The position numbers were made by a program, and so were the translations under genes. Shown here one piece after another: positions 1-64,000 of a DNA stretch of 64,000 nucleotides (the stretch's first letter is position 1; the number at the start of each line of letters is the position of its first letter). Origin of the DNA: Micromonospora sp. R77 (GTDB lineage: Bacteria; Actinomycetota; Actinomycetes; Mycobacteriales; Micromonosporaceae); contig NZ_JALDST010000001.1 in assembly GCF_022747945.1 (NCBI RefSeq), forward strand, positions 2,418,001 to 2,482,000, read 5' to 3'. Below the pieces are notes generated by a model, which worked only from the letters and a program-made list of their open reading frames with translations, ran no database searches and was not told the DNA's origin.

Positions 1-476
1 CGGCCCCGGGGAGCCGGGTCGTCGTACCCCTCTCCAGCCGGCACCCGGGCACGCCCGCCGACCGCCTCGTCAGCCGGCGCAGCGGTGACACCCGCGGCGG
101 CGGCGATGCCCGCGGCCATCGCGTCGAGCCGGCGGCGCATCGCGGTGACCGAGTCCTCGGCCCGCTGCGCCTGGTCCATGGCCTGGTTGCCGCGCTGGGC
201 GGCGGCCACGATCTCGGCCCGCAGCTCCCGGCGCAGCTGCTCGATCTCGTCGCCCAACTCGACGGCGGGAGCGCCGCCCTCGGCCCGCAACGCGATGGAG
301 AGGCCGATCAGGACGACGGCCAGGATGGCGAGCACGGCACCGAACCGCAGCGGACCGTTGCCGTCGGCCACCAGCAGGATCAGCGCGGCCAGGGGCGCGA
401 GCCCCACCCCGATCCAGAACAGGACGGTCAGCAGGGCGGGAGTGCGCTTCTCGGCGAGAGCAACCGGGGCGGGCAT
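1..476 (-). CDS. Membrane protein with cytoplasmic coiled coil, C-terminus cut by window edge
   Basis: The minus-strand frame starting at the ATG at 476 stays open to the window edge, so the C-terminus is missing. It begins MPAPVALAEKRTP, followed by two closely spaced hydrophobic segments (about residues 13-32 and 40-58). A charged segment of about 60 residues rich in Glu, Arg, Gln and Ala (IEQLRRELRAEIVAAAQ...) then looks like a coiled coil, ending in an Ala/Pro-rich tail. This amino acid composition is far more natural than the Arg/Ser-rich readings of the overlapping frames. No family was recognised. It lies downstream of the transporter terminator and is probably an independent unit. Confidence 0.6.
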   Translation of the reverse strand, partial: MPAPVALAEKRTPALLTVLFWIGVGLAPLAALILLVADGNGPLRFGAVLAILAVVLIGLSIALRAEGGAPAVELGDEIEQLRRELRAEIVAAAQRGNQAMDQAQRAEDSVTAMRRRLDAMAAGIAAAAGVTAAPADEAVGGRARVPAGEGYDDPAPRG

Positions 477-552
477 GGCTGTGCACAGTACCGAGAGTTC
501 CGGCCCCGGGGAACGGGCCGAAAGCACCGATGTGCCCCGGTGAGAAGGGAAA

Positions 553-595
553 TCCGGCCGCCGCCGGACCCTCAGTGGGCCCGGCGGCGGCCGGA
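553..595 (-). terminator. Perfect 15-bp hairpin terminator behind the binding-protein gene
   Basis: Arms 553-567 and 581-595 are exact reverse complements (TCCGGCCGCCGCCGG type) around a 13-base loop. Read on the minus strand, the hairpin starts six bases after the stop of the substrate-binding protein gene and is followed by TTTCCC. It is a good intrinsic terminator for the minus-strand transporter operon. Confidence 0.75.
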
Positions 596-600
596 ATCGG

Positions 601-1605
601 TCAGCTGGCGGCGAGCGCCGCGTCGGAGGAGAAGACCAGACCGACGCTGGCGCTGCCGGTCTTCAGGGCGTTCTTGGTCTGCGGCCCACCGGCGTCCAGC
701 GAGCTGAACGAGCCGGCCTTGAAGTCGTAGACCTGGACCAGGCCGGCCTGGCACTTCGGCCGCTGCGGGCACTCCGGCGGGCCGGCCAGCACGGTGGCCT
801 GGCCGGAGCACTTGGCCGCCAGGTCGGAGAGGCTGGTCACGCCGTACTTGTCGGCGAAGGCCTTGGTCACCGCGAAGGCGTTCTGGTCCTGCGCGGCGGC
901 CGGCTTGCCGAAGCTGATGCCGGCCTTGTCACCCGCGGCCTTGAGCGCGGCCACCGTCTTGTCCAGCTCCGGCGAGGAGACCGGCTGGGCGTCCTTGCCG
1001 TTGGCCTTGGTGTTCAGGAACTCGGCCATGGTGGCCGCGTACTCCGGGACGACCTGGATCTCGCCCTTCTCCAGGGCCGGCTCGTAGAGCTCCCGGTTTC
1101 CGACGGTCTGCACCTTGACCTGGTAGCCGGCCGAGGTGAGCGTGATCTTGTAGAGCTCGGCGAGGAGCTGGCTCTCGCTGAAGTTGCCGGCGCCGACCAC
1201 GATCGACCCGCCCGGACCCTTCTCCACCCCCGAGGTGAGCCCGTTGGCGTCCGCGAACTCCTTCGCCGCCACCTGCGGGGTCTTCCGGTCCACGTCGACG
1301 GCCTTGTTCAGCCCGATCAGCTTCGGCGTGTCCAGCGCCGCGGAGACCTTGTCCAGCGCGGCCAGGAGCTGCGGGTTGGCCGCCTTGGCGTTGACCGCCG
1401 GGATGATGTTGTCGGTGTTCTGGAGCTTCTTGTCGTCGTTGAGGACCATTAGCTGGTCACCCGCGACCGGGGCGCACCCCGCCCCGGAGGCACCCTTGTC
1501 CGGCGCGTCGGTGCCCGAGGAACCGGCGTCGCCGCAGCCGGTGAGGAGCCCGGCCGCGGTCAGGGCCCCCATCGCGCCGATCGCCAGCCGTGTACGTGCG
1601 CGCAT
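601..1605 (-). CDS. Osmoprotectant ABC transporter substrate-binding lipoprotein, circularly permuted
   Basis: This is a 334-residue lipoprotein of the glycine betaine/choline/carnitine binding family (OpuAC; OpuCC/OsmX type). The ATG at 1605 follows a purine-rich GGAAGGCGGG stretch. The signal peptide ends in a lipobox (LLTGC, Cys about residue 23). The domain order is unusual. Residues about 38-115 (LMVLNDDKKLQ..DNIIPAVN..LNKAVDVD..AAKEFADANGL) match the C-terminal end of ordinary OpuCC proteins. Residues about 125-334 begin with the usual mature N-terminal strand (IVVGAGNFSESQLLAELY), include the GEIQVVPEYAATM motif and end at VFSSDAAL, where the missing end would normally follow. It lies downstream of the two permease genes. 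The exact ligand is not readable from sequence. Confidence 0.85.
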   Translation of the reverse strand: MRARTRLAIGAMGALTAAGLLTGCGDAGSSGTDAPDKGASGAGCAPVAGDQLMVLNDDKKLQNTDNIIPAVNAKAANPQLLAALDKVSAALDTPKLIGLNKAVDVDRKTPQVAAKEFADANGLTSGVEKGPGGSIVVGAGNFSESQLLAELYKITLTSAGYQVKVQTVGNRELYEPALEKGEIQVVPEYAATMAEFLNTKANGKDAQPVSSPELDKTVAALKAAGDKAGISFGKPAAAQDQNAFAVTKAFADKYGVTSLSDLAAKCSGQATVLAGPPECPQRPKCQAGLVQVYDFKAGSFSSLDAGGPQTKNALKTGSASVGLVFSSDAALAAS

Positions 1606-1776
1606 CCTGCCCGCCTTCCGTGTCCCGGCGCGACCCACCGGGTCGGCCGCGTGTCCGACGGGCGATCCGTATCGGTCGCCCGCGATCTCCACCCAACATC
1701 GTCACCGGCGGCACCGACAACCCGAGGGGATCTTCGTCACCGGATCGTCACCCGCCGTCGGGGCGTACCGGACGGA

Positions 1777-2499
1777 TCAGGTCCCTTCGACCGCATTCGC
1801 CGCCCGACGGGCCGCGCGGCGGCGGACCGGGCGCAGCGGGCGCGGGGTGACCGCCCGCTCGACCAGCGCGAGCACCAGCTCCACGGCGATCGCCAGCCCG
1901 GCCACCAGCACGCCACCGGCGATGATCTGACCGCCACCGGCGGCGATGTCCAGCCCGAAGCCGGCCCGGATGATCTGACCGAGACCGCCGCCGTTGACGA
2001 AGGAGGCCAGCGCCGCCGTGGCCACCACCTGCACCGCGGCGGTACGGAAGCCGGTCGCCAGGTAGGGCACGGCCAGCGGCAGCTCCACCCGGCGCAGCAC
2101 CTGCCCGCCGGAGAGCCCCATCCCGCGCGCCGCGTCCCGCGCCTCCGGATCCGCCTGCCGCACCCCCGTGTACGCGTTGGCCAGCAGCGGCGGCACCGCG
2201 AAGACGGCCAGCGCGACCACCACCGACGGTCGGCCGAAGCCGAGGAAGGTCAACGGCAGGATGGTCAACAGGGCGAGCGTGGGCACCGCCAGGCTGACGT
2301 TGGAGACCAGCAGGACCAGGCCGCCGCCCCGACCGCTGTGCCCGAGCCAGAGGCCGAGCGGCCAGGCCACCAGGCAGCCCAGCAGCACCGCGGCGGCCGA
2401 CATCGACAGGTGCTCGCCGAGCCGGTCCAGGACGCCGCCCGGGTTCGTCCAGTTCAGCGGGTCGTTGAGCCAGAGCACCGCCTGCCCGATCGCACTCAT
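1777..2499 (-). CDS. Osmoprotectant ABC transporter permease (OpuCB/OpuCD type), first copy
   Basis: This 240-residue integral membrane protein has about six hydrophobic segments and the inner-membrane component signature (EARDAARGMGLSGGQVLRRVELPLA, cut here: EARDAARGMG, then VELPLA) that contacts the ATPase through the EAA loop. The N-terminus (AIGQAVLWLNDPLNW) is typical of the proWXY/OpuC permease group. It lies 55 bases downstream of the paralogous permease and 171 bases upstream of the binding protein, in the same direction, so the three form one operon. ATG start at 2499. Confidence 0.88.
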   Translation of the reverse strand: MSAIGQAVLWLNDPLNWTNPGGVLDRLGEHLSMSAAAVLLGCLVAWPLGLWLGHSGRGGGLVLLVSNVSLAVPTLALLTILPLTFLGFGRPSVVVALAVFAVPPLLANAYTGVRQADPEARDAARGMGLSGGQVLRRVELPLAVPYLATGFRTAAVQVVATAALASFVNGGGLGQIIRAGFGLDIAAGGGQIIAGGVLVAGLAIAVELVLALVERAVTPRPLRPVRRRAARRAANAVEGT

Positions 2500-2554
2500 C
2501 GTGCCGGCCTTTCGTTCGCGACTGCGGGGCTCCGCTTCGCTGCACTCCTCGCGC

Positions 2555-3241
2555 TCACCGGTTCCGCCCGCGCAGCCAGGGGGTGAGCAGCCGGCCGACG
2601 CCCGCCAGCAGCAGGTCCAGCGCCAGCGCCAGCAGGACGCAGAGCAGCGTGCCGGTCATGATCTGCGCCTTGTAGAAGTTGTTCTGGAAGCCGGCGAAGA
2701 TGAGCTGGCCGAGACCGCCCCGGCCGACCACCACCCCGACCGTGACCAGCGCCACCGTGGAGACGGTCGCCAGCCGCAGGCCGGTGAGGATGCCGGGCAG
2801 CGCGAGCGGCAGCTCGACCCGGAACAGGCGGCCCCAGCGGCCGTACCCCATCCCCTCGGCCGCCTCGCGGACCTCGGGAGGCACCTGGTTCAGCCCGGCC
2901 ACCGCGTTGCGGACGATCACCAGCAGGGCGTACAGCACCACCACGCTGAGCACGGTGACCACCCCGATGCCCAGATAGGGCGCGAGGAAGGCGAAGAGCG
3001 CCAGCGACGGGATCGTGTACAGCACCCCGGTCAGGGCGAGGATCGGCCCGGCCAGCGACCGGAACCAGTACGCCGCCACCGCCAGCGGCAGCGCCACCAC
3101 CGCCGCGATCAGCACCGCCCGCGCGGTGAGCCAGGCGTGCTCGCGCAGCGCGTCGAGGATCGTGTCAGAGTTGTCCCGCACGTACTGCCAGGAGAACCAC
3201 GGGTTACCGGGAGCGGCCCGGTAGCTCAGGTGGAAGGACAC
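2555..3241 (-). CDS. Osmoprotectant ABC transporter permease (OpuCB/OpuCD type), second copy
   Basis: This 228-residue permease with about five or six transmembrane segments carries the EAA-loop motif EVREAAEGMGYG followed by RVELPLALPGI, and the typical GGLGQLIFAGF close to the last helices. It pairs with the neighbouring permease to form the transport channel. The annotated start is a GTG at 3241, only two bases from the start of the divergent ATPase gene. No good ribosome binding site precedes it, so a downstream start, or a promoter inside the ATPase coding region, should be considered. Confidence 0.85.
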   Translation of the reverse strand: MSFHLSYRAAPGNPWFSWQYVRDNSDTILDALREHAWLTARAVLIAAVVALPLAVAAYWFRSLAGPILALTGVLYTIPSLALFAFLAPYLGIGVVTVLSVVVLYALLVIVRNAVAGLNQVPPEVREAAEGMGYGRWGRLFRVELPLALPGILTGLRLATVSTVALVTVGVVVGRGGLGQLIFAGFQNNFYKAQIMTGTLLCVLLALALDLLLAGVGRLLTPWLRGRNR

Positions 3242-3243
3242 AC

Positions 3244-4245
3244 GTGGACGTTACCCCGGACACCACCGTCGACGCCGGACACAGCGCGGCGTCGATCACG
3301 CTGGACGGCATCCGCAAGCGCTATCCGGACGGCACCGAGGCCGTCCGCGAGCTGAGCCTGGAGGTGAAGGCCGGCGAGCTGGTGGTGCTGATCGGGCCCT
3401 CCGGCTGCGGCAAGTCCACCGTGCTCCGCATGATCAACCGGCTGATCGAGCCGACCGCCGGCCGGATCCTGCTCGGCGACGACGACGTCACCGAGGTCGA
3501 CCCGGTCGAGCTCCGCCGTCGGATCGGTTACGTGATCCAGAACGTCGGTCTCTTCCCGCACCAGACGGTCAGCGCCAACGTGGCCACCGTGCCCGGGCTG
3601 CTCGGCTGGTCGCGGGAGCGTACCCGGCAGCGCGTCGACGAGCTGCTGGAACTCGTCGGGCTGGACCCGGCCCAGTTCGGCCGCCGCTACCCGCACGAGC
3701 TCTCCGGCGGCCAGCGGCAGCGGGTCGGGGTGGCCCGGGCCCTCGCCGCCGACCCGGTGGTGCTGCTGATGGACGAGCCGTTCTCGGCCGTCGACCCGAT
3801 CGTCCGGACCCGGCTCCAGGAGGAGTTCCTCCGGCTCCAGGCCGAGGTCCGCAAGACCATCGTGCTGGTCACCCACGACCTGGACGAGGCGGTCCGGCTG
3901 GGCGACCGCATCGCGGTGCTCTCCGAGGGCGGCACGCTCGAGCAGTACGACACCCCGGCCGCCCTGCTCGGCGCTCCCGCCTCGGCGTTCGTCCGCGAGT
4001 TCGTCGGTGCCGACCGGGGCATCCGCCGGCTGGCGGTGACCCCGCTGACCCGGGACGTCCTCGACCCGTTCCCGGCCGGCGACACCACGGACCTGCCGAC
4101 GGTGCCGCTGGGCGGCTCGGCGTACGACGCGCTGGCGGTGCTGCTCACCTCGGCCACCGAGCGGGTGGTGGTCACCGAGGACGACCGCCCGGTCGGGGTG
4201 CTCGACCGGCAGCGCCTGCTCGCCCTCGGCCACCCCGAGCGCTGA
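3244..4245 (+). CDS. Osmoprotectant ABC transporter ATP-binding protein (OpuCA/ProV type)
   Basis: This 333-residue ATPase energises the glycine betaine/choline-type importer. Walker A is GPSGCGKST (about residues 52-60), the Q-loop follows VIQNVGLFPH, the ABC signature is LSGGQRQRVG (about 156), Walker B is VLLMDEPFSAVD and the switch histidine is in VTHDLDEA. The C-terminal 80 residues resemble a reduced CBS-type regulatory tail (RVVVTEDDRPVGVLDRQRLL), as in ProV/OpuCA. The GTG start at 3244 has a strong GGAAGGA site six bases upstream. It is divergent from the permease/binding-protein operon instead of heading it. Confidence 0.9.
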   Translation: MDVTPDTTVDAGHSAASITLDGIRKRYPDGTEAVRELSLEVKAGELVVLIGPSGCGKSTVLRMINRLIEPTAGRILLGDDDVTEVDPVELRRRIGYVIQNVGLFPHQTVSANVATVPGLLGWSRERTRQRVDELLELVGLDPAQFGRRYPHELSGGQRQRVGVARALAADPVVLLMDEPFSAVDPIVRTRLQEEFLRLQAEVRKTIVLVTHDLDEAVRLGDRIAVLSEGGTLEQYDTPAALLGAPASAFVREFVGADRGIRRLAVTPLTRDVLDPFPAGDTTDLPTVPLGGSAYDALAVLLTSATERVVVTEDDRPVGVLDRQRLLALGHPER

Positions 4246-4255
4246 CCCGCCGGTC

Positions 4256-4280
4256 GGGCCGGCCCTGAACGAGCCGGTCC
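4256..4280. terminator. Possible hairpin terminator between convergent genes
   Basis: GGGCCGGC (4256-4263) can pair with GCCGGTCC (4273-4280) with one G-U pair and a nine-base loop, in the 45-base gap between the converging ATPase gene and the next minus-strand gene. There is no T-tract, so this is only a moderate candidate. Confidence 0.35.
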
Positions 4281-4290
4281 GGCCGGACGG

Positions 4291-4791
4291 TCAGGCGCGA
4301 CCGCCGAGGCTGGCCAGGCCGATGACCCAGCCGGCGAAGAAGCCGTAGGTGGCGCCGACGCCGGTGGCCTGGAAGGCGGCGTAGAGCGAGCCGTCCGGCC
4401 CGAGGAGGGCGGCCAGCAGCGCGGCGAAGCCGGCGGCCAGCACGTAGGCGGCCCAACCGGAGAAGAACTGACTGGCCGAGCCCTGCACCCGGGCCACCTG
4501 CGAGGTGGGCAGCAGATAGAGGAAGGTGACCGCCAGGATCACCAGCAGGATGGCGCGCAGGTCGTGCGCGAACACACCCTGCTGCGGGTCGTCGGTGTGC
4601 AGCTTCCAGGCCGGCCAGGCGAGCAGCCGGAGGAAGAAGCCACCGGCGCCGTTCGGGTCGGTGTGGTCCTGCACCCAGCCCACGTACATCGGGCTGCCAC
4701 AGATCGCGACGAGCAGGAAGGCGGCCAGGGAGCCGGTGCCTGCGGCGGTGCCGTACCCGCTGACGGTCCGGGGGCGGTTGGTGAGGGCCAT
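4291..4791 (-). CDS. Four-helix membrane protein of unknown function
   Basis: This protein of about 166 residues begins MALTNRPRTVSGYG and has four hydrophobic segments: about residues 18-35 (LAAFLLVAICGSPMYVGW), 74-92, 105-127 and 135-158. It has a Gly-rich final helix pair. I chose the ATG at 4791 because the longer reading adds only an Arg-rich, low-complexity leader. No enzyme motif is visible and I do not recognise a named family. The following minus-strand gene starts 80 bases upstream (102-residue conserved protein), and they may be cotranscribed. Confidence 0.65.
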   Translation of the reverse strand: MALTNRPRTVSGYGTAAGTGSLAAFLLVAICGSPMYVGWVQDHTDPNGAGGFFLRLLAWPAWKLHTDDPQQGVFAHDLRAILLVILAVTFLYLLPTSQVARVQGSASQFFSGWAAYVLAAGFAALLAALLGPDGSLYAAFQATGVGATYGFFAGWVIGLASLGGRA

Positions 4792-4873
4792 GGGGCGCTC
4801 AGTTCCCGGCCCCCGCCGCCGGGCAAACCTGCGGGTACGCGCCACCGCCGCAGGCCGGCGGGTCGCCATCGCC

Positions 4874-5182
4874 CTAGTGCTTCAGCAGGTAGTCGATGAA
4901 GGCGGCCCGCAGCAGCGGCGCCGACTCCTCGTAACCGTGGCCGGTCAGCTCCCGCCACAGCGCCGACGCCTCGTCGATGGTCGGGCCGACCGAGTTGGGC
5001 GCTCCGTCCAGCGCGGCGGCCTCGTCGGCGTTGGGCAGGTGCCGCAGCACCGACCAGAAGAACCTGACGTCACGCCGCTCCCGGGCCAGGTGGAACGCCT
5101 GCTCGCGGAGCTCCTCGGTGGAGAGTCGGTCGAGCTCGTCGAAGGTACGGCCGCCGGCGCCGGTGGCAGGAGTCTCGGTCAT
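4874..5182 (-). CDS. Small acidic conserved protein of unknown function
   Basis: This 102-residue soluble protein starts MTETPATGAGGRTFDELDRL. It is mostly helical and acidic (STEELREQAFHLARER, RFFWSVLRHLPNADEAAALD) and has no transmembrane segment. The composition and codon pattern look genuine. I do not recognise a family name. The stop lies just upstream of the four-helix membrane protein gene, suggesting a two-gene unit. Confidence 0.6.
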   Translation of the reverse strand: MTETPATGAGGRTFDELDRLSTEELREQAFHLARERRDVRFFWSVLRHLPNADEAAALDGAPNSVGPTIDEASALWRELTGHGYEESAPLLRAAFIDYLLKH

Positions 5183-5240
5183 GCGCCGAGCCTAACCGGC
5201 GAGATCACCGGCGGCCCGTCGGACGCGGCGCGACGCCGGT

Positions 5241-6460
5241 TCACCGGTCGTCGGCGTCCCACCGCTGGGCCCCGGTCTCCCAGCGCGGAGTCGACTCCCA
5301 CGGGTCGACGGCGCTCTCGGTGGCCTGCACCGGCAGCACCGGGGGCCAGTTCTGTGCCCGGCCGGGCCGGGCCAACGACCAGCCGGCGCTGATGGTGCCG
5401 TCGGCGGGCGGGAGGGTCTCGACCTCGCCGGTCGCCGTCCGGGGCCGGCCGAACGCCTCGACCAGGCGGGTGACCAGCAGGCCGAGGGCCAGGGCGACGC
5501 CGCCGACCGCCCACCGGCCGGGTGCCCAGCCCCGGGCGTGCGCCCAGGCGAGGAAGACGGTGACCAGGGACACCGCGATCAGCGTGCCGAACATCCCGCC
5601 CCGGCGGCCGTACGCGCTGGTGCCCGCGAGCAGCGCGGTGCCCACCGCCAGCACCGTCCAGTCCAGTCCGGCGGTGGGCTCGACCGGCCCGTCGCCGTTG
5701 GCCGCGATCAGCACCCCGGCGAGCGCCGCCAGCACGGTCGACACGATCAGCGCCAGCGCGGTCACCACCGCCGCGACCGCGCCCCGACGCCGGGCCGGGT
5801 CGGCAACCGGCCGGAACCGGCCGACCAGCCGCCGGATCGCCCGGACGGCACCGAGCAGTCCGCCGAGGACGGCCACCGCCGCGAAGCCGGCGAAGAGGTA
5901 GAAGGCCGTGCCGCGGGGTCGTACCCGCCCTGGACCGCGACGGGTGCGGTCCGCCGCCCGATGTACACGACCACGCCGGCCGCCGCCGCCAGGCTCGCCG
6001 CCCAGGCGGGCACGTGCAGCAGCACCACCGCCAGGGCGAGGGCGAGGCCGCCGAGCGCGGCGGCCACCAGCGCGGGCAGCAGGGCCGCCCGGACACCCCG
6101 GTCGCCCTGCTCGGCGAAGTGCAGCGCGGCGGCCACCGCGACCGGGCCGACCGCCAGGTTCACCGCGGCGACGCGCAGGCTCAGGCCGGCGGCGAGCACC
6201 AGCAGACCGAGCGCGACCGCGTCGACCAGCAGGGACCTCAGCCCGTCGGCGCGCAGGGCGGCCGCGTCCACCCGCCAGAGCAGGTACGCCACGGCTCCCA
6301 GCCCGGCCAGCAGGAGGATCTCCCAGACCACGTGGACGGCGATCCGGTCCCGGCCGGGCTCACCGTGCAGGGGGTCGTCGAAGACGTTCTCCAGCACCGC
6401 CGCGGGCACTCCGGACGACGGTTCCGCCGACCCGGTCCGGCCCGTTTCGTCGTACCCCAT
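5241..6460 (-). pseudogene. Multi-helix membrane protein, frameshifted in this sequence
   Basis: The frame opens at the ATG at 6460 (MGYDETGRTGSAEPSSG) and encodes several hydrophobic helices, including a segment (LRVAAVNLAVGPVAVAAAL) reminiscent of sugar-type ABC permeases. After VQGGYDP the frame becomes Arg/Ser-rich. The natural sequence resumes one frame over as TAFYLFAGFAAVAVLGG and runs to the stop at 5241, adding about five helices and a Trp/Pro-rich tail. One missing base in the GGGG run at 5915-5918 (CCCC on the coding strand where five C are needed) explains it. The joined product would be about 406 residues. The family is not certain; a transporter-like membrane protein is the best guess. 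It lies downstream of the folate genes in the same direction. Confidence 0.65.
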
Positions 6461-6581
6461 GGCGGGTGCCTCCCACGTCGCGGCCGGCAGGGTCCGACGC
6501 GGCGGGCGGACCGGCGGCGGCCGTTGCTTCCGGTCGCCAGGGACGGTACCTGCGGGCGCGGGTGGCGGGAACCCCCCCGGC

Positions 6582-7115
6582 TCAGCGCTGGCCGGGGCGC
6601 CGGTCCCGGTCGCCGGGCAGCCGGTCCTCGTCGTCCTCCTGCTCCGGCACCCGGCAGGCCCGCTCCAGCCAGAGCGCGGCGGCGACCAGGGCGAGCGAGG
6701 CGAGCAGGCCCGCGCCGGCGGACGGCCGGTCCCCGATCGCGGCGTTGGTGTCCTCCACGAAGAGCCACCCGGTGAGCGCGGCGTACCCGCCGACGAAGAT
6801 GGCCCCGGCCAGCGCGGAAGCCTTGGCCAGCACGACGAACCGGGCCACCAGCAGCGGGTTGACCGGGTCCCGGCCGGGCCGACGCTCGATCCGGGCGCGC
6901 GTGTTGACCGCCGCGTACGCCTCCAGCACCGCGAGCCCGGCCAGCGTGACCACCGGCAGCCAGGGCAGGTTGGGGGTGACGTCGTAGTAGAAGGTGCTGA
7001 TCAGCAGCCAGGCCAGCGCCGCGGCGGCCAGGGCGGCGACGACCAGCGTGGAGATCCGGGTGGGACCCATCCGGAAGTCGGGGTCGCCCCCGCGCGGGGA
7101 CTGCGCCTGGCTCAT
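6582..7115 (-). CDS. DUF3180 family membrane protein
   Basis: This protein of about 177 residues with four transmembrane segments (about 23-41, 51-67, 97-117, 138-152) has the RIERRPGRDPVNPLLVARF loop between helices 2 and 3. This layout and its position directly after folK match the actinobacterial DUF3180 family, whose function is unknown. I prefer the ATG at 7115, with GGAG about nine bases upstream, over a GTG at 7130. It ends in a charged tail (EQEDDEDRLPGDRDRRPG). It is probably cotranscribed with folP-folB-folK. Confidence 0.8.
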   Translation of the reverse strand: MSQAQSPRGGDPDFRMGPTRISTLVVAALAAAALAWLLISTFYYDVTPNLPWLPVVTLAGLAVLEAYAAVNTRARIERRPGRDPVNPLLVARFVVLAKASALAGAIFVGGYAALTGWLFVEDTNAAIGDRPSAGAGLLASLALVAAALWLERACRVPEQEDDEDRLPGDRDRRPGQR

Positions 7116-7134
7116 GCCGTCCGGCTCCACAGGG

Positions 7135-7662
7135 TCATGCGTCCGACTCTAACGCCAGATCGGGCCGGGGACTCAGTTCCAGCGCGTCGGACGCCAGTGG
7201 CTCGGCGTTGAGCAGGTCGGTCAGCCAGCCGTGGCCGGGCAGCCGGCCGTGCGGCTCCATGTCGATCCACGGCCGCAGCACGAAGGCCCGCAGGTGGGCC
7301 CGGGGGTGCGGCAGGGTCAACTCCGCGTCGTCGCTGAGCACCGGCTCGCCCGCGTCGTCCCAGACCGCGATGACGTCCACGTCGAGCGTGCGCGGCCCGA
7401 AGCGGCGTTCCGGGTCGCGGGTCCGGCCGGCCGCCGCCTCGGCGGCGCGGGCCCGGGCCAGCCAGTCCCGCGCGTCCGCCGCCGGGTCCACGACCATGAC
7501 CGCCGCGTTCAGGTACGCCGGCTGGTCGGCGTCCCCCCACGGTGGAGTCTCGTAGACCCCGGACACCACCTGCACCGCGTCGCCGAGCGCGGCCACCACG
7601 CCGCGCAGGTGGGCGAGCCGGTCGCCGAGGTTGCTGCCGATCGACAGCACGGCCCGGGTCAT
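7135..7662 (-). CDS. folK: 2-amino-4-hydroxy-6-hydroxymethyldihydropteridine pyrophosphokinase
   Basis: HPPK (175 residues) transfers pyrophosphate from ATP to 6-hydroxymethyl-7,8-dihydropterin in folate synthesis. The family landmarks are visible: N-terminal LSIGSNLGDR, the substrate-binding VYETPPWG and YLNAAV, and the signature RRFGPRTLDVDVIAV with the Mg-binding Asp pair, then LPHPRAHLRAFVLRP. The ATG at 7662 overlaps the folB stop by four bases (ATGA), so the genes are translationally coupled. The length is typical. Confidence 0.95.
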   Translation of the reverse strand: MTRAVLSIGSNLGDRLAHLRGVVAALGDAVQVVSGVYETPPWGDADQPAYLNAAVMVVDPAADARDWLARARAAEAAAGRTRDPERRFGPRTLDVDVIAVWDDAGEPVLSDDAELTLPHPRAHLRAFVLRPWIDMEPHGRLPGHGWLTDLLNAEPLASDALELSPRPDLALESDA

Positions 7663-8018
7663 CGGGTACGCCGCATCGTGACGGCCACGTCGGCGAAGGT
7701 GTGCGGGATCGGGGCCTCCGGCTTGTGCACGGTGACGGTCGCCGCGCCGACCAGCGGTTCGGCCAGGCAGACCGCGAGCAACCGGTCGGCCAGGGTCTCG
7801 ATCAGGTTGACCGGTTCGCCGGTGACCACCGCGACCAGCTTCTCGGCCAGTTCGCCGTAGTGGACGGTGTCGGTCACCTCGTCGGAGCGGGCGGCCGGGG
7901 CGAGGTCGAGTTCGAGGACGGCGTCGACGACGAACTCCTGCCCCTGGGCGCGCTCGAAGTCGTAGACGCCGTGCCGGCCGTACGCGCGCAGGCCGGTCAG
8001 CTCGATCCGGTCGGTCAT
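7659..8018 (-). CDS. folB: Dihydroneopterin aldolase
   Basis: This 119-residue protein converts 7,8-dihydroneopterin to 6-hydroxymethyl-dihydropterin and glycolaldehyde in the folate pathway. The fold landmarks are the N-terminal IELTGLRAYGRHGVYDFER with the conserved GxHGxxxxE-type segment, the YGELAEKLV region, and VTVHKPEAPIPHTFADVAVT with the catalytic lysine (about residue 100). The size matches single-domain FolB. The start overlaps the folP stop by four bases and the stop overlaps folK, giving a tight folP-folB-folK unit. Confidence 0.95.
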   Translation of the reverse strand: MTDRIELTGLRAYGRHGVYDFERAQGQEFVVDAVLELDLAPAARSDEVTDTVHYGELAEKLVAVVTGEPVNLIETLADRLLAVCLAEPLVGAATVTVHKPEAPIPHTFADVAVTMRRTR

Positions 8019-8884
8019 TCGTCTCCTCTGTTCACGGCTGCCGGGCGGGCGAGGCGGGGGCGGCCGGTGGCGCGCCAGACGGCGAGGGCGTCGGCGGTGC
8101 CCTGGACGTCGTGCACGCGTACCCCCCAGGCGCCGGCGGCGACGGCGAGCACGCTGGTGGCGATGGTGGCCGCCTCGCGCCCGGCGGTCGGCCGGGGGGT
8201 GCCGTCCGGGCCGGCGAGGAGCCGGCCCAGGTAGGACTTGCGGCTCGCCCCGAACAGCAGCGGGAAGCCGAGGTCGAGCAGCTCCGGCAGGCGGGCGCTG
8301 AGTTCCCAGTTGTGCGCGGCGGTCTTGGCGAAGCCCAGCCCCGGGTCGACGATGATCCGGTCGGCGGCGACCCCGGCGGCGAGCGCCTCGTCGACCCGCT
8401 GCCCCAGCTCGGCGCGGACGTCGGCGACCACGTCGGTGTAGCTGGCCAGCTCGCGCATGCCCCGCGAGTGACCGCGCCAGTGCATCAGCACCCAGGGGCA
8501 GCCGGCGTCGCGGACCACCCGGGCCATGTCCGGGTCGGCGAGACCGCCGGAGACGTCGTTGACCACGTCGGCGCCGGCGGCGAGGGCCGCCTCGGCCACC
8601 CGGGCCCGACTGGTGTCGATGCTGACCGGGATGCCGGCCGCGGTCAGCTCCCGGATCACCGGCAGCACCCGGGCCGTCTCGGTCTGCGCGTCGACCCGGT
8701 CCGCGCCGGGTCGGGTGGATTCGCCACCGACGTCGATAAGGTCCGCGCCGGCCGCGCGCAGTCGCACTCCGTGTCCGACGGCGGCGTCGAGATCGGCGTA
8801 TCTCCCGCCGTCGGAGAAGGAGTCGGGCGTGACGTTGAGGACGCCCATCACCACCGGGGCCTGCGCCCGTACCAGATCGGTCAC
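8015..8884 (-). CDS. folP: Dihydropteroate synthase
   Basis: DHPS (about 289 residues) condenses 6-hydroxymethyl-dihydropterin pyrophosphate with p-aminobenzoate. Signature 1 is VLNVTPDSFSDGG (about residues 15-27) and signature 2 is DVGGESTRPGA (about 51-61). The SIDTSRARV, DVVNDVSGG, MHWRG, IIVDPGLGFAK and GASRKSYLG motifs follow in the usual order. I chose the GTG at 8884 because the homologous region starts there. The frame continues open upstream, but that leader is not protein-like. Sulfonamide-type inhibitors act on this family. The divergent side carries the leader of the secretion locus. Confidence 0.93.
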   Translation of the reverse strand: MTDLVRAQAPVVMGVLNVTPDSFSDGGRYADLDAAVGHGVRLRAAGADLIDVGGESTRPGADRVDAQTETARVLPVIRELTAAGIPVSIDTSRARVAEAALAAGADVVNDVSGGLADPDMARVVRDAGCPWVLMHWRGHSRGMRELASYTDVVADVRAELGQRVDEALAAGVAADRIIVDPGLGFAKTAAHNWELSARLPELLDLGFPLLFGASRKSYLGRLLAGPDGTPRPTAGREAATIATSVLAVAAGAWGVRVHDVQGTADALAVWRATGRPRLARPAAVNRGDE

Positions 8885-8962
8885 GACTAGACCGTACCGG
8901 TCGTGGAGAGGGGTTCCCGCAGCCCGGGGCGGGGCCGTCCGCAGCGCCCCTGACATGCGAAT

Positions 8963-8978
8963 TGGAACAGGTGTACGA
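8963..8978. promoter_or_regulatory. LexA-like dyad candidate upstream of the secretion locus
   Basis: TGGAAC-AGGT-GTACGA matches the actinobacterial SOS box TCGAAC-N4-GTTCGA at 10 of 12 fixed positions. It lies in the intergenic region between folP and the first secretion gene. The match is imperfect, so a chance occurrence is possible. Confidence 0.3.
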
Positions 8979-9072
8979 TCGGTCGTCCGGGCCGGATCGG
9001 GTCGAGTCTTCGCGGGTTGTCGCAAAGGGGGCCGGCCCGTACGCTTTGGAATTGCCCAGCAGAGAGACGGCG

Positions 9073-9189
9073 AAGCCTGGAGGGAGGGCCGAAGCGGGAT
9101 AAATCCCCCCAAAGCTCACCACCCTCCGTGGTGGGTGACAAACCCAGCGTCGCCGACGCTGAGCACACCGAGCACATCCCGCCAGGCTT
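9073..9189 (+). ncRNA. Putative structured leader RNA of the type IV secretion-like operon
   Basis: Bases 9073-9085 pair with 9177-9189 (12 pairs, one A-G mismatch). They enclose three local inverted repeats: GGGA/TCCC at 9096-9107, CACCAC/GTGGTG at 9117-9133 and AGCGTC/GACGCT at 9146-9160. This makes a closed three-way-or-more junction ending 50 bases before the first gene's GTG. No open frame of natural composition covers it and I do not recognise a known riboswitch class. It may be a cis-regulatory leader. The remaining sequence from 8885 to 9239 shows no gene. Confidence 0.45.
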
Positions 9190-9239
9190 GACTACTGCAC
9201 CACCGCGGCACCGCCGGCCGCGACATGGGGAGGTTTCCA

Positions 9240-9554
9240 GTGATCGCCATCGAGCTCATGGGGACGGTGACGTCCACCGTCGACCACGCGCTCCACACCC
9301 TGGCGTCGACTCCACTCGCCGAGCCGGCTCCCAAGGGCATCGACACCAACGGCATCGTCACCTTCTTCGCCAGCAAGATCGCGCCGATCCTGCTCGCCGT
9401 GCTCGGCGTCATCTTCATCGGCCGCGCCAGCCGGGGCGAGATCTCCAAGGTGCTCACCAGTTCGGCCATCGCCATCGTCGGCCTGGCCTTCATCGCCGGC
9501 GCCGCCACACTCTTCTTCGTCGGTGACTACCTGATCGACCTGATCTTCCAATAG
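9240..9554 (+). CDS. Small two-helix membrane protein, VirB2/TrbC-like pilin candidate
   Basis: This 104-residue protein has two hydrophobic helices (about residues 41-62, FASKIAPILLAVLGVIFIG, and 74-102) separated by a short basic loop (RASRGEISKV). That is the topology of VirB2/TrbC-type pilin subunits and of small TcpD/TcpF-type proteins. I chose the GTG at 9240 because GGGGAGG lies six bases upstream; an in-frame ATG at 9225 would place that site inside the gene. It heads the cluster leading to the VirB4-like ATPase. Assignment rests on size, topology and context, not on a diagnostic motif. Confidence 0.65.
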   Translation: MIAIELMGTVTSTVDHALHTLASTPLAEPAPKGIDTNGIVTFFASKIAPILLAVLGVIFIGRASRGEISKVLTSSAIAIVGLAFIAGAATLFFVGDYLIDLIFQ

Positions 9555-9566
9555 GACCGGGCGACA

Positions 9567-9929
9567 ATGCGGCTGCGCACCGACGACGACATCTACCGGG
9601 CCCGCCTGGTCTACCTCGGGCCGCCCGGCTACACCCTTCCCGTCCACCTGCCGTACGCCCAGTACGGCCTGTTCATGCTGCTCGTACCCCTCTACATGTT
9701 CATCCACTGGTTGTTCACGTTGCAGGTGGAACTCTTCCCCGCCTGGGAGATCGCCCTCGCCATCGTGACCACCTCGTTCATCTTCCGGCACGTCGACCCG
9801 GACCGGCCGGCGCGGATGGTCATCCGTACCGCGCTGACCGACTGGCGACGCACCCGGGAGCCGGCCGCCGAGCTGCGCGACCCGCGCCTGCGGGCGAGCC
9901 GGATCAGGATCCGGGAGGAACTGGCATGA
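9567..9929 (+). CDS. VirB3/PrgI-like inner membrane protein of the secretion locus
   Basis: This 120-residue protein has a cytoplasmic N-terminus (MRLRTDDDIYRARLVYLG), a hydrophobic hairpin at about residues 34-75 and a basic C-terminal region (PARMVIRTALTDWRRTREP). The layout, size and location immediately before a VirB4-family ATPase match VirB3/PrgI/TcpE-type subunits, which anchor VirB4 at the membrane. There is no enzymatic motif. It starts 12 bases after the preceding small membrane gene and is almost certainly in the same operon. Confidence 0.7.
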   Translation: MRLRTDDDIYRARLVYLGPPGYTLPVHLPYAQYGLFMLLVPLYMFIHWLFTLQVELFPAWEIALAIVTTSFIFRHVDPDRPARMVIRTALTDWRRTREPAAELRDPRLRASRIRIREELA

Positions 9930-9979
9930 CCGGGCGTACACACGGGCAGTCGAACCACGCGGGTGAGGCGGTCGCATGA
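9926..9979 (+). CDS. 17-residue mini-ORF bridging the VirB3-like and VirB4-like genes
   Basis: An ATG at 9926 overlaps the stop of the VirB3-like gene (ATGA). It reads MTGRTHGQSNHAGEAVA and stops at 9977-9979, overlapping the VirB4-like start (again ATGA). It may be a translational-coupling relay, the displaced true N-terminus of VirB4 (given the indels elsewhere), or chance. No conserved feature is visible. Confidence 0.25.
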   Translation: MTGRTHGQSNHAGEAVA

Positions 9980-12900
9980 ATCGCTCGTCCACGCCGGGTT
10001 CCCCGGCAGGCCGTCAGGTCGGCCCGCACGGTAACCGAGCGCGATCGTTCGACTACCCGACGGATGAGGAGCTGGACGAGGTCGAACTCGACCCCGCCCT
10101 GCTGAGCGCCCCTGGGCACGGCCGCGTCGGTGTCTTCCAGCCGCCCCGGCCGACCGCGCAGCGCGCCGCGTCGGCCGGCGAGCAGCCCGTGCTCCCCGAC
10201 GGTGGTGACATCGACTCGCCCTTCCTCGACCTCTTCGGCGGGGCGCAGCCCGGTGCCCGCCGCCCGGCGTCACTGCCGGCGGGACGGCCCGCGGCGCTGC
10301 CGGCCATCGAGCCGGTGGTGGCACCGCCGCGACGCGGAGTGGGCCGCGAGGCACTGCCGATCCCGCACCAGCACGCGGCGCCCACCGGCCCGGCCGGCGC
10401 ACCCCCGTCGAGCGCCGACCCGCCCGGACCCCGGACGGCCCGCAGCAGCCGCCGGCACCCCGGCACGCCACCGAGCAGGACCGGCCGGCGGTCCGGCAGG
10501 CACCGGAACCGGACCGGTCGGCGACGCGGCACGCACCGGAATCGGACCGGCCTGCGGTGCGACACGCACCGGAACCGGACCGGCCGGTGGCCCGGTCCCG
10601 CGCGCACACCGACCTCGACGCACCGGCGGGCCGGCCCCTGGAGGTCGACGTGGACCGGCTGGCGGGCCGGTCCCGCGAGGCCGAACTCGACCCACCCGGC
10701 CGACCGCACCGGCTGCCGGACCTTCCGCCGCCGCCCGCTCTCCAGCGTCCGGGCGCGGCGGCCGACCGGGTCGGTGGCGTCGAACCGCGCGCACCGGCCG
10801 GCGGCCCGGACCCGGGTGCCGCACCAGGCCGGGGACCGGCTCCCCGCGCTCCGACCGACCGTCGACCCCGACCTGACCGAACCGGAGCCGGAGCTCCCGG
10901 CCGGGCCGCCGGCTCTGGACGGTGCGCCGGCCACCGGAGTCGGCCACGACATGGCCGCGCCGCCCGCCCGCGAGCTCACCGGGCCGCCGGCCCGCGACGT
11001 CGCCGCTCCGCCGGGCCGCGAGGTGGCCCCACCTCGGCAGCGGTCGGCCGCCGAGCGCCGCGACCGACCCGTCAAGCCGACCCGGGTACGCCCCCCGAAG
11101 ATCAAGTTCGGTGACCGCGATCCCGCCATCGACCTGGCCGTCACCGAGATCGCGGGCCACCTCACCTTCACCCCCAACACGGTCACCGCCTGGTACTGGC
11201 TGCCCGAGGTGCGGTGGGCGTTCCGGCCCGACGCGGAGCGGGAGGCGCTGCTCTCTGCCATCTCCGAGCAGTACGCCGGCCTCGCCGGCTTCCGACTGCA
11301 CCTGCGCCGCACCACCCGGCCGTTCCCCGCCGACGAGTGGGCCCGCACCATCGACGCGCACACCGCGTCGCCGCTGCCCGACGTCCCCGGCACCCAGGGC
11401 TGGGCCGACCACCTGGTCGCCGCCCAGCGGCACCTGATGGCGGTCAACCACGCCGAGGGGCAGACCTACCTCGGTGTCACCTTCGCCCGGCGCTCGCTCG
11501 GCGACTCGCTCACCGAGCGGCTGCTGCGCACCTTCGGCCGGGGCACCGCCGACGCCGAACGACGCAAGCTCGGCCGCACCGTCGAACAGTTCGACGAGGT
11601 GCTCGGCGCGTTCGGCATGCGTGGCCGTCGGGTCACCTCGCAGGAACTGGAGTGGCTGCTCTACCGCTCGGTAGCGCTCTGCATGGCACCGCCCAGCTCG
11701 CTCTCCCCGGTGACGAACGGCCACTGGGAGCGGGGTGACCTGCTCGCCCTCACCGAGCAGGTCGAGCGCTACCGCACCCCGTACGGCTCCACCGTCAAGC
11801 TGGTCAACCGGATGACCGGCGAGGAACGGCACGTCGCCGTGCTGGCCGTCGGCCGGATGGAGCCGTTGGAGATCCCCGAGCGGCACGAGCCGTGGCTGCA
11901 CTTCCACGAGCGGCTGCCGTGGCCGATGGAGATCTCCACCCGGGTCGACATCCTCGGCCCGAACGACTCCTTCCGTAACCTCGAACACCGGCTGCGGATG
12001 ATCCGCTCCCAGCAGCTCGACTACGCCGAGCACGGCATCGACGCGCCGCCCGAGCTGGAACGGCTCGCCAAGCGGGCGCTGGTGATCGGCGACGAGATGA
12101 CCACCGGCCTGCCGGTGGACTCGGCGCGCGCCCACGGCTGGCACCGGATCGCCGTCGGCGGCCGGACCCGCGAGGAGTGCCTGGAACGGGCCCGACGGCT
12201 CATCCAGCTCTACTCACGCGAGCTGCGGATCTCGCTGCAGCACCCGAAGAACCAGGACTGGCTGGCCCGCGAGTTCATCCCCGGCGAGCCGATCGCCAAC
12301 ACCGGGTACGTCCGCCGGATGCCGGTCAACCTGCTCGCCGCCGCACTGCCGCAGGCCGCCTCCACCGTCGGCGACCGGCGCGGCGACCTGATCGGGCGGA
12401 CCGCCGGCACCTGCCGCCGGCCGGTCTTCCTGGACCTGCACTTCCCGATGGAGGTGCGGGAACGCTCCGGCCTGGCGGTCTTCGTCGCCGAGCCGGGCGG
12501 TGGCAAGTCGACCCTGCTCGGCGCGCTCGGCTACCTCGCCGCCCGGCGCGGGGTCCAGGTCACCCTGCTGGACCCGTCCGGCCCGCTGGCCCGGCTCTGC
12601 GCCATGCCGGAGCTGCGGCCGTACGCGCGGGTGCTCAACCTGACCGGTTCCGAGCAGGGCACCCTGGCGCCGTACTCGCTGATCCCGACACCGCTGCGCA
12701 GCGAGTTCGGAGTGGGCGCGGCCGGCGACCGGGAGTTCGAGATCGCCGTCTCCAACGCCCGCGCCGAGCGCCGGATGCTGGTGCAGGACATCTGCATGAT
12801 GCTGGTGCCGCCGCAGGTCGCGCGCGAGTCGAGCACCGCCACCCTGTTCCGGCACGCCGTACGCCAGGTGCCGGCGGAGGAGACCTCCACCCTGGACGAC

Positions 12901-13662
12901 GTGGTCGCCTGCCTGCAAGGGCTGGACGACGACGCCGGCCGGGAACTGGCCAACCTGCTGCTGGACACCGCCGAGATGCCGCTGGCGATGCTCTTCTTCG
13001 GCCGGCCGCCTGAAGGGCTGCTCGGCGCCGACGCGGCGCTCACCGTGATCACCATGGCCGGGCTGCGGCTGCCCGACCTCAAGATCGAGCGGGAGTACTG
13101 GTCCGCCGAGGAGGCGCTCGCCCTGCCGATGCTGCACACCGCGCACCGCCTCGCGGTCCGGCGCTGCTACGGCGGGTCGATGGCGTCCCGCAAGCTGGTC
13201 GGCCTGGACGAGGCGCACTTCATGGAGGGCTGGCGGTCCGGCCGGTCGTTCCTGGTCCGGCTCGCCCGCGACTCCCGCAAGTGGAACCTAGCCGCGCTGG
13301 TCGCCTCGCAGAACCCGAAGGACATCCTCGGCCTCGACGTGCAGAACCTGGTCTCCACCGTCTTCGTCGGCCGGATCGCCGAGGACTCCGAGATCGCCTC
13401 CGAGGCGCTCCGGCTGCTCCGGGTCCCGGTCAACGACGGCTACGAGGCGACCCTCGCCTCGCTCTCCCAGGCGGACGCCGGCTCGGCCGCCCGCCTCGGC
13501 TTCCGCGAGTTCGTCATGCGGGACGTCGACGGCCGGGTGCAGAAGGTCCGGGTCGACGTGTCGTACGTCGACGGACTGCTGGAACACCTCGACACCACTC
13601 CCGCCGCGGTCGCCCAGGCCGCTGCGCTGCTGCCGACCATCCTGCCTGACCTGGAGGCGTGA
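9976..13662 (+). CDS. VirB4/TraC-family secretion ATPase with long disordered N-terminal extension
   Basis: This 1228-residue protein is a VirB4-type ATPase that would power substrate movement or pilus assembly in a type IV secretion apparatus. Residues about 1-370 are Pro/Arg/Ala-rich linker. A VirB4 N-terminal-like region (about 375-800) follows. Walker A is EPGGGKSTLL (about 840), Walker B is VGLDEAHFMEGW (about 1075), and the SQNPKDI and RIAEDSEIA motifs (about 1111 onward) are typical of VirB4 C-terminal domains. Between about 10430 and 10815 the open frame is Arg-rich while another frame gives natural Glu/Asp-containing repeats. This implies two compensating indels inside the linker; the catalytic part is intact. 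The ATG at 9976 is coupled to the preceding mini-ORF. Confidence 0.9.
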   Translation: MNRSSTPGSPAGRQVGPHGNRARSFDYPTDEELDEVELDPALLSAPGHGRVGVFQPPRPTAQRAASAGEQPVLPDGGDIDSPFLDLFGGAQPGARRPASLPAGRPAALPAIEPVVAPPRRGVGREALPIPHQHAAPTGPAGAPPSSADPPGPRTARSSRRHPGTPPSRTGRRSGRHRNRTGRRRGTHRNRTGLRCDTHRNRTGRWPGPARTPTSTHRRAGPWRSTWTGWRAGPARPNSTHPADRTGCRTFRRRPLSSVRARRPTGSVASNRAHRPAARTRVPHQAGDRLPALRPTVDPDLTEPEPELPAGPPALDGAPATGVGHDMAAPPARELTGPPARDVAAPPGREVAPPRQRSAAERRDRPVKPTRVRPPKIKFGDRDPAIDLAVTEIAGHLTFTPNTVTAWYWLPEVRWAFRPDAEREALLSAISEQYAGLAGFRLHLRRTTRPFPADEWARTIDAHTASPLPDVPGTQGWADHLVAAQRHLMAVNHAEGQTYLGVTFARRSLGDSLTERLLRTFGRGTADAERRKLGRTVEQFDEVLGAFGMRGRRVTSQELEWLLYRSVALCMAPPSSLSPVTNGHWERGDLLALTEQVERYRTPYGSTVKLVNRMTGEERHVAVLAVGRMEPLEIPERHEPWLHFHERLPWPMEISTRVDILGPNDSFRNLEHRLRMIRSQQLDYAEHGIDAPPELERLAKRALVIGDEMTTGLPVDSARAHGWHRIAVGGRTREECLERARRLIQLYSRELRISLQHPKNQDWLAREFIPGEPIANTGYVRRMPVNLLAAALPQAASTVGDRRGDLIGRTAGTCRRPVFLDLHFPMEVRERSGLAVFVAEPGGGKSTLLGALGYLAARRGVQVTLLDPSGPLARLCAMPELRPYARVLNLTGSEQGTLAPYSLIPTPLRSEFGVGAAGDREFEIAVSNARAERRMLVQDICMMLVPPQVARESSTATLFRHAVRQVPAEETSTLDDVVACLQGLDDDAGRELANLLLDTAEMPLAMLFFGRPPEGLLGADAALTVITMAGLRLPDLKIEREYWSAEEALALPMLHTAHRLAVRRCYGGSMASRKLVGLDEAHFMEGWRSGRSFLVRLARDSRKWNLAALVASQNPKDILGLDVQNLVSTVFVGRIAEDSEIASEALRLLRVPVNDGYEATLASLSQADAGSAARLGFREFVMRDVDGRVQKVRVDVSYVDGLLEHLDTTPAAVAQAAALLPTILPDLEA
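10461..10595 (+). repeat. 33-bp tandem repeats coding for an 11-residue unit in the VirB4 linker
   Basis: Read in the frame starting at 10482, the DNA encodes consecutive units RPAVRQAPEPD, RSATRHAPESD and RPAVRHAPEPD (10482-10580), with partial units on both sides. The current virB4-like open frame reads the same DNA as Arg/Thr/Asn-rich repeats. The repeats support the view that the natural frame here differs from the open one. Confidence 0.7.
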
Positions 13663-13663
13663 C

Positions 13664-15607
13664 ATGGCGAGGGCCCGGGCACGGATCACGGCGCTCCTCC
13701 TCGCGCTCGGCGTACTCGCCGTGGCCACCGTCGCCTGGCCGGTGCTCGGGACGACACCGGCGTACGGCGCGACACCGGTCGCCCAGGCCCGGGCCGAGCT
13801 GTGCAGCACCAAGGAGTGGCAGGCCGACTTCCGCGCCTGCGTCGCCAAGCTCCAGGAGGTCAGCCAGGACCAGGTCGAGTGCCGCAACGCCCCGGTCCCC
13901 GACGCGCCGGACTCCGGCCTGGCGGGCTGGTTCGCCGCCCGCCCGGACTCCGCCAAGCTGCCCGGCCCGAAGGGGCTCTACAGCGACTACGGCTACGCCG
14001 GCTACAGCTACACCACGTACGACGTGGACGGCGGGTGCGCGTCGTCGGTGCTGCACCCGGACTACCGCTTCACCACGATGGTGGCGAACGGGGAGTTCAT
14101 GTTCGCCGACGCGGTGATCGGCGCCTCCAACGCCCTGCGCGAGCGCGCCTGGGATCCCCGCTCGATGTGGCGCTGGGCGGACCCGCTGGTGGAGCAGGCC
14201 ACCAAGGCCGTCTACCAGAAGGTGTTCAGCGTCTTCGGCATCATCACGCTCTGCGTGGTCGGCCTCTATCTGCTCTGGCGCTCGCGCCAGTCGGACATGA
14301 GCAACGCGATGACCACGGCCGGCTGGGCGCTGCTGGTGATGGTGGCGGTCACCGCCCTGGCCGCATGGCCGGTCAAGTCGGCGAACATCGCCGACAACAC
14401 CCTGGTCACCACCCTCGGCGTCGTCCACGACGCCGTCGGCCCGGCGACCAGGGACCTCCCACCCGGCCAGTGCGACGACCCCACTCACCCTGAGGCGTGC
14501 AAGGACCACCGCCCCCCGGCCGTACGGGCCAGTGACACGGCGACCGAGACGATGCTCTACCGGAACTGGCTGCGCGGCGTCCTCGGCTCGGCCGACAGCG
14601 AGACCGCGAAGAAGTACGGCCCGGCGCTCTACGACGCCAAGTCGCTCTCGTGGGAAGAACTCGAGAAGCTCCGCAAGAACCCGGCTACCCGCGAAGCGAC
14701 CATCAAGGCCAAGCAGCAGCAGTGGGCCCGGGTCGCGGAGCAGATCAAGTCGGAGGACCCGGAGGCGTACCAGTATCTCCAGGGCGTCCGGGACATGGAC
14801 CGGATCGGTGCGGGCTTCATCGCGGTGCTGGCCTCGCTGCTCTTCGCGATGTTCGACCTGACCGCCTCGGTGCTGGTGCTGCTCGGCTTCCTGATCTTCC
14901 GGTGGGCGGTGATCGCCGCACCGATCCTCGGCACGGTGGGTCTGATGCGTCCGGCGAGCGCCGGTCTGCGTCGACTGGCGAACGCCGTGGTCGCGGCCGT
15001 CTTCAACATCGCCATCTTCGGCACCGGCGCGGCCGTCTACCTCTTCGCGGTCGACCTGATCATGAACACACCGACCCTGCCGGGCTGGCTGCAGGTGGTG
15101 CTGGTCTGGCTCTGCGGCGTGGTGGGCTGGCTGCTGCTGCGCCCGTACCGGCGGATCACCCAGCTCGGGGGCAAGGACGGCAGCGAGGCGGTCAGCTCGG
15201 CCGGATCGTGGCACCGCCGCTTCTTCCGGGACATGCGGGTGGCGGCCCGGCTCGACGTGGTCGAGCCCGGCGGCACCGCCGAACCGGCGATCGGCCGGCG
15301 ACGCGGGCCGTTGCTGGAACAGACGAACCTGCGGCCGGAGGCGCGGCACGAGGACCCGTCGCACTCCGCCACCACCGCGACGGAACGGCAGCGGCCGGAC
15401 GGTCAGGAGCGGGCGGACGAGGCTCCGCCGCCGGAGCGGCAGTCGGCCGGCGGCCGGACCGCGCCGCGTCCCCGGCGTCACCAGCCGGCCAGCTGGACCG
15501 AACCGGACGTACCGGAGGAGGCGCCTTCCTTCGCCGTCTACCGTCCCGACTCGGCCGAGCGCGCACCGGCGAACCCGACCCCCCGGGTGCGCTCCGAGGC
15601 CCGGTGA
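13664..15607 (+). CDS. Polytopic membrane protein, VirB6/TrbL-like channel component
   Basis: This 647-residue protein has an N-terminal signal peptide (about residues 1-37, cleavage near YGATP) and an extracytoplasmic Cys-containing domain of about 150 residues. Helices lie at about 188-206 and 218-236, with a soluble loop to about 380. A cluster of helices (about 383-413, 418-432, 443-465, 477-493) precedes a charged, Pro-rich cytoplasmic tail. VirB6/TrbL/TcpH-type proteins have such multi-helix cores downstream of VirB4. It starts one base after the VirB4-like stop. No sequence motif proves function; topology and context support the call. Confidence 0.75.
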   Translation: MARARARITALLLALGVLAVATVAWPVLGTTPAYGATPVAQARAELCSTKEWQADFRACVAKLQEVSQDQVECRNAPVPDAPDSGLAGWFAARPDSAKLPGPKGLYSDYGYAGYSYTTYDVDGGCASSVLHPDYRFTTMVANGEFMFADAVIGASNALRERAWDPRSMWRWADPLVEQATKAVYQKVFSVFGIITLCVVGLYLLWRSRQSDMSNAMTTAGWALLVMVAVTALAAWPVKSANIADNTLVTTLGVVHDAVGPATRDLPPGQCDDPTHPEACKDHRPPAVRASDTATETMLYRNWLRGVLGSADSETAKKYGPALYDAKSLSWEELEKLRKNPATREATIKAKQQQWARVAEQIKSEDPEAYQYLQGVRDMDRIGAGFIAVLASLLFAMFDLTASVLVLLGFLIFRWAVIAAPILGTVGLMRPASAGLRRLANAVVAAVFNIAIFGTGAAVYLFAVDLIMNTPTLPGWLQVVLVWLCGVVGWLLLRPYRRITQLGGKDGSEAVSSAGSWHRRFFRDMRVAARLDVVEPGGTAEPAIGRRRGPLLEQTNLRPEARHEDPSHSATTATERQRPDGQERADEAPPPERQSAGGRTAPRPRRHQPASWTEPDVPEEAPSFAVYRPDSAERAPANPTPRVRSEAR

Positions 15608-16161
15608 GTGCGATGCGACGGGCGCTGGAGTTCCTCTTCACCCGGGTCCTGCGGTCCCGGCTCGGCATCGCGGTGGTGATCGCCGTCCTGGTCTTCGGGG
15701 TGATCGGCGCCGCCCGACTGGTCGCCGGTCCGACCGACCCGACGAGCGGCCTCAGCAACCGGCCGGCCGAGCCGATCAGCACGGTCGACCCGGAGGCCGG
15801 TGACGACGGTGTGCTGGCGTCGGCGGCCCCGGCCTCGCCGAAGACCCGCCCGGGCGAGCTGACGCCCGAGCAGACCGCCGACCGCTTCACCACCGCCTGG
15901 CTGGGCGGCCCGGGCAGCAGCGGTGACGAGTGGCAGGCCCGGCTGCGTCCGCTCTCCACGTCCGCCCTCACCGAGAAGCTGACCGGCGCGGACCCGGAGA
16001 GCGTTCCGGCGCGGCGGGTGACCGGTGCGGTCACCCTCCGACCCCGGACCGACGCCTTCGTCGAGGCGCTGATCCCCCTCGACAACGGTCGGCTCCGACT
16101 CGAACTGGTGGCCCCCGACGGCCGGTGGCTCGTGGACGCGGTGGACTGGGAGCGGCAATGA
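15604..16161 (+). CDS. Single-pass protein with VirB8/TcpC-like NTF2 fold
   Basis: This protein of about 185 residues has one transmembrane helix (about residues 18-38, LGIAVVIAVLVFGVIGAARLV), a Pro/Ala-rich stalk and a C-terminal domain of about 95 residues (TADRFTTAWLGGPG ... WLVDAVDWERQ). That is the pattern of NTF2-like domains in VirB8 and TcpC, which scaffold type IV secretion channels. The GTG at 15604 overlaps the previous stop (GTGA). An ATG at 15613 is an alternative. The stop overlaps the next start by four bases. Confidence 0.7.
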   Translation: MSAMRRALEFLFTRVLRSRLGIAVVIAVLVFGVIGAARLVAGPTDPTSGLSNRPAEPISTVDPEAGDDGVLASAAPASPKTRPGELTPEQTADRFTTAWLGGPGSSGDEWQARLRPLSTSALTEKLTGADPESVPARRVTGAVTLRPRTDAFVEALIPLDNGRLRLELVAPDGRWLVDAVDWERQ

Positions 16162-17342
16162 CTGACCTGCCCGGGGAGACCGGTTCCCCGCCGCTGCGCC
16201 GGAAGCTGCGGCTGGGCGTGCTGGCCGGCGCGCTGACCGCGGTTCTCTCCCTGCTCTGCTGCGTCGGTGGTGCGGCGGCGTTCTTCCTGACCGAGCTGGG
16301 CGGCGAGGAGAAGGACGGGACGAGCAACGCGGGGCTCGCCTGCACGGTGGGCCAGCAGGTCAGCATCACCGGCGCGATGCCGCGGTTCGCCGAGTACGGC
16401 GAGGGCCAGCTCCGCAACGCCGCGGTCATCATCAAGGTCGGCCAGGACATGAAGGTGCCGGCCCGGGGCTGGGTGATCGCCCTGGCCACCGCGATGCAGG
16501 AGTCCGCCCTGCGGAACCTCGCCAACACCACGGTACGGGCGTCCCTGTCGCTGCCGCACGAGGGAGTCGGCTCGGATCACGACTCCCTCGGCCTGTTCCA
16601 GCAGCGGCCCGGCTGGGGCAGCGTGCAGGAGCGGATGACGCCCTCCTACACGGCCCGCAAGTTCTACGAGAAAATGATCAAGGTGCCCAACTGGGAGCAC
16701 CGGCCGCTGACCGTGGTGGCGCAACGGGTCCAGGTCAGCGCCTTCCCCGACGCCTACGGCAAGCACGAGGAACTGGCCAGCCGGATCGTGGACGCGCTGG
16801 CCGGCGGTGCCGCACGGACCGTCCAGATCGCCGGCAAGGCGGTCTGCGACGCCGCCGCCGGCGCCCGGATCGCGGCGTCGGGCTGGACGGCACCGATCCC
16901 CGGGCGGGCCGGCTCCGGTTTCCGGACGGCCGAGCGGCCGAAGCACAACGGCGTCGACATCGCCGCCGAGAAGCGGACCGAGATCCACGCGGCGGCGACC
17001 GGACGGGTGCTGGTGGCCCGCTGCGACCCGGACCACTCGGGTCGACGGGACTGCGACCGGGACGGCTGGCCGGGCAAGGGCGGCTGCGGCTGGTTCGTCG
17101 ACATCCTGCACGCCGGCGGCTACATCACCCGCTACTGCCACATGATCGAGCGGCCGCACGTGGTGCCGGGTCAGCTGGTGGCGGCCGGTGACGTGATCGG
17201 TCTCTCCGGCACCAGCGGCAACTCGTCCGGTCCGCACCTGCACTTCGAGGTGCACGTCGACGGTGACCGGTCCAGCCGGGGCGCCATCAACCCGGTGCCC
17301 TTCATGCGGGAGCACGGCGCGCCGCTGGGAGGCACCCCGTGA
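16158..17342 (+). CDS. Bifunctional cell-wall hydrolase: lysozyme-like domain plus M23 peptidase (VirB1-like)
   Basis: This 394-residue protein has a membrane anchor at about residues 18-45. A lysozyme/transglycosylase-like domain follows (VIALATAMQESALRNL with the catalytic Glu near residue 115, then SLGLFQQRPGWGS). The C-terminal M23/LytM peptidase domain carries HNGVDIAA (H and D metal ligands, about 263) and GPHLHFEVHV (HxH, about 359). It would open peptidoglycan locally for the secretion apparatus, as VirB1/TcpG-type hydrolases do. An insert with three Cys (RCDPDH..DCDRDG..GGCGWF) lies in the M23 domain. The ATG at 16158 overlaps the upstream stop. Confidence 0.88.
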   Translation: MTDLPGETGSPPLRRKLRLGVLAGALTAVLSLLCCVGGAAAFFLTELGGEEKDGTSNAGLACTVGQQVSITGAMPRFAEYGEGQLRNAAVIIKVGQDMKVPARGWVIALATAMQESALRNLANTTVRASLSLPHEGVGSDHDSLGLFQQRPGWGSVQERMTPSYTARKFYEKMIKVPNWEHRPLTVVAQRVQVSAFPDAYGKHEELASRIVDALAGGAARTVQIAGKAVCDAAAGARIAASGWTAPIPGRAGSGFRTAERPKHNGVDIAAEKRTEIHAAATGRVLVARCDPDHSGRRDCDRDGWPGKGGCGWFVDILHAGGYITRYCHMIERPHVVPGQLVAAGDVIGLSGTSGNSSGPHLHFEVHVDGDRSSRGAINPVPFMREHGAPLGGTP

Positions 17343-17355
17343 GGCCCGCCGACGC

Positions 17356-17955
17356 ATGACCGGCCCGCTGCCCGACCCGTTCGCGGACCAGCCTGACTGG
17401 GCCCCGCTACCGCCCCGACCGATCGAGATCGTCCCCGCCACGGCCCGGGTCGACCTGCGCGGTCGCCGGGTGCTGGTCGGGCTGCCCGGGCTGGGCTGGC
17501 GCGGCGACCTGCGCGCCGACGAGCGCGTGGTCCAGGGCAGTCGGACGTACGTGCCGGTCATCCCGGAACACGAGTGGTACCGCGCCGAGTCGGAGCAGGT
17601 CGAGGTCTTCGCGCCGCTGGTGCCGGTCGAACGGGTCTGGGTGGAGACGCTGGGCGACCGCCGACCCACCACCCGGCCCTCGGAGTCGGGGATCCGGCTG
17701 GTCTCGCTCGACGCGCCGAGCCGCCCGGCACCGACCCCGGTGTTCGAGGCGGACGCGGTGACCGGCCGGCGGGTCGTGCACGTCGCGGAATCGGTCGAAC
17801 ACCGCGACCTGCGCGCGGTCACCGAGACCTACTCGGGCGCCGACGGCGACATCTGTGTGCGGGTCACCCCCGAACTGGAGTGGTACCGCTGGGCCTGGCG
17901 CGGCCAGGCACCCACCACCCTGGAGGTCCCGGTCCACCTGCTCTGGATCGAATAA
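17356..17955 (+). CDS. Uncharacterised soluble protein at the end of the secretion operon
   Basis: This 199-residue protein has no transmembrane segment, starting MTGPLPDPFADQPDWAPLP. It is beta-rich, and two segments look alike: HEWYRAESEQVEVFAPLVPVE (about 75) and LEWYRWAWRG (about 175). Each ends a stretch starting with a Val/Tyr-rich strand, suggesting an internal duplication. The ATG at 17356 lies 13 bases after the hydrolase gene, so it is operonic. No family was recognised. It could be a cytoplasmic accessory or chaperone of the secretion system. Confidence 0.6.
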   Translation: MTGPLPDPFADQPDWAPLPPRPIEIVPATARVDLRGRRVLVGLPGLGWRGDLRADERVVQGSRTYVPVIPEHEWYRAESEQVEVFAPLVPVERVWVETLGDRRPTTRPSESGIRLVSLDAPSRPAPTPVFEADAVTGRRVVHVAESVEHRDLRAVTETYSGADGDICVRVTPELEWYRWAWRGQAPTTLEVPVHLLWIE

Positions 17956-17960
17956 CTGCG

Positions 17961-18524
17961 TTAGGCAACCTTGCGACCAGCGCAAACCCGCCAGCCGTCC
18001 TTGTCGACCACTTCGAACTGCCAGTCCTCACGCCGGCTGCTGCGCGTCTGCCCGTTCGATGCGCTGGCGATGGTCAAAGTCGTGGTCACGGACTCACCAC
18101 TCTGACTCTTCGTCCTAGTCAGCGCTCCCCAGCTGACCTTCACTACAACGTTAAAGTTCACCTCTCGCTGCTGCAGTTCGGTTCGCAGATCGCGTACAGC
18201 ACTGAGGTCAGCGTTGCCTTCGCAGGTGTACTGGCTGGCCTTGGTGTCGTTGCGGTCCACCAGGAACGCGCGTAGGTAGTTGTCCACCACCACGTCCGGA
18301 GCGCTGCGGTCCGGGGCGGTTGCGCGGTCGTACAGGACGTAGCCGGCGACCGCACCGCCCGCGCAGAGCAGCGCGAGCGCCCCCGCCACCACGGTGAGGA
18401 CGGTGCGCAACCGGCGCGGCGGACGCGCGGGTGCCGGAGCGGGCGCGGGGGGCGCCAACTGCTCGGACGGCGGGGTCCGCTGCGCCGGTACGCGGGAGAC
18501 CTGGGAACCGGCGGGGGGCTGCAC
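17961..18524 (-). CDS. Membrane-anchored protein with extracytoplasmic NTF2-like domain
   Basis: This protein of about 187 residues has a Pro-rich cytoplasmic leader, one transmembrane helix (about residues 42-64, TVLTVVAGALALLCAGGAVAG) and an extracytoplasmic domain of about 110 residues (VVVDNYLRAFLVDRND ... WQFEVVDKDGWRVCAGRKVA) with an NTF2/SnoaL-like pattern. I chose the GTG at 18524 because AGGAGG sits eight bases upstream; the GTG at 18533 abuts that site. It converges on the last secretion gene with a five-base gap. It differs from its neighbours in slightly lower G+C. It may be a periplasmic-side accessory, but function is unknown. Confidence 0.65.
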   Translation of the reverse strand: MQPPAGSQVSRVPAQRTPPSEQLAPPAPAPAPARPPRRLRTVLTVVAGALALLCAGGAVAGYVLYDRATAPDRSAPDVVVDNYLRAFLVDRNDTKASQYTCEGNADLSAVRDLRTELQQREVNFNVVVKVSWGALTRTKSQSGESVTTTLTIASASNGQTRSSRREDWQFEVVDKDGWRVCAGRKVA

Positions 18525-18706
18525 TGATTCCACCTCCTGAGGCTATCGGCTGCGCGCCGCGTACCCAATGCCCCAGATCCACCGATCGTGGCGAACCGCC
18601 GGTAAAGACCGGCGCAGCGCCGACCGACATCCGGCGGGCGGACCGCCGCCTGGGATACCGTCACTGGTCGGAGGAGATGTCGGCCTCGGGAAGAGAGGTG
18701 GACGCG

Positions 18707-21216
18707 GTGGCCAGTCCGAAGGCGCGAGCCGGCCGGGCCGCCGCCCTGCACCGGCGGGCCGCGGCCACGGCGGTCGCCGCGGCCGGGATCCTCGACGAGA
18801 TCCGGCCGGCCCCCGCCGACCATCACCGGCAGTACGAGCTGGCGGAGCGGCTCCGGGCGGCGGCGGCGCTGGCCGCGCCGGGCTGGTCCGGCGAGCCGCT
18901 GGAGCGCCTGGCCCAGGACGTCCCGCCCGGTGAGGGTCCACCGCCGTTGGTCCGGGTGGGCACCGCCGCGCCGCTGGACGACGCCCGGTTCCCGGCCCTG
19001 GTGCCGCTGGTCGGCAGCGGTCACCTGAGCGTGGACGCCGATGCCACCGAGCCCCGGGTGGCGGGGCTGCTCCGGGCGGTCCTGCTGCGGATGCTGGCCG
19101 CCACGCCGGCCGGCGCGCTGCTGGTGCGGGCGGTGGACGCCGTCGGGGACACCTTCGGGGCGTTCGCGCCGCTGGCCGACGCGGGGCTGCTGCCCCGCCC
19201 GCGGTGGACGTGGCCGGGCTGCGCGCGGTCCTCGACGAGGCCGAGCAGTGGGTCGGCGCCGGCTCCGCACGGCAGCGCGGGCACGACCGTACGCTGCTGG
19301 TGATGGTGGCCGCGCTGCCCGCCGGCACCGGCGCCGCCGAGATGGGGCGGCTGGAAGCCCTGGCCGACCAGGGCCCCCGGGCCGGCCTGCACCTGGTGGT
19401 GGCCGGCTGGCCGGCCACCGGGCGGGACCCGCTGCCCCGGACCACCCCGATCGCGGTACGCAACGCGTACGCGCTGGTGGGGGATCCGCCGGAGGCGGCG
19501 TTCAGCAGTCCCGGCGGGGAGGCGCCCGGCGGTCTGAACTCCCCCGTCTTCGTGGACGACGACCCGCCGGCGGAACTGGTGACCGGGGTGTGCCGGCGGC
19601 TGGCCCGGCTGATCGAGGACGGCTCCCGGCTGGCCCTGACCGATCTGCTGCCCGCCGGGGAGCTGTGGGAGTCGACCTCCGCCGAGGGCCTGGCCACCAC
19701 GGTCGGCGACGCCGCCGGCCGGCCGGTGACCCTCGGCTTCACCGAGTTGACCCCGCACTGGCTGGTCAGTGGCCGGTCCGGGGTGGGACGGTCGGCGTTC
19801 CTCACCAACGTGCTGTTCGGCCTGACCGCCCGGTACGGCCCCGACGAACTGGTCCTCTATCTGGTCGACCTCGCCGACGGCGAGTCCTTCGTGGAGTTCC
19901 TGCAGACCGAGCGGGACCGCTCGTGGGTGCCGCAGGTCCGGGCCGCCGGGATGGCCGCCGACCGGGAGTACGTGGTCGACGTGCTCGGCGAGCTGGAGGC
20001 GGAGCTGCGCCGCCGGGAGGAGGCGGGGCGGCGGGCCGGCGGGCAGCGCTTCGGCGAGCTGCGCCAGCACCAGCAGCTGCCCCGGATCGTCTGCGTGATC
20101 GACAACTTCCCCCTGCTGGTCCGCGAGCGGGACCGGCTGGCCGGTGACTTCCTGACTCGCCTGGACTCGCTCGCCCGCACCGCCCGGGCGTACGGGATCC
20201 ACCTGGTGCTGGCCGGCGAGGGTGACCTCGGCCTCGGCGGTCCCCGGGATCCGCTGCTCGGCCAGTTCCCGGTGCGGGTGGCGTTGCCCGGCGGGTCGGC
20301 GGTGCTGGAGCCGACGAACGACGCGGCGGCCGGCCTGCCGGTCGGCAGCGCGGTGGTGAACACGGCCGGTGGGCTGGGTGGGCCGCGGGGAGCGACCCGG
20401 GGCCACGAGCGGATGATCCGGTTCCCGGACCCGCACGACGATCCCGACACGGTGGCGAAGTTGCGGCACCGGCTCTGGTCGGCCCGGCCGGAGGAGGCCG
20501 CCGCGCCGCTGGTCTTCGCCGGCTACGCCCGGCCGGTGCTGGCGAACGATCCCCGCTACCGGGCGGCGCTGGCGGGACGGGCGCACGGGCCGGCCGTGCT
20601 ACTCGGCCGGCTGGTGGACGTGCGTCGCTCGACGGCGTCGGTACCGCTCGGGCCGGCCGCCGGCCGGAACCTGGCCGTGCTGGGCCGTGACACGGAGGCG
20701 TGCCGGTTGCTGGTGACCGCGGCCCGGAGCCTCGCCGCGCACCGTCCCGCGACGCGGTTCGTGCTGGCACCGCTGGTGGAGGGCTCGACGGCGGCGGCCG
20801 GCGAGCTGGCCGCCGCGCTGGACGGGCACCGGGTGGAGACGGTGGACGTCGCCGGCCTGCGGGCGGCGATGGAGAGCGACGAGCCCGGCTACCTGGTGGT
20901 GTTCGGGTTGGACGTGCCGGGCGAGGCGGAGCTGCCGGCCGAGCTGCTGCGGTCGCTGCTGCTGGCGGGCCCGCCGGCGGGGGTGCACCTGCTGGGCTGG
21001 TGGCGGACGCCGACCCCGCTGGCCGCGCTGCTCGGTGCGGAGGGCGAGGTGGGCAAGCTGACCGCGGTGGTGGTGACGGACCTGCCGGGCAACCGGTTGG
21101 AGCAACTCTTCGACCGGCCGGTGCTGTGGCGTCCACGCCCGGGCCGGGCCGTGCTCTGGGACGGCCCGGACGAGCAGGGCACGGTTCTGGTGCCGTTCGG
21201 CCAGGAAGCACCATGA
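18707..21216 (+). pseudogene. FtsK/SpoIIIE/EccC-like ATPase, frameshifted in this sequence
   Basis: Two overlapping frames together encode about 836 residues. The N-terminal part (from the GTG at 18707, with AGGTGG five bases upstream) ends naturally at FAPLADAGLLP. The product resumes one frame over as AVDVAGLRAVLDEAEQWV. One C missing from the CCCC run at 19193-19196 explains this. The central P-loop is GRSGVGRSAFL and a Walker-B-like RIVCVIDNFP follows, as in FtsK-type modules. The C-terminal module keeps the overall pattern but lacks an evident P-loop. Such proteins move DNA or protein substrates. Here it could serve as the otherwise missing coupling ATPase of the adjacent secretion locus. 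An upstream ATG at 18677 is a weaker start. Confidence 0.75.
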
Positions 21217-21914
21217 GCGAGAGCGGCACGGCGGTGCCCGCGCCCCGACCGGGTCGCCCGGCGACCGAATCCGACCCGGTCGGCGCGGCCTGGGCGGACT
21301 ATGTCGCGGCGGCCCGCCAGCTCGACGGGGTACGTCGGGCCGCGGCGACCGCCGCCGGTGAGCAGGCCCGTTCGGTGCAGGCCGCCCGGGACGAGCTGAC
21401 GGAGGTCCGGGCCCGGCTGGCGCCGCAGAGTTCCCGGCTGCGGGAGCTGGGCGTGGCCCCGATCTCGCTGCTGCCGACACCGCCGGAGCTGACCGAGGCG
21501 GCGCGGTCGATGGCGGCCGGGCCGGCCGCGGTGCTGACGTCGTTGCAGGCCGCCCGGAAGTGGTCCGAGGCGGCGGACGACACGCTGGCCGCGCGGGGCC
21601 TGCCGCGGATCGCCCGCTGGCCGTCGCAGCCCCGCAACCTCCTCGTGTACGGGCCGCTGGCGCTGGTGGTCCCGCTGCTGCAACTGGTGCTCTTCCTGGC
21701 CACCGGCACCGGACCGGTGAGCGTCCTGGCGCTGGTGGTCGGGTTGCCGATGCCGGCGGTCGCCTTCATGACGGGTTGGCTGGCGGTGGGTCGGCTGTTC
21801 CGGCCCCGCCCGACCGACCGGGTGGACCGGACGCCACGGTTGGGTGCGCTGGTCTGCCTGGTCCCGGCGGTGGTGGCCGCCGCCGGGATCGTGCTGGCGA
21901 TGCTGGCCGGCTGA
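21213..21914 (+). CDS. Coiled-coil membrane protein partnered with the FtsK-like ATPase
   Basis: This 233-residue protein has a cytoplasmic helical region (about residues 20-120; EQARSVQAARDELTEVRARL is coiled-coil-like), then hydrophobic segments at about 148-166, 172-190 and 212-232. The ATG at 21213 overlaps the ATPase stop (ATGA), so the two are translationally coupled and probably act together at the membrane. No family name was recognised. A strong terminator follows 22 bases after the stop. Confidence 0.65.
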   Translation: MSESGTAVPAPRPGRPATESDPVGAAWADYVAAARQLDGVRRAAATAAGEQARSVQAARDELTEVRARLAPQSSRLRELGVAPISLLPTPPELTEAARSMAAGPAAVLTSLQAARKWSEAADDTLAARGLPRIARWPSQPRNLLVYGPLALVVPLLQLVLFLATGTGPVSVLALVVGLPMPAVAFMTGWLAVGRLFRPRPTDRVDRTPRLGALVCLVPAVVAAAGIVLAMLAG

Positions 21915-21936
21915 CCGTCGTCCCGGTACGTCGATA

Positions 21937-21970
21937 AGGGCCCCTCCTCCGGGTGGAGGAGGGGCCCTTT
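21937..21970. terminator. Bidirectional hairpin terminator between convergent operons
   Basis: A perfect 15-bp inverted repeat (21937-21951 with 21956-21970, AAGGGCCCCTCCTCC type) surrounds a GGGT loop and is followed by TTTCG. It sits between the convergent coiled-coil gene and folE and can stop transcription from both sides. Its GGGCCCCTCCT core resembles the palindromic repeat at 58661-58716. Confidence 0.85.
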
Positions 21971-21980
21971 CGTGAATCGT

Positions 21981-22685
21981 TCAGCGGGGGATGATCAGCG
22001 CCATCGCTTCGGCGCGGGACTTGGCGTCGTCCTTGAGGGTGCCGCGGACGGCCGAGGTGATGGTCTTGGCACCGGACTTCTGGATGCCGCGCATCGCCAT
22101 GCACATGTGCTCGCACTCGAGCACCACGACGACGCCGCGCGGCGCGAGCCGCTCCATCAGCAGGTCGGCGATCTGCGAGGTGAGCCGCTCCTGCACCTGG
22201 GGGCGGCGGGCGAAGACCTCGACGAGCCGGGCCAGCTTGGACAGGCCGGTGATCCGCCCGTCCGGGCCGGGGATGTAGCCGATGTGCGCGCTGCCCCGGA
22301 AGGGCAGCAGGTGGTGCTCGCAGAGGCTCATCACGTCGATGTCCCGGACCAGCACCAGTTCCTCGTGGTTGGCCTCGAAGGTGGTGCTGAGCACCTGCGC
22401 CGGGTCGACCCGCAGGCCGGCGAAGAGTTCGGCGTACGCGCGGGCGACCCGGGCCGGGGTCTGCTGGAGGCCGTCGCGGTCCGGGTCCTCTCCGACCGCG
22501 ATGAGGATCTCCCGGACGGCCTTCTCGATCCGGCCGAGGTCGATGGCCTCCTCGACCGGTCGGCCGGTGAGCTTGCCGCTGATCAGTCGGGCGGCGACGT
22601 AGTCGAGGGCTTCGTCACCGTCGGGTTCGGTGGACGAAGCGGCCAGCCCCGAGTGCTCGGGGCTGGCCGCGTGGTCGGTGTTCAG
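21981..22685 (-). CDS. folE: GTP cyclohydrolase I, apparently with a CTG start
   Basis: FolE converts GTP to 7,8-dihydroneopterin triphosphate, the first step of folate synthesis. The conserved core is present: [21 protein letters not shown], then [24 protein letters not shown] with the zinc ligands Cys and His, [21 protein letters not shown], and [14 protein letters not shown] with the third zinc ligand. The homologous frame extends well upstream of the first GTG (22394) and contains no ATG, GTG or TTG back to the end of ftsH. A CTG at 22685 overlaps the ftsH stop as CTGA and gives [13 protein letters not shown], a plausible 234-residue protein, with GGACGG six bases upstream. The protein family is certain; the start is inferred. 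Confidence 0.9.
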
Positions 22686-24688
22686 TGGGTACCGTCCGAG
22701 TTGTTCGAGGAGCCACCGACGGAGATGCCGTCGGCGGTGGCCTGCGCCTGGAGCTTCTCCTTCTCGGCCGGGGTGAGGACCGGCGGCTCGGTGGAGGGCT
22801 GGCGCTTGCCGAAGCCGTGGTACGGGGCCATCGGCGGGCGCTTCACCACCCGGGCGCAGATCCGGGCCATGTCGGCGGTGGAGAGGGTCTCCTTCTCCAT
22901 CAGCTCCAGGACCATGGTGTCCAGGACGTCCCGGTATTCCACCAGGATCTCCCAGGCCTCGTCGTGCGCCAGCTCGATCAGCGCACGCATCTCACCGTCG
23001 ATCTCGGCGGCCACCGCGTCGGAGTAGTCCCGCTCGTGGCCCATGTTGCGGCCGAGGAACGGCTCGTCCCCGCTGGTGCCGTACTTGATCGCGCCGAGCT
23101 TGGAGCTCATGCCGAACTGCGTGATCATCGCCCGGGCCAGCCCGGTGGCCTTCTCGATGTCGTTGCCGGCGCCGGTGGTGGGCTCGTGGAAGACGAGCTC
23201 CTCGGCGGCCCGGCCACCCAGCGCGTACGCCAGGGTGTCGATCATCTCGGCCCGGGTCTGGGTGTACTTGTCCTCGGTCGGCAGGACCAGGGTGTGCCCC
23301 AGCGAGCGGCTCCGGGACAGGATGGTCACCTTGTGCACCGGCGCGGCGTGCGGCAGTGCCCAGGCGACCAGCGCGTGCCCACCCTCGTGGTACGCGGTGA
23401 TCTTCTTCTCCTGGTCGCTCATCACCCGGGTCCGGCGCTGCGGGCCGGCGATCACCCGGTCGATCGACTCCTCCAGGGTGTCGTTGCTGATCGCCCGCTG
23501 TTCCTTGCGCGCGGTGAGCAGCGCAGCCTCGTTGATCACGTTGGCCAGGTCGGCGCCGCTGAAGCCGGGGGTACGCCGGGCGACCGAGTCGAGGTCGACG
23601 TCGGGCGTGAACGGCTTGCCCTTGGCGTGCACCCGCAGGATCGCCTTGCGGCCCTCCATGTCGGGGGCGTCGACCGGGATCTGCCGGTCGAAGCGGCCGG
23701 GGCGCAGCAGCGCCGGGTCGAGGATGTCCGGCCGGTTGGTGGCGGCGATCAGGATCACGCCGCCCTTGGTGTCGAAGCCGTCCATCTCGACGAGGAGCTG
23801 GTTGAGGGTCTGCTCCCGCTCGTCGTGCCCGCCACCCATGCCGGCGCCACGGTGCCGGCCGACGGCGTCGATCTCGTCGACGAAGACGATCGCCGGGGCG
23901 TTCGCCTTGGCCTGCTCGAAGAGGTCGCGGACCCGACTGGCGCCGACACCGACGAACATCTCCACGAAGTCCGAGCCCGAGATCGAGTAGAACGGCACCC
24001 CGGCCTCGCCGGCGACCGCCCGCGCGAGCAGCGTCTTACCGGTACCGGGCGGGCCGAAGAGCAGCACACCCTTGGGGATCTTGGCGCCGAGGGCCTGGTA
24101 CTTCGCCGGGTTCTGCAGGAAGTCCTTGATCTCGTGCAGTTCCTCGACGGCCTCGTCCGCGCCGGCCACGTCCCCGAAGGTGGTCTTCGGGGTGTCCTTG
24201 GTGATCATCTTCGCCTTGGACTTGCCGAAGTTGAGCACCCGGGAGCCGCCGCCCTGCATCTGCGACATGAAGAACAGCAGCAGGAGCACGAGCAGCGCGA
24301 TCGGCAGCAGGTTGACCAGCAGGCTCACCCAGATGCTGTCCGAGGAGACCTTGGCGTCGGCCGGCCCGGTGACCCGGTTCGCGGCCTTGGCCTCGAGCAC
24401 CTGGTTCCAGACGTCGTCGCCCGCCTCGTACGGGAACTGGGCCTCGATCCGGTCGGTGGTGGTGTCACCGAACTTCGTCTTCTGGGCCAGGTCGAGCTGG
24501 AGCGTCTGCTCCTTGTCCTGGAAGACGACCCTGTTGATCTTCGAGGTGTGGAGCTGGTCCAGCGCCACGGACGTGTCCACCCGGTGGTAGCTGGGACCAG
24601 CGGTGAAGAGTTGACTGAGCACAACGGCGCCGAGGATGACCAGGATGATCCAGACCACCGGTCGGCGGAAGAAACGCGTACGTTCCAT
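22682..24688 (-). CDS. ftsH: ATP-dependent zinc metalloprotease FtsH
   Basis: This 668-residue membrane-anchored AAA+ protease degrades misfolded and regulatory membrane proteins. The N-terminal helix (about residues 11-28), an extracytoplasmic domain and a second helix (about 110-130) precede the AAA domain: Walker A GPPGTGKT (about 212), Walker B VFVDEID (about 266) and the second region of homology [19 protein letters not shown]. The zinc site is HEGGH (about 433), with the downstream acidic ligand in the [12 protein letters not shown] region. I chose the ATG at 24688 ([13 protein letters not shown]), as is usual for actinobacterial FtsH. Longer frames add low-complexity residues. It is probably cotranscribed with folE. 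Confidence 0.95.
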
Positions 24689-24970
24689 ACTGTTGTCGGG
24701 CACCGAGGCGCCCGCATCCTCCTGATCGACGTCCTGACCGTCTGAATGGTGTCGCCGCATCGGGCGGCGGCCGGAGCCGCCGTGCGGGCCGGCCTCGACC
24801 CCGAAGCGCGCGAATTGCCGCGCTGCGGTCATTCGACGGTACACCGTGCGTGCCAGATGTGAGCCCGCGAGCCCAGCTGTTACGCGTACGGCGAACCGGC
24901 GTTTCAGCCGGCGTGGCGGGAGCTCCGGCGCCCGGCCACCCGACCGCACGGTCGGGCGGCGCGGGGGTCG

Positions 24971-24993
24971 GGCGTGGAGGGTGCCTCCACGCC
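24971..24993. other. Perfect 10-bp hairpin in the hpt-ftsH intergenic region
   Basis: GGCGTGGAGG (24971-24980) is the exact reverse complement of CCTCCACGCC (24984-24993) with a three-base loop. It lies about 85 bases past the hpt stop and 280 bases before ftsH. It could be a U-tract-less terminator of hpt or part of an ftsH leader. Apart from this, nothing gene-like is seen in 24689-25078. Confidence 0.4.
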
Positions 24994-25078
24994 ACCGACC
25001 CCTACCGTAGTCCGAACAGCTGAGAGTCCGCTGAACGTCCGCTTGACGACCACCGATACGGGCAGGTCAGCGAGCCGG

Positions 25079-25654
25079 TCAGGCCCGGGCGTACACCTCG
25101 GGCTTGAGCACGCCGACGTAGGGCAGCTCCCGGTAGCGCTCGCCGAAGTCGAGGCCGTAGCCGACCACGAACTCGGTCGGGATGTCGAAGCCGACGTACT
25201 TCACCGGGACCGGCACCTTGACCGCGTCCGGCTTGCGGAACAGGGCGACCACCTCGACGCTCGCCGCCGAGCGGGACTCGAGGTAGCGCAGCAGCCAGGA
25301 GAGGGTCAGTCCGGAGTCGACGATGTCCTCGACCACCACCACGTGCCGGCCGGCGATGTCCCGGTCCAGGTCCTTGAGGATCCGGACCACCCCGGAGGAG
25401 GTGGTGCCCTGGCCGTACGAGGAGATGGCCATGAAGTCCAGCTCGGCGGGGGGACCCTGCCGGCCCAGCGCGCGGGCGAAGTCGGCCATGAACATGACCG
25501 CACCCTTGAGCACGCAGACGAGCAGCAGTCCGTCCTGCACGTGGGCGTAGTCCGCCGAGACCTGCTTGGCCAGCTCCGCTGTCTTCTCGCGGATCTGCGC
25601 CTCGGAGATGATCACGTGGTCGATGTCGGCGTCGTACCAGGAGCCGTCAGCCAT
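25079..25654 (-). CDS. hpt: Hypoxanthine phosphoribosyltransferase
   Basis: This 191-residue purine-salvage enzyme makes IMP/GMP from hypoxanthine/guanine and [21 protein letters not shown] is the N-terminal core. The PRPP-binding signature is [15 protein letters not shown] (about residues 105-119). The [19 protein letters not shown] purine-binding region and [19 protein letters not shown] complete the family pattern. The ATG at 25654 follows TAGGAG. In actinobacteria hpt usually follows tilS; here about 4 kb of other genes separate them. Confidence 0.95.
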
Positions 25655-25753
25655 GCTCCTAGCCTGCCGTACGCCCGATGGCCTCCGTCGGCGGGGCCGC
25701 CCCTTTTGGCGCGGTCCCGCCGGGGATTTTCGGCTCGGAACGGGCAAATCACC

Positions 25754-25891
25754 TCAGCAGGTGCCGGAGCGCCAACGGCGACCGTCGGCCGTGGGCTTCC
25801 AGTCGGCCGAGTCGCGGGTGTCGGCGCCCAGTCCGGCCGCTGCGGCGGCGACCAGGATCAGCAGGAAGAGAAGGAACAGCAGGAACTCCAT
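25754..25891 (-). CDS. 45-residue single-pass membrane peptide
   Basis: The ORF starts MEFLLFLLFLLILVAAAAAG, giving one N-terminal transmembrane helix, followed by a short soluble tail (LGADTRDSADWKPTADGRRW) that ends in Cys. The frame is the only one in this gap with a natural membrane-protein pattern. Function is unknown. It lies upstream of hpt in the same direction. Short size keeps confidence moderate. Confidence 0.5.
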   Translation of the reverse strand: MEFLLFLLFLLILVAAAAAGLGADTRDSADWKPTADGRRWRSGTC

Positions 25892-26041
25892 GGCGGCGCT
25901 CGCTTTCGCGTGGTTGGGGTGGGTTTCGCCGCCGGTGCGCACCGGGCTGACTCCAGTCTGCGACCACCCGGGTCGGCCGGACAGTGGCAGGAATGCCATT
26001 ACCCGTCGATTTTCTGCCAGCCTCGGGGTTACCCTCGTCAC

Positions 26042-27001
26042 ATGCTCAGGTCCGTGGCCGTCGTCGCGCTCGATCAGGTCGCCGCGTTCGAGTTGGGTGT
26101 CCTGGCGGAGGTGTTCGGCACCGACCGGACCGCCGACGGCTTCCCCGGCTACCGCTTCGACGTCTGCACGGTCGACGGGGCCCCCGTACGCAGCCGCTCG
26201 GGCTTCCTGCTCACCCCGCACGCCGACCTGACGCCGGTCGAGGACGCGGACCTGGTGGCGGTGCCGGCCCATGGCGACGGGGCGGCCGTGCCCGAGCCGG
26301 TGCTCGACGCGCTGCGCCGGGCCGCCGACCGGGGCGCCTGGCTGCTCAGCGTCTGCTCCGGCGCGTTCGTGCTCGGCGAGGCGGGGCTGCTCGACGGCCG
26401 CGACTGCACCACGCACTGGCGCCACGTCGACGAGCTGCAGCAGCGCAACCCGAAGGCCCGGGTCCGGTGCAACTCCCTCTACGTCCAGGACGGCCGGCTG
26501 CTCACCAGCGCGGGCACCGCCGCCGGCATCGACGCCTGCCTGCACCTGGTCCGTCAGGAGCACGGCTCGGCCACGGCCACCCGGCTGGCCCGCCGGATGG
26601 TCGTACCGCCGCACCGGGACGGCGGCCAGGCCCAGTACGTCGAGGCGCCCATCGCCCGCGCCCCCGAGGCGCCCACCCTCGAACCGGTGCTGGAGTGGCT
26701 GATGGGCCACCTCACCCGGCCGGTGACCGTGGACGAGCTGGCCACCCGGGCGGGCATGGCCCCCCGGACCTTCGCCCGCCGGTTCCGGGCCGAGACCGGC
26801 ACCACCCCGCACGACTGGCTCACCAACCAGCGGGTGCTGCTCGCCCGCCGGCTGCTGGAGGAGACCCAGCTGAGCGTGGAGACGGTCGCCGACCGGACCG
26901 GCTTCGGCGACGCGGCGGCGCTGCGGCACCACTTCACCCGCCGGGTCGGCACCACCCCGCAGGCCTACCGGACGACCTTCCGGGAACGGGTCGAGGCCTG
27001 A
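26042..27001 (+). CDS. GlxA-type AraC-family transcriptional regulator
   Basis: This 319-residue protein has an N-terminal DJ-1/PfpI-like domain (VAVVALDQVAAFELGVLAEVFG; LLSVCSGAFVLGEAGLLDG with the conserved Cys in the nucleophile elbow, about residue 106; TSAGTAAGIDACLHLV). Two AraC helix-turn-helix motifs follow at the C-terminus (VDELATRAGMAPRTFARRFRAE and SVETVADRTGFGDAAALRHHF). Members control catabolic or stress genes, and the effector is not predictable. It converges with the neighbouring gamma-glutamyltransferase gene with abutting stop codons. Confidence 0.92.
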   Translation: MLRSVAVVALDQVAAFELGVLAEVFGTDRTADGFPGYRFDVCTVDGAPVRSRSGFLLTPHADLTPVEDADLVAVPAHGDGAAVPEPVLDALRRAADRGAWLLSVCSGAFVLGEAGLLDGRDCTTHWRHVDELQQRNPKARVRCNSLYVQDGRLLTSAGTAAGIDACLHLVRQEHGSATATRLARRMVVPPHRDGGQAQYVEAPIARAPEAPTLEPVLEWLMGHLTRPVTVDELATRAGMAPRTFARRFRAETGTTPHDWLTNQRVLLARRLLEETQLSVETVADRTGFGDAAALRHHFTRRVGTTPQAYRTTFRERVEA

Positions 27002-28632
27002 TCACCAGCCCAGCATCGCCCCGTCGACCCGAGACTCCGAGCCGGCCACGTACCCGCCCGACGGGTGGCGCCAGATCGCCTGGCCGTACCCGAAGACCGA
27101 CGGCTCGCCGACGACGGTGACCTGGTGGCCGCGGACCCGCAGGTCGGCGACCACCTCGGGGTCGAGCGTGGGCTCGACCAGCACCGTGCGGCCGGCGTGC
27201 CAGTACCAGCGCGGGCTGTCCAGCGCCGCCTGCGGGTCGAGGCCGGCGTCGACGGTCGCGGCGACCAGCTGCACGTGCCCCTGCGGCTGCATGTGCCCGC
27301 CCATCACCCCGAACGGGCCGACCGGCGCGCCGTCCCGGGTGAGGAAGCCCGGGATGATGGTGTGGAACGGGCGCTTGGCCGGCGCCACCACGTTCGGGTG
27401 CGCCGGGTCCAGCCGGAAGCCGGTGCCCCGGTTCTGCAGGGCGAACCCGCGGCCGGGGAGCACCACGTGCGAGCCGAAGGCCAGGTAGGTGGACTGGATC
27501 AGGCTGACCATCATGCCGCCGGAGTCGGCCGTGCAGAGATAGACGGTGCCGCCCCGCTCCGGATCGCCGGCCGTCGGGTCGCCGGCCCGGTCGGTCACCA
27601 GGGCCCGGCGGGCGGCGAGGTAGCCCGGGTCGAGCAGCGCCGCCGTGGCCGGCACCGGCGCCCGCTCGGGGTCGGCGACGTGGGCGTGCGCGTCGGCGAA
27701 GCCGAGCTTCACCGCCTCGAGCTGCCAGTGCAGCCGTTCCTCCGGCGGCAGGGCGGCCAGGTCCACCCCGTCCAACACGCCCAGCGCCTGCAACGCGGCC
27801 ACCCCCTGGCCGTTCGGCGGCAGCTCCCACACCTCGTGTCCCCGGTAGCGGACGCTGACCGGGTCGACCCAGGTGGAGGTGTGCCGGGCCAGGTCGTCGC
27901 CGGTGATCAGCCCGCCGGTCCGGGCCGCGTGCGCGTCCAGCGCCGCCGCGATCCGGCCGTGGTAGAAGTCCGCCGCCCCGGTCGCCGCGATGCGGCGCAG
28001 GGTCTCCGCCGCGTCCGGGTTGCGCCACCACTGACCGGGCCGGGGTGCCCGGCCGGCCACGGTGAACACCCGCTCGAACTCGGCGTACTCCTCGGCGACC
28101 GGGCCGGCGTGGGCGGCGACGCCCCGGGCCCAGGTCGCGGCGGTTCCGGCGGCCACCGGGTAGCCGCGCTCGGCGTAGCCGATCGCGTCCGCGAAGAGCT
28201 CGGCGAAGGGCAGCGAGCCGAACCGGTCGTGCAGGTCCCGCCAGCCGGCCGGGGCGCCCGGCACGGTCACCGGCAGCCAGCCCCGGGCCGGCATCGCCGG
28301 CCCGGTCGCCTGCGCGCCGCCCAGCGCGTCGACCGGCTCCGCACCCCGCCGGTCCGTCGCGGCGAGCACGATCTCCTGGTCAGCCCGGCCGGGGACCGCC
28401 CCGAGGCGTTCAGCCCGTGCAGCCGCTCGCCGTCCCAGACGATCGCGAACAGGTCGCCACCGATGTCGTTCGAGGGCGGCTGCACGACGGTCAGGGTGAT
28501 CGCGGTGGCCAGCGCGGCGTCGACGGCGTTGCCGCCGCGCCGCAGCACGGCCAGGCCCGCGGCCGCCGCGAGCGGCTGGCTGGTCGCGACGGCACCGTTG
28601 GGGGCGAGGAGCGGCTGCCGGGGGTACGCCAT
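27002..28632 (-). pseudogene. Gamma-glutamyltransferase family protein, frameshifted in this sequence
   Basis: The ATG at 28632 opens MAYPRQPLLAPNGAVATSQ with typical GGT N-terminal motifs (GGNAVDAALATAITLTVVQP, NDIGGDLFAIVWDG, LHGLNASGR). The frame then turns unnatural, and the family sequence resumes one frame over as DQEIVLAATDR and RGWLPVTVPGAPAGW, running to the stop at 27002. A single lost base near 28381-28386 (GGG on the coding strand) explains it. The joined length is about 543 residues. The autoprocessing Thr of the small subunit is in ERGGTVYLCTAD, followed by MMVSLIQSTY and LPGRGFALQNRG. GGTs hydrolyse or transfer gamma-glutamyl groups from glutathione-like substrates; actinobacterial members may have other amide substrates. 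No signal peptide is evident. Confidence 0.82.
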
Positions 28633-28751
28633 GCGCCATGTCTACCGCGTTCCGCGGCTCCCGGGCTCACCGACGGACCGGGGCGAACGCCGGCGGTGAC
28701 CGGTCTACCGTCCCGGCCGACGGTGCCCCGCGCTCGGGTGGGCCGTGAGGC

Positions 28752-29504
28752 TCAGCCCAGCGCCGTCAGCCGAGCGAGCAGCTCGGCCCGTGGCCCGGTG
28801 ACCCGCTCGTCCGCGACGGACGTCCACGGACACGCGATGTCCACGGCGACCACGCGGCCGGTCGCCACCACCCGGCGACACGCCGCCACCACGTCGTCGG
28901 CCGACGGGCCATCCGGGGCAGGGAACAGCAGTCCGGGCAGGACGGCCGCGTCGACGACGTCCACGTCGACGTGCAGCACGATCGGGCCGTCCGGCAGCGA
29001 CCCGGCAGCCAGCTCGGCGACCGGCACCCGCCGGACCGCGCCGCCGGCCAGGAAGTCGGCCTCCGCCGGGTCGAGGTCACGCGCGTCGACCAGCACCGCC
29101 CGCTCCTCCGCGACCGGCCGCAGGCCGAGCGGCTGCGCCACCAGCTCCGGGTGCGCACCGAGGACCAGCCGCAGGGACAGCCCGCCCAGGTATCCGGACG
29201 TGGTGGTCTCCAGCGTGTGGACGTCGCCGTGCGCGTCGAACCAGACGATCGCCGGGTCCAGCCCGGCACGCTGCACACCGGCCACGGTGCCCAGTGCCAC
29301 GAGGCAGTCCCCGGACACCACCGTGGGAACGGCGTCCGACGCGGCGACCGCATCGGCGACCGCCGAGTAGAGGCTCACCAGCCGCGACCAGATCTCGCCC
29401 GCCGGGAGGTCGGCGACGACCGTCGCGCTCTGCCCGTCGGGAAGCGGGAAGTGCGCGGGCGGCAACTGCTCGTCCTGGTGGTACGGCACGAGGATGGTGG
29501 TCAT
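28752..29504 (-). CDS. Arginase/agmatinase (ureohydrolase) family protein
   Basis: This 250-residue protein keeps the binuclear manganese motifs of ureohydrolases: GDC (about residue 65), WFDAHGDVHT (about 87-96) and LHVDVDVVD (about 174-182). It is shorter and more divergent than bona fide arginases (about 300), and the first His ligand of the usual GGDH motif is replaced by Cys in SGDCLVAL. The activity could therefore differ (formiminoglutamase-like or another amidine or amide hydrolase). It lies upstream of the gamma-glutamyltransferase gene in the same direction, which hints at nitrogen-compound catabolism. Confidence 0.85.
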   Translation of the reverse strand: MTTILVPYHQDEQLPPAHFPLPDGQSATVVADLPAGEIWSRLVSLYSAVADAVAASDAVPTVVSGDCLVALGTVAGVQRAGLDPAIVWFDAHGDVHTLETTTSGYLGGLSLRLVLGAHPELVAQPLGLRPVAEERAVLVDARDLDPAEADFLAGGAVRRVPVAELAAGSLPDGPIVLHVDVDVVDAAVLPGLLFPAPDGPSADDVVAACRRVVATGRVVAVDIACPWTSVADERVTGPRAELLARLTALG

Positions 29505-29557
29505 TCCACGAGGCTAATCGGCCCCACCCACATGGTGGAGATCACGACGGTCCGGCG

Positions 29558-30580
29558 CTACCCCGAACCGGCGTCATCCGAGTCCTCCCGGCGGGCGTCG
29601 ACCAGGGCGAGCCGGCCCGCGCGGCGGACCACGCGCAGGCCGCCGGGCAGGTGGACGGAGCCCTGTCCGCGCCATCGCGTCACCAGTGCGTCGAGCGCGG
29701 TGACGTGCCGGTGCGACAGCGCTGCCGGTGCGGTGCCCAACTCCCGGGCCCAGACGTGCAGCACCCGGGTCCGCAGCGCCGCCGGGAGCGGGTCCAGTGC
29801 GTCGACGGCGAGTCCGCCCTCGGGTGAGCGGGCGCGGGCCAGGGCGGTGGCGGCGAGGTCGTCCAGCGCGGCGGTGTCCGCGGCCAGCAGCCGGGCGGTC
29901 CGGGCCAGGTTGTCCAGCACCCCCGGGCCGAGCGCCTCGACCAGCACCGGCAGCACGTCGGCCCGGACCCGCGCCCGGGCGTACGCCGGGTCGGCGTTGT
30001 GCGGGTCCTGCCACGGGGTCAGCCCCAGCGCGGCGCAGGCCTTGCGGGTGTCCTCCCGGCTCACGTCGAGCAGCGGTCGCAGCAGCGGCACCCCGTCGAG
30101 GTCGCGGCGCTCCGGCATGCCGGCCAGCCCGCGCGGGCCGGCGCCCCGGGCCAGCGCGAGCAGCACCGTCTCGGCCTGGTCGTCGCGGGTGTGGCCGAGC
30201 AGCACCGCCGCCGCACCGTGCCGCCGGGCGGTGGCGACGAGCGCCTGGTAGCGCGCCTCGCGGGCCGCTGCCTCGGGACCACCGGGGCGACCGTCGACGG
30301 TCACCGCGACGGAGTCGACCGGATCGAGGCCCAGCTCGCGGGCCCAGCCGGCCACCGCGCCGGCCCGCTCGGCCGACCCGGGTTGCAGCCCGTGGTCCAC
30401 CGTCACCAGGCCGGCCGGTCGACCGGACCGGGGCGCGACGAAGGCGGTTGCGGCGGCGAGGGCGAGCGAGTCGGCGCCGCCCGAGCAGGCCACCAGCACC
30501 GGCCCGTCGCCGGTCAGCCCGGTCAGCGCCCGGCGGACCGCGGCCCGGACCGCGGCGACCGGTGGTGCGAGCGCGGCCAC
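29558..30580 (-). CDS. tilS: tRNA(Ile)-lysidine synthase
   Basis: TilS (340 residues) modifies C34 of tRNA-Ile(CAU) to lysidine so that it reads AUA. The PP-loop motif is ACSGGADSLAL (about residues 31-41). The conserved VDHGLQPGS, ARYQAL, LLGHTRDDQAETVLL and TPWQDPHNADPAYARARVR segments follow. A helical C-terminal domain recognises tRNA. The start is a GTG at 30580. It lies next to the zinc metalloprotease gene and upstream of hpt, the common actinobacterial arrangement apart from the inserted genes. Confidence 0.94.
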   Translation of the reverse strand: MAALAPPVAAVRAAVRRALTGLTGDGPVLVACSGGADSLALAAATAFVAPRSGRPAGLVTVDHGLQPGSAERAGAVAGWARELGLDPVDSVAVTVDGRPGGPEAAAREARYQALVATARRHGAAAVLLGHTRDDQAETVLLALARGAGPRGLAGMPERRDLDGVPLLRPLLDVSREDTRKACAALGLTPWQDPHNADPAYARARVRADVLPVLVEALGPGVLDNLARTARLLAADTAALDDLAATALARARSPEGGLAVDALDPLPAALRTRVLHVWARELGTAPAALSHRHVTALDALVTRWRGQGSVHLPGGLRVVRRAGRLALVDARREDSDDAGSG

Positions 30581-30652
30581 CCGGTCAGTCCGTCGCTCGC
30601 ACCGGCCGGGTTCGCCGGACCGACCCGATTCGTGCGCGCACGGCCGGCCCGG

Positions 30653-31720
30653 TCAGCCGGCGGCCGGCGTGGCACCGGCCGGCCCGTGCACCCGGGCCAC
30701 CCAGGCATCCGGGTCGCCCAGCTCCTCCAGCCGGGGCAGGGTCAGCGGCGAACCGAAGATGCGGTTGAAGCCCGCCATGCCGACCCGGTCGACCACCCCG
30801 TGCACGAACTTGCGGCCCTCGGCGTACTGGCGCATCTTGACCTCGACGCCGAGCAGTCGGCGGATCGCCTTCTCCAGCGGGTTGCCGGACTCCCGACGCC
30901 GGTTGAACGAGGCCCGGATCGACTCCACGCTCGGGATCACCTGCGGGCCGACGCCGTCCATCACGAACTCGGCGTGCCCCTCCAGCAGCGTCATCAGGGC
31001 GGTGAGCCGGTCCAGGACGGCCCGCTGCGCGGGGGTCTGCACGATGTCCAGCACGCTGGCCCGGCTCTCCGGGTCCTTGACCGCGTCGGAGAGCGTCGCC
31101 ACGCCGCGCCGCAGCCGCTCCAGCAGGTGCTCGCCGCCCTGCGAGGCGTCCACGAACGCCTGCACCTCGCTGAGGAAGTACGCCCGCATCCACGGCACCG
31201 CGGTGAACTGGGTCCGGTGGGTCACCTCGTGCAGGCACACCCAGAGCCGGAAGTCGCGTGGGTCGGCCCCCAGCTTCCGTTCCACCTCGACGATGTTCGG
31301 CGCGACCAGCAGCAGCTGGCCCGGGTCACCGGCGAAGACCTCGTACTGGCCGAGGACCCGGCCGGAGAGGTAGGCCAGCACGGTGCCGGCCTGCACGCCG
31401 GTGAGCCGGGAGCCGATCGCCTCGGTCAGCGGCCCCGGCTTCTTGTCGCCGGAGAGCCGGTCCACCAGGGGAGTGATCACCTCACGCAGCCCGGCGATGT
31501 TGGCGGCCGCCCAGTCGCGGCGGTCCACCACCCGCACCGGCGGGTGGGCCACCTGCGACCGCAGGCCGGTGTAGTCGGCCACGTGCCCGGCCGCCTCCTC
31601 GGTCAGCCGTCGCAGGTCGCCGACCACGTCGGTGGCTTCCGCGTACGACACCCGGGGGCCCGACTTGCTCAGCGCCCCCGCGGTCGCGGCGGCCAGATCC
31701 CAGTCCACGAACTGCGCCAT
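30653..31720 (-). CDS. Zinc-dependent metalloprotease of the F420-associated (DUF2342) family
   Basis: This 355-residue protein starts MAQFVDWDLAAATAGALSK. The zinc-binding HExxH occurs in VCLHEVTHRTQF (about residue 190), with downstream acidic residues in LLEGHAEFVMDG. The family is widespread in actinobacteria and was linked to coenzyme F420 biosynthesis by co-occurrence; the substrate is unknown. There is no signal peptide. The gene is usually found between dacB and tilS, exactly as here. The ATG at 31720 is the family start. Confidence 0.9.
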   Translation of the reverse strand: MAQFVDWDLAAATAGALSKSGPRVSYAEATDVVGDLRRLTEEAAGHVADYTGLRSQVAHPPVRVVDRRDWAAANIAGLREVITPLVDRLSGDKKPGPLTEAIGSRLTGVQAGTVLAYLSGRVLGQYEVFAGDPGQLLLVAPNIVEVERKLGADPRDFRLWVCLHEVTHRTQFTAVPWMRAYFLSEVQAFVDASQGGEHLLERLRRGVATLSDAVKDPESRASVLDIVQTPAQRAVLDRLTALMTLLEGHAEFVMDGVGPQVIPSVESIRASFNRRRESGNPLEKAIRRLLGVEVKMRQYAEGRKFVHGVVDRVGMAGFNRIFGSPLTLPRLEELGDPDAWVARVHGPAGATPAAG

Positions 31721-31776
31721 GCACCCACCGTACCCGCGCCGGAACACCCCAACCGGGGCCCGCGTCGCGGCCCGGG

Positions 31777-33460
31777 TCAGCGGCAGCCGCAGCCGGCCAG
31801 CGCGGAGCTGATCCGGTCGAGCGCCTGCCGGGTCGCGTCCAGGGTGTCCGGCGGGGTCCGGTCGGTGAGCACGGCGAAGGTGAGCAGCCGGCCGTCGGCG
31901 GTGGTGACCAGCCCGGCGATCGCGTTGACCCCGGTCAGCGTGCCGGTCTTGGCCCGGACCACACCGGCACCCGCCTTCGTGCCGGCAGCCTGGTAGCGCT
32001 CGTCCAGGGTGCCGGACCAGCCGCCGACCGGCAGGCCGCCGAAGATCGCCGCCAGCTCGGGGTGGCTGCCGTTGCCGGCGAGGGTGAGCAGGTCGGTCAG
32101 GAGCGACGGGCTGATCCGGTTGGTCCGGGACAGGCCGCTGCCGTCGGCCAGGCTGATCTCGTCGGCCGGCAGCCCCAGCTCGGCGATCACCTCGTCGGTC
32201 GCGGCGGCGCCGCCCGCGAAGGAGGCGGGCTTGTTCCGGGCCAGCGCCACCTGCCGGGCCATGAACTCGGCGATCACGTTGTCGCTGTCGCTGATCATGA
32301 TGTCGACCAGCCGGATCAGCGGCAGCGACTCGACCTTGCCCAGCTCGGTCCCGGGCGTCGGCGCGCCGGCCGTCGGGCTCGCCCCGGTGGCGGCGGGCGC
32401 CTTGCCGCGCCCCACCGCGGCGGCGTCGCCGGTCAGCCCGAGCAGCCGGGCGAACTGCCGACCGGCGGCCAGGTCGGGCTGCGGGACCCGCTCGGCGGCG
32501 TGGTTGGTCTGGTCCTGGGTCTTCCGGGCCGTTTCCGGGTCCCGCCGGGCGCCGTCGGTCATCAGCGCGGTGATGGGTGCGCCGAAGCCACCGGTCGGGA
32601 TGTCGGCGTCCCAGCCGGGCTCGTAGACCGGGCCGGTGAACAGGGACGAGTCGACGGTCACCCGGGCCGGCGCGGTGCCGCCGAGTGCGGTGCGTACCTG
32701 GGCGGCCAGGTCGTCGAGGCGGGCCGCGCCCGGATAGAAGCCGTGGCCGTCGACGGCCAGGGTCGGGTCGCCACCGCCGACGAGGACCACCTCGCCGGGG
32801 TTCGCGCCGGCCACCGCGCGGGTGGGGATCCGGTACGCCGGGCCCCGGGCGGCCAGCACCGTCACCGCGGTCGCCAGCTTCGTCACCGACGCGGGCACCG
32901 TCGGGGTGTCCTGCCCGCTGCCGTAGAGCGCGGTGCCGGTGGTCACGTCGGCCACCGAGATGTTCACCCGGTCGCCGAGGGCGGCGGCGCGGGCCAGCGG
33001 TTCGAGGGCGGCGCGGACCCCTCGGGGGTGGGCAGCGGCGCGTTGGGGTCCGGCCGGCGAGGACGGCCGACGGGTCGGGTTCGGGGGTCCGGCGCCGGCC
33101 TGCGGCGTGGTCGCCCCGCCGTCGAGCCAGCCGGCCACCGGGCCGGGACGCACCACCGCGACGCCGACGCCGGCCAGCACCACGAGCAGCACCACGACCA
33201 GGACGAGCGGCCAGCGGCGCCGCGACGGTGCCGGGCCGGGAGCCGCCGGGACGCCGCCGTCGACCGGGCCGGCGTCGTGCTGCGGTGCGCCGAGGTCCGG
33301 GGCCGGGTCGTGCGGCCGGGGGCCGGCGGGCGGCTCCGGGCGTACCCTGGACGGGGCCGACCGGCGCGGAGCCGGCGGCGGCGCCGGAGCTGCCGGGGAG
33401 GTACGCGTCGGGCACCGGGACCCGGCCGCTGGCGCTACCGGAACCCGGACTTTTCGACAT
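31777..33460 (-). CDS. dacB: D-alanyl-D-alanine carboxypeptidase/endopeptidase (PBP4, S13 family)
   Basis: This class C penicillin-binding protein trims or cleaves peptidoglycan cross-links outside the membrane. SxxK is SVTKLATAV, SxN is SDSDNVIAEF and KTG is AKTGTLTGVNAIAG, near the C-terminus. A single transmembrane anchor (WPLVLVVVLLVVLAGVGVAVV) follows a Pro-rich cytoplasmic leader. The natural start is the ATG at 33460 (MSKSPGSGSASGRVPVPDAY). Its frame joins the main frame only if one base is removed from the GGGG run at 33353-33356, so the leader is frameshifted here; the catalytic domain is unaffected. Family size fits (about 550). Confidence 0.88.
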
Positions 33461-33661
33461 CCGCCCGTCAACCCCTTCCGGGCGGTAGTGTGAATCTTCC
33501 CTCCCCACGACCCCCTCCTCCCCCGCCGAAAAACACCTTGGGTGACACTACTTCGGTCCGAACACTATGCGGCGGCCGGAGCCGACGGGTGGCATTCACC
33601 TGTCCGGGAGCGGCGCCACTGGTTCCGTTAGCCAGCGTGGGCAAACGAGGGAGCGTGGGAA
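33461..33661. promoter_or_regulatory. Divergent promoter region of dacB and ppa
   Basis: This 201-base gap between divergent genes has no plausible ORF. It contains an A+T-richer stretch around 33525-33570 (AAAAACACC, TTGGGTGACACTAC, GAACACTATG), which is the best place for promoters. No clear -35/-10 pair or known operator could be assigned. Confidence 0.4.
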
Positions 33662-34165
33662 ATGGATTTCGACGTCACGGTTGAGATCCCGAAGGGTCAC
33701 CGAAACAAGTACGAGGTGGACCACGCGACCGGCCGCATCCGGCTGGACCGCACCCTCTTCACGTCCACGCAGTACCCGGCGGACTACGGCTTCATCGAGG
33801 GCACCCTGGGCGAGGACGGCGATCCGCTGGACGCCCTCGTGCTCGTCCCCGAGCCGACCTTCCCCGGCTGCCTGATCCGCTGCCGCACCATCGGCATGTT
33901 CCGGATGACGGACGAGAAGGGCGGCGACGACAAGGTCCTCTGCGTGCCCTACGAGGACCCGCGCCAGGAGCACCTGCGGGACATCCACCACCTGGGTGAG
34001 TTCGACCGCCTGGAGATCCAGCACTTCTTCGAGGTGTACAAGGACCTGGAGCCCGGCAAGTCGGTCGAGGGCGCGACCTGGGTGGGCCGGGTCGAGGCCG
34101 AGGCCGAGATCCGGGCCTCGTACCAGCGGGCCAAGGACGCCGAGGCGCACGGCGACGCGCACTGA
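33662..34165 (+). CDS. ppa: Inorganic pyrophosphatase (family I)
   Basis: This 167-residue soluble enzyme hydrolyses pyrophosphate, pulling biosynthetic reactions forward. The family I landmarks are visible: [24 protein letters not shown] with substrate-binding Lys/Arg, [26 protein letters not shown] containing the DGDPLDALV signature (about residues 56-65) and the downstream Asp ligands, then [23 protein letters not shown]. The length is typical of bacterial hexameric enzymes. The ATG at 33662 follows GTGGGAA. Confidence 0.96.
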
Positions 34166-34181
34166 TCACTGCACGCTGACG

Positions 34182-34208
34182 GGCCCGGGTCGCCACGCGA
34201 CCCGGGCC
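34182..34208. terminator. Strong hairpin terminator between ppa and the type VII gene
   Basis: GGCCCGGGTCGC (34182-34193) pairs perfectly with GCGACCCGGGCC (34197-34208) around a CAC loop and is followed by TTTCC. It separates the convergent ppa and EccD genes. Confidence 0.85.
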
Positions 34209-34219
34209 TTTCCGTCGGT

Positions 34220-35619
34220 TCAGCCCAGCAGGCCGCGGGCCCGGTCGTAGAGGTCCAGCACCGCACAGGCCACCGGGACCACGGAGACCACCAGCGCGGT
34301 GTCGGTCAGGTCGGCCAGCCGACCGAGGTACGGGGAGACGGGCCGGCGGGCGTACGTGGTGCCCGCGGCGACCGACACCAGGGCCAGGAGCAGCCCGCCG
34401 ACGGCGAGTGCCAGCAGCGCGTCCGGACCGGCCCGGCCGGCGAGCACCCCGCCGAGGACGGCCGACCCGGTCAGCCCGGCGGCGACCGTGGGCACCCGGT
34501 GGCGTACCGCGACGAAGAGCCGGGACCGCAGCAGCAGCACCGCCGACCCGACCGCCACCAGCAGCCGCCCGGCCACCCCGCCGGCCGTGGCGAGCACCGT
34601 CGCGGCGGCCACCGCGAGGACGGCGTGCCCGAGCAGCATCCCGGTCAGCATCTCCTCGGTCCGGCCACCGCCGCGTGCACCCGCCCGCGGTCGGGCAGGT
34701 CACGAACACCGTCCGGCCCGCCGGAGGGGCGGTCGACGGGAGGGTGATCGGCGGCAGCGGCAACTTGCCGAGCCGGATCGCCAGCAGCGGCAGCGCGCCG
34801 AGGGCGAAGACCAGTACGCAGAGCAGCACCGCCGCGGTGCCCTCCGGGCTGAGCACGAGCCCGCCCAGCCCGGCCGCCGCGCCGACCAGGCCGACCGTCG
34901 TGCCGGCCACGAAGACCCGGGACCGGCTGGCCACCCCGACCAGGCCGAGCACCGCCACCAGCAGCAGCGCCACCGAGCCGGCCAGCAGCTCCGGTGCGCC
35001 GAGCCAGCGCAGCGGCGCGAACGGGCCGACCGGGTCGCCGGAGCCGACCGCCAGCGCGCCGGCCGCCGCCGCGTACGGCAGGGCGTACCCGCCGAGGGTG
35101 GCGCCGGTCGGGCCGTCCCCGTACGCCCGGGAGGCGGCGGTGCCGGCGAGGGTGAGCAGCAACGCCACCCCGAGCGCGACGGGCCAGCCGGTGGGTCGAC
35201 CCGGCCCGGCGACCAGCACGGCGACCAGCCCGACGGCGAGCGGCACGCCGGCACCGGCCAGCACGGCGGTCCGGGTGGCGGCCGGCGACCAGGCGCTGCC
35301 CCGGCGGCGGGCCGTCGGCGATCGCCTCGACCACGTCGTCGTACTCCAGTTCCGGCCACTCGGCGTGGGCCGGTACCAGGTGCAGCACCTCCCCGTCGCG
35401 GACGCCCTGCGGCAGCAGCGCCTGAGCGGTGGTCAGGACCACCCCGTCGGTGCGGCGCAGCACCCAGCCACCGTGCCGTTCGCCGTCGTCGGCCAGCCCC
35501 TCACCGGCGTGCCGGAGCACCTCGGGGAGCAGCTCGGCCAGGGGAACCTGCTCCGGCAGGGCCACGTCGAGGCGCCGCTGCGGGGCGCTGATCGTGACCC
35601 GGGCCAGCCCGGATTGCAT
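34220..35619 (-). pseudogene. eccD: EccD-like type VII secretion membrane protein with several frameshifts
   Basis: Three frames together encode an EccD homologue. The N-terminal ubiquitin-like domain (from the ATG at 35619: MQSGLARVTISAPQRRLDVALPE) ends at VVEAIADG. A multi-helix core (LAGAGVPLAVGLVAVLVAG onward) ends at GRTVFVTCPTAG. The last helices run from EEMLTGMLLGHAVL to the stop at 34220 (PYLGRLADLTDTALVV). One-base changes near 35309-35311, 34683 and 34663-34664 would reconnect them (about 466 residues). EccD forms the type VII secretion channel together with EccC. It is divergent from the EccC gene. Three breaks may reflect real decay, but similar indels elsewhere argue for sequence error. 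Confidence 0.78.
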
Positions 35620-35719
35620 CGACGTGACTCCATATCGAGCGGGAACGGTGGCTGACGGACGACCGCACTTTACCTACCATGAGCCAGGCTCGGGTTACCG
35701 AGCGCTGTCAGGAGGTGCC

Positions 35720-38700
35720 GTGTCCACTGTCGTCATCAAGCGGCCACCCCGTCGCCCGGCACCGGAGATCCCGGTCGGCGAACTGCCCGTCGACCCGCCG
35801 CCGGAGATCCCCGCCGTGGCCGGTGGACGCTGGCAGCAGGCCCTGATGGTGCTGCCGATGGTCGGCGGCACGGTGGCCATGGCGATGATGTTCGGCCGGG
35901 GCGGCGGCGCCTACTCGTACGTGGTCGGCGGCATGTTCGGGCTCTCCTCGGTGGCCATGCTGGTCACCACCTGGGGCAGCGCCTCCGGCATGCCGAAGAA
36001 GTCGGAGATGATGGCCGCCCGCCGGGAGTACCTGCGGCACCTCACCGGGCTGCGCCGCCGGGTCCGGCAGACCGCCGGCGCCCAGCGGGCCGGGCTGCAC
36101 TACCGGCACCCCGACCCGGGCCGGCTCTGGTCCACCGTCGACAGCCACCGGGTCTGGGAACGCCGGCCGGGCGACCCCGACTTCGCCGTGGTCCGGGTGG
36201 GCGTCGGCCCGCAGACCCTGGCCACCCCGCTCGTACCGCCGGTCACCCGGCCGCTGGAGGAGCTGGAACCGATGACCGCCGGGGCGCTGCGGCGCTTCCT
36301 CGACGCGTACTCGGTGGTGCCGGACCTGCCGGTGGCGCTCTCGCTGCGCAGCTTCGCCCGGGTCTTCGTCCGGGGACCGGCCGGCGGGCGGGGCACCGGG
36401 GCACCCGCCGCCCAGGCGCTCGCCCGGGCTGTGCTCACCCAGCTCGCCGTCTTCCACGCCCCCGAGGAACTGCTCGTCGCCGTCTGCGCCGGACCGGAAC
36501 GGCGCGGGCTGTGGGAGTGGGTCAAGTGGCTGCCGCACGCCCACCACCCGACCCGTACCGACGCGCTCGGCCCGGTCCGCCTGGTCACCAGCTCCGCCGT
36601 CGAGCTGGAACGGCTCCTCGACGACGTGCTGGCCAGCCGCTCCCGGTTCAGCCCGGTCGGCTCCGCCACCGACGGCCCGCACGTGGTGGTGGTCCTCGAC
36701 GGCGGCGACCTGACCGGGTCGACCGACCTGGCCGGTGACGGCGGCATCGACGCGGTCACCCTGCTCGACCTGGACACCCCGCCGCCCCGCCTGCTCGACC
36801 GGTACGCCCTGCTGCTCGACGTGGTCGACGGCCGGCTGCACTCGTACGCGGCCGACGGGCAGGCCGAGGTGGGCACCCCGACGCGCTGGCCGTCGCCGAC
36901 GCCGAGGCGGTCGCCCGCCGGCTCGCCCCGCTGCGGCTCGCCAGCACCGTACGCGGACCGGACGACCCGGCCGGCGCCGAGCTGGGCCTGCCCGAGCTGC
37001 TCGGCATCGGCGACCCGGACAACTTCACCGCCGAGCAGGGCTGGGCGCCCCGGTCGGCGCGGGACCGGCTGCGGGTGCCGATCGGGGTGGGCGCCGACGG
37101 CGGCGCCATCGAGCTGGACCTGAAGGAGTCGGCGCAGGACGGCATGGGCCCGCACGGCCTGCTCATCGGGGCCACCGGCTCCGGCAAGTCGGAGCTGCTG
37201 CGGACCCTGGTCCTCGGCCTGGCCGCCACGCACAGCTCGGAACAGCTCAACTTCGTCCTGGTCGACTTCAAGGGCGGGGCGACCTTCGCCTCCTTCGAGC
37301 GGCTGCCGCACACCGCCGCCGTGATCACCAACCTGAAGGACACCCTGCCCCTGGTCGACCGGATGGTCGACGCGATCAACGGGGAACTGGTCCGCCGGCA
37401 GGAACTGCTGCGCCGGGCCGGCAACTTCGCCGGCCTCCGCGACTACGAACGGGCCCGCGCGGCGGGCACCCCGCTCGCCCCGCTGCCGTCGCTGCTGCTG
37501 ATCTGCGACGAGTTCTCCGAGCTGCTGTCGGCCAAGCCCGACTTCATCGACCTGTTCGTGCAGATCGGCCGGCTGGGCCGGTCGCTGGGGGTGCACCTGC
37601 TGCTGGCCAGCCAGCGGCTGGAGGAGGGGCGGCTGCGCGGGCTGGACACCCACCTGTCGTACCGGATCGGGTTGCGGACCTTCTCGGCGCTGGAGTCCCG
37701 GACGGTGCTCGGCGTGCCCGACGCGCACGAGCTGCCGCGTACCCCCGGGCACGGCTACCTGCGCGCCGGCACCGACCCGCTGGTCCGGTTCAAGGCCACG
37801 TACGTCTCCGCGCCGGTCCGCCGGGCCGGCGGGCCCGCGGGCGCGGCCGGTGCCGGCGTACCCCGGCTGCTCGCCTTCTCCACCCACCTGGTGCCGGTCC
37901 CGGAGCCGACCGTCCCGGCCGCGCTGCCCGCCGCCGAGGAGGAGCCCGGCCGGGAGACCCTGGTCGACGCGCTGGTCGACCGGCTGGTCGGGCAGGGCCC
38001 CCCGGCGCACCAGGTGTGGTTGCCGCCGCTGGACCTCTCCCCCACCCTCGACGACCTGCTCGGCCCGGTCGGCACCGACCCGGTACGCGGCCTGGCCGCC
38101 GCCAACCCGGAGCTGCACGGTGCCCTCCAGGTGCCGGTGGCCGTCGTCGACAAGCCCTACGAGCAGCGCCGGGACCTGTTCTGGCTGGCCCTGGACGGCG
38201 CGGCCGGGCACGTCGCGGTGGTCGGTGCGCCGCAGAGCGGCAAGTCGGGCCTGCTGCGGGCGCTGATCTGCGCGCTGGCGCTCACCCACACCCCGGCCGA
38301 GGTGCAGCTCTACTGCCTCGACTTCGGCGGCGGCGGGCTGGGTGGGCTGCGCGACCTGCCGCACGTCGGCGGGGTGACCGGCCGCACCGACCCGACCGCG
38401 GTGCGGCGCACGGTCGGGGAGATCGCCACGCTGCTCGCCGAGCGGGAACGGCGCTTCGCCGAGCTGGGCGTGGAGTCGATGGCGAGCTGGCGTCAGCGGC
38501 GGGCCGCCGCGCTGGCCACCGGGCAGCCGGGCACCGACCCGTTCGGCGACGTGTTCCTCGTGGTCGACGGCTGGCACACCCTGCGCGCCGAGTACGACGA
38601 CCTGGAACCGCTGGTCACCGACCTCGCCACCCGGGGCCTGTCGTACGGGGTGCACGTGGTGGCGAGCGGTCTGCGCTGGACGGACTTCCGGCCGGCGATC

Positions 38701-39684
38701 CGCGACCTGTTCGGCTCGCGGCTGGAGCTGCACCTCGGTGACCCGGCCGACTCGGCGCTGGTGAAGCGGGTCGTCGCGGCGAACGTGCCGGAGAAGAAGC
38801 CCGGCCGGGGCATCACCGCCGAAGGGCTGCACTTCCTGGCCGCCCTGCCCCGGCTCGCCGGCCTCGGCGACGGCACGGGCGACCTGGTGAAGGCGGTCGC
38901 CGGGGCGTGGGCCGGTCCGGTGGCACCCCGGGTCCGGCTGCTCCCGCCGGTGCTGCCGTACGCCGAACTGGACCTGGCCGCGACCACCGGGCTGGCCTTC
39001 CCGGTCGGGGTGGCCGAGGCGGACCTGCGCCCGGTGGTGCTGGACTTCGCCACCGAGCCGCACTTCCTGGTCTTCGGCGACGCCGAGTGCGGCAAGTCGT
39101 CGTTCCTGCGCGCGCTGGCCACCTCGATCGTCGGCCGGTTCACCCCGGAGCAGGCCCGGGTGATCCTGGTGGACTACCGGCGCAGCCTGATGGGGACGAT
39201 CGAGACGCCGCACCTGATCGGGTACGGCACCGCCGCGCCGTACACCACCGAGCTGATCGAGTCGGCGGCCGGCTACCTGCAGAACCGGATCCCCGGCCCG
39301 GACGTCACCCCCGCCCAGCTGCGCAGCCGCTCCTGGTGGTCCGGTCCGGAGCTGTTCGTGCTGGTGGACGACTACGACCTGGTGGCCGGCGGGCCGACGA
39401 ACCCGCTGCGGGCCCTGGAGGAGCACCTGCCGCACGCCCGGGACGTGGGACTGCACCTGGTGCTGGCCCGCCGCTCGGGCGGCGCCGGCCGGACCCAGTT
39501 CGAGCCGATCGTGCAGCGGCTGCGGGAACTCTCCACCGCCGGGCTGGTGATGTCCGGCAGCCCGGAGGAGGGTGCCCTGGTCGGTCAGGTGCGCCCGGGT
39601 CCGCTGCCCGCCGGTCGGGGCCGGCTGGTCACCCGCCGGGAGGGCGTACGGCTGGTGCAGTTGGCGCATCTGCCGCCAGGTTGA
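35720..39684 (+). pseudogene. eccC: EccC-type type VII secretion ATPase, one frameshift
   Basis: The GTG at 35720, six bases after AGGAGG, opens a protein of about 1321 residues. It has two N-terminal helices (about residues 40-80), a region ending at GQAEVGTP, and three FtsK/SpoIIIE ATPase domains. Their P-loops are GATGSGKSE (about 37167), GAPQSGKSG (about 38224) and GDAECGKSS (about 39076). The frame switches at the CCCC run 36876-36879, where one more C restores DALAVADAEAVARRLAPLRL. EccC recognises WXG100-type substrates and drives their export. The first domain keeps LLICDEFSELL as Walker B. No esx gene is adjacent. Confidence 0.88.
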
Positions 39685-39758
39685 GTGGTGTCCCCGGTTT
39701 CCACCGGGGCGGGCGGGAAAACCGGTAATCTCCGAGCAGCATGTTTCTGTCGCGATGA

Positions 39759-41102
39759 ATGGCTGGGGATGTGACCACGGATCGGCACGGAGGTCGGATC
39801 GCGACCCGACGGCTCGTCGGACGCGCGCTGCTTTCAGTGGCGGCGACGGCGGCGACGGTCGCCGGTCCGCTCGCCCCGCCGGCGCACGCCGCTGCGGTCG
39901 TCCAGACGCGACCGGCCGCCGGTCGGGCACCGGCCTGGCTGGCACCGGACCGGCCCAGCCGGGTCGACCAGGTCCGCGACGAGCAGTGGCAGCTCGACGA
40001 GTTGCGGGCCCGTACGGCGTGGCGCACGTCCACCGGTCGCGGCGTGATCGTCGCGGTGATCGATTCCGGGGTGGACGGTTCCCACCCGGACCTGGCCGGT
40101 CAGGTGCTGCCCGGCATCGACCTGGTCGCCCCCGGCGGCGGCGAGGGTCCCGACCCGGTGGGGCACGGCACCACGGTCGCCGCGCTGATCGCCGGGCGCA
40201 ACGACGACGACCGGGGGGTCGTCGGGCTCGCCCCGGACGCCCGGATCCTGCCGGTCCGGGTCCTCGACGACGAGAACCGGTACGACGACGCGATGATCGT
40301 CGCCAAGGGGGTGCGCTGGGCGGTCGATAACGGCGCCAAGGTCATCAACCTCTCCCTCGGCGGCAGCGGCGACAGCCCGGCCCTGGCCGCCGCCCTCGAC
40401 TACGCGTTCGCCCGGGACGTGGTCGTGGTCGCCTGCACCGGCAACCTCGCCACCTCGAACAGCCCGAAGGTCTGGTACCCGGCCCGGGAGCCGGGCGTGA
40501 TCGCGGTCGCCGGCCTGGAACGCAGCAGCGAGAACCTCTGGTCGGGTTCGATCACCGGGCACGAGACCGTACTGACCGCCCCGGCCACCTCGCTGTACGG
40601 TGCCCGGCCCCCGGACGGCTACTGGCGGGTGCAGGGCACCAGCTTCGCGTCGCCGCTGGTGGCCGCCACCGCCGCGCTGGTCCGGGCCCGCTATCCGGAG
40701 CTCCCCGCCGGGGAGGTGGTGAACCGGCTGCTGGTCACCGCCCGGGACATCGGCCCCACCGGCCGGGACGACCGCTTCGGCTACGGCCTGGTCGACCCGG
40801 TGGCGGCGCTCACCGCCGACGTGCCGCCGGTCGGCCGCAACCCGCTCGACGACAACGACTCGCCCGGCGTGGTCGGCTTCGGTCCCGCCCCGGGCACCGG
40901 CCGGGACGCCGGGACCGCGGGGCGCGGCCCCGACCCGTTCACCTTCTCCGCGCCCAAGCAGCAGAGCCGGTGGGCGGCCCGCCCGGCCGGTGAGGTGGAC
41001 GATCCCGCGCCGGAGCGGCTCTGGACCGGGCTGGCCCTCTTCGCCGCCCTGCTGACCGGTGCCGCCCTGATGATCCACCGGTTCCGGCGGTCCCGCCGCT
41101 GA
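39759..41102 (+). CDS. mycP: Mycosin-type subtilisin-like serine protease of type VII secretion
   Basis: This 447-residue membrane-anchored S8 protease has a signal peptide (about residues 1-45, ending PPAHAAA). The catalytic Asp is in VIDSGVDGSHP (about 101), His in GHGTTVAALIAG (about 133) and Ser in GTSFASPLVAA (about 294). A Pro-rich spacer and a C-terminal transmembrane helix (LALFAALLTGAALMIHRF) with a basic tail follow. This is the MycP architecture; mycosins stabilise and process the type VII channel. It follows EccC by 74 bases in the same direction. A GTG at 39771 preceded by GGGG is an alternative start. Confidence 0.92.
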   Translation: MAGDVTTDRHGGRIATRRLVGRALLSVAATAATVAGPLAPPAHAAAVVQTRPAAGRAPAWLAPDRPSRVDQVRDEQWQLDELRARTAWRTSTGRGVIVAVIDSGVDGSHPDLAGQVLPGIDLVAPGGGEGPDPVGHGTTVAALIAGRNDDDRGVVGLAPDARILPVRVLDDENRYDDAMIVAKGVRWAVDNGAKVINLSLGGSGDSPALAAALDYAFARDVVVVACTGNLATSNSPKVWYPAREPGVIAVAGLERSSENLWSGSITGHETVLTAPATSLYGARPPDGYWRVQGTSFASPLVAATAALVRARYPELPAGEVVNRLLVTARDIGPTGRDDRFGYGLVDPVAALTADVPPVGRNPLDDNDSPGVVGFGPAPGTGRDAGTAGRGPDPFTFSAPKQQSRWAARPAGEVDDPAPERLWTGLALFAALLTGAALMIHRFRRSRR

Positions 41103-41155
41103 GCAGCGCCGGATCGGCGGTCTGACCGGGGCCCGGGCTGGGTAGTGCTGCCTCC

Positions 41156-41968
41156 ATGAGTACGTCAGGTCAGCCCGGAACGGTCTCCGCGACGCAGCGG
41201 TCATGGCGCAGCCGCCGCCTCGACCGGGACCACTCGCTGGGTCTCCGGCTCACCGTCGCGTCGGTGGCCGCGTTCCTGGTGCTGGTGCCGTTCGCGCTGC
41301 TGGCCCTGCTGGTGCTGGGCGCCTGGCCGCCGCTGTTCCGGCTGGACGCCGCGGTGACCGACGCGCTGCACGGCTATGCCCTCGACCATCCGGCCTGGGT
41401 ACGCCTGATGAGCGGTTGGACCGACATGTTCGGCCCGGGACCGATGCGGACCGTGGTCGGCGTCGTGGTGGCCTGGCTGCTGTTCCGCCGGGCCTGGCGG
41501 CTGGCCCTGTGGGCGGTCACCACGATGGTGGTCGGCGGTCTGCTCGGCGCGCTGCTCAAACTGCTCGTCGGGCGGCACCGGCCGGACCTGCTCGACCCGG
41601 TGGCCCGGGCCGCGGGCTTCTCGTTCCCGTCCGGGCACGCGCTGAACGCCACCCTCGCTGCCGGGGTGCTGCTGCTGGTCCTCCTGCCGTACGCCCGCAA
41701 CCGGCGGCCACTGCGCTGGCTGCTCTGGGCCGGGGCGCTGATGATCGCCGTGGTGACCGGGTTGAGCCGGATCGCCCTCGGGGTGCACTGGACCAGCGAC
41801 GTGCTGGGCGGCTGGGTGCTCGGGGTGGCGGTGGTGGCGGCGACCTCCGCGGCGTTCGCGACCTGGCGGACCCGGACCGGACGGCGCCCGACGCGTCCCG
41901 TCCGGGAGGGGGTGGAGCCGGAGCTCGCCGAACCCGGCCCGGACGAGGCACGCCCGGGGCACGCGTAG
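41156..41968 (+). CDS. PAP2-family phosphatase, membrane-bound
   Basis: This 270-residue protein has about six helices. The PAP2 phosphatase motifs are KLLVGRHRPD (motif 1, about residue 137), SFPSGHALN (motif 2, about 158) and SRIALGVHWTSDVLGG (motif 3, about 203). Substrates in this family include undecaprenyl pyrophosphate and phosphatidic acid or phosphatidylglycerol phosphate. The C-terminal tail is acidic and Pro-rich. The next gene is a second PAP2 protein. Confidence 0.9.
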   Translation: MSTSGQPGTVSATQRSWRSRRLDRDHSLGLRLTVASVAAFLVLVPFALLALLVLGAWPPLFRLDAAVTDALHGYALDHPAWVRLMSGWTDMFGPGPMRTVVGVVVAWLLFRRAWRLALWAVTTMVVGGLLGALLKLLVGRHRPDLLDPVARAAGFSFPSGHALNATLAAGVLLLVLLPYARNRRPLRWLLWAGALMIAVVTGLSRIALGVHWTSDVLGGWVLGVAVVAATSAAFATWRTRTGRRPTRPVREGVEPELAEPGPDEARPGHA

Positions 41969-41998
41969 TTGCCGGCTCCATGGGGTAATGCGCGGCGC

Positions 41999-42724
41999 AT
42001 GTCCGATGTCGCGGTCCAGGTCGTCAAGCGGGTGCTGCTGCCGGTCGCCCTGCTCTTCTCCGTCATGGTGGGACTGGGTCTCCTGGTCACCCGGGTGCTG
42101 GCGAAGAGCTGGCCGTTCACCGTGGAGGACGCGGTCAACCGCGAGCTGGCGGCCGACCGTACCGGCGGGTGGAACGACGTCTCGCTGGTGTTCAGCACGC
42201 TCGCCAGCACGCAGCTGATCGTCGTGGTGACGGTGCTGGTCGCGCTGGTGCTGCGGCTGGTGCTGCACCGGTGGCGGGAGCCGCTCTTCCTCTGCGCCGC
42301 GGTCACCGCCCAGGCGCTGGTCTTCCTCTTCACCACCATGGTCATCGACCGCAGCCGGCCGGCCGTCGAGCACATGGACGTCTCGCCGCCGACGTCGAGT
42401 TTCCCGTCCGGGCACACGTCGGCGGCGGTGGCGCTCTATGTCGGCATCGCCGTGCTGCTCGCCCTGCGGGCGAAGAGCACCCCGGCGAAGGTCACCTGGT
42501 GGACGCTGCTGGTGCTGGTGCCGATCGGCGTCGCGGTCACCCGGATGTACCGGGGCATGCACCATCCGAGCGACGTGGTGGCGTCCTTCATCAACGGCGG
42601 CACCTGCGTGGCGATCATGGCCCGGGCGGTGCTCGACCGGAGTCTCACCTGGGGCCGCGCCAAGCTCCCCGGCCTCGGCAAGCCGGGCGACGACGTGACC
42701 ACGGCCCCGGCCGCCGCGAGCTGA
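41999..42724 (+). CDS. Second PAP2-family phosphatase
   Basis: This 241-residue membrane protein starts MSDVAVQVVKRVLLP. The PAP2 motifs are IDRSRPAVEH (motif 1; the usual leading Lys is replaced, with VIDRSRP remaining), SSFPSGHTSA (motif 2) and RMYRGMHHPSDVVAS (motif 3). It lies 30 bases downstream of the first PAP2 gene. The two are clearly divergent, so not a recent duplication. It probably acts on a lipid phosphate at the membrane. Confidence 0.88.
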   Translation: MSDVAVQVVKRVLLPVALLFSVMVGLGLLVTRVLAKSWPFTVEDAVNRELAADRTGGWNDVSLVFSTLASTQLIVVVTVLVALVLRLVLHRWREPLFLCAAVTAQALVFLFTTMVIDRSRPAVEHMDVSPPTSSFPSGHTSAAVALYVGIAVLLALRAKSTPAKVTWWTLLVLVPIGVAVTRMYRGMHHPSDVVASFINGGTCVAIMARAVLDRSLTWGRAKLPGLGKPGDDVTTAPAAAS

Positions 42725-42788
42725 CCCCACCCCGTCCAGGAATCGTGGCAGGGCCGGCCCCCTGCCACGTCCGCCGCCGCACGGACGC

Positions 42789-43967
42789 TCAGGTGCACTC
42801 GCCGGTGCCGACCCCACGGGTACGCTCCGCGCCGGCCAGCGCCACCGGCCGGGCCTCCTCGGCGGTGACCGCGAAGCCCGTGTTCGGGTCGTCGGCCGCC
42901 GCCGCGAAGATCACTCCCAGCACGAGGCCGTTCGCCGAGACCAGCGGGCCGCCGGAGTTGCCGCTGCGCACCAGCGCCCGGATGGTGTAGATCTCCCGGG
43001 TCACGTCCCCGGAGGAGTAGATGTCCGGGCCGGTGATCCGGTCCACGTCCCGCACCCGGGCCGGGCGGGCGTCGTACGGGCCGTCGAGGGGGAAGCCGAG
43101 GACGATCGCGTCCGCCCCGCTGCCCGCCTTGCCGGCGGCGAACCGCAGCGACGGGCCGGGCAGCCCGGGCACGTGCAGCACGGCCAGGTCCCGCTCCGGG
43201 TCGTAGACGACCACCTCGCCGTCGTACCGCTCGCCGCGCAGCTCCACGGCGACCGAGCGGGTGCCGGCGACGACGTGCGCGTTGGTCATCACCCGGTCGT
43301 CGGCGTACACGAAGCCGGAGCCCTCGATGCGGCGCGCGCAGCTCGGCGCGGAGCCGAGCACCTTGACCACCGACCGCTGGCTGTTGGCGACCACCTGCGA
43401 GCCGGCCAGCGCCGGGTCGGGCGGGGAGACCTGCCGGGCCCGGGTCGGCGCGAGGTCGCCGAAGACGTCCGGGAAGCCGTTGGTGTCGACGGTGTCCCGC
43501 AGCGCGGTGGAGAGCTCCTGGGCCTGGTCGGGCAGGACCCGGTCGACCACGGTGAGCAGTGCGCTGTTCCGGATCGACGAGGCCAGCCACGGCAGCGACG
43601 ACGAGCCGAGCGGCACCGCCACCAGCCAGGCCACCAGCATCACCGCGAAGACCGAGATGAACGCCCCGCCGATGTCGTCGATCTTCCGCCCGGCCGGGTC
43701 GGTGATCGCGGCCCGCAGGTTGGAGCCGAGCCAGCCGGCGAGCGCCTGGCCGAGCACGGCCAGTCCGAAGATCGCGACCAGGGAGATCAACACCCGGGTG
43801 CCGCTCTCGGCGAACTGCCGGGCGACCAGCGGGCCGACCTGGAGGCCGAGCAGCGCGCCCAGGAAGAACCCGGAGAACGACAGCGCCCCGATGACGAAGC
43901 CCTGACGGTATCCGCTGATCGCGAACACGAGCATGAGCAGGAGCAGAACGAGATCCACGGCGGACAC
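42789..43967 (-). CDS. MarP-like membrane serine protease (CvpA helices plus trypsin-like domain)
   Basis: This 392-residue protein has four N-terminal helices of the colicin V production (CvpA) type (about residues 1-125), then a linker and a chymotrypsin-fold domain. The catalytic His is in TNAHVVAG (about 235), Asp in DPERDLAVL (about 264) and Ser in RSGNSGGPLV (about 343). It has the same architecture as mycobacterial MarP (Rv3671c), which supports acid and oxidative stress resistance. Two Cys (SAPSCARR and the terminal GECT) may form a redox-sensitive disulfide as in MarP. The start is a GTG at 43967. It is followed in the same direction from upstream by NUDIX, thioredoxin-like and nth genes, a typical actinobacterial order. 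Confidence 0.92.
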   Translation of the reverse strand: MSAVDLVLLLLMLVFAISGYRQGFVIGALSFSGFFLGALLGLQVGPLVARQFAESGTRVLISLVAIFGLAVLGQALAGWLGSNLRAAITDPAGRKIDDIGGAFISVFAVMLVAWLVAVPLGSSSLPWLASSIRNSALLTVVDRVLPDQAQELSTALRDTVDTNGFPDVFGDLAPTRARQVSPPDPALAGSQVVANSQRSVVKVLGSAPSCARRIEGSGFVYADDRVMTNAHVVAGTRSVAVELRGERYDGEVVVYDPERDLAVLHVPGLPGPSLRFAAGKAGSGADAIVLGFPLDGPYDARPARVRDVDRITGPDIYSSGDVTREIYTIRALVRSGNSGGPLVSANGLVLGVIFAAAADDPNTGFAVTAEEARPVALAGAERTRGVGTGECT

Positions 43968-44030
43968 GGCTCAAGGGTACGGGCAGACGTCGCGTCTCCG
44001 GCCCGCCGCTCGCGGAACGTGACCGTCAGG

Positions 44031-44723
44031 TCAGCGGACCGGACTCTCGTCCACCTCGTCGGTGCCCGCCGAGGGGGCCGGGTCGGCCCCGGAAGGCGGC
44101 AGTTCGACGACCCGTCCCTGCGGCCACGGGCGGGCCCAGCCACCCATCTCCAGCAGGGTGGCCAGCACCCCGGCGGTGAACCCCCAGACCAGCATGCCGC
44201 GGGCCGAGAAGGCCGGTCCGATCCAGCCGCTCGGGTGGCGTACCCGCATCCGGTTCTCCGGATCCACCAGCTCGGCGACCGGCAGCCGGGCGACGTGCGC
44301 GACCTCGGCCGGTTCCCGGGGGTGCACCGGGTGCGGGGCGTGCCACCAGGCCAGCACGGGGGTGACCACGAAGTCGCTGACCGGGATCCACAACCGGGGC
44401 AGCTCGGCGAGCACGGTGACGCTGGTCGGGTCGAGGCCGACCTCCTCGTTCGCCTCGCGCAGCGCGGTGGCGCTGGCGTCGACGTCCTCCGGGTCGGCCG
44501 CGCCGCCCGGGAAGGCCGGTTGGCCGGCGTGGTTGCGCAGGGTGGCGGCACGCTGGAGGACCAGCACGTCGGGGCCGCTGCCGGGCTCCTCGCCGAGCAG
44601 CACCAGCACCGCGCTCTCCCGGCCGCCGTTCTCCGGCGTGGTGAGTCGGGTGAAGTCCTCCGCCGTCGCGGTGCCGAGCCGGCCGAGCAGCGGCTCCAGC
44701 CAGGTCGGCGGCTGCCTGGTCAC
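44031..44723 (-). CDS. NUDIX hydrolase, CoA pyrophosphatase-like
   Basis: This 230-residue protein has a Nudix box (GGAADPEDVDASATALREANEEVG, cut here as GGAADPED then REANEEVG, about residues 73-96). The preceding RAATLRNHAGQPAFPG matches the UPF0035/CoA-pyrophosphatase signature LRxHxGQvAFPGG. It probably hydrolyses CoA or a related nucleotide diphosphate. The C-terminal tail is acidic. It lies between marP and the thioredoxin-like gene in the same direction, a frequent actinobacterial arrangement. Confidence 0.9.
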   Translation of the reverse strand: MTRQPPTWLEPLLGRLGTATAEDFTRLTTPENGGRESAVLVLLGEEPGSGPDVLVLQRAATLRNHAGQPAFPGGAADPEDVDASATALREANEEVGLDPTSVTVLAELPRLWIPVSDFVVTPVLAWWHAPHPVHPREPAEVAHVARLPVAELVDPENRMRVRHPSGWIGPAFSARGMLVWGFTAGVLATLLEMGGWARPWPQGRVVELPPSGADPAPSAGTDEVDESPVR

Positions 44724-44766
44724 GACGGGGTCACCTCCGGTCGCGGCTGCCGGGCTGTCGTCGCGT

Positions 44767-45372
44767 TCACCGGACCTCGATGCCCAGGTGCGTACGGACC
44801 AGCTCGGCGAGGTGGGCGTCGTCGAGGGCGCCGGAGGCGTCGGTGTGCCGGATCCGGCCGTCGGCGTCCACGAAGAGGGTCAGCGGGAAGGAGTTCCGGT
44901 TGAGCGCCCGTTCGAAGGCGTCCCCCTGGTCGACCAGCATCGGGAAGCGCACCCCGAAGTCCTCACCGATGGACTGGGCCCCGCCCCGGCTGTCCCGGCT
45001 GTTCACCCCGACCACCTGGAACCGGCCGGCGGCCCGCTCGCTGAGGCGCTGGAAGGCGGGCAGCTCCTTGCGGCAGGGTGGGCACCAGGACGCCCACACG
45101 TTGATCACCGCAGGGCCCCGCACGTCGCGTACCGCGACGGGGGCGCCGCCGGTGAAGCAGGAGAGGGTCAGCTCGGGCAGGGCAGCACCGGCCGGGCCGG
45201 GCGGCGCGGGTACGGCCGAGGCCGGCGCGGCGGCCAGCGTGGCACAGTCGGCGAACGGGGAGGGGCGTTCGGCGCGGGTCGGCGCCGCCCCGGACGTCGC
45301 CTCCTCGGTGGCGGTGCAGCCGGCGATCATGAGCAGCGCGGGCACGAGCAGTACGGCGAGTCGGCGGTTCAC
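44767..45372 (-). CDS. TlpA/ResA-like thioredoxin-fold lipoprotein
   Basis: This 201-residue protein has a lipobox (LLMIAGC, Cys about residue 19) and a redoxin domain with the active site [14 protein letters not shown] (about residues 97-110), the conserved cis-Pro in [12 protein letters not shown], and [12 protein letters not shown]. It would act outside the membrane as a thiol-disulfide reductant or in cytochrome or protein maturation. The GTG at 45372 overlaps the nth stop (GTGA), so the two genes are translationally coupled. Confidence 0.9.
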
Positions 45373-46148
45373 GGCACCTCCGCGGCGACCGCCTGCTGCG
45401 GCACCAGCTCCGGGTCCAGCCCGACGGCCACCGCGAGCTCCCGGGCCCGGGGGCCCTTGAGCAGCTTCACCGCCGCCGCCGGCTCGGTCGGCCCGGTCCC
45501 GTACGACGGGCAGAGCTTGGCGAGCGTGCAGGCCCCGCAGGCCGGCTTGCGGGCGTGGCAGACCCGCCGGCCGTGGAAGATGATCCGGTGCGACAGCATC
45601 GTCCAGTCGCGCTTCGGGTAGAGCGCGCCGATGGCGTGTTCGATCTTGACCGGGTCCGTCTCGGTGGTCAGCTTCCAGCGCTGCACCAGCCGCTGGAAGT
45701 GGGTGTCGACGGTGATGCCGGGGACGTCGAAGGCGTTGCCGAGGATCACGTTGGCGGTCTTGCGGCCAATCCCGGGCAGCGTCACCAGGTCGACCAGCTT
45801 GCCGGGGACCTCGCCGTCGTACCGCTCGCAGAGGGCCTGACCGAGGTTGATCAGGGAGCTGGTCTTGTTGCGGTAGAAGCCGGTGGGCCGGATCAGCTCC
45901 TCCAGCTCGGCCCGGTCCGCGCCCGCGTAGTCGGCGGCGCTGTGGTAGCGGGCGAAGAGCTTCGGGGTGACCTCGTTGACCTTCTTGTCGGTGCACTGCG
46001 CCGAGAGGATGGTGGCGACGGCGAGCTCCAGTGCCGACGAGTGGTCGAGTTCACAGTGCGCGTCGGGGTGCGTCTCGGTGAGCACCCGGCCGATCCGCCG
46101 GGCGCGGCGCGTACGGCCGAGGTCGGTCTCGGGGGAACTGGTGGTCAC
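45369..46148 (-). CDS. nth: Endonuclease III (DNA glycosylase/AP lyase)
   Basis: This 259-residue base-excision repair enzyme removes oxidised pyrimidines. The helix-hairpin-helix is [14 protein letters not shown] (about residues 125-138) with the catalytic Lys in it. The catalytic Asp follows in [12 protein letters not shown]. The iron-sulfur cluster loop is [17 protein letters not shown] (C-x6-C-x2-C-x5-C). The N-terminus holds [22 protein letters not shown]. The GTG at 46148 gives the family N-terminus; the longer frame is a low-complexity leader. It is usually found next to crp in actinobacteria; here CapA and cbiZ genes intervene. Confidence 0.95.
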
Positions 46149-46200
46149 GCCGGCCAGCCTACGTCGCGCCCCCGACGCTCCGGCGGGCCCACGCGCCGGG

Positions 46201-47370
46201 CTAGCGGGCGGTGATCCGCCCGGCGTCGTCGAACTGCGCCCCGGTCTGCGGGAAGTCGGCCGCACTCACCTGCCGGACCAGCCCGAGGCCCTTGCCGGCC
46301 GGGTCGATCGCCGGCCGCCCGACGCCGTTCATCGCGGTGGAGGTGAACGTGCCCTCGACGAAGCTGCCGTCCGGCTTGAGCGACACCTTCAGCACGCCGC
46401 CCCAGCCGAGCCGGCCGGTGGACTGCAACGACTTCCCACCGCCGGAGAAGTTGCCCAGGCTGTACGCGATCAGCCGCCCCTGGTAGACCTCCATGCCGCG
46501 CAGCACGTGCGGGCCGTGCCCGACGACCAGGTCGGCCCCGGCGTCGATCACGGCGTGCGAGAAGCGGATCGGGTCGCCCCGGTTCTCGCCGAAGAACATC
46601 TCGGTGCCCGGCTTCACCCGGGTCCGGTCCGCACCCTCGGCGCCCATGTGCACCTGCACCACGACCACGTCGGCCATCCCGGTGGCCATGGTGATCACCT
46701 TCTTGGCCGCCTGGATGTCGGTGAGGCTGTTCGACCACGGGTACGACGAGAAGCCGACCACCGCGACCTTCACCCCCGCCACCTCGACCACGGTGATCTC
46801 GCCGGGTGCCCCGGTGTGCTTGAGGCCGTGCGCCTCCAGCGTGCTCTGGGTGTTCTCGTAGCCCTGCGGGCCGTAGTCGTAGCCGTGGTTGTTGGCCTGG
46901 TTGAGCAGGTCGAACCCGGCGTCGCGCAGGTGCGCCGCCCACTTCGGGGGCGCCCGGAACTGATAGCAGTTCTTCGGGGTGGGGCCGCACTTGCCGGCAC
47001 CGGTGTCGTCGGTGAGCGGCTCCTCCAGGTTGCCCATCACCAGGTCGGCCTCGAGGGCCTTCTCGACCTCGTCGAAGAAGCCCTTGCCGCCGTTGGACGG
47101 CAGCCGGGACGGCGCGTTGCCCATGATCACGTCACCGGTGGCGGCGAGGGAGATGGTCTTCCCCCCGGCCGCGTTCGCCGGCCCGGCCTTCCCGCCGGAC
47201 CCGGTGCCGCCCGGGACGGTCGAGCCGGCGGCTCCGCCCGGCTGCCAGACCGGGCCACCGTCCGGGTCGTCGCTGCCGCAGCCCGCCGCCAGGGCGGCGA
47301 CGAGCAGGGCGACGAGCAGGGCGGAGAGCCGACGACGGGTACGGGGCGCGGAGCGGACGGAAGAATGCAT
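46201..47370 (-). CDS. CapA-family lipoprotein (poly-gamma-glutamate synthesis-type metallophosphatase fold)
   Basis: This protein of about 389 residues has a lipoprotein signal ([10 protein letters not shown], Cys about 30) and a Gly/Pro-rich spacer. A CapA (PGA_cap) domain follows: [10 protein letters not shown] (about 89), [27 protein letters not shown] with the NxH motif, VQVHMGAEG and [27 protein letters not shown]. The function in actinobacteria is not established; family members resemble calcineurin-type phosphoesterases and are linked to polyglutamate capsules. A GTG at 47373 directly precedes the chosen ATG. Confidence 0.88.
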
Positions 47371-47458
47371 CACCCACGACGCTACCGGGCGGGAAACACC
47401 CGGACGACGGCCGATCGGCTGGAAGATCCGTCCGGCTGCCCCCGGCGGCCCGGACGGC

Positions 47459-48256
47459 TCAGCGGGCTCGCCGATCGGACCAGGGGACGACGGTGCCGGC
47501 CCCGCCGGCGAGGACGGCGGCGTGCACGGCCCGGGCCAGCGGGGCGCCCCAGGTCGAGCGGGGGCCGCCGTAGGGGACGGGATCGCCGGTGGCCGGGCAG
47601 AGCACGGTGACCGCGTCGGTGGGGGTGCCGGTGGCGGGCAGGCCCAGCTCCCAGATCGCCTGCGCCTTCGCCTCGGTGGCGGTGGCGACCGCGTTGACCA
47701 GGGCGGCGTCGCCGAGCGGAGCCGGGACGTACGCGACGATGTTGACCGTGCCGACCCGCTGCGCGGGCGGCGCGGGGGCGGGGTCGGCGGCCCAGACCGG
47801 GGTGCCGAGCCCGACGGTCGCCCAGACCCGGACCCCGCCGTCGGTCCGGGTCAGCACCTCGGTCACGTCGACCCCGGTGAGCAGGCCGATCCCGGGCCCG
47901 GCCAGGCCGAGCCCGGCGGCCAGTCCGGCCAGGTGGGCGGCGGGGTCGTCCCGGTCGTACGACATCGGCACGGTCGCGTTGACCACCCACCGCCGGACGC
48001 CGACGCCACCGCCCAGCGGGGCGGAGCTGACCGCGCGCAGCGGCCCGTCGGCCCGCCACACCAGCAGCGGCACGTCCCACCCGTCCTCGTGCCGGGTGGT
48101 CAGGATCGGCTCGTTCAGCACGCCGATGACCCTACGATCGGGTCGGGGACGGAGGGTCACCGCCCGCACGGGGGCGGGAGCATAGTGTCTGATCAGGTCG
48201 GGAAGGTTACGCCCACCGATCAAGATTCCAGGGGTGCACCTCTGATTCCTGCTCAC
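47459..48256 (-). CDS. cbiZ: Adenosylcobinamide amidohydrolase (CbiZ family)
   Basis: This protein of about 265 residues contains the CbiZ-type core: LTTRHEDGWDVPLLVWR, RAVSSAPLGGGVGVRRWVVNATVP, GVDVTEVLTRTDGGVRVWATVGLGTPVWA, VNIVAYVPAPLGDAALVNAVATATEAKAQAI and the end CPATGDPVPYGGPRSTWG. CbiZ removes the aminopropanol arm of cobinamides, so the corrinoid can be salvaged. No other cobalamin gene is nearby. The GTG at 48256 is only a tentative start: the first ~45 residues are atypical, and a start nearer VLNEPILTTR is possible. Confidence 0.85.
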   Translation of the reverse strand: MSRNQRCTPGILIGGRNLPDLIRHYAPAPVRAVTLRPRPDRRVIGVLNEPILTTRHEDGWDVPLLVWRADGPLRAVSSAPLGGGVGVRRWVVNATVPMSYDRDDPAAHLAGLAAGLGLAGPGIGLLTGVDVTEVLTRTDGGVRVWATVGLGTPVWAADPAPAPPAQRVGTVNIVAYVPAPLGDAALVNAVATATEAKAQAIWELGLPATGTPTDAVTVLCPATGDPVPYGGPRSTWGAPLARAVHAAVLAGGAGTVVPWSDRRAR

Positions 48257-48338
48257 GTGCGCCTAGACTGGCTGCGCGCGAGGGGATCAGCGGACGGCGG
48301 ACCCCGCCGACGGACGGCACGCGCTGGCGGAGGTGCGC

Positions 48339-49016
48339 ATGGACGAGGTACTGGCCCGCAGCGGGATCTTCCAGGGTGTCGACCCGGAGGCCGCCGAGGC
48401 GCTCGCGAAGGAGATGGAGACGATCGAGGTCCGCAAGGGCGAGATCGTGTTCAACGAGGGTGAACCCGGCGACAGTCTCTACATCCTCCTGTCCGGCAAG
48501 ATCAAGGTGGGTCGTCGCGCCGCCGACGGCCGGCAGAACCTGATCGCCGTGATGGGCCCGTCGGACATGGTCGGCGAGTTGTCGCTCTTCGACCCCGGCC
48601 CGCGTACGGCGACGGCCACCGCGGTGACCGACACCCGCCTGGTGCGGCTGCGCAAGCAGGCGCTGCGCCCCTGGCTGAACAACCGTCCCGAGATCGCCGA
48701 GCAGCTGCTGCGGGTGCTGGCCCGCCGGCTGCGCCGGACCAACGACTCGCTGGCCGACCTGATCTTCACGGACGTGCCGGGCCGGGTCGCCAAGAACCTG
48801 CTCCAGATGGCCGGCCGGTTCGGCACCCGCGACGGCGGCGTGCTGCGGGTGACCCACGACCTGACCCAGGAGGAGATCGCCCAGCTCGTCGGCGCCTCCC
48901 GGGAGACCGTCAACAAGGCGCTCGCCGACTTCGCCTCACGGGGCTGGCTGCGACTGGACGGCAAGAGCATCATCATCCTCGACCCGGAGCGACTGGCCCG
49001 CCGCGCGCGGGTCTGA
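48339..49016 (+). CDS. crp: Crp-family global transcriptional regulator
   Basis: This 225-residue cAMP-receptor-type regulator has an N-terminal cyclic-nucleotide-binding fold ([44 protein letters not shown] with the phosphate-binding Arg) and a C-terminal winged helix ([29 protein letters not shown]). The sequence follows the highly conserved actinobacterial Crp/GlxR pattern. The ATG at 48339 has GGAGG six bases upstream; the GTG at 48333 is too close. It is divergent from cbiZ with an 82-base shared promoter region. Confidence 0.95.
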
Positions 49017-49052
49017 CCCTCCGGGCTCGGCCCCACCCGATCCACCCGGCCC

Positions 49053-49080
49053 GGCCCGGCCCGCGTCAGCGGTCCGGGCC
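49053..49080 (+). terminator. Possible hairpin terminator downstream of crp
   Basis: GGCCCGG (49053-49059) can pair with CCGGGCC (49074-49080) over a 14-base loop, about 40 bases after the crp stop. There is no T-tract. The rest of 49017-49218 shows no gene. Confidence 0.35.
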
Positions 49081-49218
49081 GGTCCTGTTCCACCCCCGCG
49101 GCCCGGCCCGCCACTGGGTCCCCGCGGATCGCGTCGAGACACTGCCCGACGGCGCTTCCGGCTCTGCCCGGCGCAGAATCGCTGGACCGGGGGCCGAGGG
49201 AGCGACGACGGTGGGCTG

Positions 49219-49962
49219 ATGTCCGAACGCGTCGCCGTCCTCTCCGACATCCACGGTGTGCTGCCCGCGCTGGAGGCGGTGCTGGCCGAGCCGGACGTGG
49301 CCGCCGCCGACCTGGTCGTGCTCACCGGCGACATCGCCTCCGGCCCGCAGCCGGTCGAGGTGCTGGACCTGCTGGCCGGTCTCGGCGACCGGGCCTGCTG
49401 GGTGGGTGGCAACGGCGAGCGCGAGCTGGTCGAGGCGCGGGCCGGCCGCCGCTCCCCCTTCGCGGTCGCGAACTGGGCCGCCACCCAGCTCCGCGATGAC
49501 CACGTCGCCCGGCTGGCGGCGCTGCCGCTGACCGTCACCCTGCCGGTCGCCGGGCTGGGCCGGGTGCTCTTCTGCCACGCCACGCCCCGCGACGACGAGG
49601 AACTGGTGCTGGTGGACTCCCGGCCGGCCCGCTGGGCGGAGGTCCTCGCCGGGCTGCCGGGTCAGGTCGACGCGGTGGTCTGCGGGCACACCCACATGCC
49701 GTTCGCCCGACTGGTCGACCGTCGCCTGGTGGTCAACCCGGGCAGCGTCGGCATGCCGTACGGCGGCACCGGTGCCTGGTGGGCCCTGCTGGGCCCCGGC
49801 GTGCAGTTGCGGCGCACCCGCTACGACGTGGACGCCGCCGCCGCCCGGATCGCCGCCGGATCCGCCTTCCCGGAGGCGGCGCAGTGGGTCGACGAGTACC
49901 TGCGCGGGCGGTATTCGGACCTCGACGCCCTCGACACCTTCGGTCCCGGGGACGGCCGCTGA
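49219..49962 (+). CDS. Metallophosphoesterase (YfcE/calcineurin-like)
   Basis: This 247-residue phosphoesterase has the dimetal motifs in order: LSDIHGVLPAL (DxH, about residue 8), LTGDIASG (GD, about 37), GGNGERELV (GNxE-type, about 63), FCHATP, VVCGHTHMPF (GHTH, about 156) and VVNPGSVGMPYGG. It hydrolyses an unidentified phosphodiester or phosphate monoester. The C-terminal 60 residues are a family-specific extension with VDEYLRGRYSDLDALDTF. No operon partner is evident. Confidence 0.92.
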   Translation: MSERVAVLSDIHGVLPALEAVLAEPDVAAADLVVLTGDIASGPQPVEVLDLLAGLGDRACWVGGNGERELVEARAGRRSPFAVANWAATQLRDDHVARLAALPLTVTLPVAGLGRVLFCHATPRDDEELVLVDSRPARWAEVLAGLPGQVDAVVCGHTHMPFARLVDRRLVVNPGSVGMPYGGTGAWWALLGPGVQLRRTRYDVDAAAARIAAGSAFPEAAQWVDEYLRGRYSDLDALDTFGPGDGR

Positions 49963-50026
49963 CCCGGCGGACCCTCCACCCTGGACGGGGTCATCCTGAT
50001 CCGCCACTCTGCGATAGCGTGGCGAG

Positions 50027-50488
50027 ATGGGCAGGCGCTACCGGGTGCTCCTCGTCTCCAGCAGCGGTGGTGTCCTGCTGGACCTGCTCGCGCTGCGCCC
50101 GTGGTGGGAGCGGCACGACCCGGTCTGGGTGGCGGTCCGCGCCCCCGACACCGAGGTCGCGCTGGCCGGGCAGCGGGTGCACTGGCAGCCCGAGCTGTCG
50201 ACGCAGACCCGCCTGCGGGTGCTGCCGGCTGCCTGGCGGGCCCTGCGGCTGCTGCGCCGGGAGCGCCCCGACGTGGTGGTGTCGGCCGGCACCGGCGTGG
50301 CCGTCGGCGTCTTCCTCGCCGCCCGCCTGCTCCGGGTGCCGTCGCTGTGGTTGGAGACGTTCAACATGACCGGGCCCGCCGGTGCCGCCGCCCGGCTCTG
50401 CTCCCGGCTCGCCGCCGCCGTGCTGGTGCAGCGGCCCGCCCTGCTGGCGTCCCGGCCCCGCGCGGTGCTCATCGGGGAGCTCTACTGA
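50027..50488 (+). CDS. Alg14/PssD-like glycosyltransferase membrane subunit
   Basis: This 153-residue protein starts RYRVLLVSSSGGVLLDLLAL, the Gly-rich start typical of Alg14/PssD/EpsE-type subunits. RPDVVVSAGTGVAVGVFLAARLL and LWLETFNMTGPAGAAARLCSRLAA match the family core. In bacteria this subunit anchors the catalytic Alg13/PssE partner, encoded two bases downstream, to transfer a sugar from a nucleotide donor to a lipid-linked acceptor. This is the first gene of the glycan-type cluster. Confidence 0.82.
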   Translation: MGRRYRVLLVSSSGGVLLDLLALRPWWERHDPVWVAVRAPDTEVALAGQRVHWQPELSTQTRLRVLPAAWRALRLLRRERPDVVVSAGTGVAVGVFLAARLLRVPSLWLETFNMTGPAGAAARLCSRLAAAVLVQRPALLASRPRAVLIGELY

Positions 50489-50490
50489 GC

Positions 50491-50985
50491 ATGGCGCGCG
50501 TCCTGGTCACCGTCGGCATGGGCCCGTGGCCGTTCGACCGTCTGGTCGACGGCATCGCCCCGCTCTGCGCCGCGCACGAGGTGTTCGTCCAGACCGGCAC
50601 CTCGACCGTGACACCGCCGTGCCCGCACGCGGCGTTCCTGCCCCTGGACGACCTGCGGGAGCGGCTGGCCGCCGCCGACGTGGTGGTCACCCATGCCGGC
50701 AACACCGTACGGCTGGTCCAGCGGCTCGGCCGGGTGCCGGTCGCGGTGGCCCGGGAGGCGGCGCGGGGCGAGATGGGCAACGACCACCAGGTCGCCTACC
50801 TGCGCGAGGAGGAGCGTTCGGGCCGGGTGCTCGCGGTGTGGGACGTCGCCGACCTGGCCGCCGTGGTGGCCGCCCACCCCGAGCGGCAACGCCGGTTGCT
50901 CGCCGAGCGGCCGCTGCCCGGCGCGGTCGACGGCGAACGGCTGGCCGCCACGCTGGACGCGCTCTGCGCTCGGCTGGTCCGATGA
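50491..50985 (+). CDS. Alg13/PssE-like glycosyltransferase catalytic subunit
   Basis: This 164-residue protein corresponds to the C-terminal nucleotide-sugar-binding half of GT28 enzymes: VLVTVGMGPWPFDRLVDGI at the start, ADVVVTHAGNTVRLVQRLGRVPVAVARE (the HAG.. donor loop, about residue 66) and a GNDHQVAYLREEE segment corresponding to the E..DHQ motif. It pairs with the Alg14-like protein just upstream. The stop overlaps the next start. The donor and acceptor are unknown; UDP-GlcNAc or UDP-glucose/glucuronate are common in the family. Confidence 0.82.
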   Translation: MARVLVTVGMGPWPFDRLVDGIAPLCAAHEVFVQTGTSTVTPPCPHAAFLPLDDLRERLAAADVVVTHAGNTVRLVQRLGRVPVAVAREAARGEMGNDHQVAYLREEERSGRVLAVWDVADLAAVVAAHPERQRRLLAERPLPGAVDGERLAATLDALCARLVR

Positions 50986-51758
50986 GCCGGGCCACCGAGG
51001 CGGCCCGGCAGCCCTTCGCCACCCACCCGCTGCGCCGGTACGCGTTCGCCTGGGCGGTGCTGGCCGGCCGCACCGGCCGGCACCTCGACCTGGGCTGCGG
51101 TCCCGGCGACTTCCTCGCCGTGCTGCACGAACACGGCACCGTGGCCTGCGAGGGCGCCGACCCGCACCCGGGCTACCTGGCCGGGCTGGCCGCCCGCCAC
51201 CCGGGCCTGCCGCTGCACCGGCTGACCGTCGGCGGGCCGCTGCCGTTCCCCGCCGGCCACTACGACTCGGTCAGCCTGCTCGACGTGCTGGAGCACGTAC
51301 CCGACGAGGCGGCGCTGCTCGCCGAGGCGCACCGGGTGCTCGCCCCCGGTGGCCTGCTCGTGCTCACCGTGCCGCGCCGGCACGTCTTCAGCTTCCTCGA
51401 CCCGGACAATGCCAAGTTCGACTTCCCCCGGCTGCACCGCCGGATCTACTCCTGGCGGTTCGGGTCGGAGGTCTGGCACCGCCGGTTCGCCGACCTCTCC
51501 GACGGCCTGCGCGGCGACATGTCGGTGGGTCGGGACCGGCACACCAACTACCGCACCGGCGACCTGCTCGACCTGCTGCGCGCGGCGGGCTTCGCGCCGA
51601 CCACGGTGACCGGGGCGAACCTGTTCTGGCGCTGGTTGCAGATCCCCGCGCTGCTCACCGGCGGGCCGGTACGCCGCCTGCTGGAACGCGGCATCCACCT
51701 CGACGGCCGGCTGTTCCGCTCGGCCAACCTCTTCGTCGCCGCCCGGAGGCTGCCGTGA
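50982..51758 (+). CDS. SAM-dependent class I methyltransferase
   Basis: This 258-residue protein has motif I HLDLGCGPGDFLAVL (about residue 35), GADPHPGYL (motif post I), LLDVLEHVPDEAALLAEAHRVLAPGGLLVLTVPRR (motifs II/III region) and a C-terminal region with hydrophobic and aromatic residues (NLFWRWLQIPALL) that may contact membrane or lipid. The ATG at 50982 overlaps the glycosyltransferase stop (ATGA). It probably methylates a glycan or lipid intermediate of the cluster. Confidence 0.85.
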   Translation: MSRATEAARQPFATHPLRRYAFAWAVLAGRTGRHLDLGCGPGDFLAVLHEHGTVACEGADPHPGYLAGLAARHPGLPLHRLTVGGPLPFPAGHYDSVSLLDVLEHVPDEAALLAEAHRVLAPGGLLVLTVPRRHVFSFLDPDNAKFDFPRLHRRIYSWRFGSEVWHRRFADLSDGLRGDMSVGRDRHTNYRTGDLLDLLRAAGFAPTTVTGANLFWRWLQIPALLTGGPVRRLLERGIHLDGRLFRSANLFVAARRLP

Positions 51759-51827
51759 GCATGCCGCACATCCGCCCGGAGACTGCCGCGAGGCAGGCCG
51801 ACGCCGCCCGGAGGCTGCCGTGAGCGT
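51738..51827. repeat. Direct duplication flanking a tiny ORF between methyltransferase and radical SAM genes
   Basis: The 23-base sequence GCCGCCCGGAGGCTGCCGTG AGC occurs at about 51738-51760 (end of the methyltransferase gene) and at about 51805-51827 (start of the radical SAM gene), 67 bases apart. Between them a GTG at 51757 reads a 22-residue ORF, MSMPHIRPETAARQADAARRLP, whose end copies the methyltransferase C-terminus (AARRLP). It is most simply explained as a local duplication that duplicated the SD and start region. Confidence 0.6.
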
Positions 51828-52893
51828 GACCGACACCGCCCGGCTGGCCTGGTTCTTCGGGCGGCTCGCCGTCAAGGAACGGGTCGCACCCCGGCTGCAC
51901 GTCCGGCCGCTGGTCGCCGAGTTGTTCCTCACCGACAACTGCAACCTGCGCTGCACGAGCTGCGGCTGCTGGACCAGCAACACCAAGGGCGAACTCTCCA
52001 CCGAGGAGTGGCGGGACGTGCTGCGCCAGCTCGTCGCGCTGCGGATCCACAAGGTCAACTTCACCGGCGGGGAACCGTTGATCCGGCCGGACGCGCTGGA
52101 GCTGATGGCGTACGCCCGCGAGGTGGGGGTGCGCCACCTGCACCTGAACACCAACGGCATCCGGCTCACCCCGGTCGTCCTGCAGCAGGTGTTCGCCGCG
52201 GGCGTACGCAGCTTCAACGTCTCGGTCGACGGCCCGACGGCGCTGGTGCACGACCGGATCCGGGGTCGGCTCGGCGCGTTCGAGACGACGACCCGGCACC
52301 TGCGGAACCTGATCGCCCAGCGCGACCGGCTGGGCCTGAAGGTACGGATGAACTTCACCGTGATGCGGGACAACGTGGACAGCCTGCCCGGCATCGCGGC
52401 ACTGGCCCAGGAGCTGGGCGTGACCCTCTATCTCAACCTGGTCACCGACCGGACGTTCCTGTTCCGCACCGACGCGGTCACCGGGCAGACCGAGGTGGCC
52501 GGCGACCGGCTCGACGCGGCGCTGGCCGAGCTGGAGGCGATGGCCCGGGCCGACCGGCGCTGGCTGCCCCGCTACTCGGAGCTGCGCTACCTGCGCGGGC
52601 ACTTCGACGACCTGCTGCAACGCGACCTGCCCTGCGCCGAGTCGCAGCTCAAGCTGATGATCCACTCCCGGGGTGAGATCGGCGGCTGCTGGGCGCACGA
52701 CCCGACCGCGTCGGTACGCCAGCGTCCGATCGCGGAGATCGTCGACGCCCCCGAATACCGCGCCGAGCACGAGCGGCTGTTCCGCAAGGAGTGTGTCGGC
52801 TGCGGCAGCAACTACAGCCTCAACCTGCGCTGGCGGCCGGGCACCTATCTGGCCGACCGGCAGTGGCGGCGCGGGCGGCGCAGCCTTGTCTGA
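51820..52893 (+). CDS. Radical SAM enzyme with C-terminal Cys motif (SPASM/twitch-like)
   Basis: This protein of about 357 residues has the radical SAM cluster motif CNLRCTSC (CxxxCxxC, about residues 43-50) after AELFLTDN. KVNFTGGEPLIRPD holds the SAM-binding GGE, and HLNTNGIRL and FNVSVDGPTA complete the barrel. C-terminal Cys residues (LPCAESQ, GGCWAHD, CVGCGSNYS) suggest an auxiliary cluster. The chemistry is unknown: epimerisation, dehydrogenation or C-C/C-S bond formation are known for such enzymes. The GTG at 51820 follows GGAGG. It sits among glycosyltransferase, methyltransferase and sugar aminotransferase genes. Confidence 0.88.
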   Translation: MSVTDTARLAWFFGRLAVKERVAPRLHVRPLVAELFLTDNCNLRCTSCGCWTSNTKGELSTEEWRDVLRQLVALRIHKVNFTGGEPLIRPDALELMAYAREVGVRHLHLNTNGIRLTPVVLQQVFAAGVRSFNVSVDGPTALVHDRIRGRLGAFETTTRHLRNLIAQRDRLGLKVRMNFTVMRDNVDSLPGIAALAQELGVTLYLNLVTDRTFLFRTDAVTGQTEVAGDRLDAALAELEAMARADRRWLPRYSELRYLRGHFDDLLQRDLPCAESQLKLMIHSRGEIGGCWAHDPTASVRQRPIAEIVDAPEYRAEHERLFRKECVGCGSNYSLNLRWRPGTYLADRQWRRGRRSLV

Positions 52894-52897
52894 GCCG

Positions 52898-53668
52898 ATG
52901 CGCCCCAGCCAGCCGCTGTACGACGCGCTGGCCCCCGGCTACGAGGAGCACTTCGCGGTGCCGCACCGGCGGGCGTACGACGACCTGGCGTGGGAGCGGG
53001 TGGAGGCGCTGCTGCCGCCGGACGGCCCGGTGGTGGACGCCGGCTGCGGGGTGGGCCGCTGGGCCCGGCGGCTGCTCGACCTCGGCCATCCGGTGACCGG
53101 TGTCGAGCAGTCGCCGGGGATGCTCGCCGAGTTGCGCCGCCGCCCGCCCGGGCCCGGCTTCACCCTGGTCGAGGGCTCGATGACCGAGGTGGCGCTGCCG
53201 GCGACGGCCGGCGCGGTGCTGGCGATGGGGTCCCTGCAGTACACCGCCGACCCGGAGCGGGCGGTGGCCCACCTGGCCGGTTGGCTGCGCCCGGGCGGGG
53301 TGCTGGCCGTGCTGGTCGACTCGCTGGTGGGCCTGGTGCTGGAGCTGGTCGGTGCCGGCCGGGACGAGGAGGCGGTGGACCGGTTGGCCCGCCGCCGGGG
53401 TGTGTGGCGTTCCGAGGGGCAGGCTGCCGACCTGCACCTGCTGGACCGCGCCCGGTTGGAGGCCGCGTTCTCCGCCGCCGGCCTGGTCGAGGTCCGCAGC
53501 GCCGGGCTGCTGGTCAGCGCCGGGCCGCTGGGCCGGGGCGGTCTGGCCGAGCGGCTGGCCGGCGACCGGGAGGCGCTGCTGGCGCTGGAGCGCCGGCTCG
53601 GCGACGATCCGCTCCTCGCCGACGCCGGCAAGCAACTGCTGGTGACCGGCCGCCGCCCTCCGGCCTGA
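52898..53668 (+). CDS. SAM-dependent class I methyltransferase, second of the cluster
   Basis: This 256-residue protein starts MRPSQPLYDALAPGYEEHF. Motif I is VVDAGCGVGRWARRLLDLG (about residue 46), then GVEQSPGMLAEL, AVLAMGSLQYTADPERAVAHLAGWLRPGGVLAVLVD. It is a small-molecule-type methyltransferase. A TTG at 52886 is an alternative start overlapping the radical SAM stop. It converges with the fused epimerase/aminotransferase gene with an eight-base gap. Confidence 0.85.
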   Translation: MRPSQPLYDALAPGYEEHFAVPHRRAYDDLAWERVEALLPPDGPVVDAGCGVGRWARRLLDLGHPVTGVEQSPGMLAELRRRPPGPGFTLVEGSMTEVALPATAGAVLAMGSLQYTADPERAVAHLAGWLRPGGVLAVLVDSLVGLVLELVGAGRDEEAVDRLARRRGVWRSEGQAADLHLLDRARLEAAFSAAGLVEVRSAGLLVSAGPLGRGGLAERLAGDREALLALERRLGDDPLLADAGKQLLVTGRRPPA

Positions 53669-53676
53669 CCGCCGGG

Positions 53677-55701
53677 TCAGCCCAGGCAGCGGTGCAGCGC
53701 GGCGACGACCCGTTCCGCCTGCTCCACGGTGAGTTCCGAGGACATCGGCAGGGCGAGCGCCTCGGCGTCCAGCCGCTCGGTCACCGGCAGTCGCTCGCCG
53801 CCGCCCAGCGGACCACGGTGGATCGCCGCGAAGTAGGGCTTGGTCTGCACGCCGAGGGCGGCCAGCGCCGCCGCCACCCGGTCCCGGTGGGCGACCCGGG
53901 CCACCCAGTGCACCCAGCAGTGCCGGTCCCCGGGGCGGACCTGCTGGAACTCCACCGGCAGGCGGCGAGCGGCGGCCGCGTACACCTCGGCGACCTCGGT
54001 CCGGCAGCGGACCAGCGTGTCCAGCTCGGCGAGCTGGTCGACCGCGACGACGGCGTGCAGCTCGTTCATCAGTTCCGAGCGGGTCCAGCCGGCCGGGGAG
54101 GCGAGCACCGCCTCGGCGGCGTCGGCGGGCAGCACCAGCGCGCCACCGGCCCCGCCGGCCGAGACCACCTTGGCGAAGCTCATCGAGTACGAGTGGGCCA
54201 GCGCCTGCTGCGCCACCGGGCGCCCCTGGTGCAGGCTGCCGAGGGCGGCGGCGGAGTCGGCGAGCAGCGCCACCCCGGCCGGGTCGCAGACCGCCCGCAG
54301 GGCCGGATAGTCGCACGGGTTGCCGAAGGTGTCGACGCAGAGCACGAGTCGTACGCCGCCCTGCGCGACGGCGACGGCGACCCCCTCCGGGTCGAGCGTC
54401 CAGGTCGCCGCGTCCACGTCGACGAAGCGCAGCGCGTACCCGAGCTGGACCAGGATCTCCGCGGTCGCGGGAAAGGTGTACGACGGCAGCACCGCCACGT
54501 CGCCGGGGCGGGCCGGACCGACGGTGGCGGCCACCATGATCCGCAGCGCGGCGGTGCCGGACGCGGTGACCAGCACCCGGTGGTCGTCGTCGAGGTCCAA
54601 CTCCTTGCCGAGTCGTTCGGTGAGCTCCCGCGTCCACCGGTTGCCGTGCTTGACCTCGCCGCTGGTGAGCGCCTCCTGCTGGCGGGCGGCCACCAGCTCC
54701 GGGTGGACCGGCGGCGGCGGTACGACCACCGGCAGCGGCGGCCGGAACAGCGGCGTCGGGTCCCGGTCCACCTCGGCGACCAGCTTCGCCAGCTGGGGGC
54801 GGAGCGGACCGATCCGGTGCCCGGCAGCGGTCAGCCGGTCGGTGACCACCAGGCCGGAGCTGTCCGGCGTCCGGCGGGGGGTGGTGAGCAGCGGTGCCGA
54901 CGAGTCGCACAGCTCGCGGATCTGCGTGGCGAGGTCGGTCAACGGCACCGGCTCCCCGCCGACGTTCCAGACGCCGGGGCCGATCCCGTCGAGCAGCAGC
55001 CGCGCGAGGGCGTCGGCGGGCAGGAAGCTGCGTACGGTGTCCGCGGTGACCGGCAGCGGCAGCCCTTGGCGGGCCCGGCGGGCCAGTCGGGTGGCGACCC
55101 GGTGCTGGCCGGCCCCGATGACGTTGGCGAGCCGGAGCACGGTCAGCCGGTCGGGGTCGACCGCGCCGGTGACGAGCCGTTCCTGGGCGAGCTTCGCCAG
55201 CGCGTACGTCCACCGGCCGGTGGGGTCGGCGTCGGCCACGGCCCGGGCCAGCGGGGCGGCCCGCCAGGGTGGGCAGGGTGACCGGGCCAGGTCGCGGGCC
55301 CGTACGCACCAGCGGTCGATCTCCTCGACGGTCCACGGCAGCTCGGGCGGGGTGTCCTCGGTCAGCGGGCCGGCCGCGCCGCCGTAGACCTCGACGGAGG
55401 AGGTGAGCACGACCTGCCGGCCGGCCAGCCGGGGCAGCAGCCGGGCGGTGCTGATCGCGTTGTGCAGCGGCAGCGTCCAGGGCCGGCGGGGGCGGGGGTC
55501 GCTCGCGCCGAGCAGCACCACGACCACTCCGGGGGGCAGCTCGGGCGGGTCGTCGACCAGCAGGTCGACGCGGAGCCAGTCGACCGCGCCGGCCGGCGGA
55601 TGGCGGTCCACCGTGGTCACCCGCGCGCCTGCGGCCAGCAGTGCCTCGGCGGTCGCGGTGCCCAGGAAACCGGACCCGCCGACCAGCACGAATTGATCCA
55701 T
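53677..55701 (-). CDS. Fusion of NAD-dependent sugar epimerase/dehydratase and DegT-type aminotransferase
   Basis: This 674-residue protein has two enzymes in one chain. Residues about 1-305 are an extended SDR: VLVGGSGFLGTATAE (GxxGxxG), LTSSVEVYGG, TYALAKLAQE (YxxxK) and RLANVIGAGQ. Residues about 330-674 are a DegT/DnrJ/EryC1/StrS PLP aminotransferase: LVTASGTAALRIM, LPSYTFPATAE, DTFGNPCDYPAL, DSAAALGS, then SYSMSFAKVVSAGGAGGALV with the PLP lysine (usual SxxKxxxxGEGG has GAGG here). This suggests consecutive oxidation or epimerisation and amination of an NDP-sugar. The ATG at 55701 gives the family start. It is transcribed opposite to the preceding cluster genes. Confidence 0.9.
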   Translation of the reverse strand: MDQFVLVGGSGFLGTATAEALLAAGARVTTVDRHPPAGAVDWLRVDLLVDDPPELPPGVVVVLLGASDPRPRRPWTLPLHNAISTARLLPRLAGRQVVLTSSVEVYGGAAGPLTEDTPPELPWTVEEIDRWCVRARDLARSPCPPWRAAPLARAVADADPTGRWTYALAKLAQERLVTGAVDPDRLTVLRLANVIGAGQHRVATRLARRARQGLPLPVTADTVRSFLPADALARLLLDGIGPGVWNVGGEPVPLTDLATQIRELCDSSAPLLTTPRRTPDSSGLVVTDRLTAAGHRIGPLRPQLAKLVAEVDRDPTPLFRPPLPVVVPPPPVHPELVAARQQEALTSGEVKHGNRWTRELTERLGKELDLDDDHRVLVTASGTAALRIMVAATVGPARPGDVAVLPSYTFPATAEILVQLGYALRFVDVDAATWTLDPEGVAVAVAQGGVRLVLCVDTFGNPCDYPALRAVCDPAGVALLADSAAALGSLHQGRPVAQQALAHSYSMSFAKVVSAGGAGGALVLPADAAEAVLASPAGWTRSELMNELHAVVAVDQLAELDTLVRCRTEVAEVYAAAARRLPVEFQQVRPGDRHCWVHWVARVAHRDRVAAALAALGVQTKPYFAAIHRGPLGGGERLPVTERLDAEALALPMSSELTVEQAERVVAALHRCLG

Positions 55702-55790
55702 GGTCGTGCCTCCCCGTGAACGGAGCACAGTATCGCGGAAAGGGCCGCCGGAGGGTGTCGGATAACGGCTCGGGGAGCGGCGCAGAAAAA

Positions 55791-55804
55791 AGTCAGGCTT
55801 GACT
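55791..55804. promoter_or_regulatory. Palindrome AGTCA-GGCT-TGACT, candidate TetR operator
   Basis: The 14-base dyad has perfect five-base arms (AGTCA/TGACT), lies between the divergent fusion gene and the tetR gene, and is 30 bases before the TetR start. An A-tract (AAAAAA) adjoins it and TTGACT can serve as a -35 element. Size and position fit an autoregulatory TetR-family operator. Confidence 0.45.
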
Positions 55805-55833
55805 GTTTGTTTCCGGGACGGGACGCTGTCCCC

Positions 55834-56532
55834 GTGCCCACCGCATCGACCCGCGTGCCGCAGCAGGAACGCAGTCGCGCCACCCAGGCCCGGCTGCTGG
55901 AGGCGACCGTCGAGTGCCTGGTGGAACACGGCTGGTCCGGCACCACCACGACCGTGGTGGCCGCCCGGGCCGGCGTCTCGCGGGGTGCGCAGCTGCACCA
56001 CTACCCCACCAAGGCGGCCCTGGTCACCGCCGCCGTCGGTCACCTCGCCGAGCGCCGGGCGGTGGAGCTGCGCACCGAGGCGGACGCCCTGCCGGCCGGC
56101 CCGCAACGGCTGGACCGGGTGATCGACCTGCTCGGCGCGGCCTTCACCGGGCCGCTCTTCGTCGCCGCCCTCGAACTCTGGGTGGCCGCCCGCACCGACG
56201 CCGAGCTGCGCGCCGCGCTGGTGCCGCTGGAGGCCACGGTGGGCCGGGAGATGCACCGGCTCACCGTCGGGTTGCTCGGCGTCGACGAGCGTCGCCCCGG
56301 CGTCCGGGAGGCGGTGCAGGCCACCCTCGACCTGCTGCGCGGACTGGGCGTGGCCAACCTGCTCAGCGACGACTCGCCCCGCCGTACCGCCCTGCTGCAC
56401 ACCTGGAAGCGCCAGCTCGCCACCCTGCTCACCCCGGACACCGCCGACCCCACCCACGTCGACCCGGCCGGCCCGGAACCGACAGCCGGTGAGCCGGCCG
56501 CACCCGGGCCGCCCGGCGGCGACCCGCACTGA
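55834..56532 (+). CDS. TetR-family transcriptional regulator
   Basis: This protein of about 232 residues starts at GTG 55834 (PTASTRVPQQERSRATQARLLEA). The N-terminal helix-turn-helix is ATVECLVEHGW then TTTVVAARAGVSRGAQLHHYPTKAALVTAA (about residues 20-65). The C-terminal ligand-binding domain resembles repressors of acyl-CoA catabolism operons, with a Pro/Ala-rich tail. It lies 39 bases upstream of the TIGR03084 gene and probably represses the whole downstream operon in response to an acyl-CoA or terpenoid. Confidence 0.88.
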   Translation: MPTASTRVPQQERSRATQARLLEATVECLVEHGWSGTTTTVVAARAGVSRGAQLHHYPTKAALVTAAVGHLAERRAVELRTEADALPAGPQRLDRVIDLLGAAFTGPLFVAALELWVAARTDAELRAALVPLEATVGREMHRLTVGLLGVDERRPGVREAVQATLDLLRGLGVANLLSDDSPRRTALLHTWKRQLATLLTPDTADPTHVDPAGPEPTAGEPAAPGPPGGDPH

Positions 56533-56571
56533 CCCGAACGCCCCTGACCGGCCCACCCGCCCGGAGGCACC

Positions 56572-57377
56572 ATGGTCGACCTGACCGCACTGCTCGCGGA
56601 TCTCGCCGCCGAGTCCGACCAGCTCGACGCCCTCGTCGGCGGGCTGCCCCGCCAGGACTGGGCCCGGGACACCCCGGCCGCCGGGTGGACCGTCGCCCAC
56701 CAGATCGCCCACCTGGCCTGGACCGACCACGTGGCCACGCTCGCCGCCACCGACCCCGACGCCTTCTACGCCTCGGTCCTCTCGGCGCCCGACCCGGCGC
56801 GGCTGGTCGACGACGGGGCGGAATCCTTCCTCGCCCCGCCGGCCGCGCTGCTGGCCGCTGGCGCGACGGCCGGACCGCGCTCGCGGCGGCCCTCGCCGCC
56901 ACCCCGGCCGGCGAGAAGCTGCCCTGGTACGGGACCCGGATGTCGCCCGCCTCGATGGCCACCGCCCGGATCATGGAGACCTGGGCGCACGGCGAGGACG
57001 TCGCCGACGCGCTCGGCGTCAGCCGTACCCCGACCGCCCGGCTGCGGCACGTGGCGCACCTCGGCTTCCGTACCCTCGGGCACGGTTTCGCGGCCCACGG
57101 CCGACCGGTGCCGGCGGACCCGGTGCGGGTCGAGCTCGCCGCCCCGACGGACGGTGACGTCTGGGTGTTCGGGCCGGCGGAGGCGACCGACCGGGTGACC
57201 GGCCCGGCGCTCGACTTCTGCCTGCTGGTCACCCAGCGGCGGCACCGCGCCGACCTGGCGCTGACCGCGACCGGCCCGACCGCCGACGCGTGGCTGGACG
57301 TCGCCCAGGCGTTCGCCGGGCCGCCCGGGACCGGCCGCGCGGCGTCCGCCGCCGGCCCCGCGGGGACCCGGGCATGA
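56572..57377 (+). pseudogene. TIGR03084 (maleylpyruvate isomerase-like) family protein, frameshifted
   Basis: The ATG at 56572, after CGGAGGCACC, opens VDLTALLADLAAESDQL, with the metal-site helix GWTVAHQIAHLAWTD (about residues 42-56). After PPAALLA the frame turns unnatural, and the family sequence resumes one frame over as RWRDGRTALAAALAA, LPWYGTRMSPASMATARIMETWAHGEDVADALG (cut) and RVTGPALDFCLLVTQRRHR, to the stop at 57377. One C lost at 56855-56856 restores it (about 268 residues). The family has a DinB/mycothiol-dependent isomerase-like fold; its role in this operon is unknown. The stop overlaps the AtuA-like start (ATGA). Confidence 0.82.
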
Positions 57378-59065
57378 GCGGGGTGCTGCGGGTCGGCAAC
57401 GCGTCCGGCTTCTACGGCGACCGGTTCACCGCCTGGCGGGAGATGCTCGACGGCGGCGAGCTGGACGTGCTGACCGGCGACTACCTGGCCGAGCTGACCA
57501 TGCTGATCCTCGGCCGGGACCGGATGCGCGACCCGTCGCTCGGCTACGCGAAGACGTTCCTGCGGCAGGTGGAGGGCGTGCTCGGCACCGCGCGGGAGCG
57601 CGGGGTCACCCTGGTCACCAACGCCGGCGGCCTCAACCCGGCCGGCCTGGCCGACGCGGTACGGTCGCTCGCCGCGCGGCTCGGCCTCGACGTGCGGGTC
57701 GGGTACGTCGAGGGCGACGCCCTCCAGCGCCCCGACGCGCTCACCGCCAACGCCTACCTCGGCGCCTTCGGCATCGCGGCCTGCCTGGACGCGGGGGCGG
57801 ACGTGGTGGTCACCGGTCGGGTCACCGACGCCTCGCTGGTGGTCGGGCCGGCCATCGCCCGGTTCGGCTGGGGGCGGGACGACCTGGACGCGCTGGCCGG
57901 CGCGACGGTCGCCGGGCATCTCATCGAGTGCGGCGCGCAGGTCACCGGCGGCAACTTCAGCTTCTTCACCGAGTTGCCCGACGGCGGCCACCGGCCCGGC
58001 TTCCCGATCGCCGAGCTGCACCCGGACGGCTCGGCGGTGCTCACCAAACACCCCGGCACCGGCGGCGCGGTCACCGTGGAGACCGTCACCGCCCAACTGT
58101 TGTACGAGGTGGGCGGCCCGGACTACCTCGGGCCGGACGTGGTGACCCGGCTGGACACCGTCGAGCTGACCCCGGACGGTCCGGACCGGGTCCGCGTCTC
58201 CGGCGTCCGGGGCACCCCGCCACCGGACACCCTCAAGGTGGGCGTCAACAACCTCGGCGGCTTCCGCAACTCGATGACGTTCGTGCTCTGCGGGCTCGAC
58301 ATCCCCGCCAAGGCGGCCCTGGTCCGGGGCCAACTGGAGGCGGCCGTCGGCACCGACGGGCTGGAGTTCGACCTGGCCCGTACGGACCACCCCGACGCGA
58401 CCGGGACCGAGGCGGCGAGCGCGCTGCTGCACGTACACCTGCGGGACGGTGACAAGGCGCGGGCCGGGCGGGCGTTCTCGGCGGCGGCGGTGGAACTGGC
58501 GCTGGCCTCCTACCCGGGCTGCACGCTGACCACGCTGCCCGGCGACGCCACCCCGTACGGCGTCTTCACCGCCGACACGGTGCCGCAGGACGCGGTCGCC
58601 CACGTCGCCGTGCTGCCCGACGGCACCCGGATGCCGATCCCCCCGCCCCCCGTGACGACATGTTTGCAGGGGCCCCCTGTACAACAGAATGCGTTAACAG
58701 GGGGCCCCTCCTTACATCCGACCCGGCGGGGAGCGCTGGGCGAACTGGTGGGCGCGCGCTCCGGCGACAAGGGCGGGGACGCCAACCTGGGGGTCTGGGC
58801 GCGCACCGACGCGACCTGGGCCTGGCTGCGCGGCTGGCTGACCGTCGAGCGACTGGCCGAGCTGCTGCCGGAGACCGCGCCGCTGACCGTCGAACGGCAC
58901 GAGCTGCCCAACCTGCGGGCGGTCAACTTCGTCATCCGAGGGCTCCTCGGGCAGGGGGTGGCCGCCTCCACCCGCTTCGACCCGCAGGCCAAGGCGCTGG
59001 GCGAGCTGCTCCGCTCCCGCGTGGTCGACCTGCCGGCGGAGCTGACTCCCGCGGTGCCGTCATGA
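57374..59065 (+). CDS. AtuA-like protein (DUF1446, acyclic terpene utilisation)
   Basis: This 563-residue protein has the AtuA/DUF1446 domain (residues about 4-425: VGNASGFYGDRFTAWREML, LVTNAGGLNPAGLADAV, VYVEGD-like GYVEGDALQ, VVTGRVTDASLVVGPAI, GNFSFFTE) and a C-terminal AtuA-like ferredoxin-fold domain (GARSGDKGGDANLGVWAR, about 460-477). In pseudomonads AtuA is required for citronellol/geranyl-CoA breakdown; the reaction is unproven. The linker between domains (about residues 430-448) is encoded by a palindromic repeat. The ATG at 57374 and the stop are both coupled by ATGA overlaps with neighbours. Confidence 0.9.
   Translation: MSGVLRVGNASGFYGDRFTAWREMLDGGELDVLTGDYLAELTMLILGRDRMRDPSLGYAKTFLRQVEGVLGTARERGVTLVTNAGGLNPAGLADAVRSLAARLGLDVRVGYVEGDALQRPDALTANAYLGAFGIAACLDAGADVVVTGRVTDASLVVGPAIARFGWGRDDLDALAGATVAGHLIECGAQVTGGNFSFFTELPDGGHRPGFPIAELHPDGSAVLTKHPGTGGAVTVETVTAQLLYEVGGPDYLGPDVVTRLDTVELTPDGPDRVRVSGVRGTPPPDTLKVGVNNLGGFRNSMTFVLCGLDIPAKAALVRGQLEAAVGTDGLEFDLARTDHPDATGTEAASALLHVHLRDGDKARAGRAFSAAAVELALASYPGCTLTTLPGDATPYGVFTADTVPQDAVAHVAVLPDGTRMPIPPPPVTTCLQGPPVQQNALTGGPSLHPTRRGALGELVGARSGDKGGDANLGVWARTDATWAWLRGWLTVERLAELLPETAPLTVERHELPNLRAVNFVIRGLLGQGVAASTRFDPQAKALGELLRSRVVDLPAELTPAVPS
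58661..58716. repeat. Palindromic GGGGCCCC-core repeat carried in frame inside the AtuA-like gene
   Basis: Arms AGGGGCCCCCTGT (58668-58680) and ACAGGGGGCCCCT (58697-58709) are exact reverse complements, with further pairing outside (TGT/ACA at 58661-58663 and 58714-58716) and inside (AAC/GTT). The element adds about 19 residues (CLQGPPVQQNALTGGPSLH) between two domains without breaking the frame. Its core resembles the terminator at 21937-21970 and dispersed intergenic palindromes that I associate with Micromonospora genomes. Confidence 0.7.
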
Positions 59066-60258
59066 CCATCGTGGACACCCCGGAGCGGCGGCAGCTCCGC
59101 GAGCTGACCCGGGCCTTCGTGACGAAGGAGGTGCTGCCGCACCTGGCCGACTGGGAACGGGCCGGCGAGGTGCCCCGGTCGCTGCACCGGACGGCGGCGG
59201 AGATCGGGCTGCTCGGGGTCGGCTTCCCCGAGTCGGTCGGCGGCAGCGGCGGCGACCTGCTCGACTCGATCGTCGTCACCGAGGAGATCATCCGCTCGGG
59301 CGGTTCGTCGGGGCTGATCGCGGCGCTCTTCACGCACGGCATCGCGCTGCCGCACATGGTCGCCGCCGCCGGTCGCCGGACCGGCGGTTCGCTCGGCGGA
59401 CGGCCGGCCGGCAGCCCGAGCCCGACCGACGACGACCTGGTCGACCGGTACGTCCGCCCGACGCTCGCCGGCACCCTGATCGGCGCGCTGGCGATCACCG
59501 AGCCGGACGGCGGCTCGGACGTGGCCGCGATCCGGACCACCGCCCGCCGGGACGGCGACCACTACCTGGTGAACGGGTCGAAGACGTACATCACCAGCGG
59601 GATCCGGGCCGACTTCGTGACCACCGCCGTCTGCACCGACTTCCCCGGCAGCGGGGAGCTCAGCCTGCTGGTGATCGAGAAGGGCACCCCCGGCTTCACC
59701 GTCGGGCGACGGCTGGAGAAGCTCGGTTGGCACTGCTCGGACACCGCCGAACTCTCCTTCGTCGACGTCCGGGTCCCGGTGGCGAACCGGATCGGCGCGG
59801 AGAACACCGGCTTCCTGGCGATCATGCAGCAGTTCGCCGCCGAGCGGCTCTCCCTGGCCACGCAGGCGTACGCGACCGCGCAGCGCTGCGTGGAGCTGGC
59901 CACCCGCTGGTGCCGGGACCGGTCCACGTTCGGCCGGCCGCTGGCCAGCCGGCAGCTCGTCCGGCACCGGCTCGCCGAGCTGCACACCCGCGCCGAGGCG
60001 GCCCGGGCGTACGTGCACGAGGTGGCCACCCGGGTCGCCGCCGGTGAACCGGTGGTGACCGAGGTGGCGATGGCGAAGAACGTCGCGGTGGCCGCCTGCG
60101 ACCACGTGGTCGACGCGGCCCTGCAACTGCACGGCGGCTTCGGCTATCTGCGCGACGCCGAGGTGGAACGGCACTACCGCGACGCGCGCATCCTCGGCAT
60201 CGGCGGCGGCACCACCGAGATCATGAACGAGATCATCGCGAAGGGCATGGGACTGTGA
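59062..60258 (+). CDS. Acyl-CoA dehydrogenase (citronellyl-CoA/isovaleryl-CoA type)
   Basis: This 398-residue FAD-dependent enzyme introduces an alpha-beta double bond into an acyl-CoA. Family motifs are GLLGVGFPESVGGSGGD, ALAITEPDGGSDVAAIRTTARRDGDHYLVNGSKTYITSGIRADF (cut: ALAITEPDGGSDVAAI, VNGSKTYITSG), AERLSLATQAYATAQRCVE, RSTFGRPL, LQLHGGFGYLRDAEVERHYRD and GIGGGTTEIMNEIIAKGMG with the catalytic Glu position. An insert (GGSLGGRPAGSPSPTDDD) near residue 110 is Gly/Pro-rich. It lies between AtuA and carboxylase genes with ATGA overlap, which suggests a branched or terpenoid acyl-CoA substrate. Confidence 0.92.
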   Translation: MTIVDTPERRQLRELTRAFVTKEVLPHLADWERAGEVPRSLHRTAAEIGLLGVGFPESVGGSGGDLLDSIVVTEEIIRSGGSSGLIAALFTHGIALPHMVAAAGRRTGGSLGGRPAGSPSPTDDDLVDRYVRPTLAGTLIGALAITEPDGGSDVAAIRTTARRDGDHYLVNGSKTYITSGIRADFVTTAVCTDFPGSGELSLLVIEKGTPGFTVGRRLEKLGWHCSDTAELSFVDVRVPVANRIGAENTGFLAIMQQFAAERLSLATQAYATAQRCVELATRWCRDRSTFGRPLASRQLVRHRLAELHTRAEAARAYVHEVATRVAAGEPVVTEVAMAKNVAVAACDHVVDAALQLHGGFGYLRDAEVERHYRDARILGIGGGTTEIMNEIIAKGMGL

Positions 60259-61856
60259 CCACCTTGGACAGCGCGATCGACCCGTCCGCGCCGGCCTTCG
60301 CGGCGAACCGGGAGGCGCTGCTGGAACGTCTCGCCGAGCTGGACGCCGCGCTCGACCAGGCCCGGGCCGGCGGCGGCGAGAAGTACGTCGCCCGGCACCA
60401 CAAGCGCGGCAAGCTGCTGCCCCGGGAGCGGATCGAGCTGCTGCTCGACCAGGACAGCCCGTTCCTGGAGCTCTCCTCGGTGGCCGCGTACGGGACGGAC
60501 TTCCCGGTCGGGGCCAGCACGGTGACCGGCATCGGCGTGGTCGAGGGCGTGGAGTGCCTGATCGTCGCCAACGACCCGACGGTACGCGGCGGGGCGATCA
60601 ACCCCTGGTCCCTCGCCAAGACCCGGCGGGCCGGCGAGATCGCCCTGGCCAACCGGCTGCCCATGGTGAACCTGGTGGAGTCGGCCGGCGCGGACCTGCC
60701 CACCCAGGCGGAGATCTTCATCCCGGGCGGCCGGGTGTTCCGCGACCTGACCCGGCTCTCCGCGGCGAAGATCCCCACGGTCAGCGTGGTCTTCGGCAAC
60801 GCCACCGCCGGTGGCGCGTACGTGCCGGGGATGTCCGACTTCACCATCATGATCCGGGACCGGTCGCAGGTCTACCTGGCCGGCCCGCCGCTGGTGAAGA
60901 TGGCCACCGGCGAGGTCACCGACGACGAGTCACTGGGCGGCGCGGCGATGCACGCCTCGAAGTCCGGCCTGGCGGACTTCCTCGCCTCCGACGAGCGGGA
61001 CGGCATCCGGCTGGCCCGGCAGTGCGTCCGCCGGCTCAACTGGCGCAAGCAGGGCCCACCGCCGCGTACCGCCTCCCCCCTGGAGCCGAAGTACGACCCG
61101 GAGGAGTTGCTCGGCATCGCCAGCGGTGACCTGAAGGTGCCGTTCGACCCGCGCGAGGTGCTGGCCCGGGTGCTGGACGGCAGCGAGTTCGACGAGTTCA
61201 AGCCGAACTACGGCACCGCATTGGTCACCGGCTGGGGCGAGCTGCACGGCTATCCGGTCGGTGTGCTCGCCAATGCCCGGGGCGTGCTGTTCAGCGAGGA
61301 GGCGCAGAAGGCCACCCAGTTCATCCAGCTCGCCAACGCCGCCGACACCCCGCTGGTCTTCCTGCAGAACACCACCGGCTACATGGTCGGCACCGAGTAC
61401 GAGCAGCGCGGCATCATCAAGCACGGCGCGTTGATGATCAACGCGGTGTCGAACTCGACGGTGCCCCACCTGACGGTCAACCTGGGCGCCTCCTACGGTG
61501 CCGGGAACTACGGCATGTGCGGCCGGGCGTACGAGCCGAGGTTCCTCTTCACCTGGCCGAACGCCAAGTCGGCGGTGATGGGGCCGGCGCAGCTCGCCGG
61601 GGTGCTGTCGATCGTCGCCCGGCAGGCCGCCGCCGCCCGGGGCCGGGACTACGACGAGGACTCCGACGCGGCGATGCGGATGATGGTCGAGCAGCAGATC
61701 GAGTCACAGTCCGGGGCGCTCTTCCTCTCCGGTCGGCTCTACGACGACGGGGTGATCGACCCCCGGGACACCCGTACCGTCCTCGGGCTCTGCCTGTCGG
61801 CGATCCACAACGGACCGGTGAAGGGCGCCGACGGCTTCGGCGTCTTCCGGATGTGA
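60255..61856 (+). CDS. Acyl-CoA carboxylase beta (carboxyltransferase) subunit
   Basis: This 533-residue carboxyltransferase transfers CO2 from carboxybiotin to an enoyl-CoA. Features: RHHKRGKLLPRERIELLLD, ANDPTVRGGAINPWSLAKTRRAGEIA (cut), ESAGADLPTQAEIF, FGNATAGGAYVPGMSD (CoA-binding first crotonase domain), VFLQNTTGYMVGTEYEQRGIIKHGALMINA and GASYGAGNYGMCGRAYEPRFLFTWPNA typical of methylcrotonyl- or geranyl-CoA carboxylases (LiuB/AtuC). The GTG at 60255 overlaps the upstream stop. It pairs with the biotin-carrying alpha subunit encoded next. Confidence 0.93.
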   Translation: MTTLDSAIDPSAPAFAANREALLERLAELDAALDQARAGGGEKYVARHHKRGKLLPRERIELLLDQDSPFLELSSVAAYGTDFPVGASTVTGIGVVEGVECLIVANDPTVRGGAINPWSLAKTRRAGEIALANRLPMVNLVESAGADLPTQAEIFIPGGRVFRDLTRLSAAKIPTVSVVFGNATAGGAYVPGMSDFTIMIRDRSQVYLAGPPLVKMATGEVTDDESLGGAAMHASKSGLADFLASDERDGIRLARQCVRRLNWRKQGPPPRTASPLEPKYDPEELLGIASGDLKVPFDPREVLARVLDGSEFDEFKPNYGTALVTGWGELHGYPVGVLANARGVLFSEEAQKATQFIQLANAADTPLVFLQNTTGYMVGTEYEQRGIIKHGALMINAVSNSTVPHLTVNLGASYGAGNYGMCGRAYEPRFLFTWPNAKSAVMGPAQLAGVLSIVARQAAAARGRDYDEDSDAAMRMMVEQQIESQSGALFLSGRLYDDGVIDPRDTRTVLGLCLSAIHNGPVKGADGFGVFRM

Positions 61857-61864
61857 GGATGAAG

Positions 61865-63922
61865 ATGATCCACAGACTGTTGGTCGCCAACCGGGGGGAG
61901 ATCGCCCGCCGGGTCTTCGCCACCTGCCGGGCGCTCGGCGTGGAGACGGTCGCCGTGCACTCCGACGCGGACGCCGACGCGCCCTTCGTCGCCGACGCCG
62001 ACCAAGCCGTCCGGCTGCCCGGGAACACGCCGGCCGAGACGTACCTGCGGATCGAGCTGATCCTGGACGCGGCACGCAGGGCCGGCGCGGACGCCGTGCA
62101 CCCGGGTTACGGCTTCCTCGCCGAGAACGCCGACTTCGCGGCGGCAGTGACCGACGCGGGCCTGACCTGGGTCGGACCGCCGGCCAAGGCGATCGCCGCG
62201 ATGGGCGACAAGATGGCGGCGAAGGCGCTGCTCGCCGAGGCGGGCGTGCCGATGCTGCCGACCTGGACCGACGCCGACCAGGTCACCGCCTTCCCGGTGC
62301 TGGTGAAGGCGTCCGCCGGTGGCGGCGGGCGCGGCATGCGCGTGGTCCGCGACCCGGCCGGCCTGGCCGAGGCCGTCGCCTCCGCGCGCCGCGAGGCGGC
62401 TGCGGCGTTCGGCGACGGCACGGTCTTCATCGAGCGGTACGTCGAGCGCGGGCGCCACGTCGAGGTGCAGATCTTCGGCGACACCCACGGCACGGTGCTG
62501 GCCCTCGGGGTACGCGACTGCTCGATCCAACGCCGACACCAGAAGATCGTCGAGGAGGCACCGGGGGTGCTGCCCCCGGCGGTGCGGGAGCGGCTGCACG
62601 CCGCGGCGGTGGCCGCCGGCCGGGCCGTCGAGTACGTCGGCGCGGGGACCGTGGAGTTCCTGCTCGCGCCGGACGGTGAGGTGTACTTCCTGGAGATGAA
62701 CACCCGACTCCAGGTGGAGCACCCGGTCACCGAGGCGGTCACCGGGCTGGACCTGGTCCGGCTGCAACTGCTGGTCGCCGAGGGGGAGCCGCTGCCGCTG
62801 ACCGGTACCCCACCGGCGGACGGCCACGCGATCGAGGTAAGGCTCTGCGCCGAGGACCCGGCCCAGGGGTTCCGCCCGGCGACCGGCACTCTGCACCGGT
62901 TCGCGATCCCTGGTGTGGCCGGCGAGTTCACCCCGCTTCGAGGGCTCCGGTCGGACTCGGGCGTCACCGACGGTTCGACGGTGAGCGTGCACTACGACTC
63001 GATGCTGGCCAAGGTCGTCGCCTGGGCGCCCACCCGGGCCGAGGCGGCCCGCGCCCTGGCCGGCGCGCTGGCCCGGGCCGAGCTGCACGGCGTGGCCACC
63101 AACCGGGACCTGCTGGTCCGGGTGCTGCGCAGCCGCGAGTTCGGGGCCGTGGAGATCGACACCGGCTTCCTGGAGCGGCACGCCGAGGTCTTCGCCCCGC
63201 TGCTGCCGGCCGACCAACTGCCCCTGGCGGCCCTGGCCGCCGCCCTGGCCTCGGCAGGCGGCCGTCGGTCGGCGGCCCGGGTGCTCGCCGGGCTGCCCTC
63301 GGGCTGGCGGAACGTGCCCGCCTTCCCGCAGGTCACCCGCTTCGCCGGGGCGGACGGGGGCGAGGTCGAGGTGCGCTACCGGCTGGACCGGGCCGGCGGT
63401 CTGGCCGAATGGTCCGTGGAGCGGACTGCGGGCGCGGGTGCCGCAGCCGCGACGTCGGCCGACCGGACCGGGGTCGGAGCCGGCGAGCCCGGCGGGTCGG
63501 CGGTGGGCGACGATGCCCCGACCGTCGCCCTGGTCGAGGCGGCCCCGGACCGGGTGGTGCTCGACGTCGACGGGGTGCGGCGGGTGTTCCGCGTACACCG
63601 GGTGGGGTCGGCGGTCTTCGTGGACGGCCCGGCGGGGGCGGCGAGCCTCGTCGAGCTGCCGCGTTTCCCGCTGCCCACCGCGGAGCTGGCGGCCGGGTCG
63701 CTGCTCGCGCCGCTGCCCGGCGCGGTGACCCGGGTGCACGTCGAGGTCGGCCGGCGGGTGACCGCCGGTGAGCTGCTGCTGACCCTGGAAGCGATGAAGC
63801 TCGAACATCCCGTGCTCGCCCCGGCCGACGGGGTGGTCACCGAGCTGCCGGTGCCGGCCGGCGGTCAGGTCGAGACCGGTGCCGTGCTGGCCGTGGTCAC
63901 CACCGAGGAGGACGACCGATGA
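61865..63922 (+). CDS. Acyl-CoA carboxylase alpha subunit (biotin carboxylase plus biotin carrier)
   Basis: This 685-residue protein starts MIHRLLVANRGEIARRV. Biotin carboxylase motifs are HPGYGFLAENADF, KASAGGGGRGMRVV (ATP loop, about residue 155), EVQIFGDTHG, QRRHQKIVEEAP and EMNTRLQVEHPVTE. After a linker of about 100 residues the biotinyl domain has LTLEAMKLEHPV with the biotinylated Lys (about 645). I prefer the ATG at 61865 (GAGGA six bases upstream) over the ATG at 61859. Together with the beta subunit it carboxylates the enoyl-CoA formed by the dehydrogenase. Confidence 0.94.
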   Translation: MIHRLLVANRGEIARRVFATCRALGVETVAVHSDADADAPFVADADQAVRLPGNTPAETYLRIELILDAARRAGADAVHPGYGFLAENADFAAAVTDAGLTWVGPPAKAIAAMGDKMAAKALLAEAGVPMLPTWTDADQVTAFPVLVKASAGGGGRGMRVVRDPAGLAEAVASARREAAAAFGDGTVFIERYVERGRHVEVQIFGDTHGTVLALGVRDCSIQRRHQKIVEEAPGVLPPAVRERLHAAAVAAGRAVEYVGAGTVEFLLAPDGEVYFLEMNTRLQVEHPVTEAVTGLDLVRLQLLVAEGEPLPLTGTPPADGHAIEVRLCAEDPAQGFRPATGTLHRFAIPGVAGEFTPLRGLRSDSGVTDGSTVSVHYDSMLAKVVAWAPTRAEAARALAGALARAELHGVATNRDLLVRVLRSREFGAVEIDTGFLERHAEVFAPLLPADQLPLAALAAALASAGGRRSAARVLAGLPSGWRNVPAFPQVTRFAGADGGEVEVRYRLDRAGGLAEWSVERTAGAGAAAATSADRTGVGAGEPGGSAVGDDAPTVALVEAAPDRVVLDVDGVRRVFRVHRVGSAVFVDGPAGAASLVELPRFPLPTAELAAGSLLAPLPGAVTRVHVEVGRRVTAGELLLTLEAMKLEHPVLAPADGVVTELPVPAGGQVETGAVLAVVTTEEDDR

Positions 63923-64000
63923 ACTTCGACCCCACCCCCGAACAGGACCAGCTCCGCGACGCCGTCCGGGCGCTGGGCCGGCGGTACGGCCACTCCTACT
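63919..64000 (+). CDS. Second acyl-CoA dehydrogenase, N-terminal fragment
   Basis: The ATG at 63919 overlaps the carboxylase stop (ATGA) and reads MNFDPTPEQDQLRDAVRALGRRYGHSY before the window ends. FxPTxEQxxLRxxVR is the usual start of acyl-CoA dehydrogenases. This would be the second such enzyme of the operon; the rest lies outside the window. Confidence 0.75.
   Translation, partial: MNFDPTPEQDQLRDAVRALGRRYGHSY

Follow-up and report, generated by a model that had tools for sequence, protein, structure and literature searches.

A family-wide chromosomal VirB4 gene block of Micromonosporaceae, its kinship with linear-plasmid transfer modules and its decaying FtsK-like neighbour

Conjugation machines are commonly interpreted as mobile. 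What is a row of VirB-type genes doing at a fixed chromosomal place, and which ATPase drives it? This question is raised by a window of 64,000 nucleotides from Micromonospora sp. R77 (the whole stretch of DNA that was analysed), in which ORF calling places seven closely packed genes at 9225-17955, all on the plus strand, followed by a minus-strand gene and by an FtsK/EccC-like gene with its partner, the whole region being flanked by folP (8015-8956, PF00809) and folE (21981-22394, PF01227). An earlier note on this DNA described the region as a chromosomally fixed VirB-type machine in which the FtsK/EccC-like protein serves for coupling. The gene order, the coordinates and the folP/folE setting that it gave were confirmed by open reading frames and profile matches, and the features are as follows:

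9225..9554, plus strand: g1, small protein of 109 aa, called by ORF and GC3 frame, pilin/TcpD-like by position only
9567..9929, plus strand: g2, small protein of 120 aa adjoining VirB4, VirB3/TcpE-like by position
9976..13662, plus strand: VirB4/TcpF-type ATPase of 1228 aa (Pfam AAA_10, 2.2e-23)
10207..10236, plus strand: DIDSPFLDLF, a decapeptide of the N-terminal, low-complexity arm of VirB4
13664..15607, plus strand: g4, VirB6/TrbL-like protein of 647 aa, several hydrophobic stretches (by eye)
15613..16161, plus strand: g5, 182 aa, N-terminal helix and predicted NTF2-like VirB8/TcpC domain
16158..17342, plus strand: g6, 394 aa, lysozyme-like part (by motif) and M23 endopeptidase
17356..17955, plus strand: g7, 199 aa, two-part beta protein with two SH3-like halves
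17961..18524, minus strand: Rv0361_Cterm-family protein (NCBIfam NF051431, 38.2 bits, cut-off 37)
about 18677..21216, plus strand: FtsK/EccC-like gene (FtsK_SpoIIIE 4.9e-13; EccCa 8.4e-15)
21213..21914, plus strand: FtsK partner gene, 233 aa, a coiled-coil membrane protein according to the earlier note

The VirB4 label is borne out by the AAA_10 match and by the Walker A Lys and the Walker B Asp and Glu, which are invariant in all 81 aligned rows, as in a T4SS ATPase; its best NCBIfam match is TcpF (3.1e-20), with a score far under the family cut-off. VirB4 is the sole ATPase of the seven-gene block, and its motifs are intact. The identity of g5 as a VirB8/TcpC-like protein is supported by its predicted NTF2-like fold, and that of g6 as a wall hydrolase by Peptidase_M23 (1.4e-23), the lysozyme part being recognised by motif; its putative lysozyme Glu and the M23 His/Asp/His are invariant in 80 of 80 rows of an alignment from which one short locus was omitted. 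The remaining labels stood in part. The 'pilin-like' g1 and the 'VirB3-like' g2 are consistent with their positions but lack direct profile support: Pfam and NCBIfam searches gave zero matches for g1 and none directly for g2, TcpE (PF12648) matched one of eight aligned g2 rows (E 0.008), and a comparison of g2 with the TcpE profile by hhalign returned nothing. Two hydrophobic stretches are seen in g1 by eye. For the 'VirB6-like' g4, TrbL (PF04610) matched three of ten aligned rows (best 2.2e-9), but not the window protein itself. The AlphaFold2 model of g7 (pLDDT 82.7) had no confident match in the PDB; judged by eye, g7 is devoid of a hydrophobic membrane stretch. As had been claimed, profiles of relaxases, VirD4-type proteins and integrases gave zero Pfam/NCBIfam matches in the genes of 9225-21914, and the relaxase together with T4CP that marks a conjugative element was not found among them.

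The distribution of the block is that of a resident of the chromosome. VirB4 was present in 75 of 81 Micromonosporaceae genomes and in 41 of 44 genera, with at most 16 VirB4 and 14 FtsK candidates scored per genome; of 60 genomes sampled from the class, 4 had it, the source genome counted. Among the 80 best named loci, mostly of Micromonospora, the block is colinear in every one, and folB lies upstream in all 66 having g1 (g1 was detected in 66 of the 80, a count that includes loci at contig ends), so that both the gene order and the folB/folP place hold in the named loci. The VirB4 core has a median identity of 95% across these 80 loci, as does g2 relative to the window copy (66 loci), and the GC content of the block resembles that of the remainder of the window. 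Distances of the block genes follow those of ftsH (Spearman 0.54-0.68, exceeding all 200 permutations; 52 of the 80 best loci used). In a VirB4 tree built without the Phytohabitans row, the Micromonosporaceae form a single clade (100/100) with short inner branches, and seven linear-plasmid sequences stand beside it (98/97). Instead of the variable site and patchy distribution of a mobile element, presence in 75 of 81 genomes and a conserved position in the named loci were observed, and the chromosomally fixed machine of the earlier note is thereby upheld. Among the titles and abstract beginnings listed from open-licence PMC, none concerned this Micromonosporaceae locus; in M. lupini one VirB4-like gene is named among unknown genes in the part of the article available (PMC4182475).

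The kinship with linear-plasmid transfer modules would suit a block that is still conjugative and moves chromosomal or plasmid DNA with a T4CP and a relaxation protein from elsewhere, and two other loci of the same genome, L100 and L101, do encode T4CP-like and Replic_Relax proteins. However, these loci have their own pilin, PrgI or TrbL, plus a VirB4 with other profiles, and, unlike a mobile element, the block resides in almost all genera sampled from the family; this explanation is quite unlikely.

Could the FtsK/EccC-like protein and its partner act as coupling motor for the VirB channel? Of the 71 loci with room to show it (among the 80 best, mostly Micromonospora), 68 have the FtsK-like gene after the block, and this gene lies within 8 kb of VirB4 in 33 of the 75 VirB4-bearing family genomes (which split 33, 9, 9 and 24). 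The VirB genes and the FtsK pair are separated by the Rv0361_Cterm-family gene, which all 80 best named loci carry on the minus strand; therefore the two do not form one operon and the FtsK-like gene belongs to a separate transcription unit. In the window this gene is interrupted by a frame change near 19190-19230, while 73 of the 74 relatives that have both pieces carry it as a single open frame. The minus-strand gene, the frame change and the N-terminal arm of VirB4 were absent from the earlier note. The Walker A motif of the window protein reads GRSGVGRS (R for K) and the Walker B motif VIDNF (N for E); across Micromonospora and Salinispora none of the 61 aligned sequences has the Walker A Lys and only one has the Walker B Glu (10 of the 80 loci are omitted from this alignment, six without an FtsK match and four with a short one). 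On the other side, both residues are retained in all 10 aligned orthologues from Asanoa, Plantactinospora, Phytohabitans, Actinoplanes and Symbioplanes. The intact Walker motifs of a TcpA/FtsK-type coupling protein were thus found neither in the window nor in its clade, and of the two pieces of the broken gene the longer reaches 54.5 bits against a cut-off of 509 for the EccC equivalog (type VII). Another EccC, with three FtsK domains, is encoded about 15 kb away from the locus.

The pair also proved to be separable from the VirB genes. FtsK-like paralogues in the same genome have no VirB genes around them, and one of them, at 5.93 Mb, is likewise followed by a relative of the partner gene (28.6%, E 3.7e-5). 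VirB blocks without an adjoining FtsK pair occur in L139, L141 and L145, in L140 only a remnant of the partner gene is left and in L138 the FtsK gene is truncated (absences at a threshold of E 1e-70, some on short contigs). Conversely, C-terminally short FtsK-like genes are carried by genomes lacking this VirB4 (L142, L146 and genus g78), so the inseparability of the two sets, on which the earlier proposal had depended, does not hold, although their frequent neighbourhood does. The window protein had no match among the FtsK proteins of linear plasmids. Because it is separated by the minus-strand gene, frame-broken, stripped of two key Walker residues and separable in relatives, the FtsK-like protein is doubtful as the motor of the VirB genes; a coupling role seems very improbable and, judged from sequence, is probably not credible in Micromonospora, where the window protein is likely a pseudo-ATPase. 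The view that such a hybrid had not been clearly described was overstated as well, since coupling of FtsK-type proteins to VirB genes is already known: TcpA is one such protein (PMC12857230), mycobacterial linear plasmids combine EccC with VirB4/VirB8 (PMC12803027), and most of the linear plasmids compared below have an FtsK/SpoIIIE gene close to their VirB-like genes.

We favour, with a probability of about 0.62, a different reading: the block is a chromosomal relative of the linear-plasmid transfer module, a VirB4-powered envelope channel without relaxase or dedicated coupling protein. Since it is near-universal in the family, akin to linear-plasmid modules and free of any recognised relaxase or coupling motor, it is likely a domesticated plasmid machine, permanently adopted, that would move some cargo. 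The block would have descended from a plasmid; the lysozyme/M23 protein g6 would open the peptidoglycan, g1, g2 and the VirB6-like and VirB8-like proteins would build the membrane channel, and VirB4 would supply it with energy. Since no coupling protein is present, cargo is predicted to be delivered by g7, which is likely cytosolic, and/or by a partner that docks on DIDSPFLDLF of the VirB4 arm. This decapeptide is identical in 65 of the 68 loci uncut by contig ends; searched as a DNA pattern with up to two mismatches, it gave a single site in 13 of 13 same-genus genomes (12 mismatch-free) and no site in 8 other genomes. The low-complexity arm with its apparently invariant decapeptide is a new feature of the chromosomal VirB4 and was not found in its plasmid kin.

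What would be the cargo? Protein is ranked as most likely, above DNA, and we tentatively predict, at somewhat less than even odds, that the channel delivers a protein to the envelope or to hyphae in contact with each other. Helicobacter ComB is a DNA-uptake system without a coupling protein, and by analogy the block, with neither relaxase nor coupling protein and with the intact VirB4 as its only ATPase, might take up DNA; this appears highly doubtful, as export would equally call for a VirB6-like protein and a wall hydrolase. A more far-reaching form of the export reading is also conceivable, albeit unlikely: a family-wide housekeeping T4SS in which VirB4 itself would couple the cargo through the decapeptide dock and a g7 adaptor, thus replacing a lost FtsK-type protein, with the nearby FtsK-like protein as a decaying bystander turned pseudo-ATPase.

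A transfer-type machine has thus been retained chromosomally across an antibiotic-producing actinomycete family, and the 80 closest loci share about 95% identity in its ATPase core. Its persistence with neither a relaxase nor a coupling protein nor a known cargo points to a function in the envelope or in cell contact that is yet to be discovered in Micromonospora and Salinispora. The plasmid kin, the family-wide chromosomal form and the natural losses make up an evolutionary series that may illustrate the taming of a T4SS, and the invariant decapeptide offers a direct bait for partners of VirB4.

How does the block compare with known systems? Its nearest kin are linear plasmids of Streptomyces, Nonomuraea, Pseudonocardia and Rhodococcus, which have g2-g7 in common with it. 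All seven plasmid regions show the same order of small protein, g2, VirB4, VirB6-like protein, VirB8-like protein and wall hydrolase; g2 to g7 are each matched on three to seven of the seven plasmids, g2 (23-30% identity) and g4 on all, and g7 (27-30%) on three, where it is located elsewhere on the plasmid. No relaxase was seen among the genes tabulated for these stretches, the gene table being incomplete. In five of the seven a gene annotated as FtsK/SpoIIIE lies close to the VirB-like genes, and in a sixth a T4SS DNA-transfer gene does, with none listed for L108; Walker A is intact in all six, unlike in the window FtsK-like protein, and five of them form one family, to which no FtsK-domain locus of the source genome is clearly orthologous. 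The decapeptide was not found in the VirB4 of these plasmids, and their hydrolase is annotated as NlpC/P60 or C40 in six of seven, an M23 type, as in g6, occurring only in L115. The block is also like the MPF-FA systems (Tcp/Tn916-type; Tcp proteins of pCW3) in the TcpF match of VirB4 and the VirB8-type fold predicted for g5, and a chromosomal relative locus of Nonomuraea carries TcpC, TcpE and TrbL profiles. It differs in that no TcpA-type coupling protein or relaxase was recognised and in its chromosomal fixation, whereas FtsK-like coupling proteins (TcpA) are already known in MPF-FA systems from the available text of PMC12857230. In mycobacterial T7/4SS plasmids, an EccC that contains an FtsK domain has VirB4 and VirB8/TcpC as neighbours, and the linear ones are described as relaxase-less (PMC12803027, part available); their EccC is part of a complete ESX locus, while the EccC-like gene of the window is degenerate.

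The Streptomyces cmdABCDEF operon (SCO4126-4131) is another chromosomal operon with a VirB4-like ATPase, in a filamentous actinomycete; in the available part of that report its mutants have sporulation and segregation defects, while transfer of an SLP2-derived plasmid is unchanged (PMC2782261). That article names the linear plasmid SLP2; our plasmid comparison covered seven others. By analogy, the block might be a developmental complex for sporulation and chromosome segregation, which we regard as rather unlikely. CmdB (L158; assigned by operon shape and Walker A Lys90, the paper's Lys404 not being at position 404) has 471 aa and other partner genes, against 1228 aa for the window VirB4; BLASTP gave no significant match between the two, while CmdB matches the VirB4 of L101 (26%, 2e-16), and cmd is therefore an analogy, not an orthologue. 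Both CmdB and the window VirB4 match the broad AAA_10 profile. In three presumed Streptomyces genomes the window-VirB4 profile (E 1e-3) found nothing in two and another gene in the third. At the level of description only, the block resembles the chromosomal T4SS of Patescibacteria, assigned to the MPF-FATA class, which in the available part of PMC12102498 are monoderm-type, mostly without relaxase and thought to have been co-opted.

The window lies in a genome of 7.14 Mb, where seven plus-strand genes, VirB4 among them, occupy 9225-17955 with intergenic gaps of at most 46 bases, followed by a minus-strand gene and an FtsK/EccC-like gene with its partner.

Features of the locus, in order
9225-17955, plus strand, the block:
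g1, 109 aa
g2, 120 aa
VirB4, 1228 aa, Pfam AAA_10
g4, VirB6-like, 647 aa
g5, VirB8/TcpC-like, 182 aa
g6, lysozyme-like plus M23, 394 aa, Pfam M23
g7, 199 aa
17961-18524, minus strand, Rv0361_Cterm family gene, directly after the block
18677-21216, plus strand, FtsK/EccC-like gene, beyond the minus-strand gene
21213-21914, plus strand, partner gene, 233 aa

The position between folP and folE described in the earlier note was confirmed, with folP upstream, folE downstream and ftsH beyond it, and the GC content of the block resembles the remainder of the window. About 15 kb from the block lies an ESX/type VII locus, marked by an EccC with three FtsK domains (37075-39684) and a subtilase that is mycosin-like by position (39759-41102).

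The block is a family-wide fixture. Scanning named genomes yielded 245 loci, and the best 80, all from Micromonosporaceae judging from names and the nearest of them from Micromonospora, were analysed. All 80 carry the genes from VirB4 through g7, plus the minus-strand gene, in colinear order, folB stands upstream in all 66 having g1, and the VirB4 core is a median 95% identical to that of the window (range 88.5-97.1). VirB4 was found in 75 of 81 family genomes drawn, or 70 of 74 when only the good ones are counted, and in 41 of 44 genera; it was not detected in the three sampled genomes of one genus (G100, G131 and G151, genus g78), in G115, or in the incomplete G082 and G140. A class-wide draw of 60 genomes returned it in four, i.e., the window's own and three others, the latter at 32-33%. 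Across 52 loci, distances of VirB4, g4, g6 and g7 follow those of ftsH (Spearman 0.54, 0.68, 0.66 and 0.67), each value exceeding all 200 permutations.

The VirB4 core is preceded by a P/A/R-rich arm (median 302 residues in 67 sequences), in which 65 of the 68 loci uncut by a contig end share an identical decapeptide, DIDSPFLDLF, that L017, L067 and L075 lack; the remaining sequence of 12 further loci, which are cut, does not contain it. More than 6 kb is present before VirB4 in 67 loci, and only L017 and L075 lack g1, g2 and folB there; the absence of these genes and of the decapeptide despite available upstream sequence points to rearrangement or misassembly. Three loci (L138, L140, L141) carry the variant DVDSPFLGL[FV]; the decapeptide was not found in L139, L143, L144 and L145, and reading 11 loci from plasmids or other families in all six frames did not reveal it either. 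As a DNA pattern it has a single site in every one of 13 same-genus genomes (one of these sites, at a contig end, with a mismatch), with synonymous differences among them, and no site in eight other genomes.

The earlier note proposed that the FtsK/EccC-like protein and its partner form the coupling motor of the VirB channel. In favour of this model, adjacency is strong in the best 80 loci, the gene following the block in 68 of 71 with room (absent there in L022, L028 and L039), and its Walker motifs are intact outside Micromonospora and Salinispora. Within these genera, however, the Walker residues are lost, and the FtsK-like gene is decayed. In an alignment of 73 rows, which leaves out 10 of the 80 loci and combines 71 orthologues, the window's included, with two paralogues, the Walker A lysine position holds R in 60, V in one and K in 12, and directly after the Walker B aspartate stands N (56 rows), S (two), G (two) or E (13). 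All rows with R, and the single row with V, in which E is retained, belong to Micromonospora, Verrucosispora, Salinispora or an assembly labelled Micromonosporaceae; K and E occur together in 10 orthologues (Asanoa, Plantactinospora, Phytohabitans, Actinoplanes, Symbioplanes) and the two paralogues. The window gene is also interrupted by a frame change, while a single frame is seen in all but one (L067) of the 74 relatives in which both pieces are present; a real frame change and a sequencing error are both compatible with the sequence data. The paralogue at 0.86 Mb (L098, 5637-7922) likewise matches in separate open frames.

Moreover, the two parts occur separately. In 75 VirB4-bearing family genomes, the FtsK match (threshold E 1e-70) lies within 8 kb downstream of VirB4 in 33, at 8-40 kb in nine, elsewhere on the contig in nine and off the contig in 24. 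Direct reading of 20 kb stretches showed the block without the FtsK pair in L139, L141 and L145 and in L143, where g7 is missing too, with only a partner-gene remnant in L140 and with a truncated FtsK in L138, whereas L142 and L146 have a C-terminally short FtsK and no VirB, and in L144 the pair is located on the other side of folB. Three FtsK paralogues elsewhere in the window's genome have no VirB matches around them, and the one at 5.93 Mb is accompanied by a relative of the partner gene. The correlation of FtsK-like with ftsH distances (0.76) is not special, since any vertical gene is expected to show such a value. A coupling role of this pair is thus improbable, and the block is better read as a family fixture beside a decayed neighbour.

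Relatives of the block reside on linear plasmids. The VirB4 core retrieved 146 plasmid records by tblastn, the first eight being 35-39% identical (Nonomuraea, Streptomyces, Pseudonocardia). In all seven plasmid regions compared, all of them linear plasmids, gene order around VirB4 is identical, and no relaxase is among the annotated genes listed for these stretches. Window proteins g2, g4 and g6 match in 7/7 regions, g5 and g7 in 3/7 and g1 in none (E 1e-3, small database). The g7 relatives (L106, 24512-25147; L114, 23714-24346; L116, 27684-28328) each adjoin a gene annotated as partition protein. Near the plasmid VirB4 there is an FtsK/SpoIIIE gene in five regions and a T4SS DNA-transfer gene in one; neither is listed in the L108 stretch. 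Five of six plasmid FtsK proteins form one family (29-53% identical); none of the FtsK-domain loci in the window's genome is a clear orthologue of this family, and the plasmid proteins do not match the window's FtsK-like protein. In the VirB4 tree Micromonosporaceae form one clade (100/100), which adjoins the seven plasmid sequences (98/97); four further sequences from chromosomes fall outside. Transfer from plasmid to chromosome may be inferred only, because long branches were flagged in this tree and one row (Phytohabitans) was left out. A distant VirB4 also occurs in another family, in each of its three genomes that were sampled, and in the chromosome of Nonomuraea gerenzanensis; the locus there (L112) shows TcpC, TcpE, TrbL and NlpC/P60 profiles; these loci (L109-L112) are perhaps a second fixed T4SS.

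Gene order, kinship, conserved place and catalytic integrity of the block are seen directly, as is the decay of the FtsK-like gene. Its proteins would assemble a channel, g6 would open the cell wall, VirB4 would drive transport, and g7 or the VirB4 peptide would bring the cargo. Among putative activities of the channel, protein export ranks first, ahead of DNA transfer and uptake. T4SSs without a T4CP are already described, for example Ptl and Brucella VirB (PMC12102498). The window's genome has two further T4SS loci, L100 (3.45 Mb) and L101 (6.05 Mb), which encode T4SS_pilin, TrbL or PrgI, a VirB4 of different type, and T4CP-like and Replic_Relax proteins. The cmd operon, whose mutants in Streptomyces are reported to be defective in sporulation and segregation (PMC2782261), was located in presumed Streptomyces genomes; its VirB4-like ATPase, CmdB, gives no significant match to the window VirB4, whereas it matches that of L101 (26%, 2e-16).
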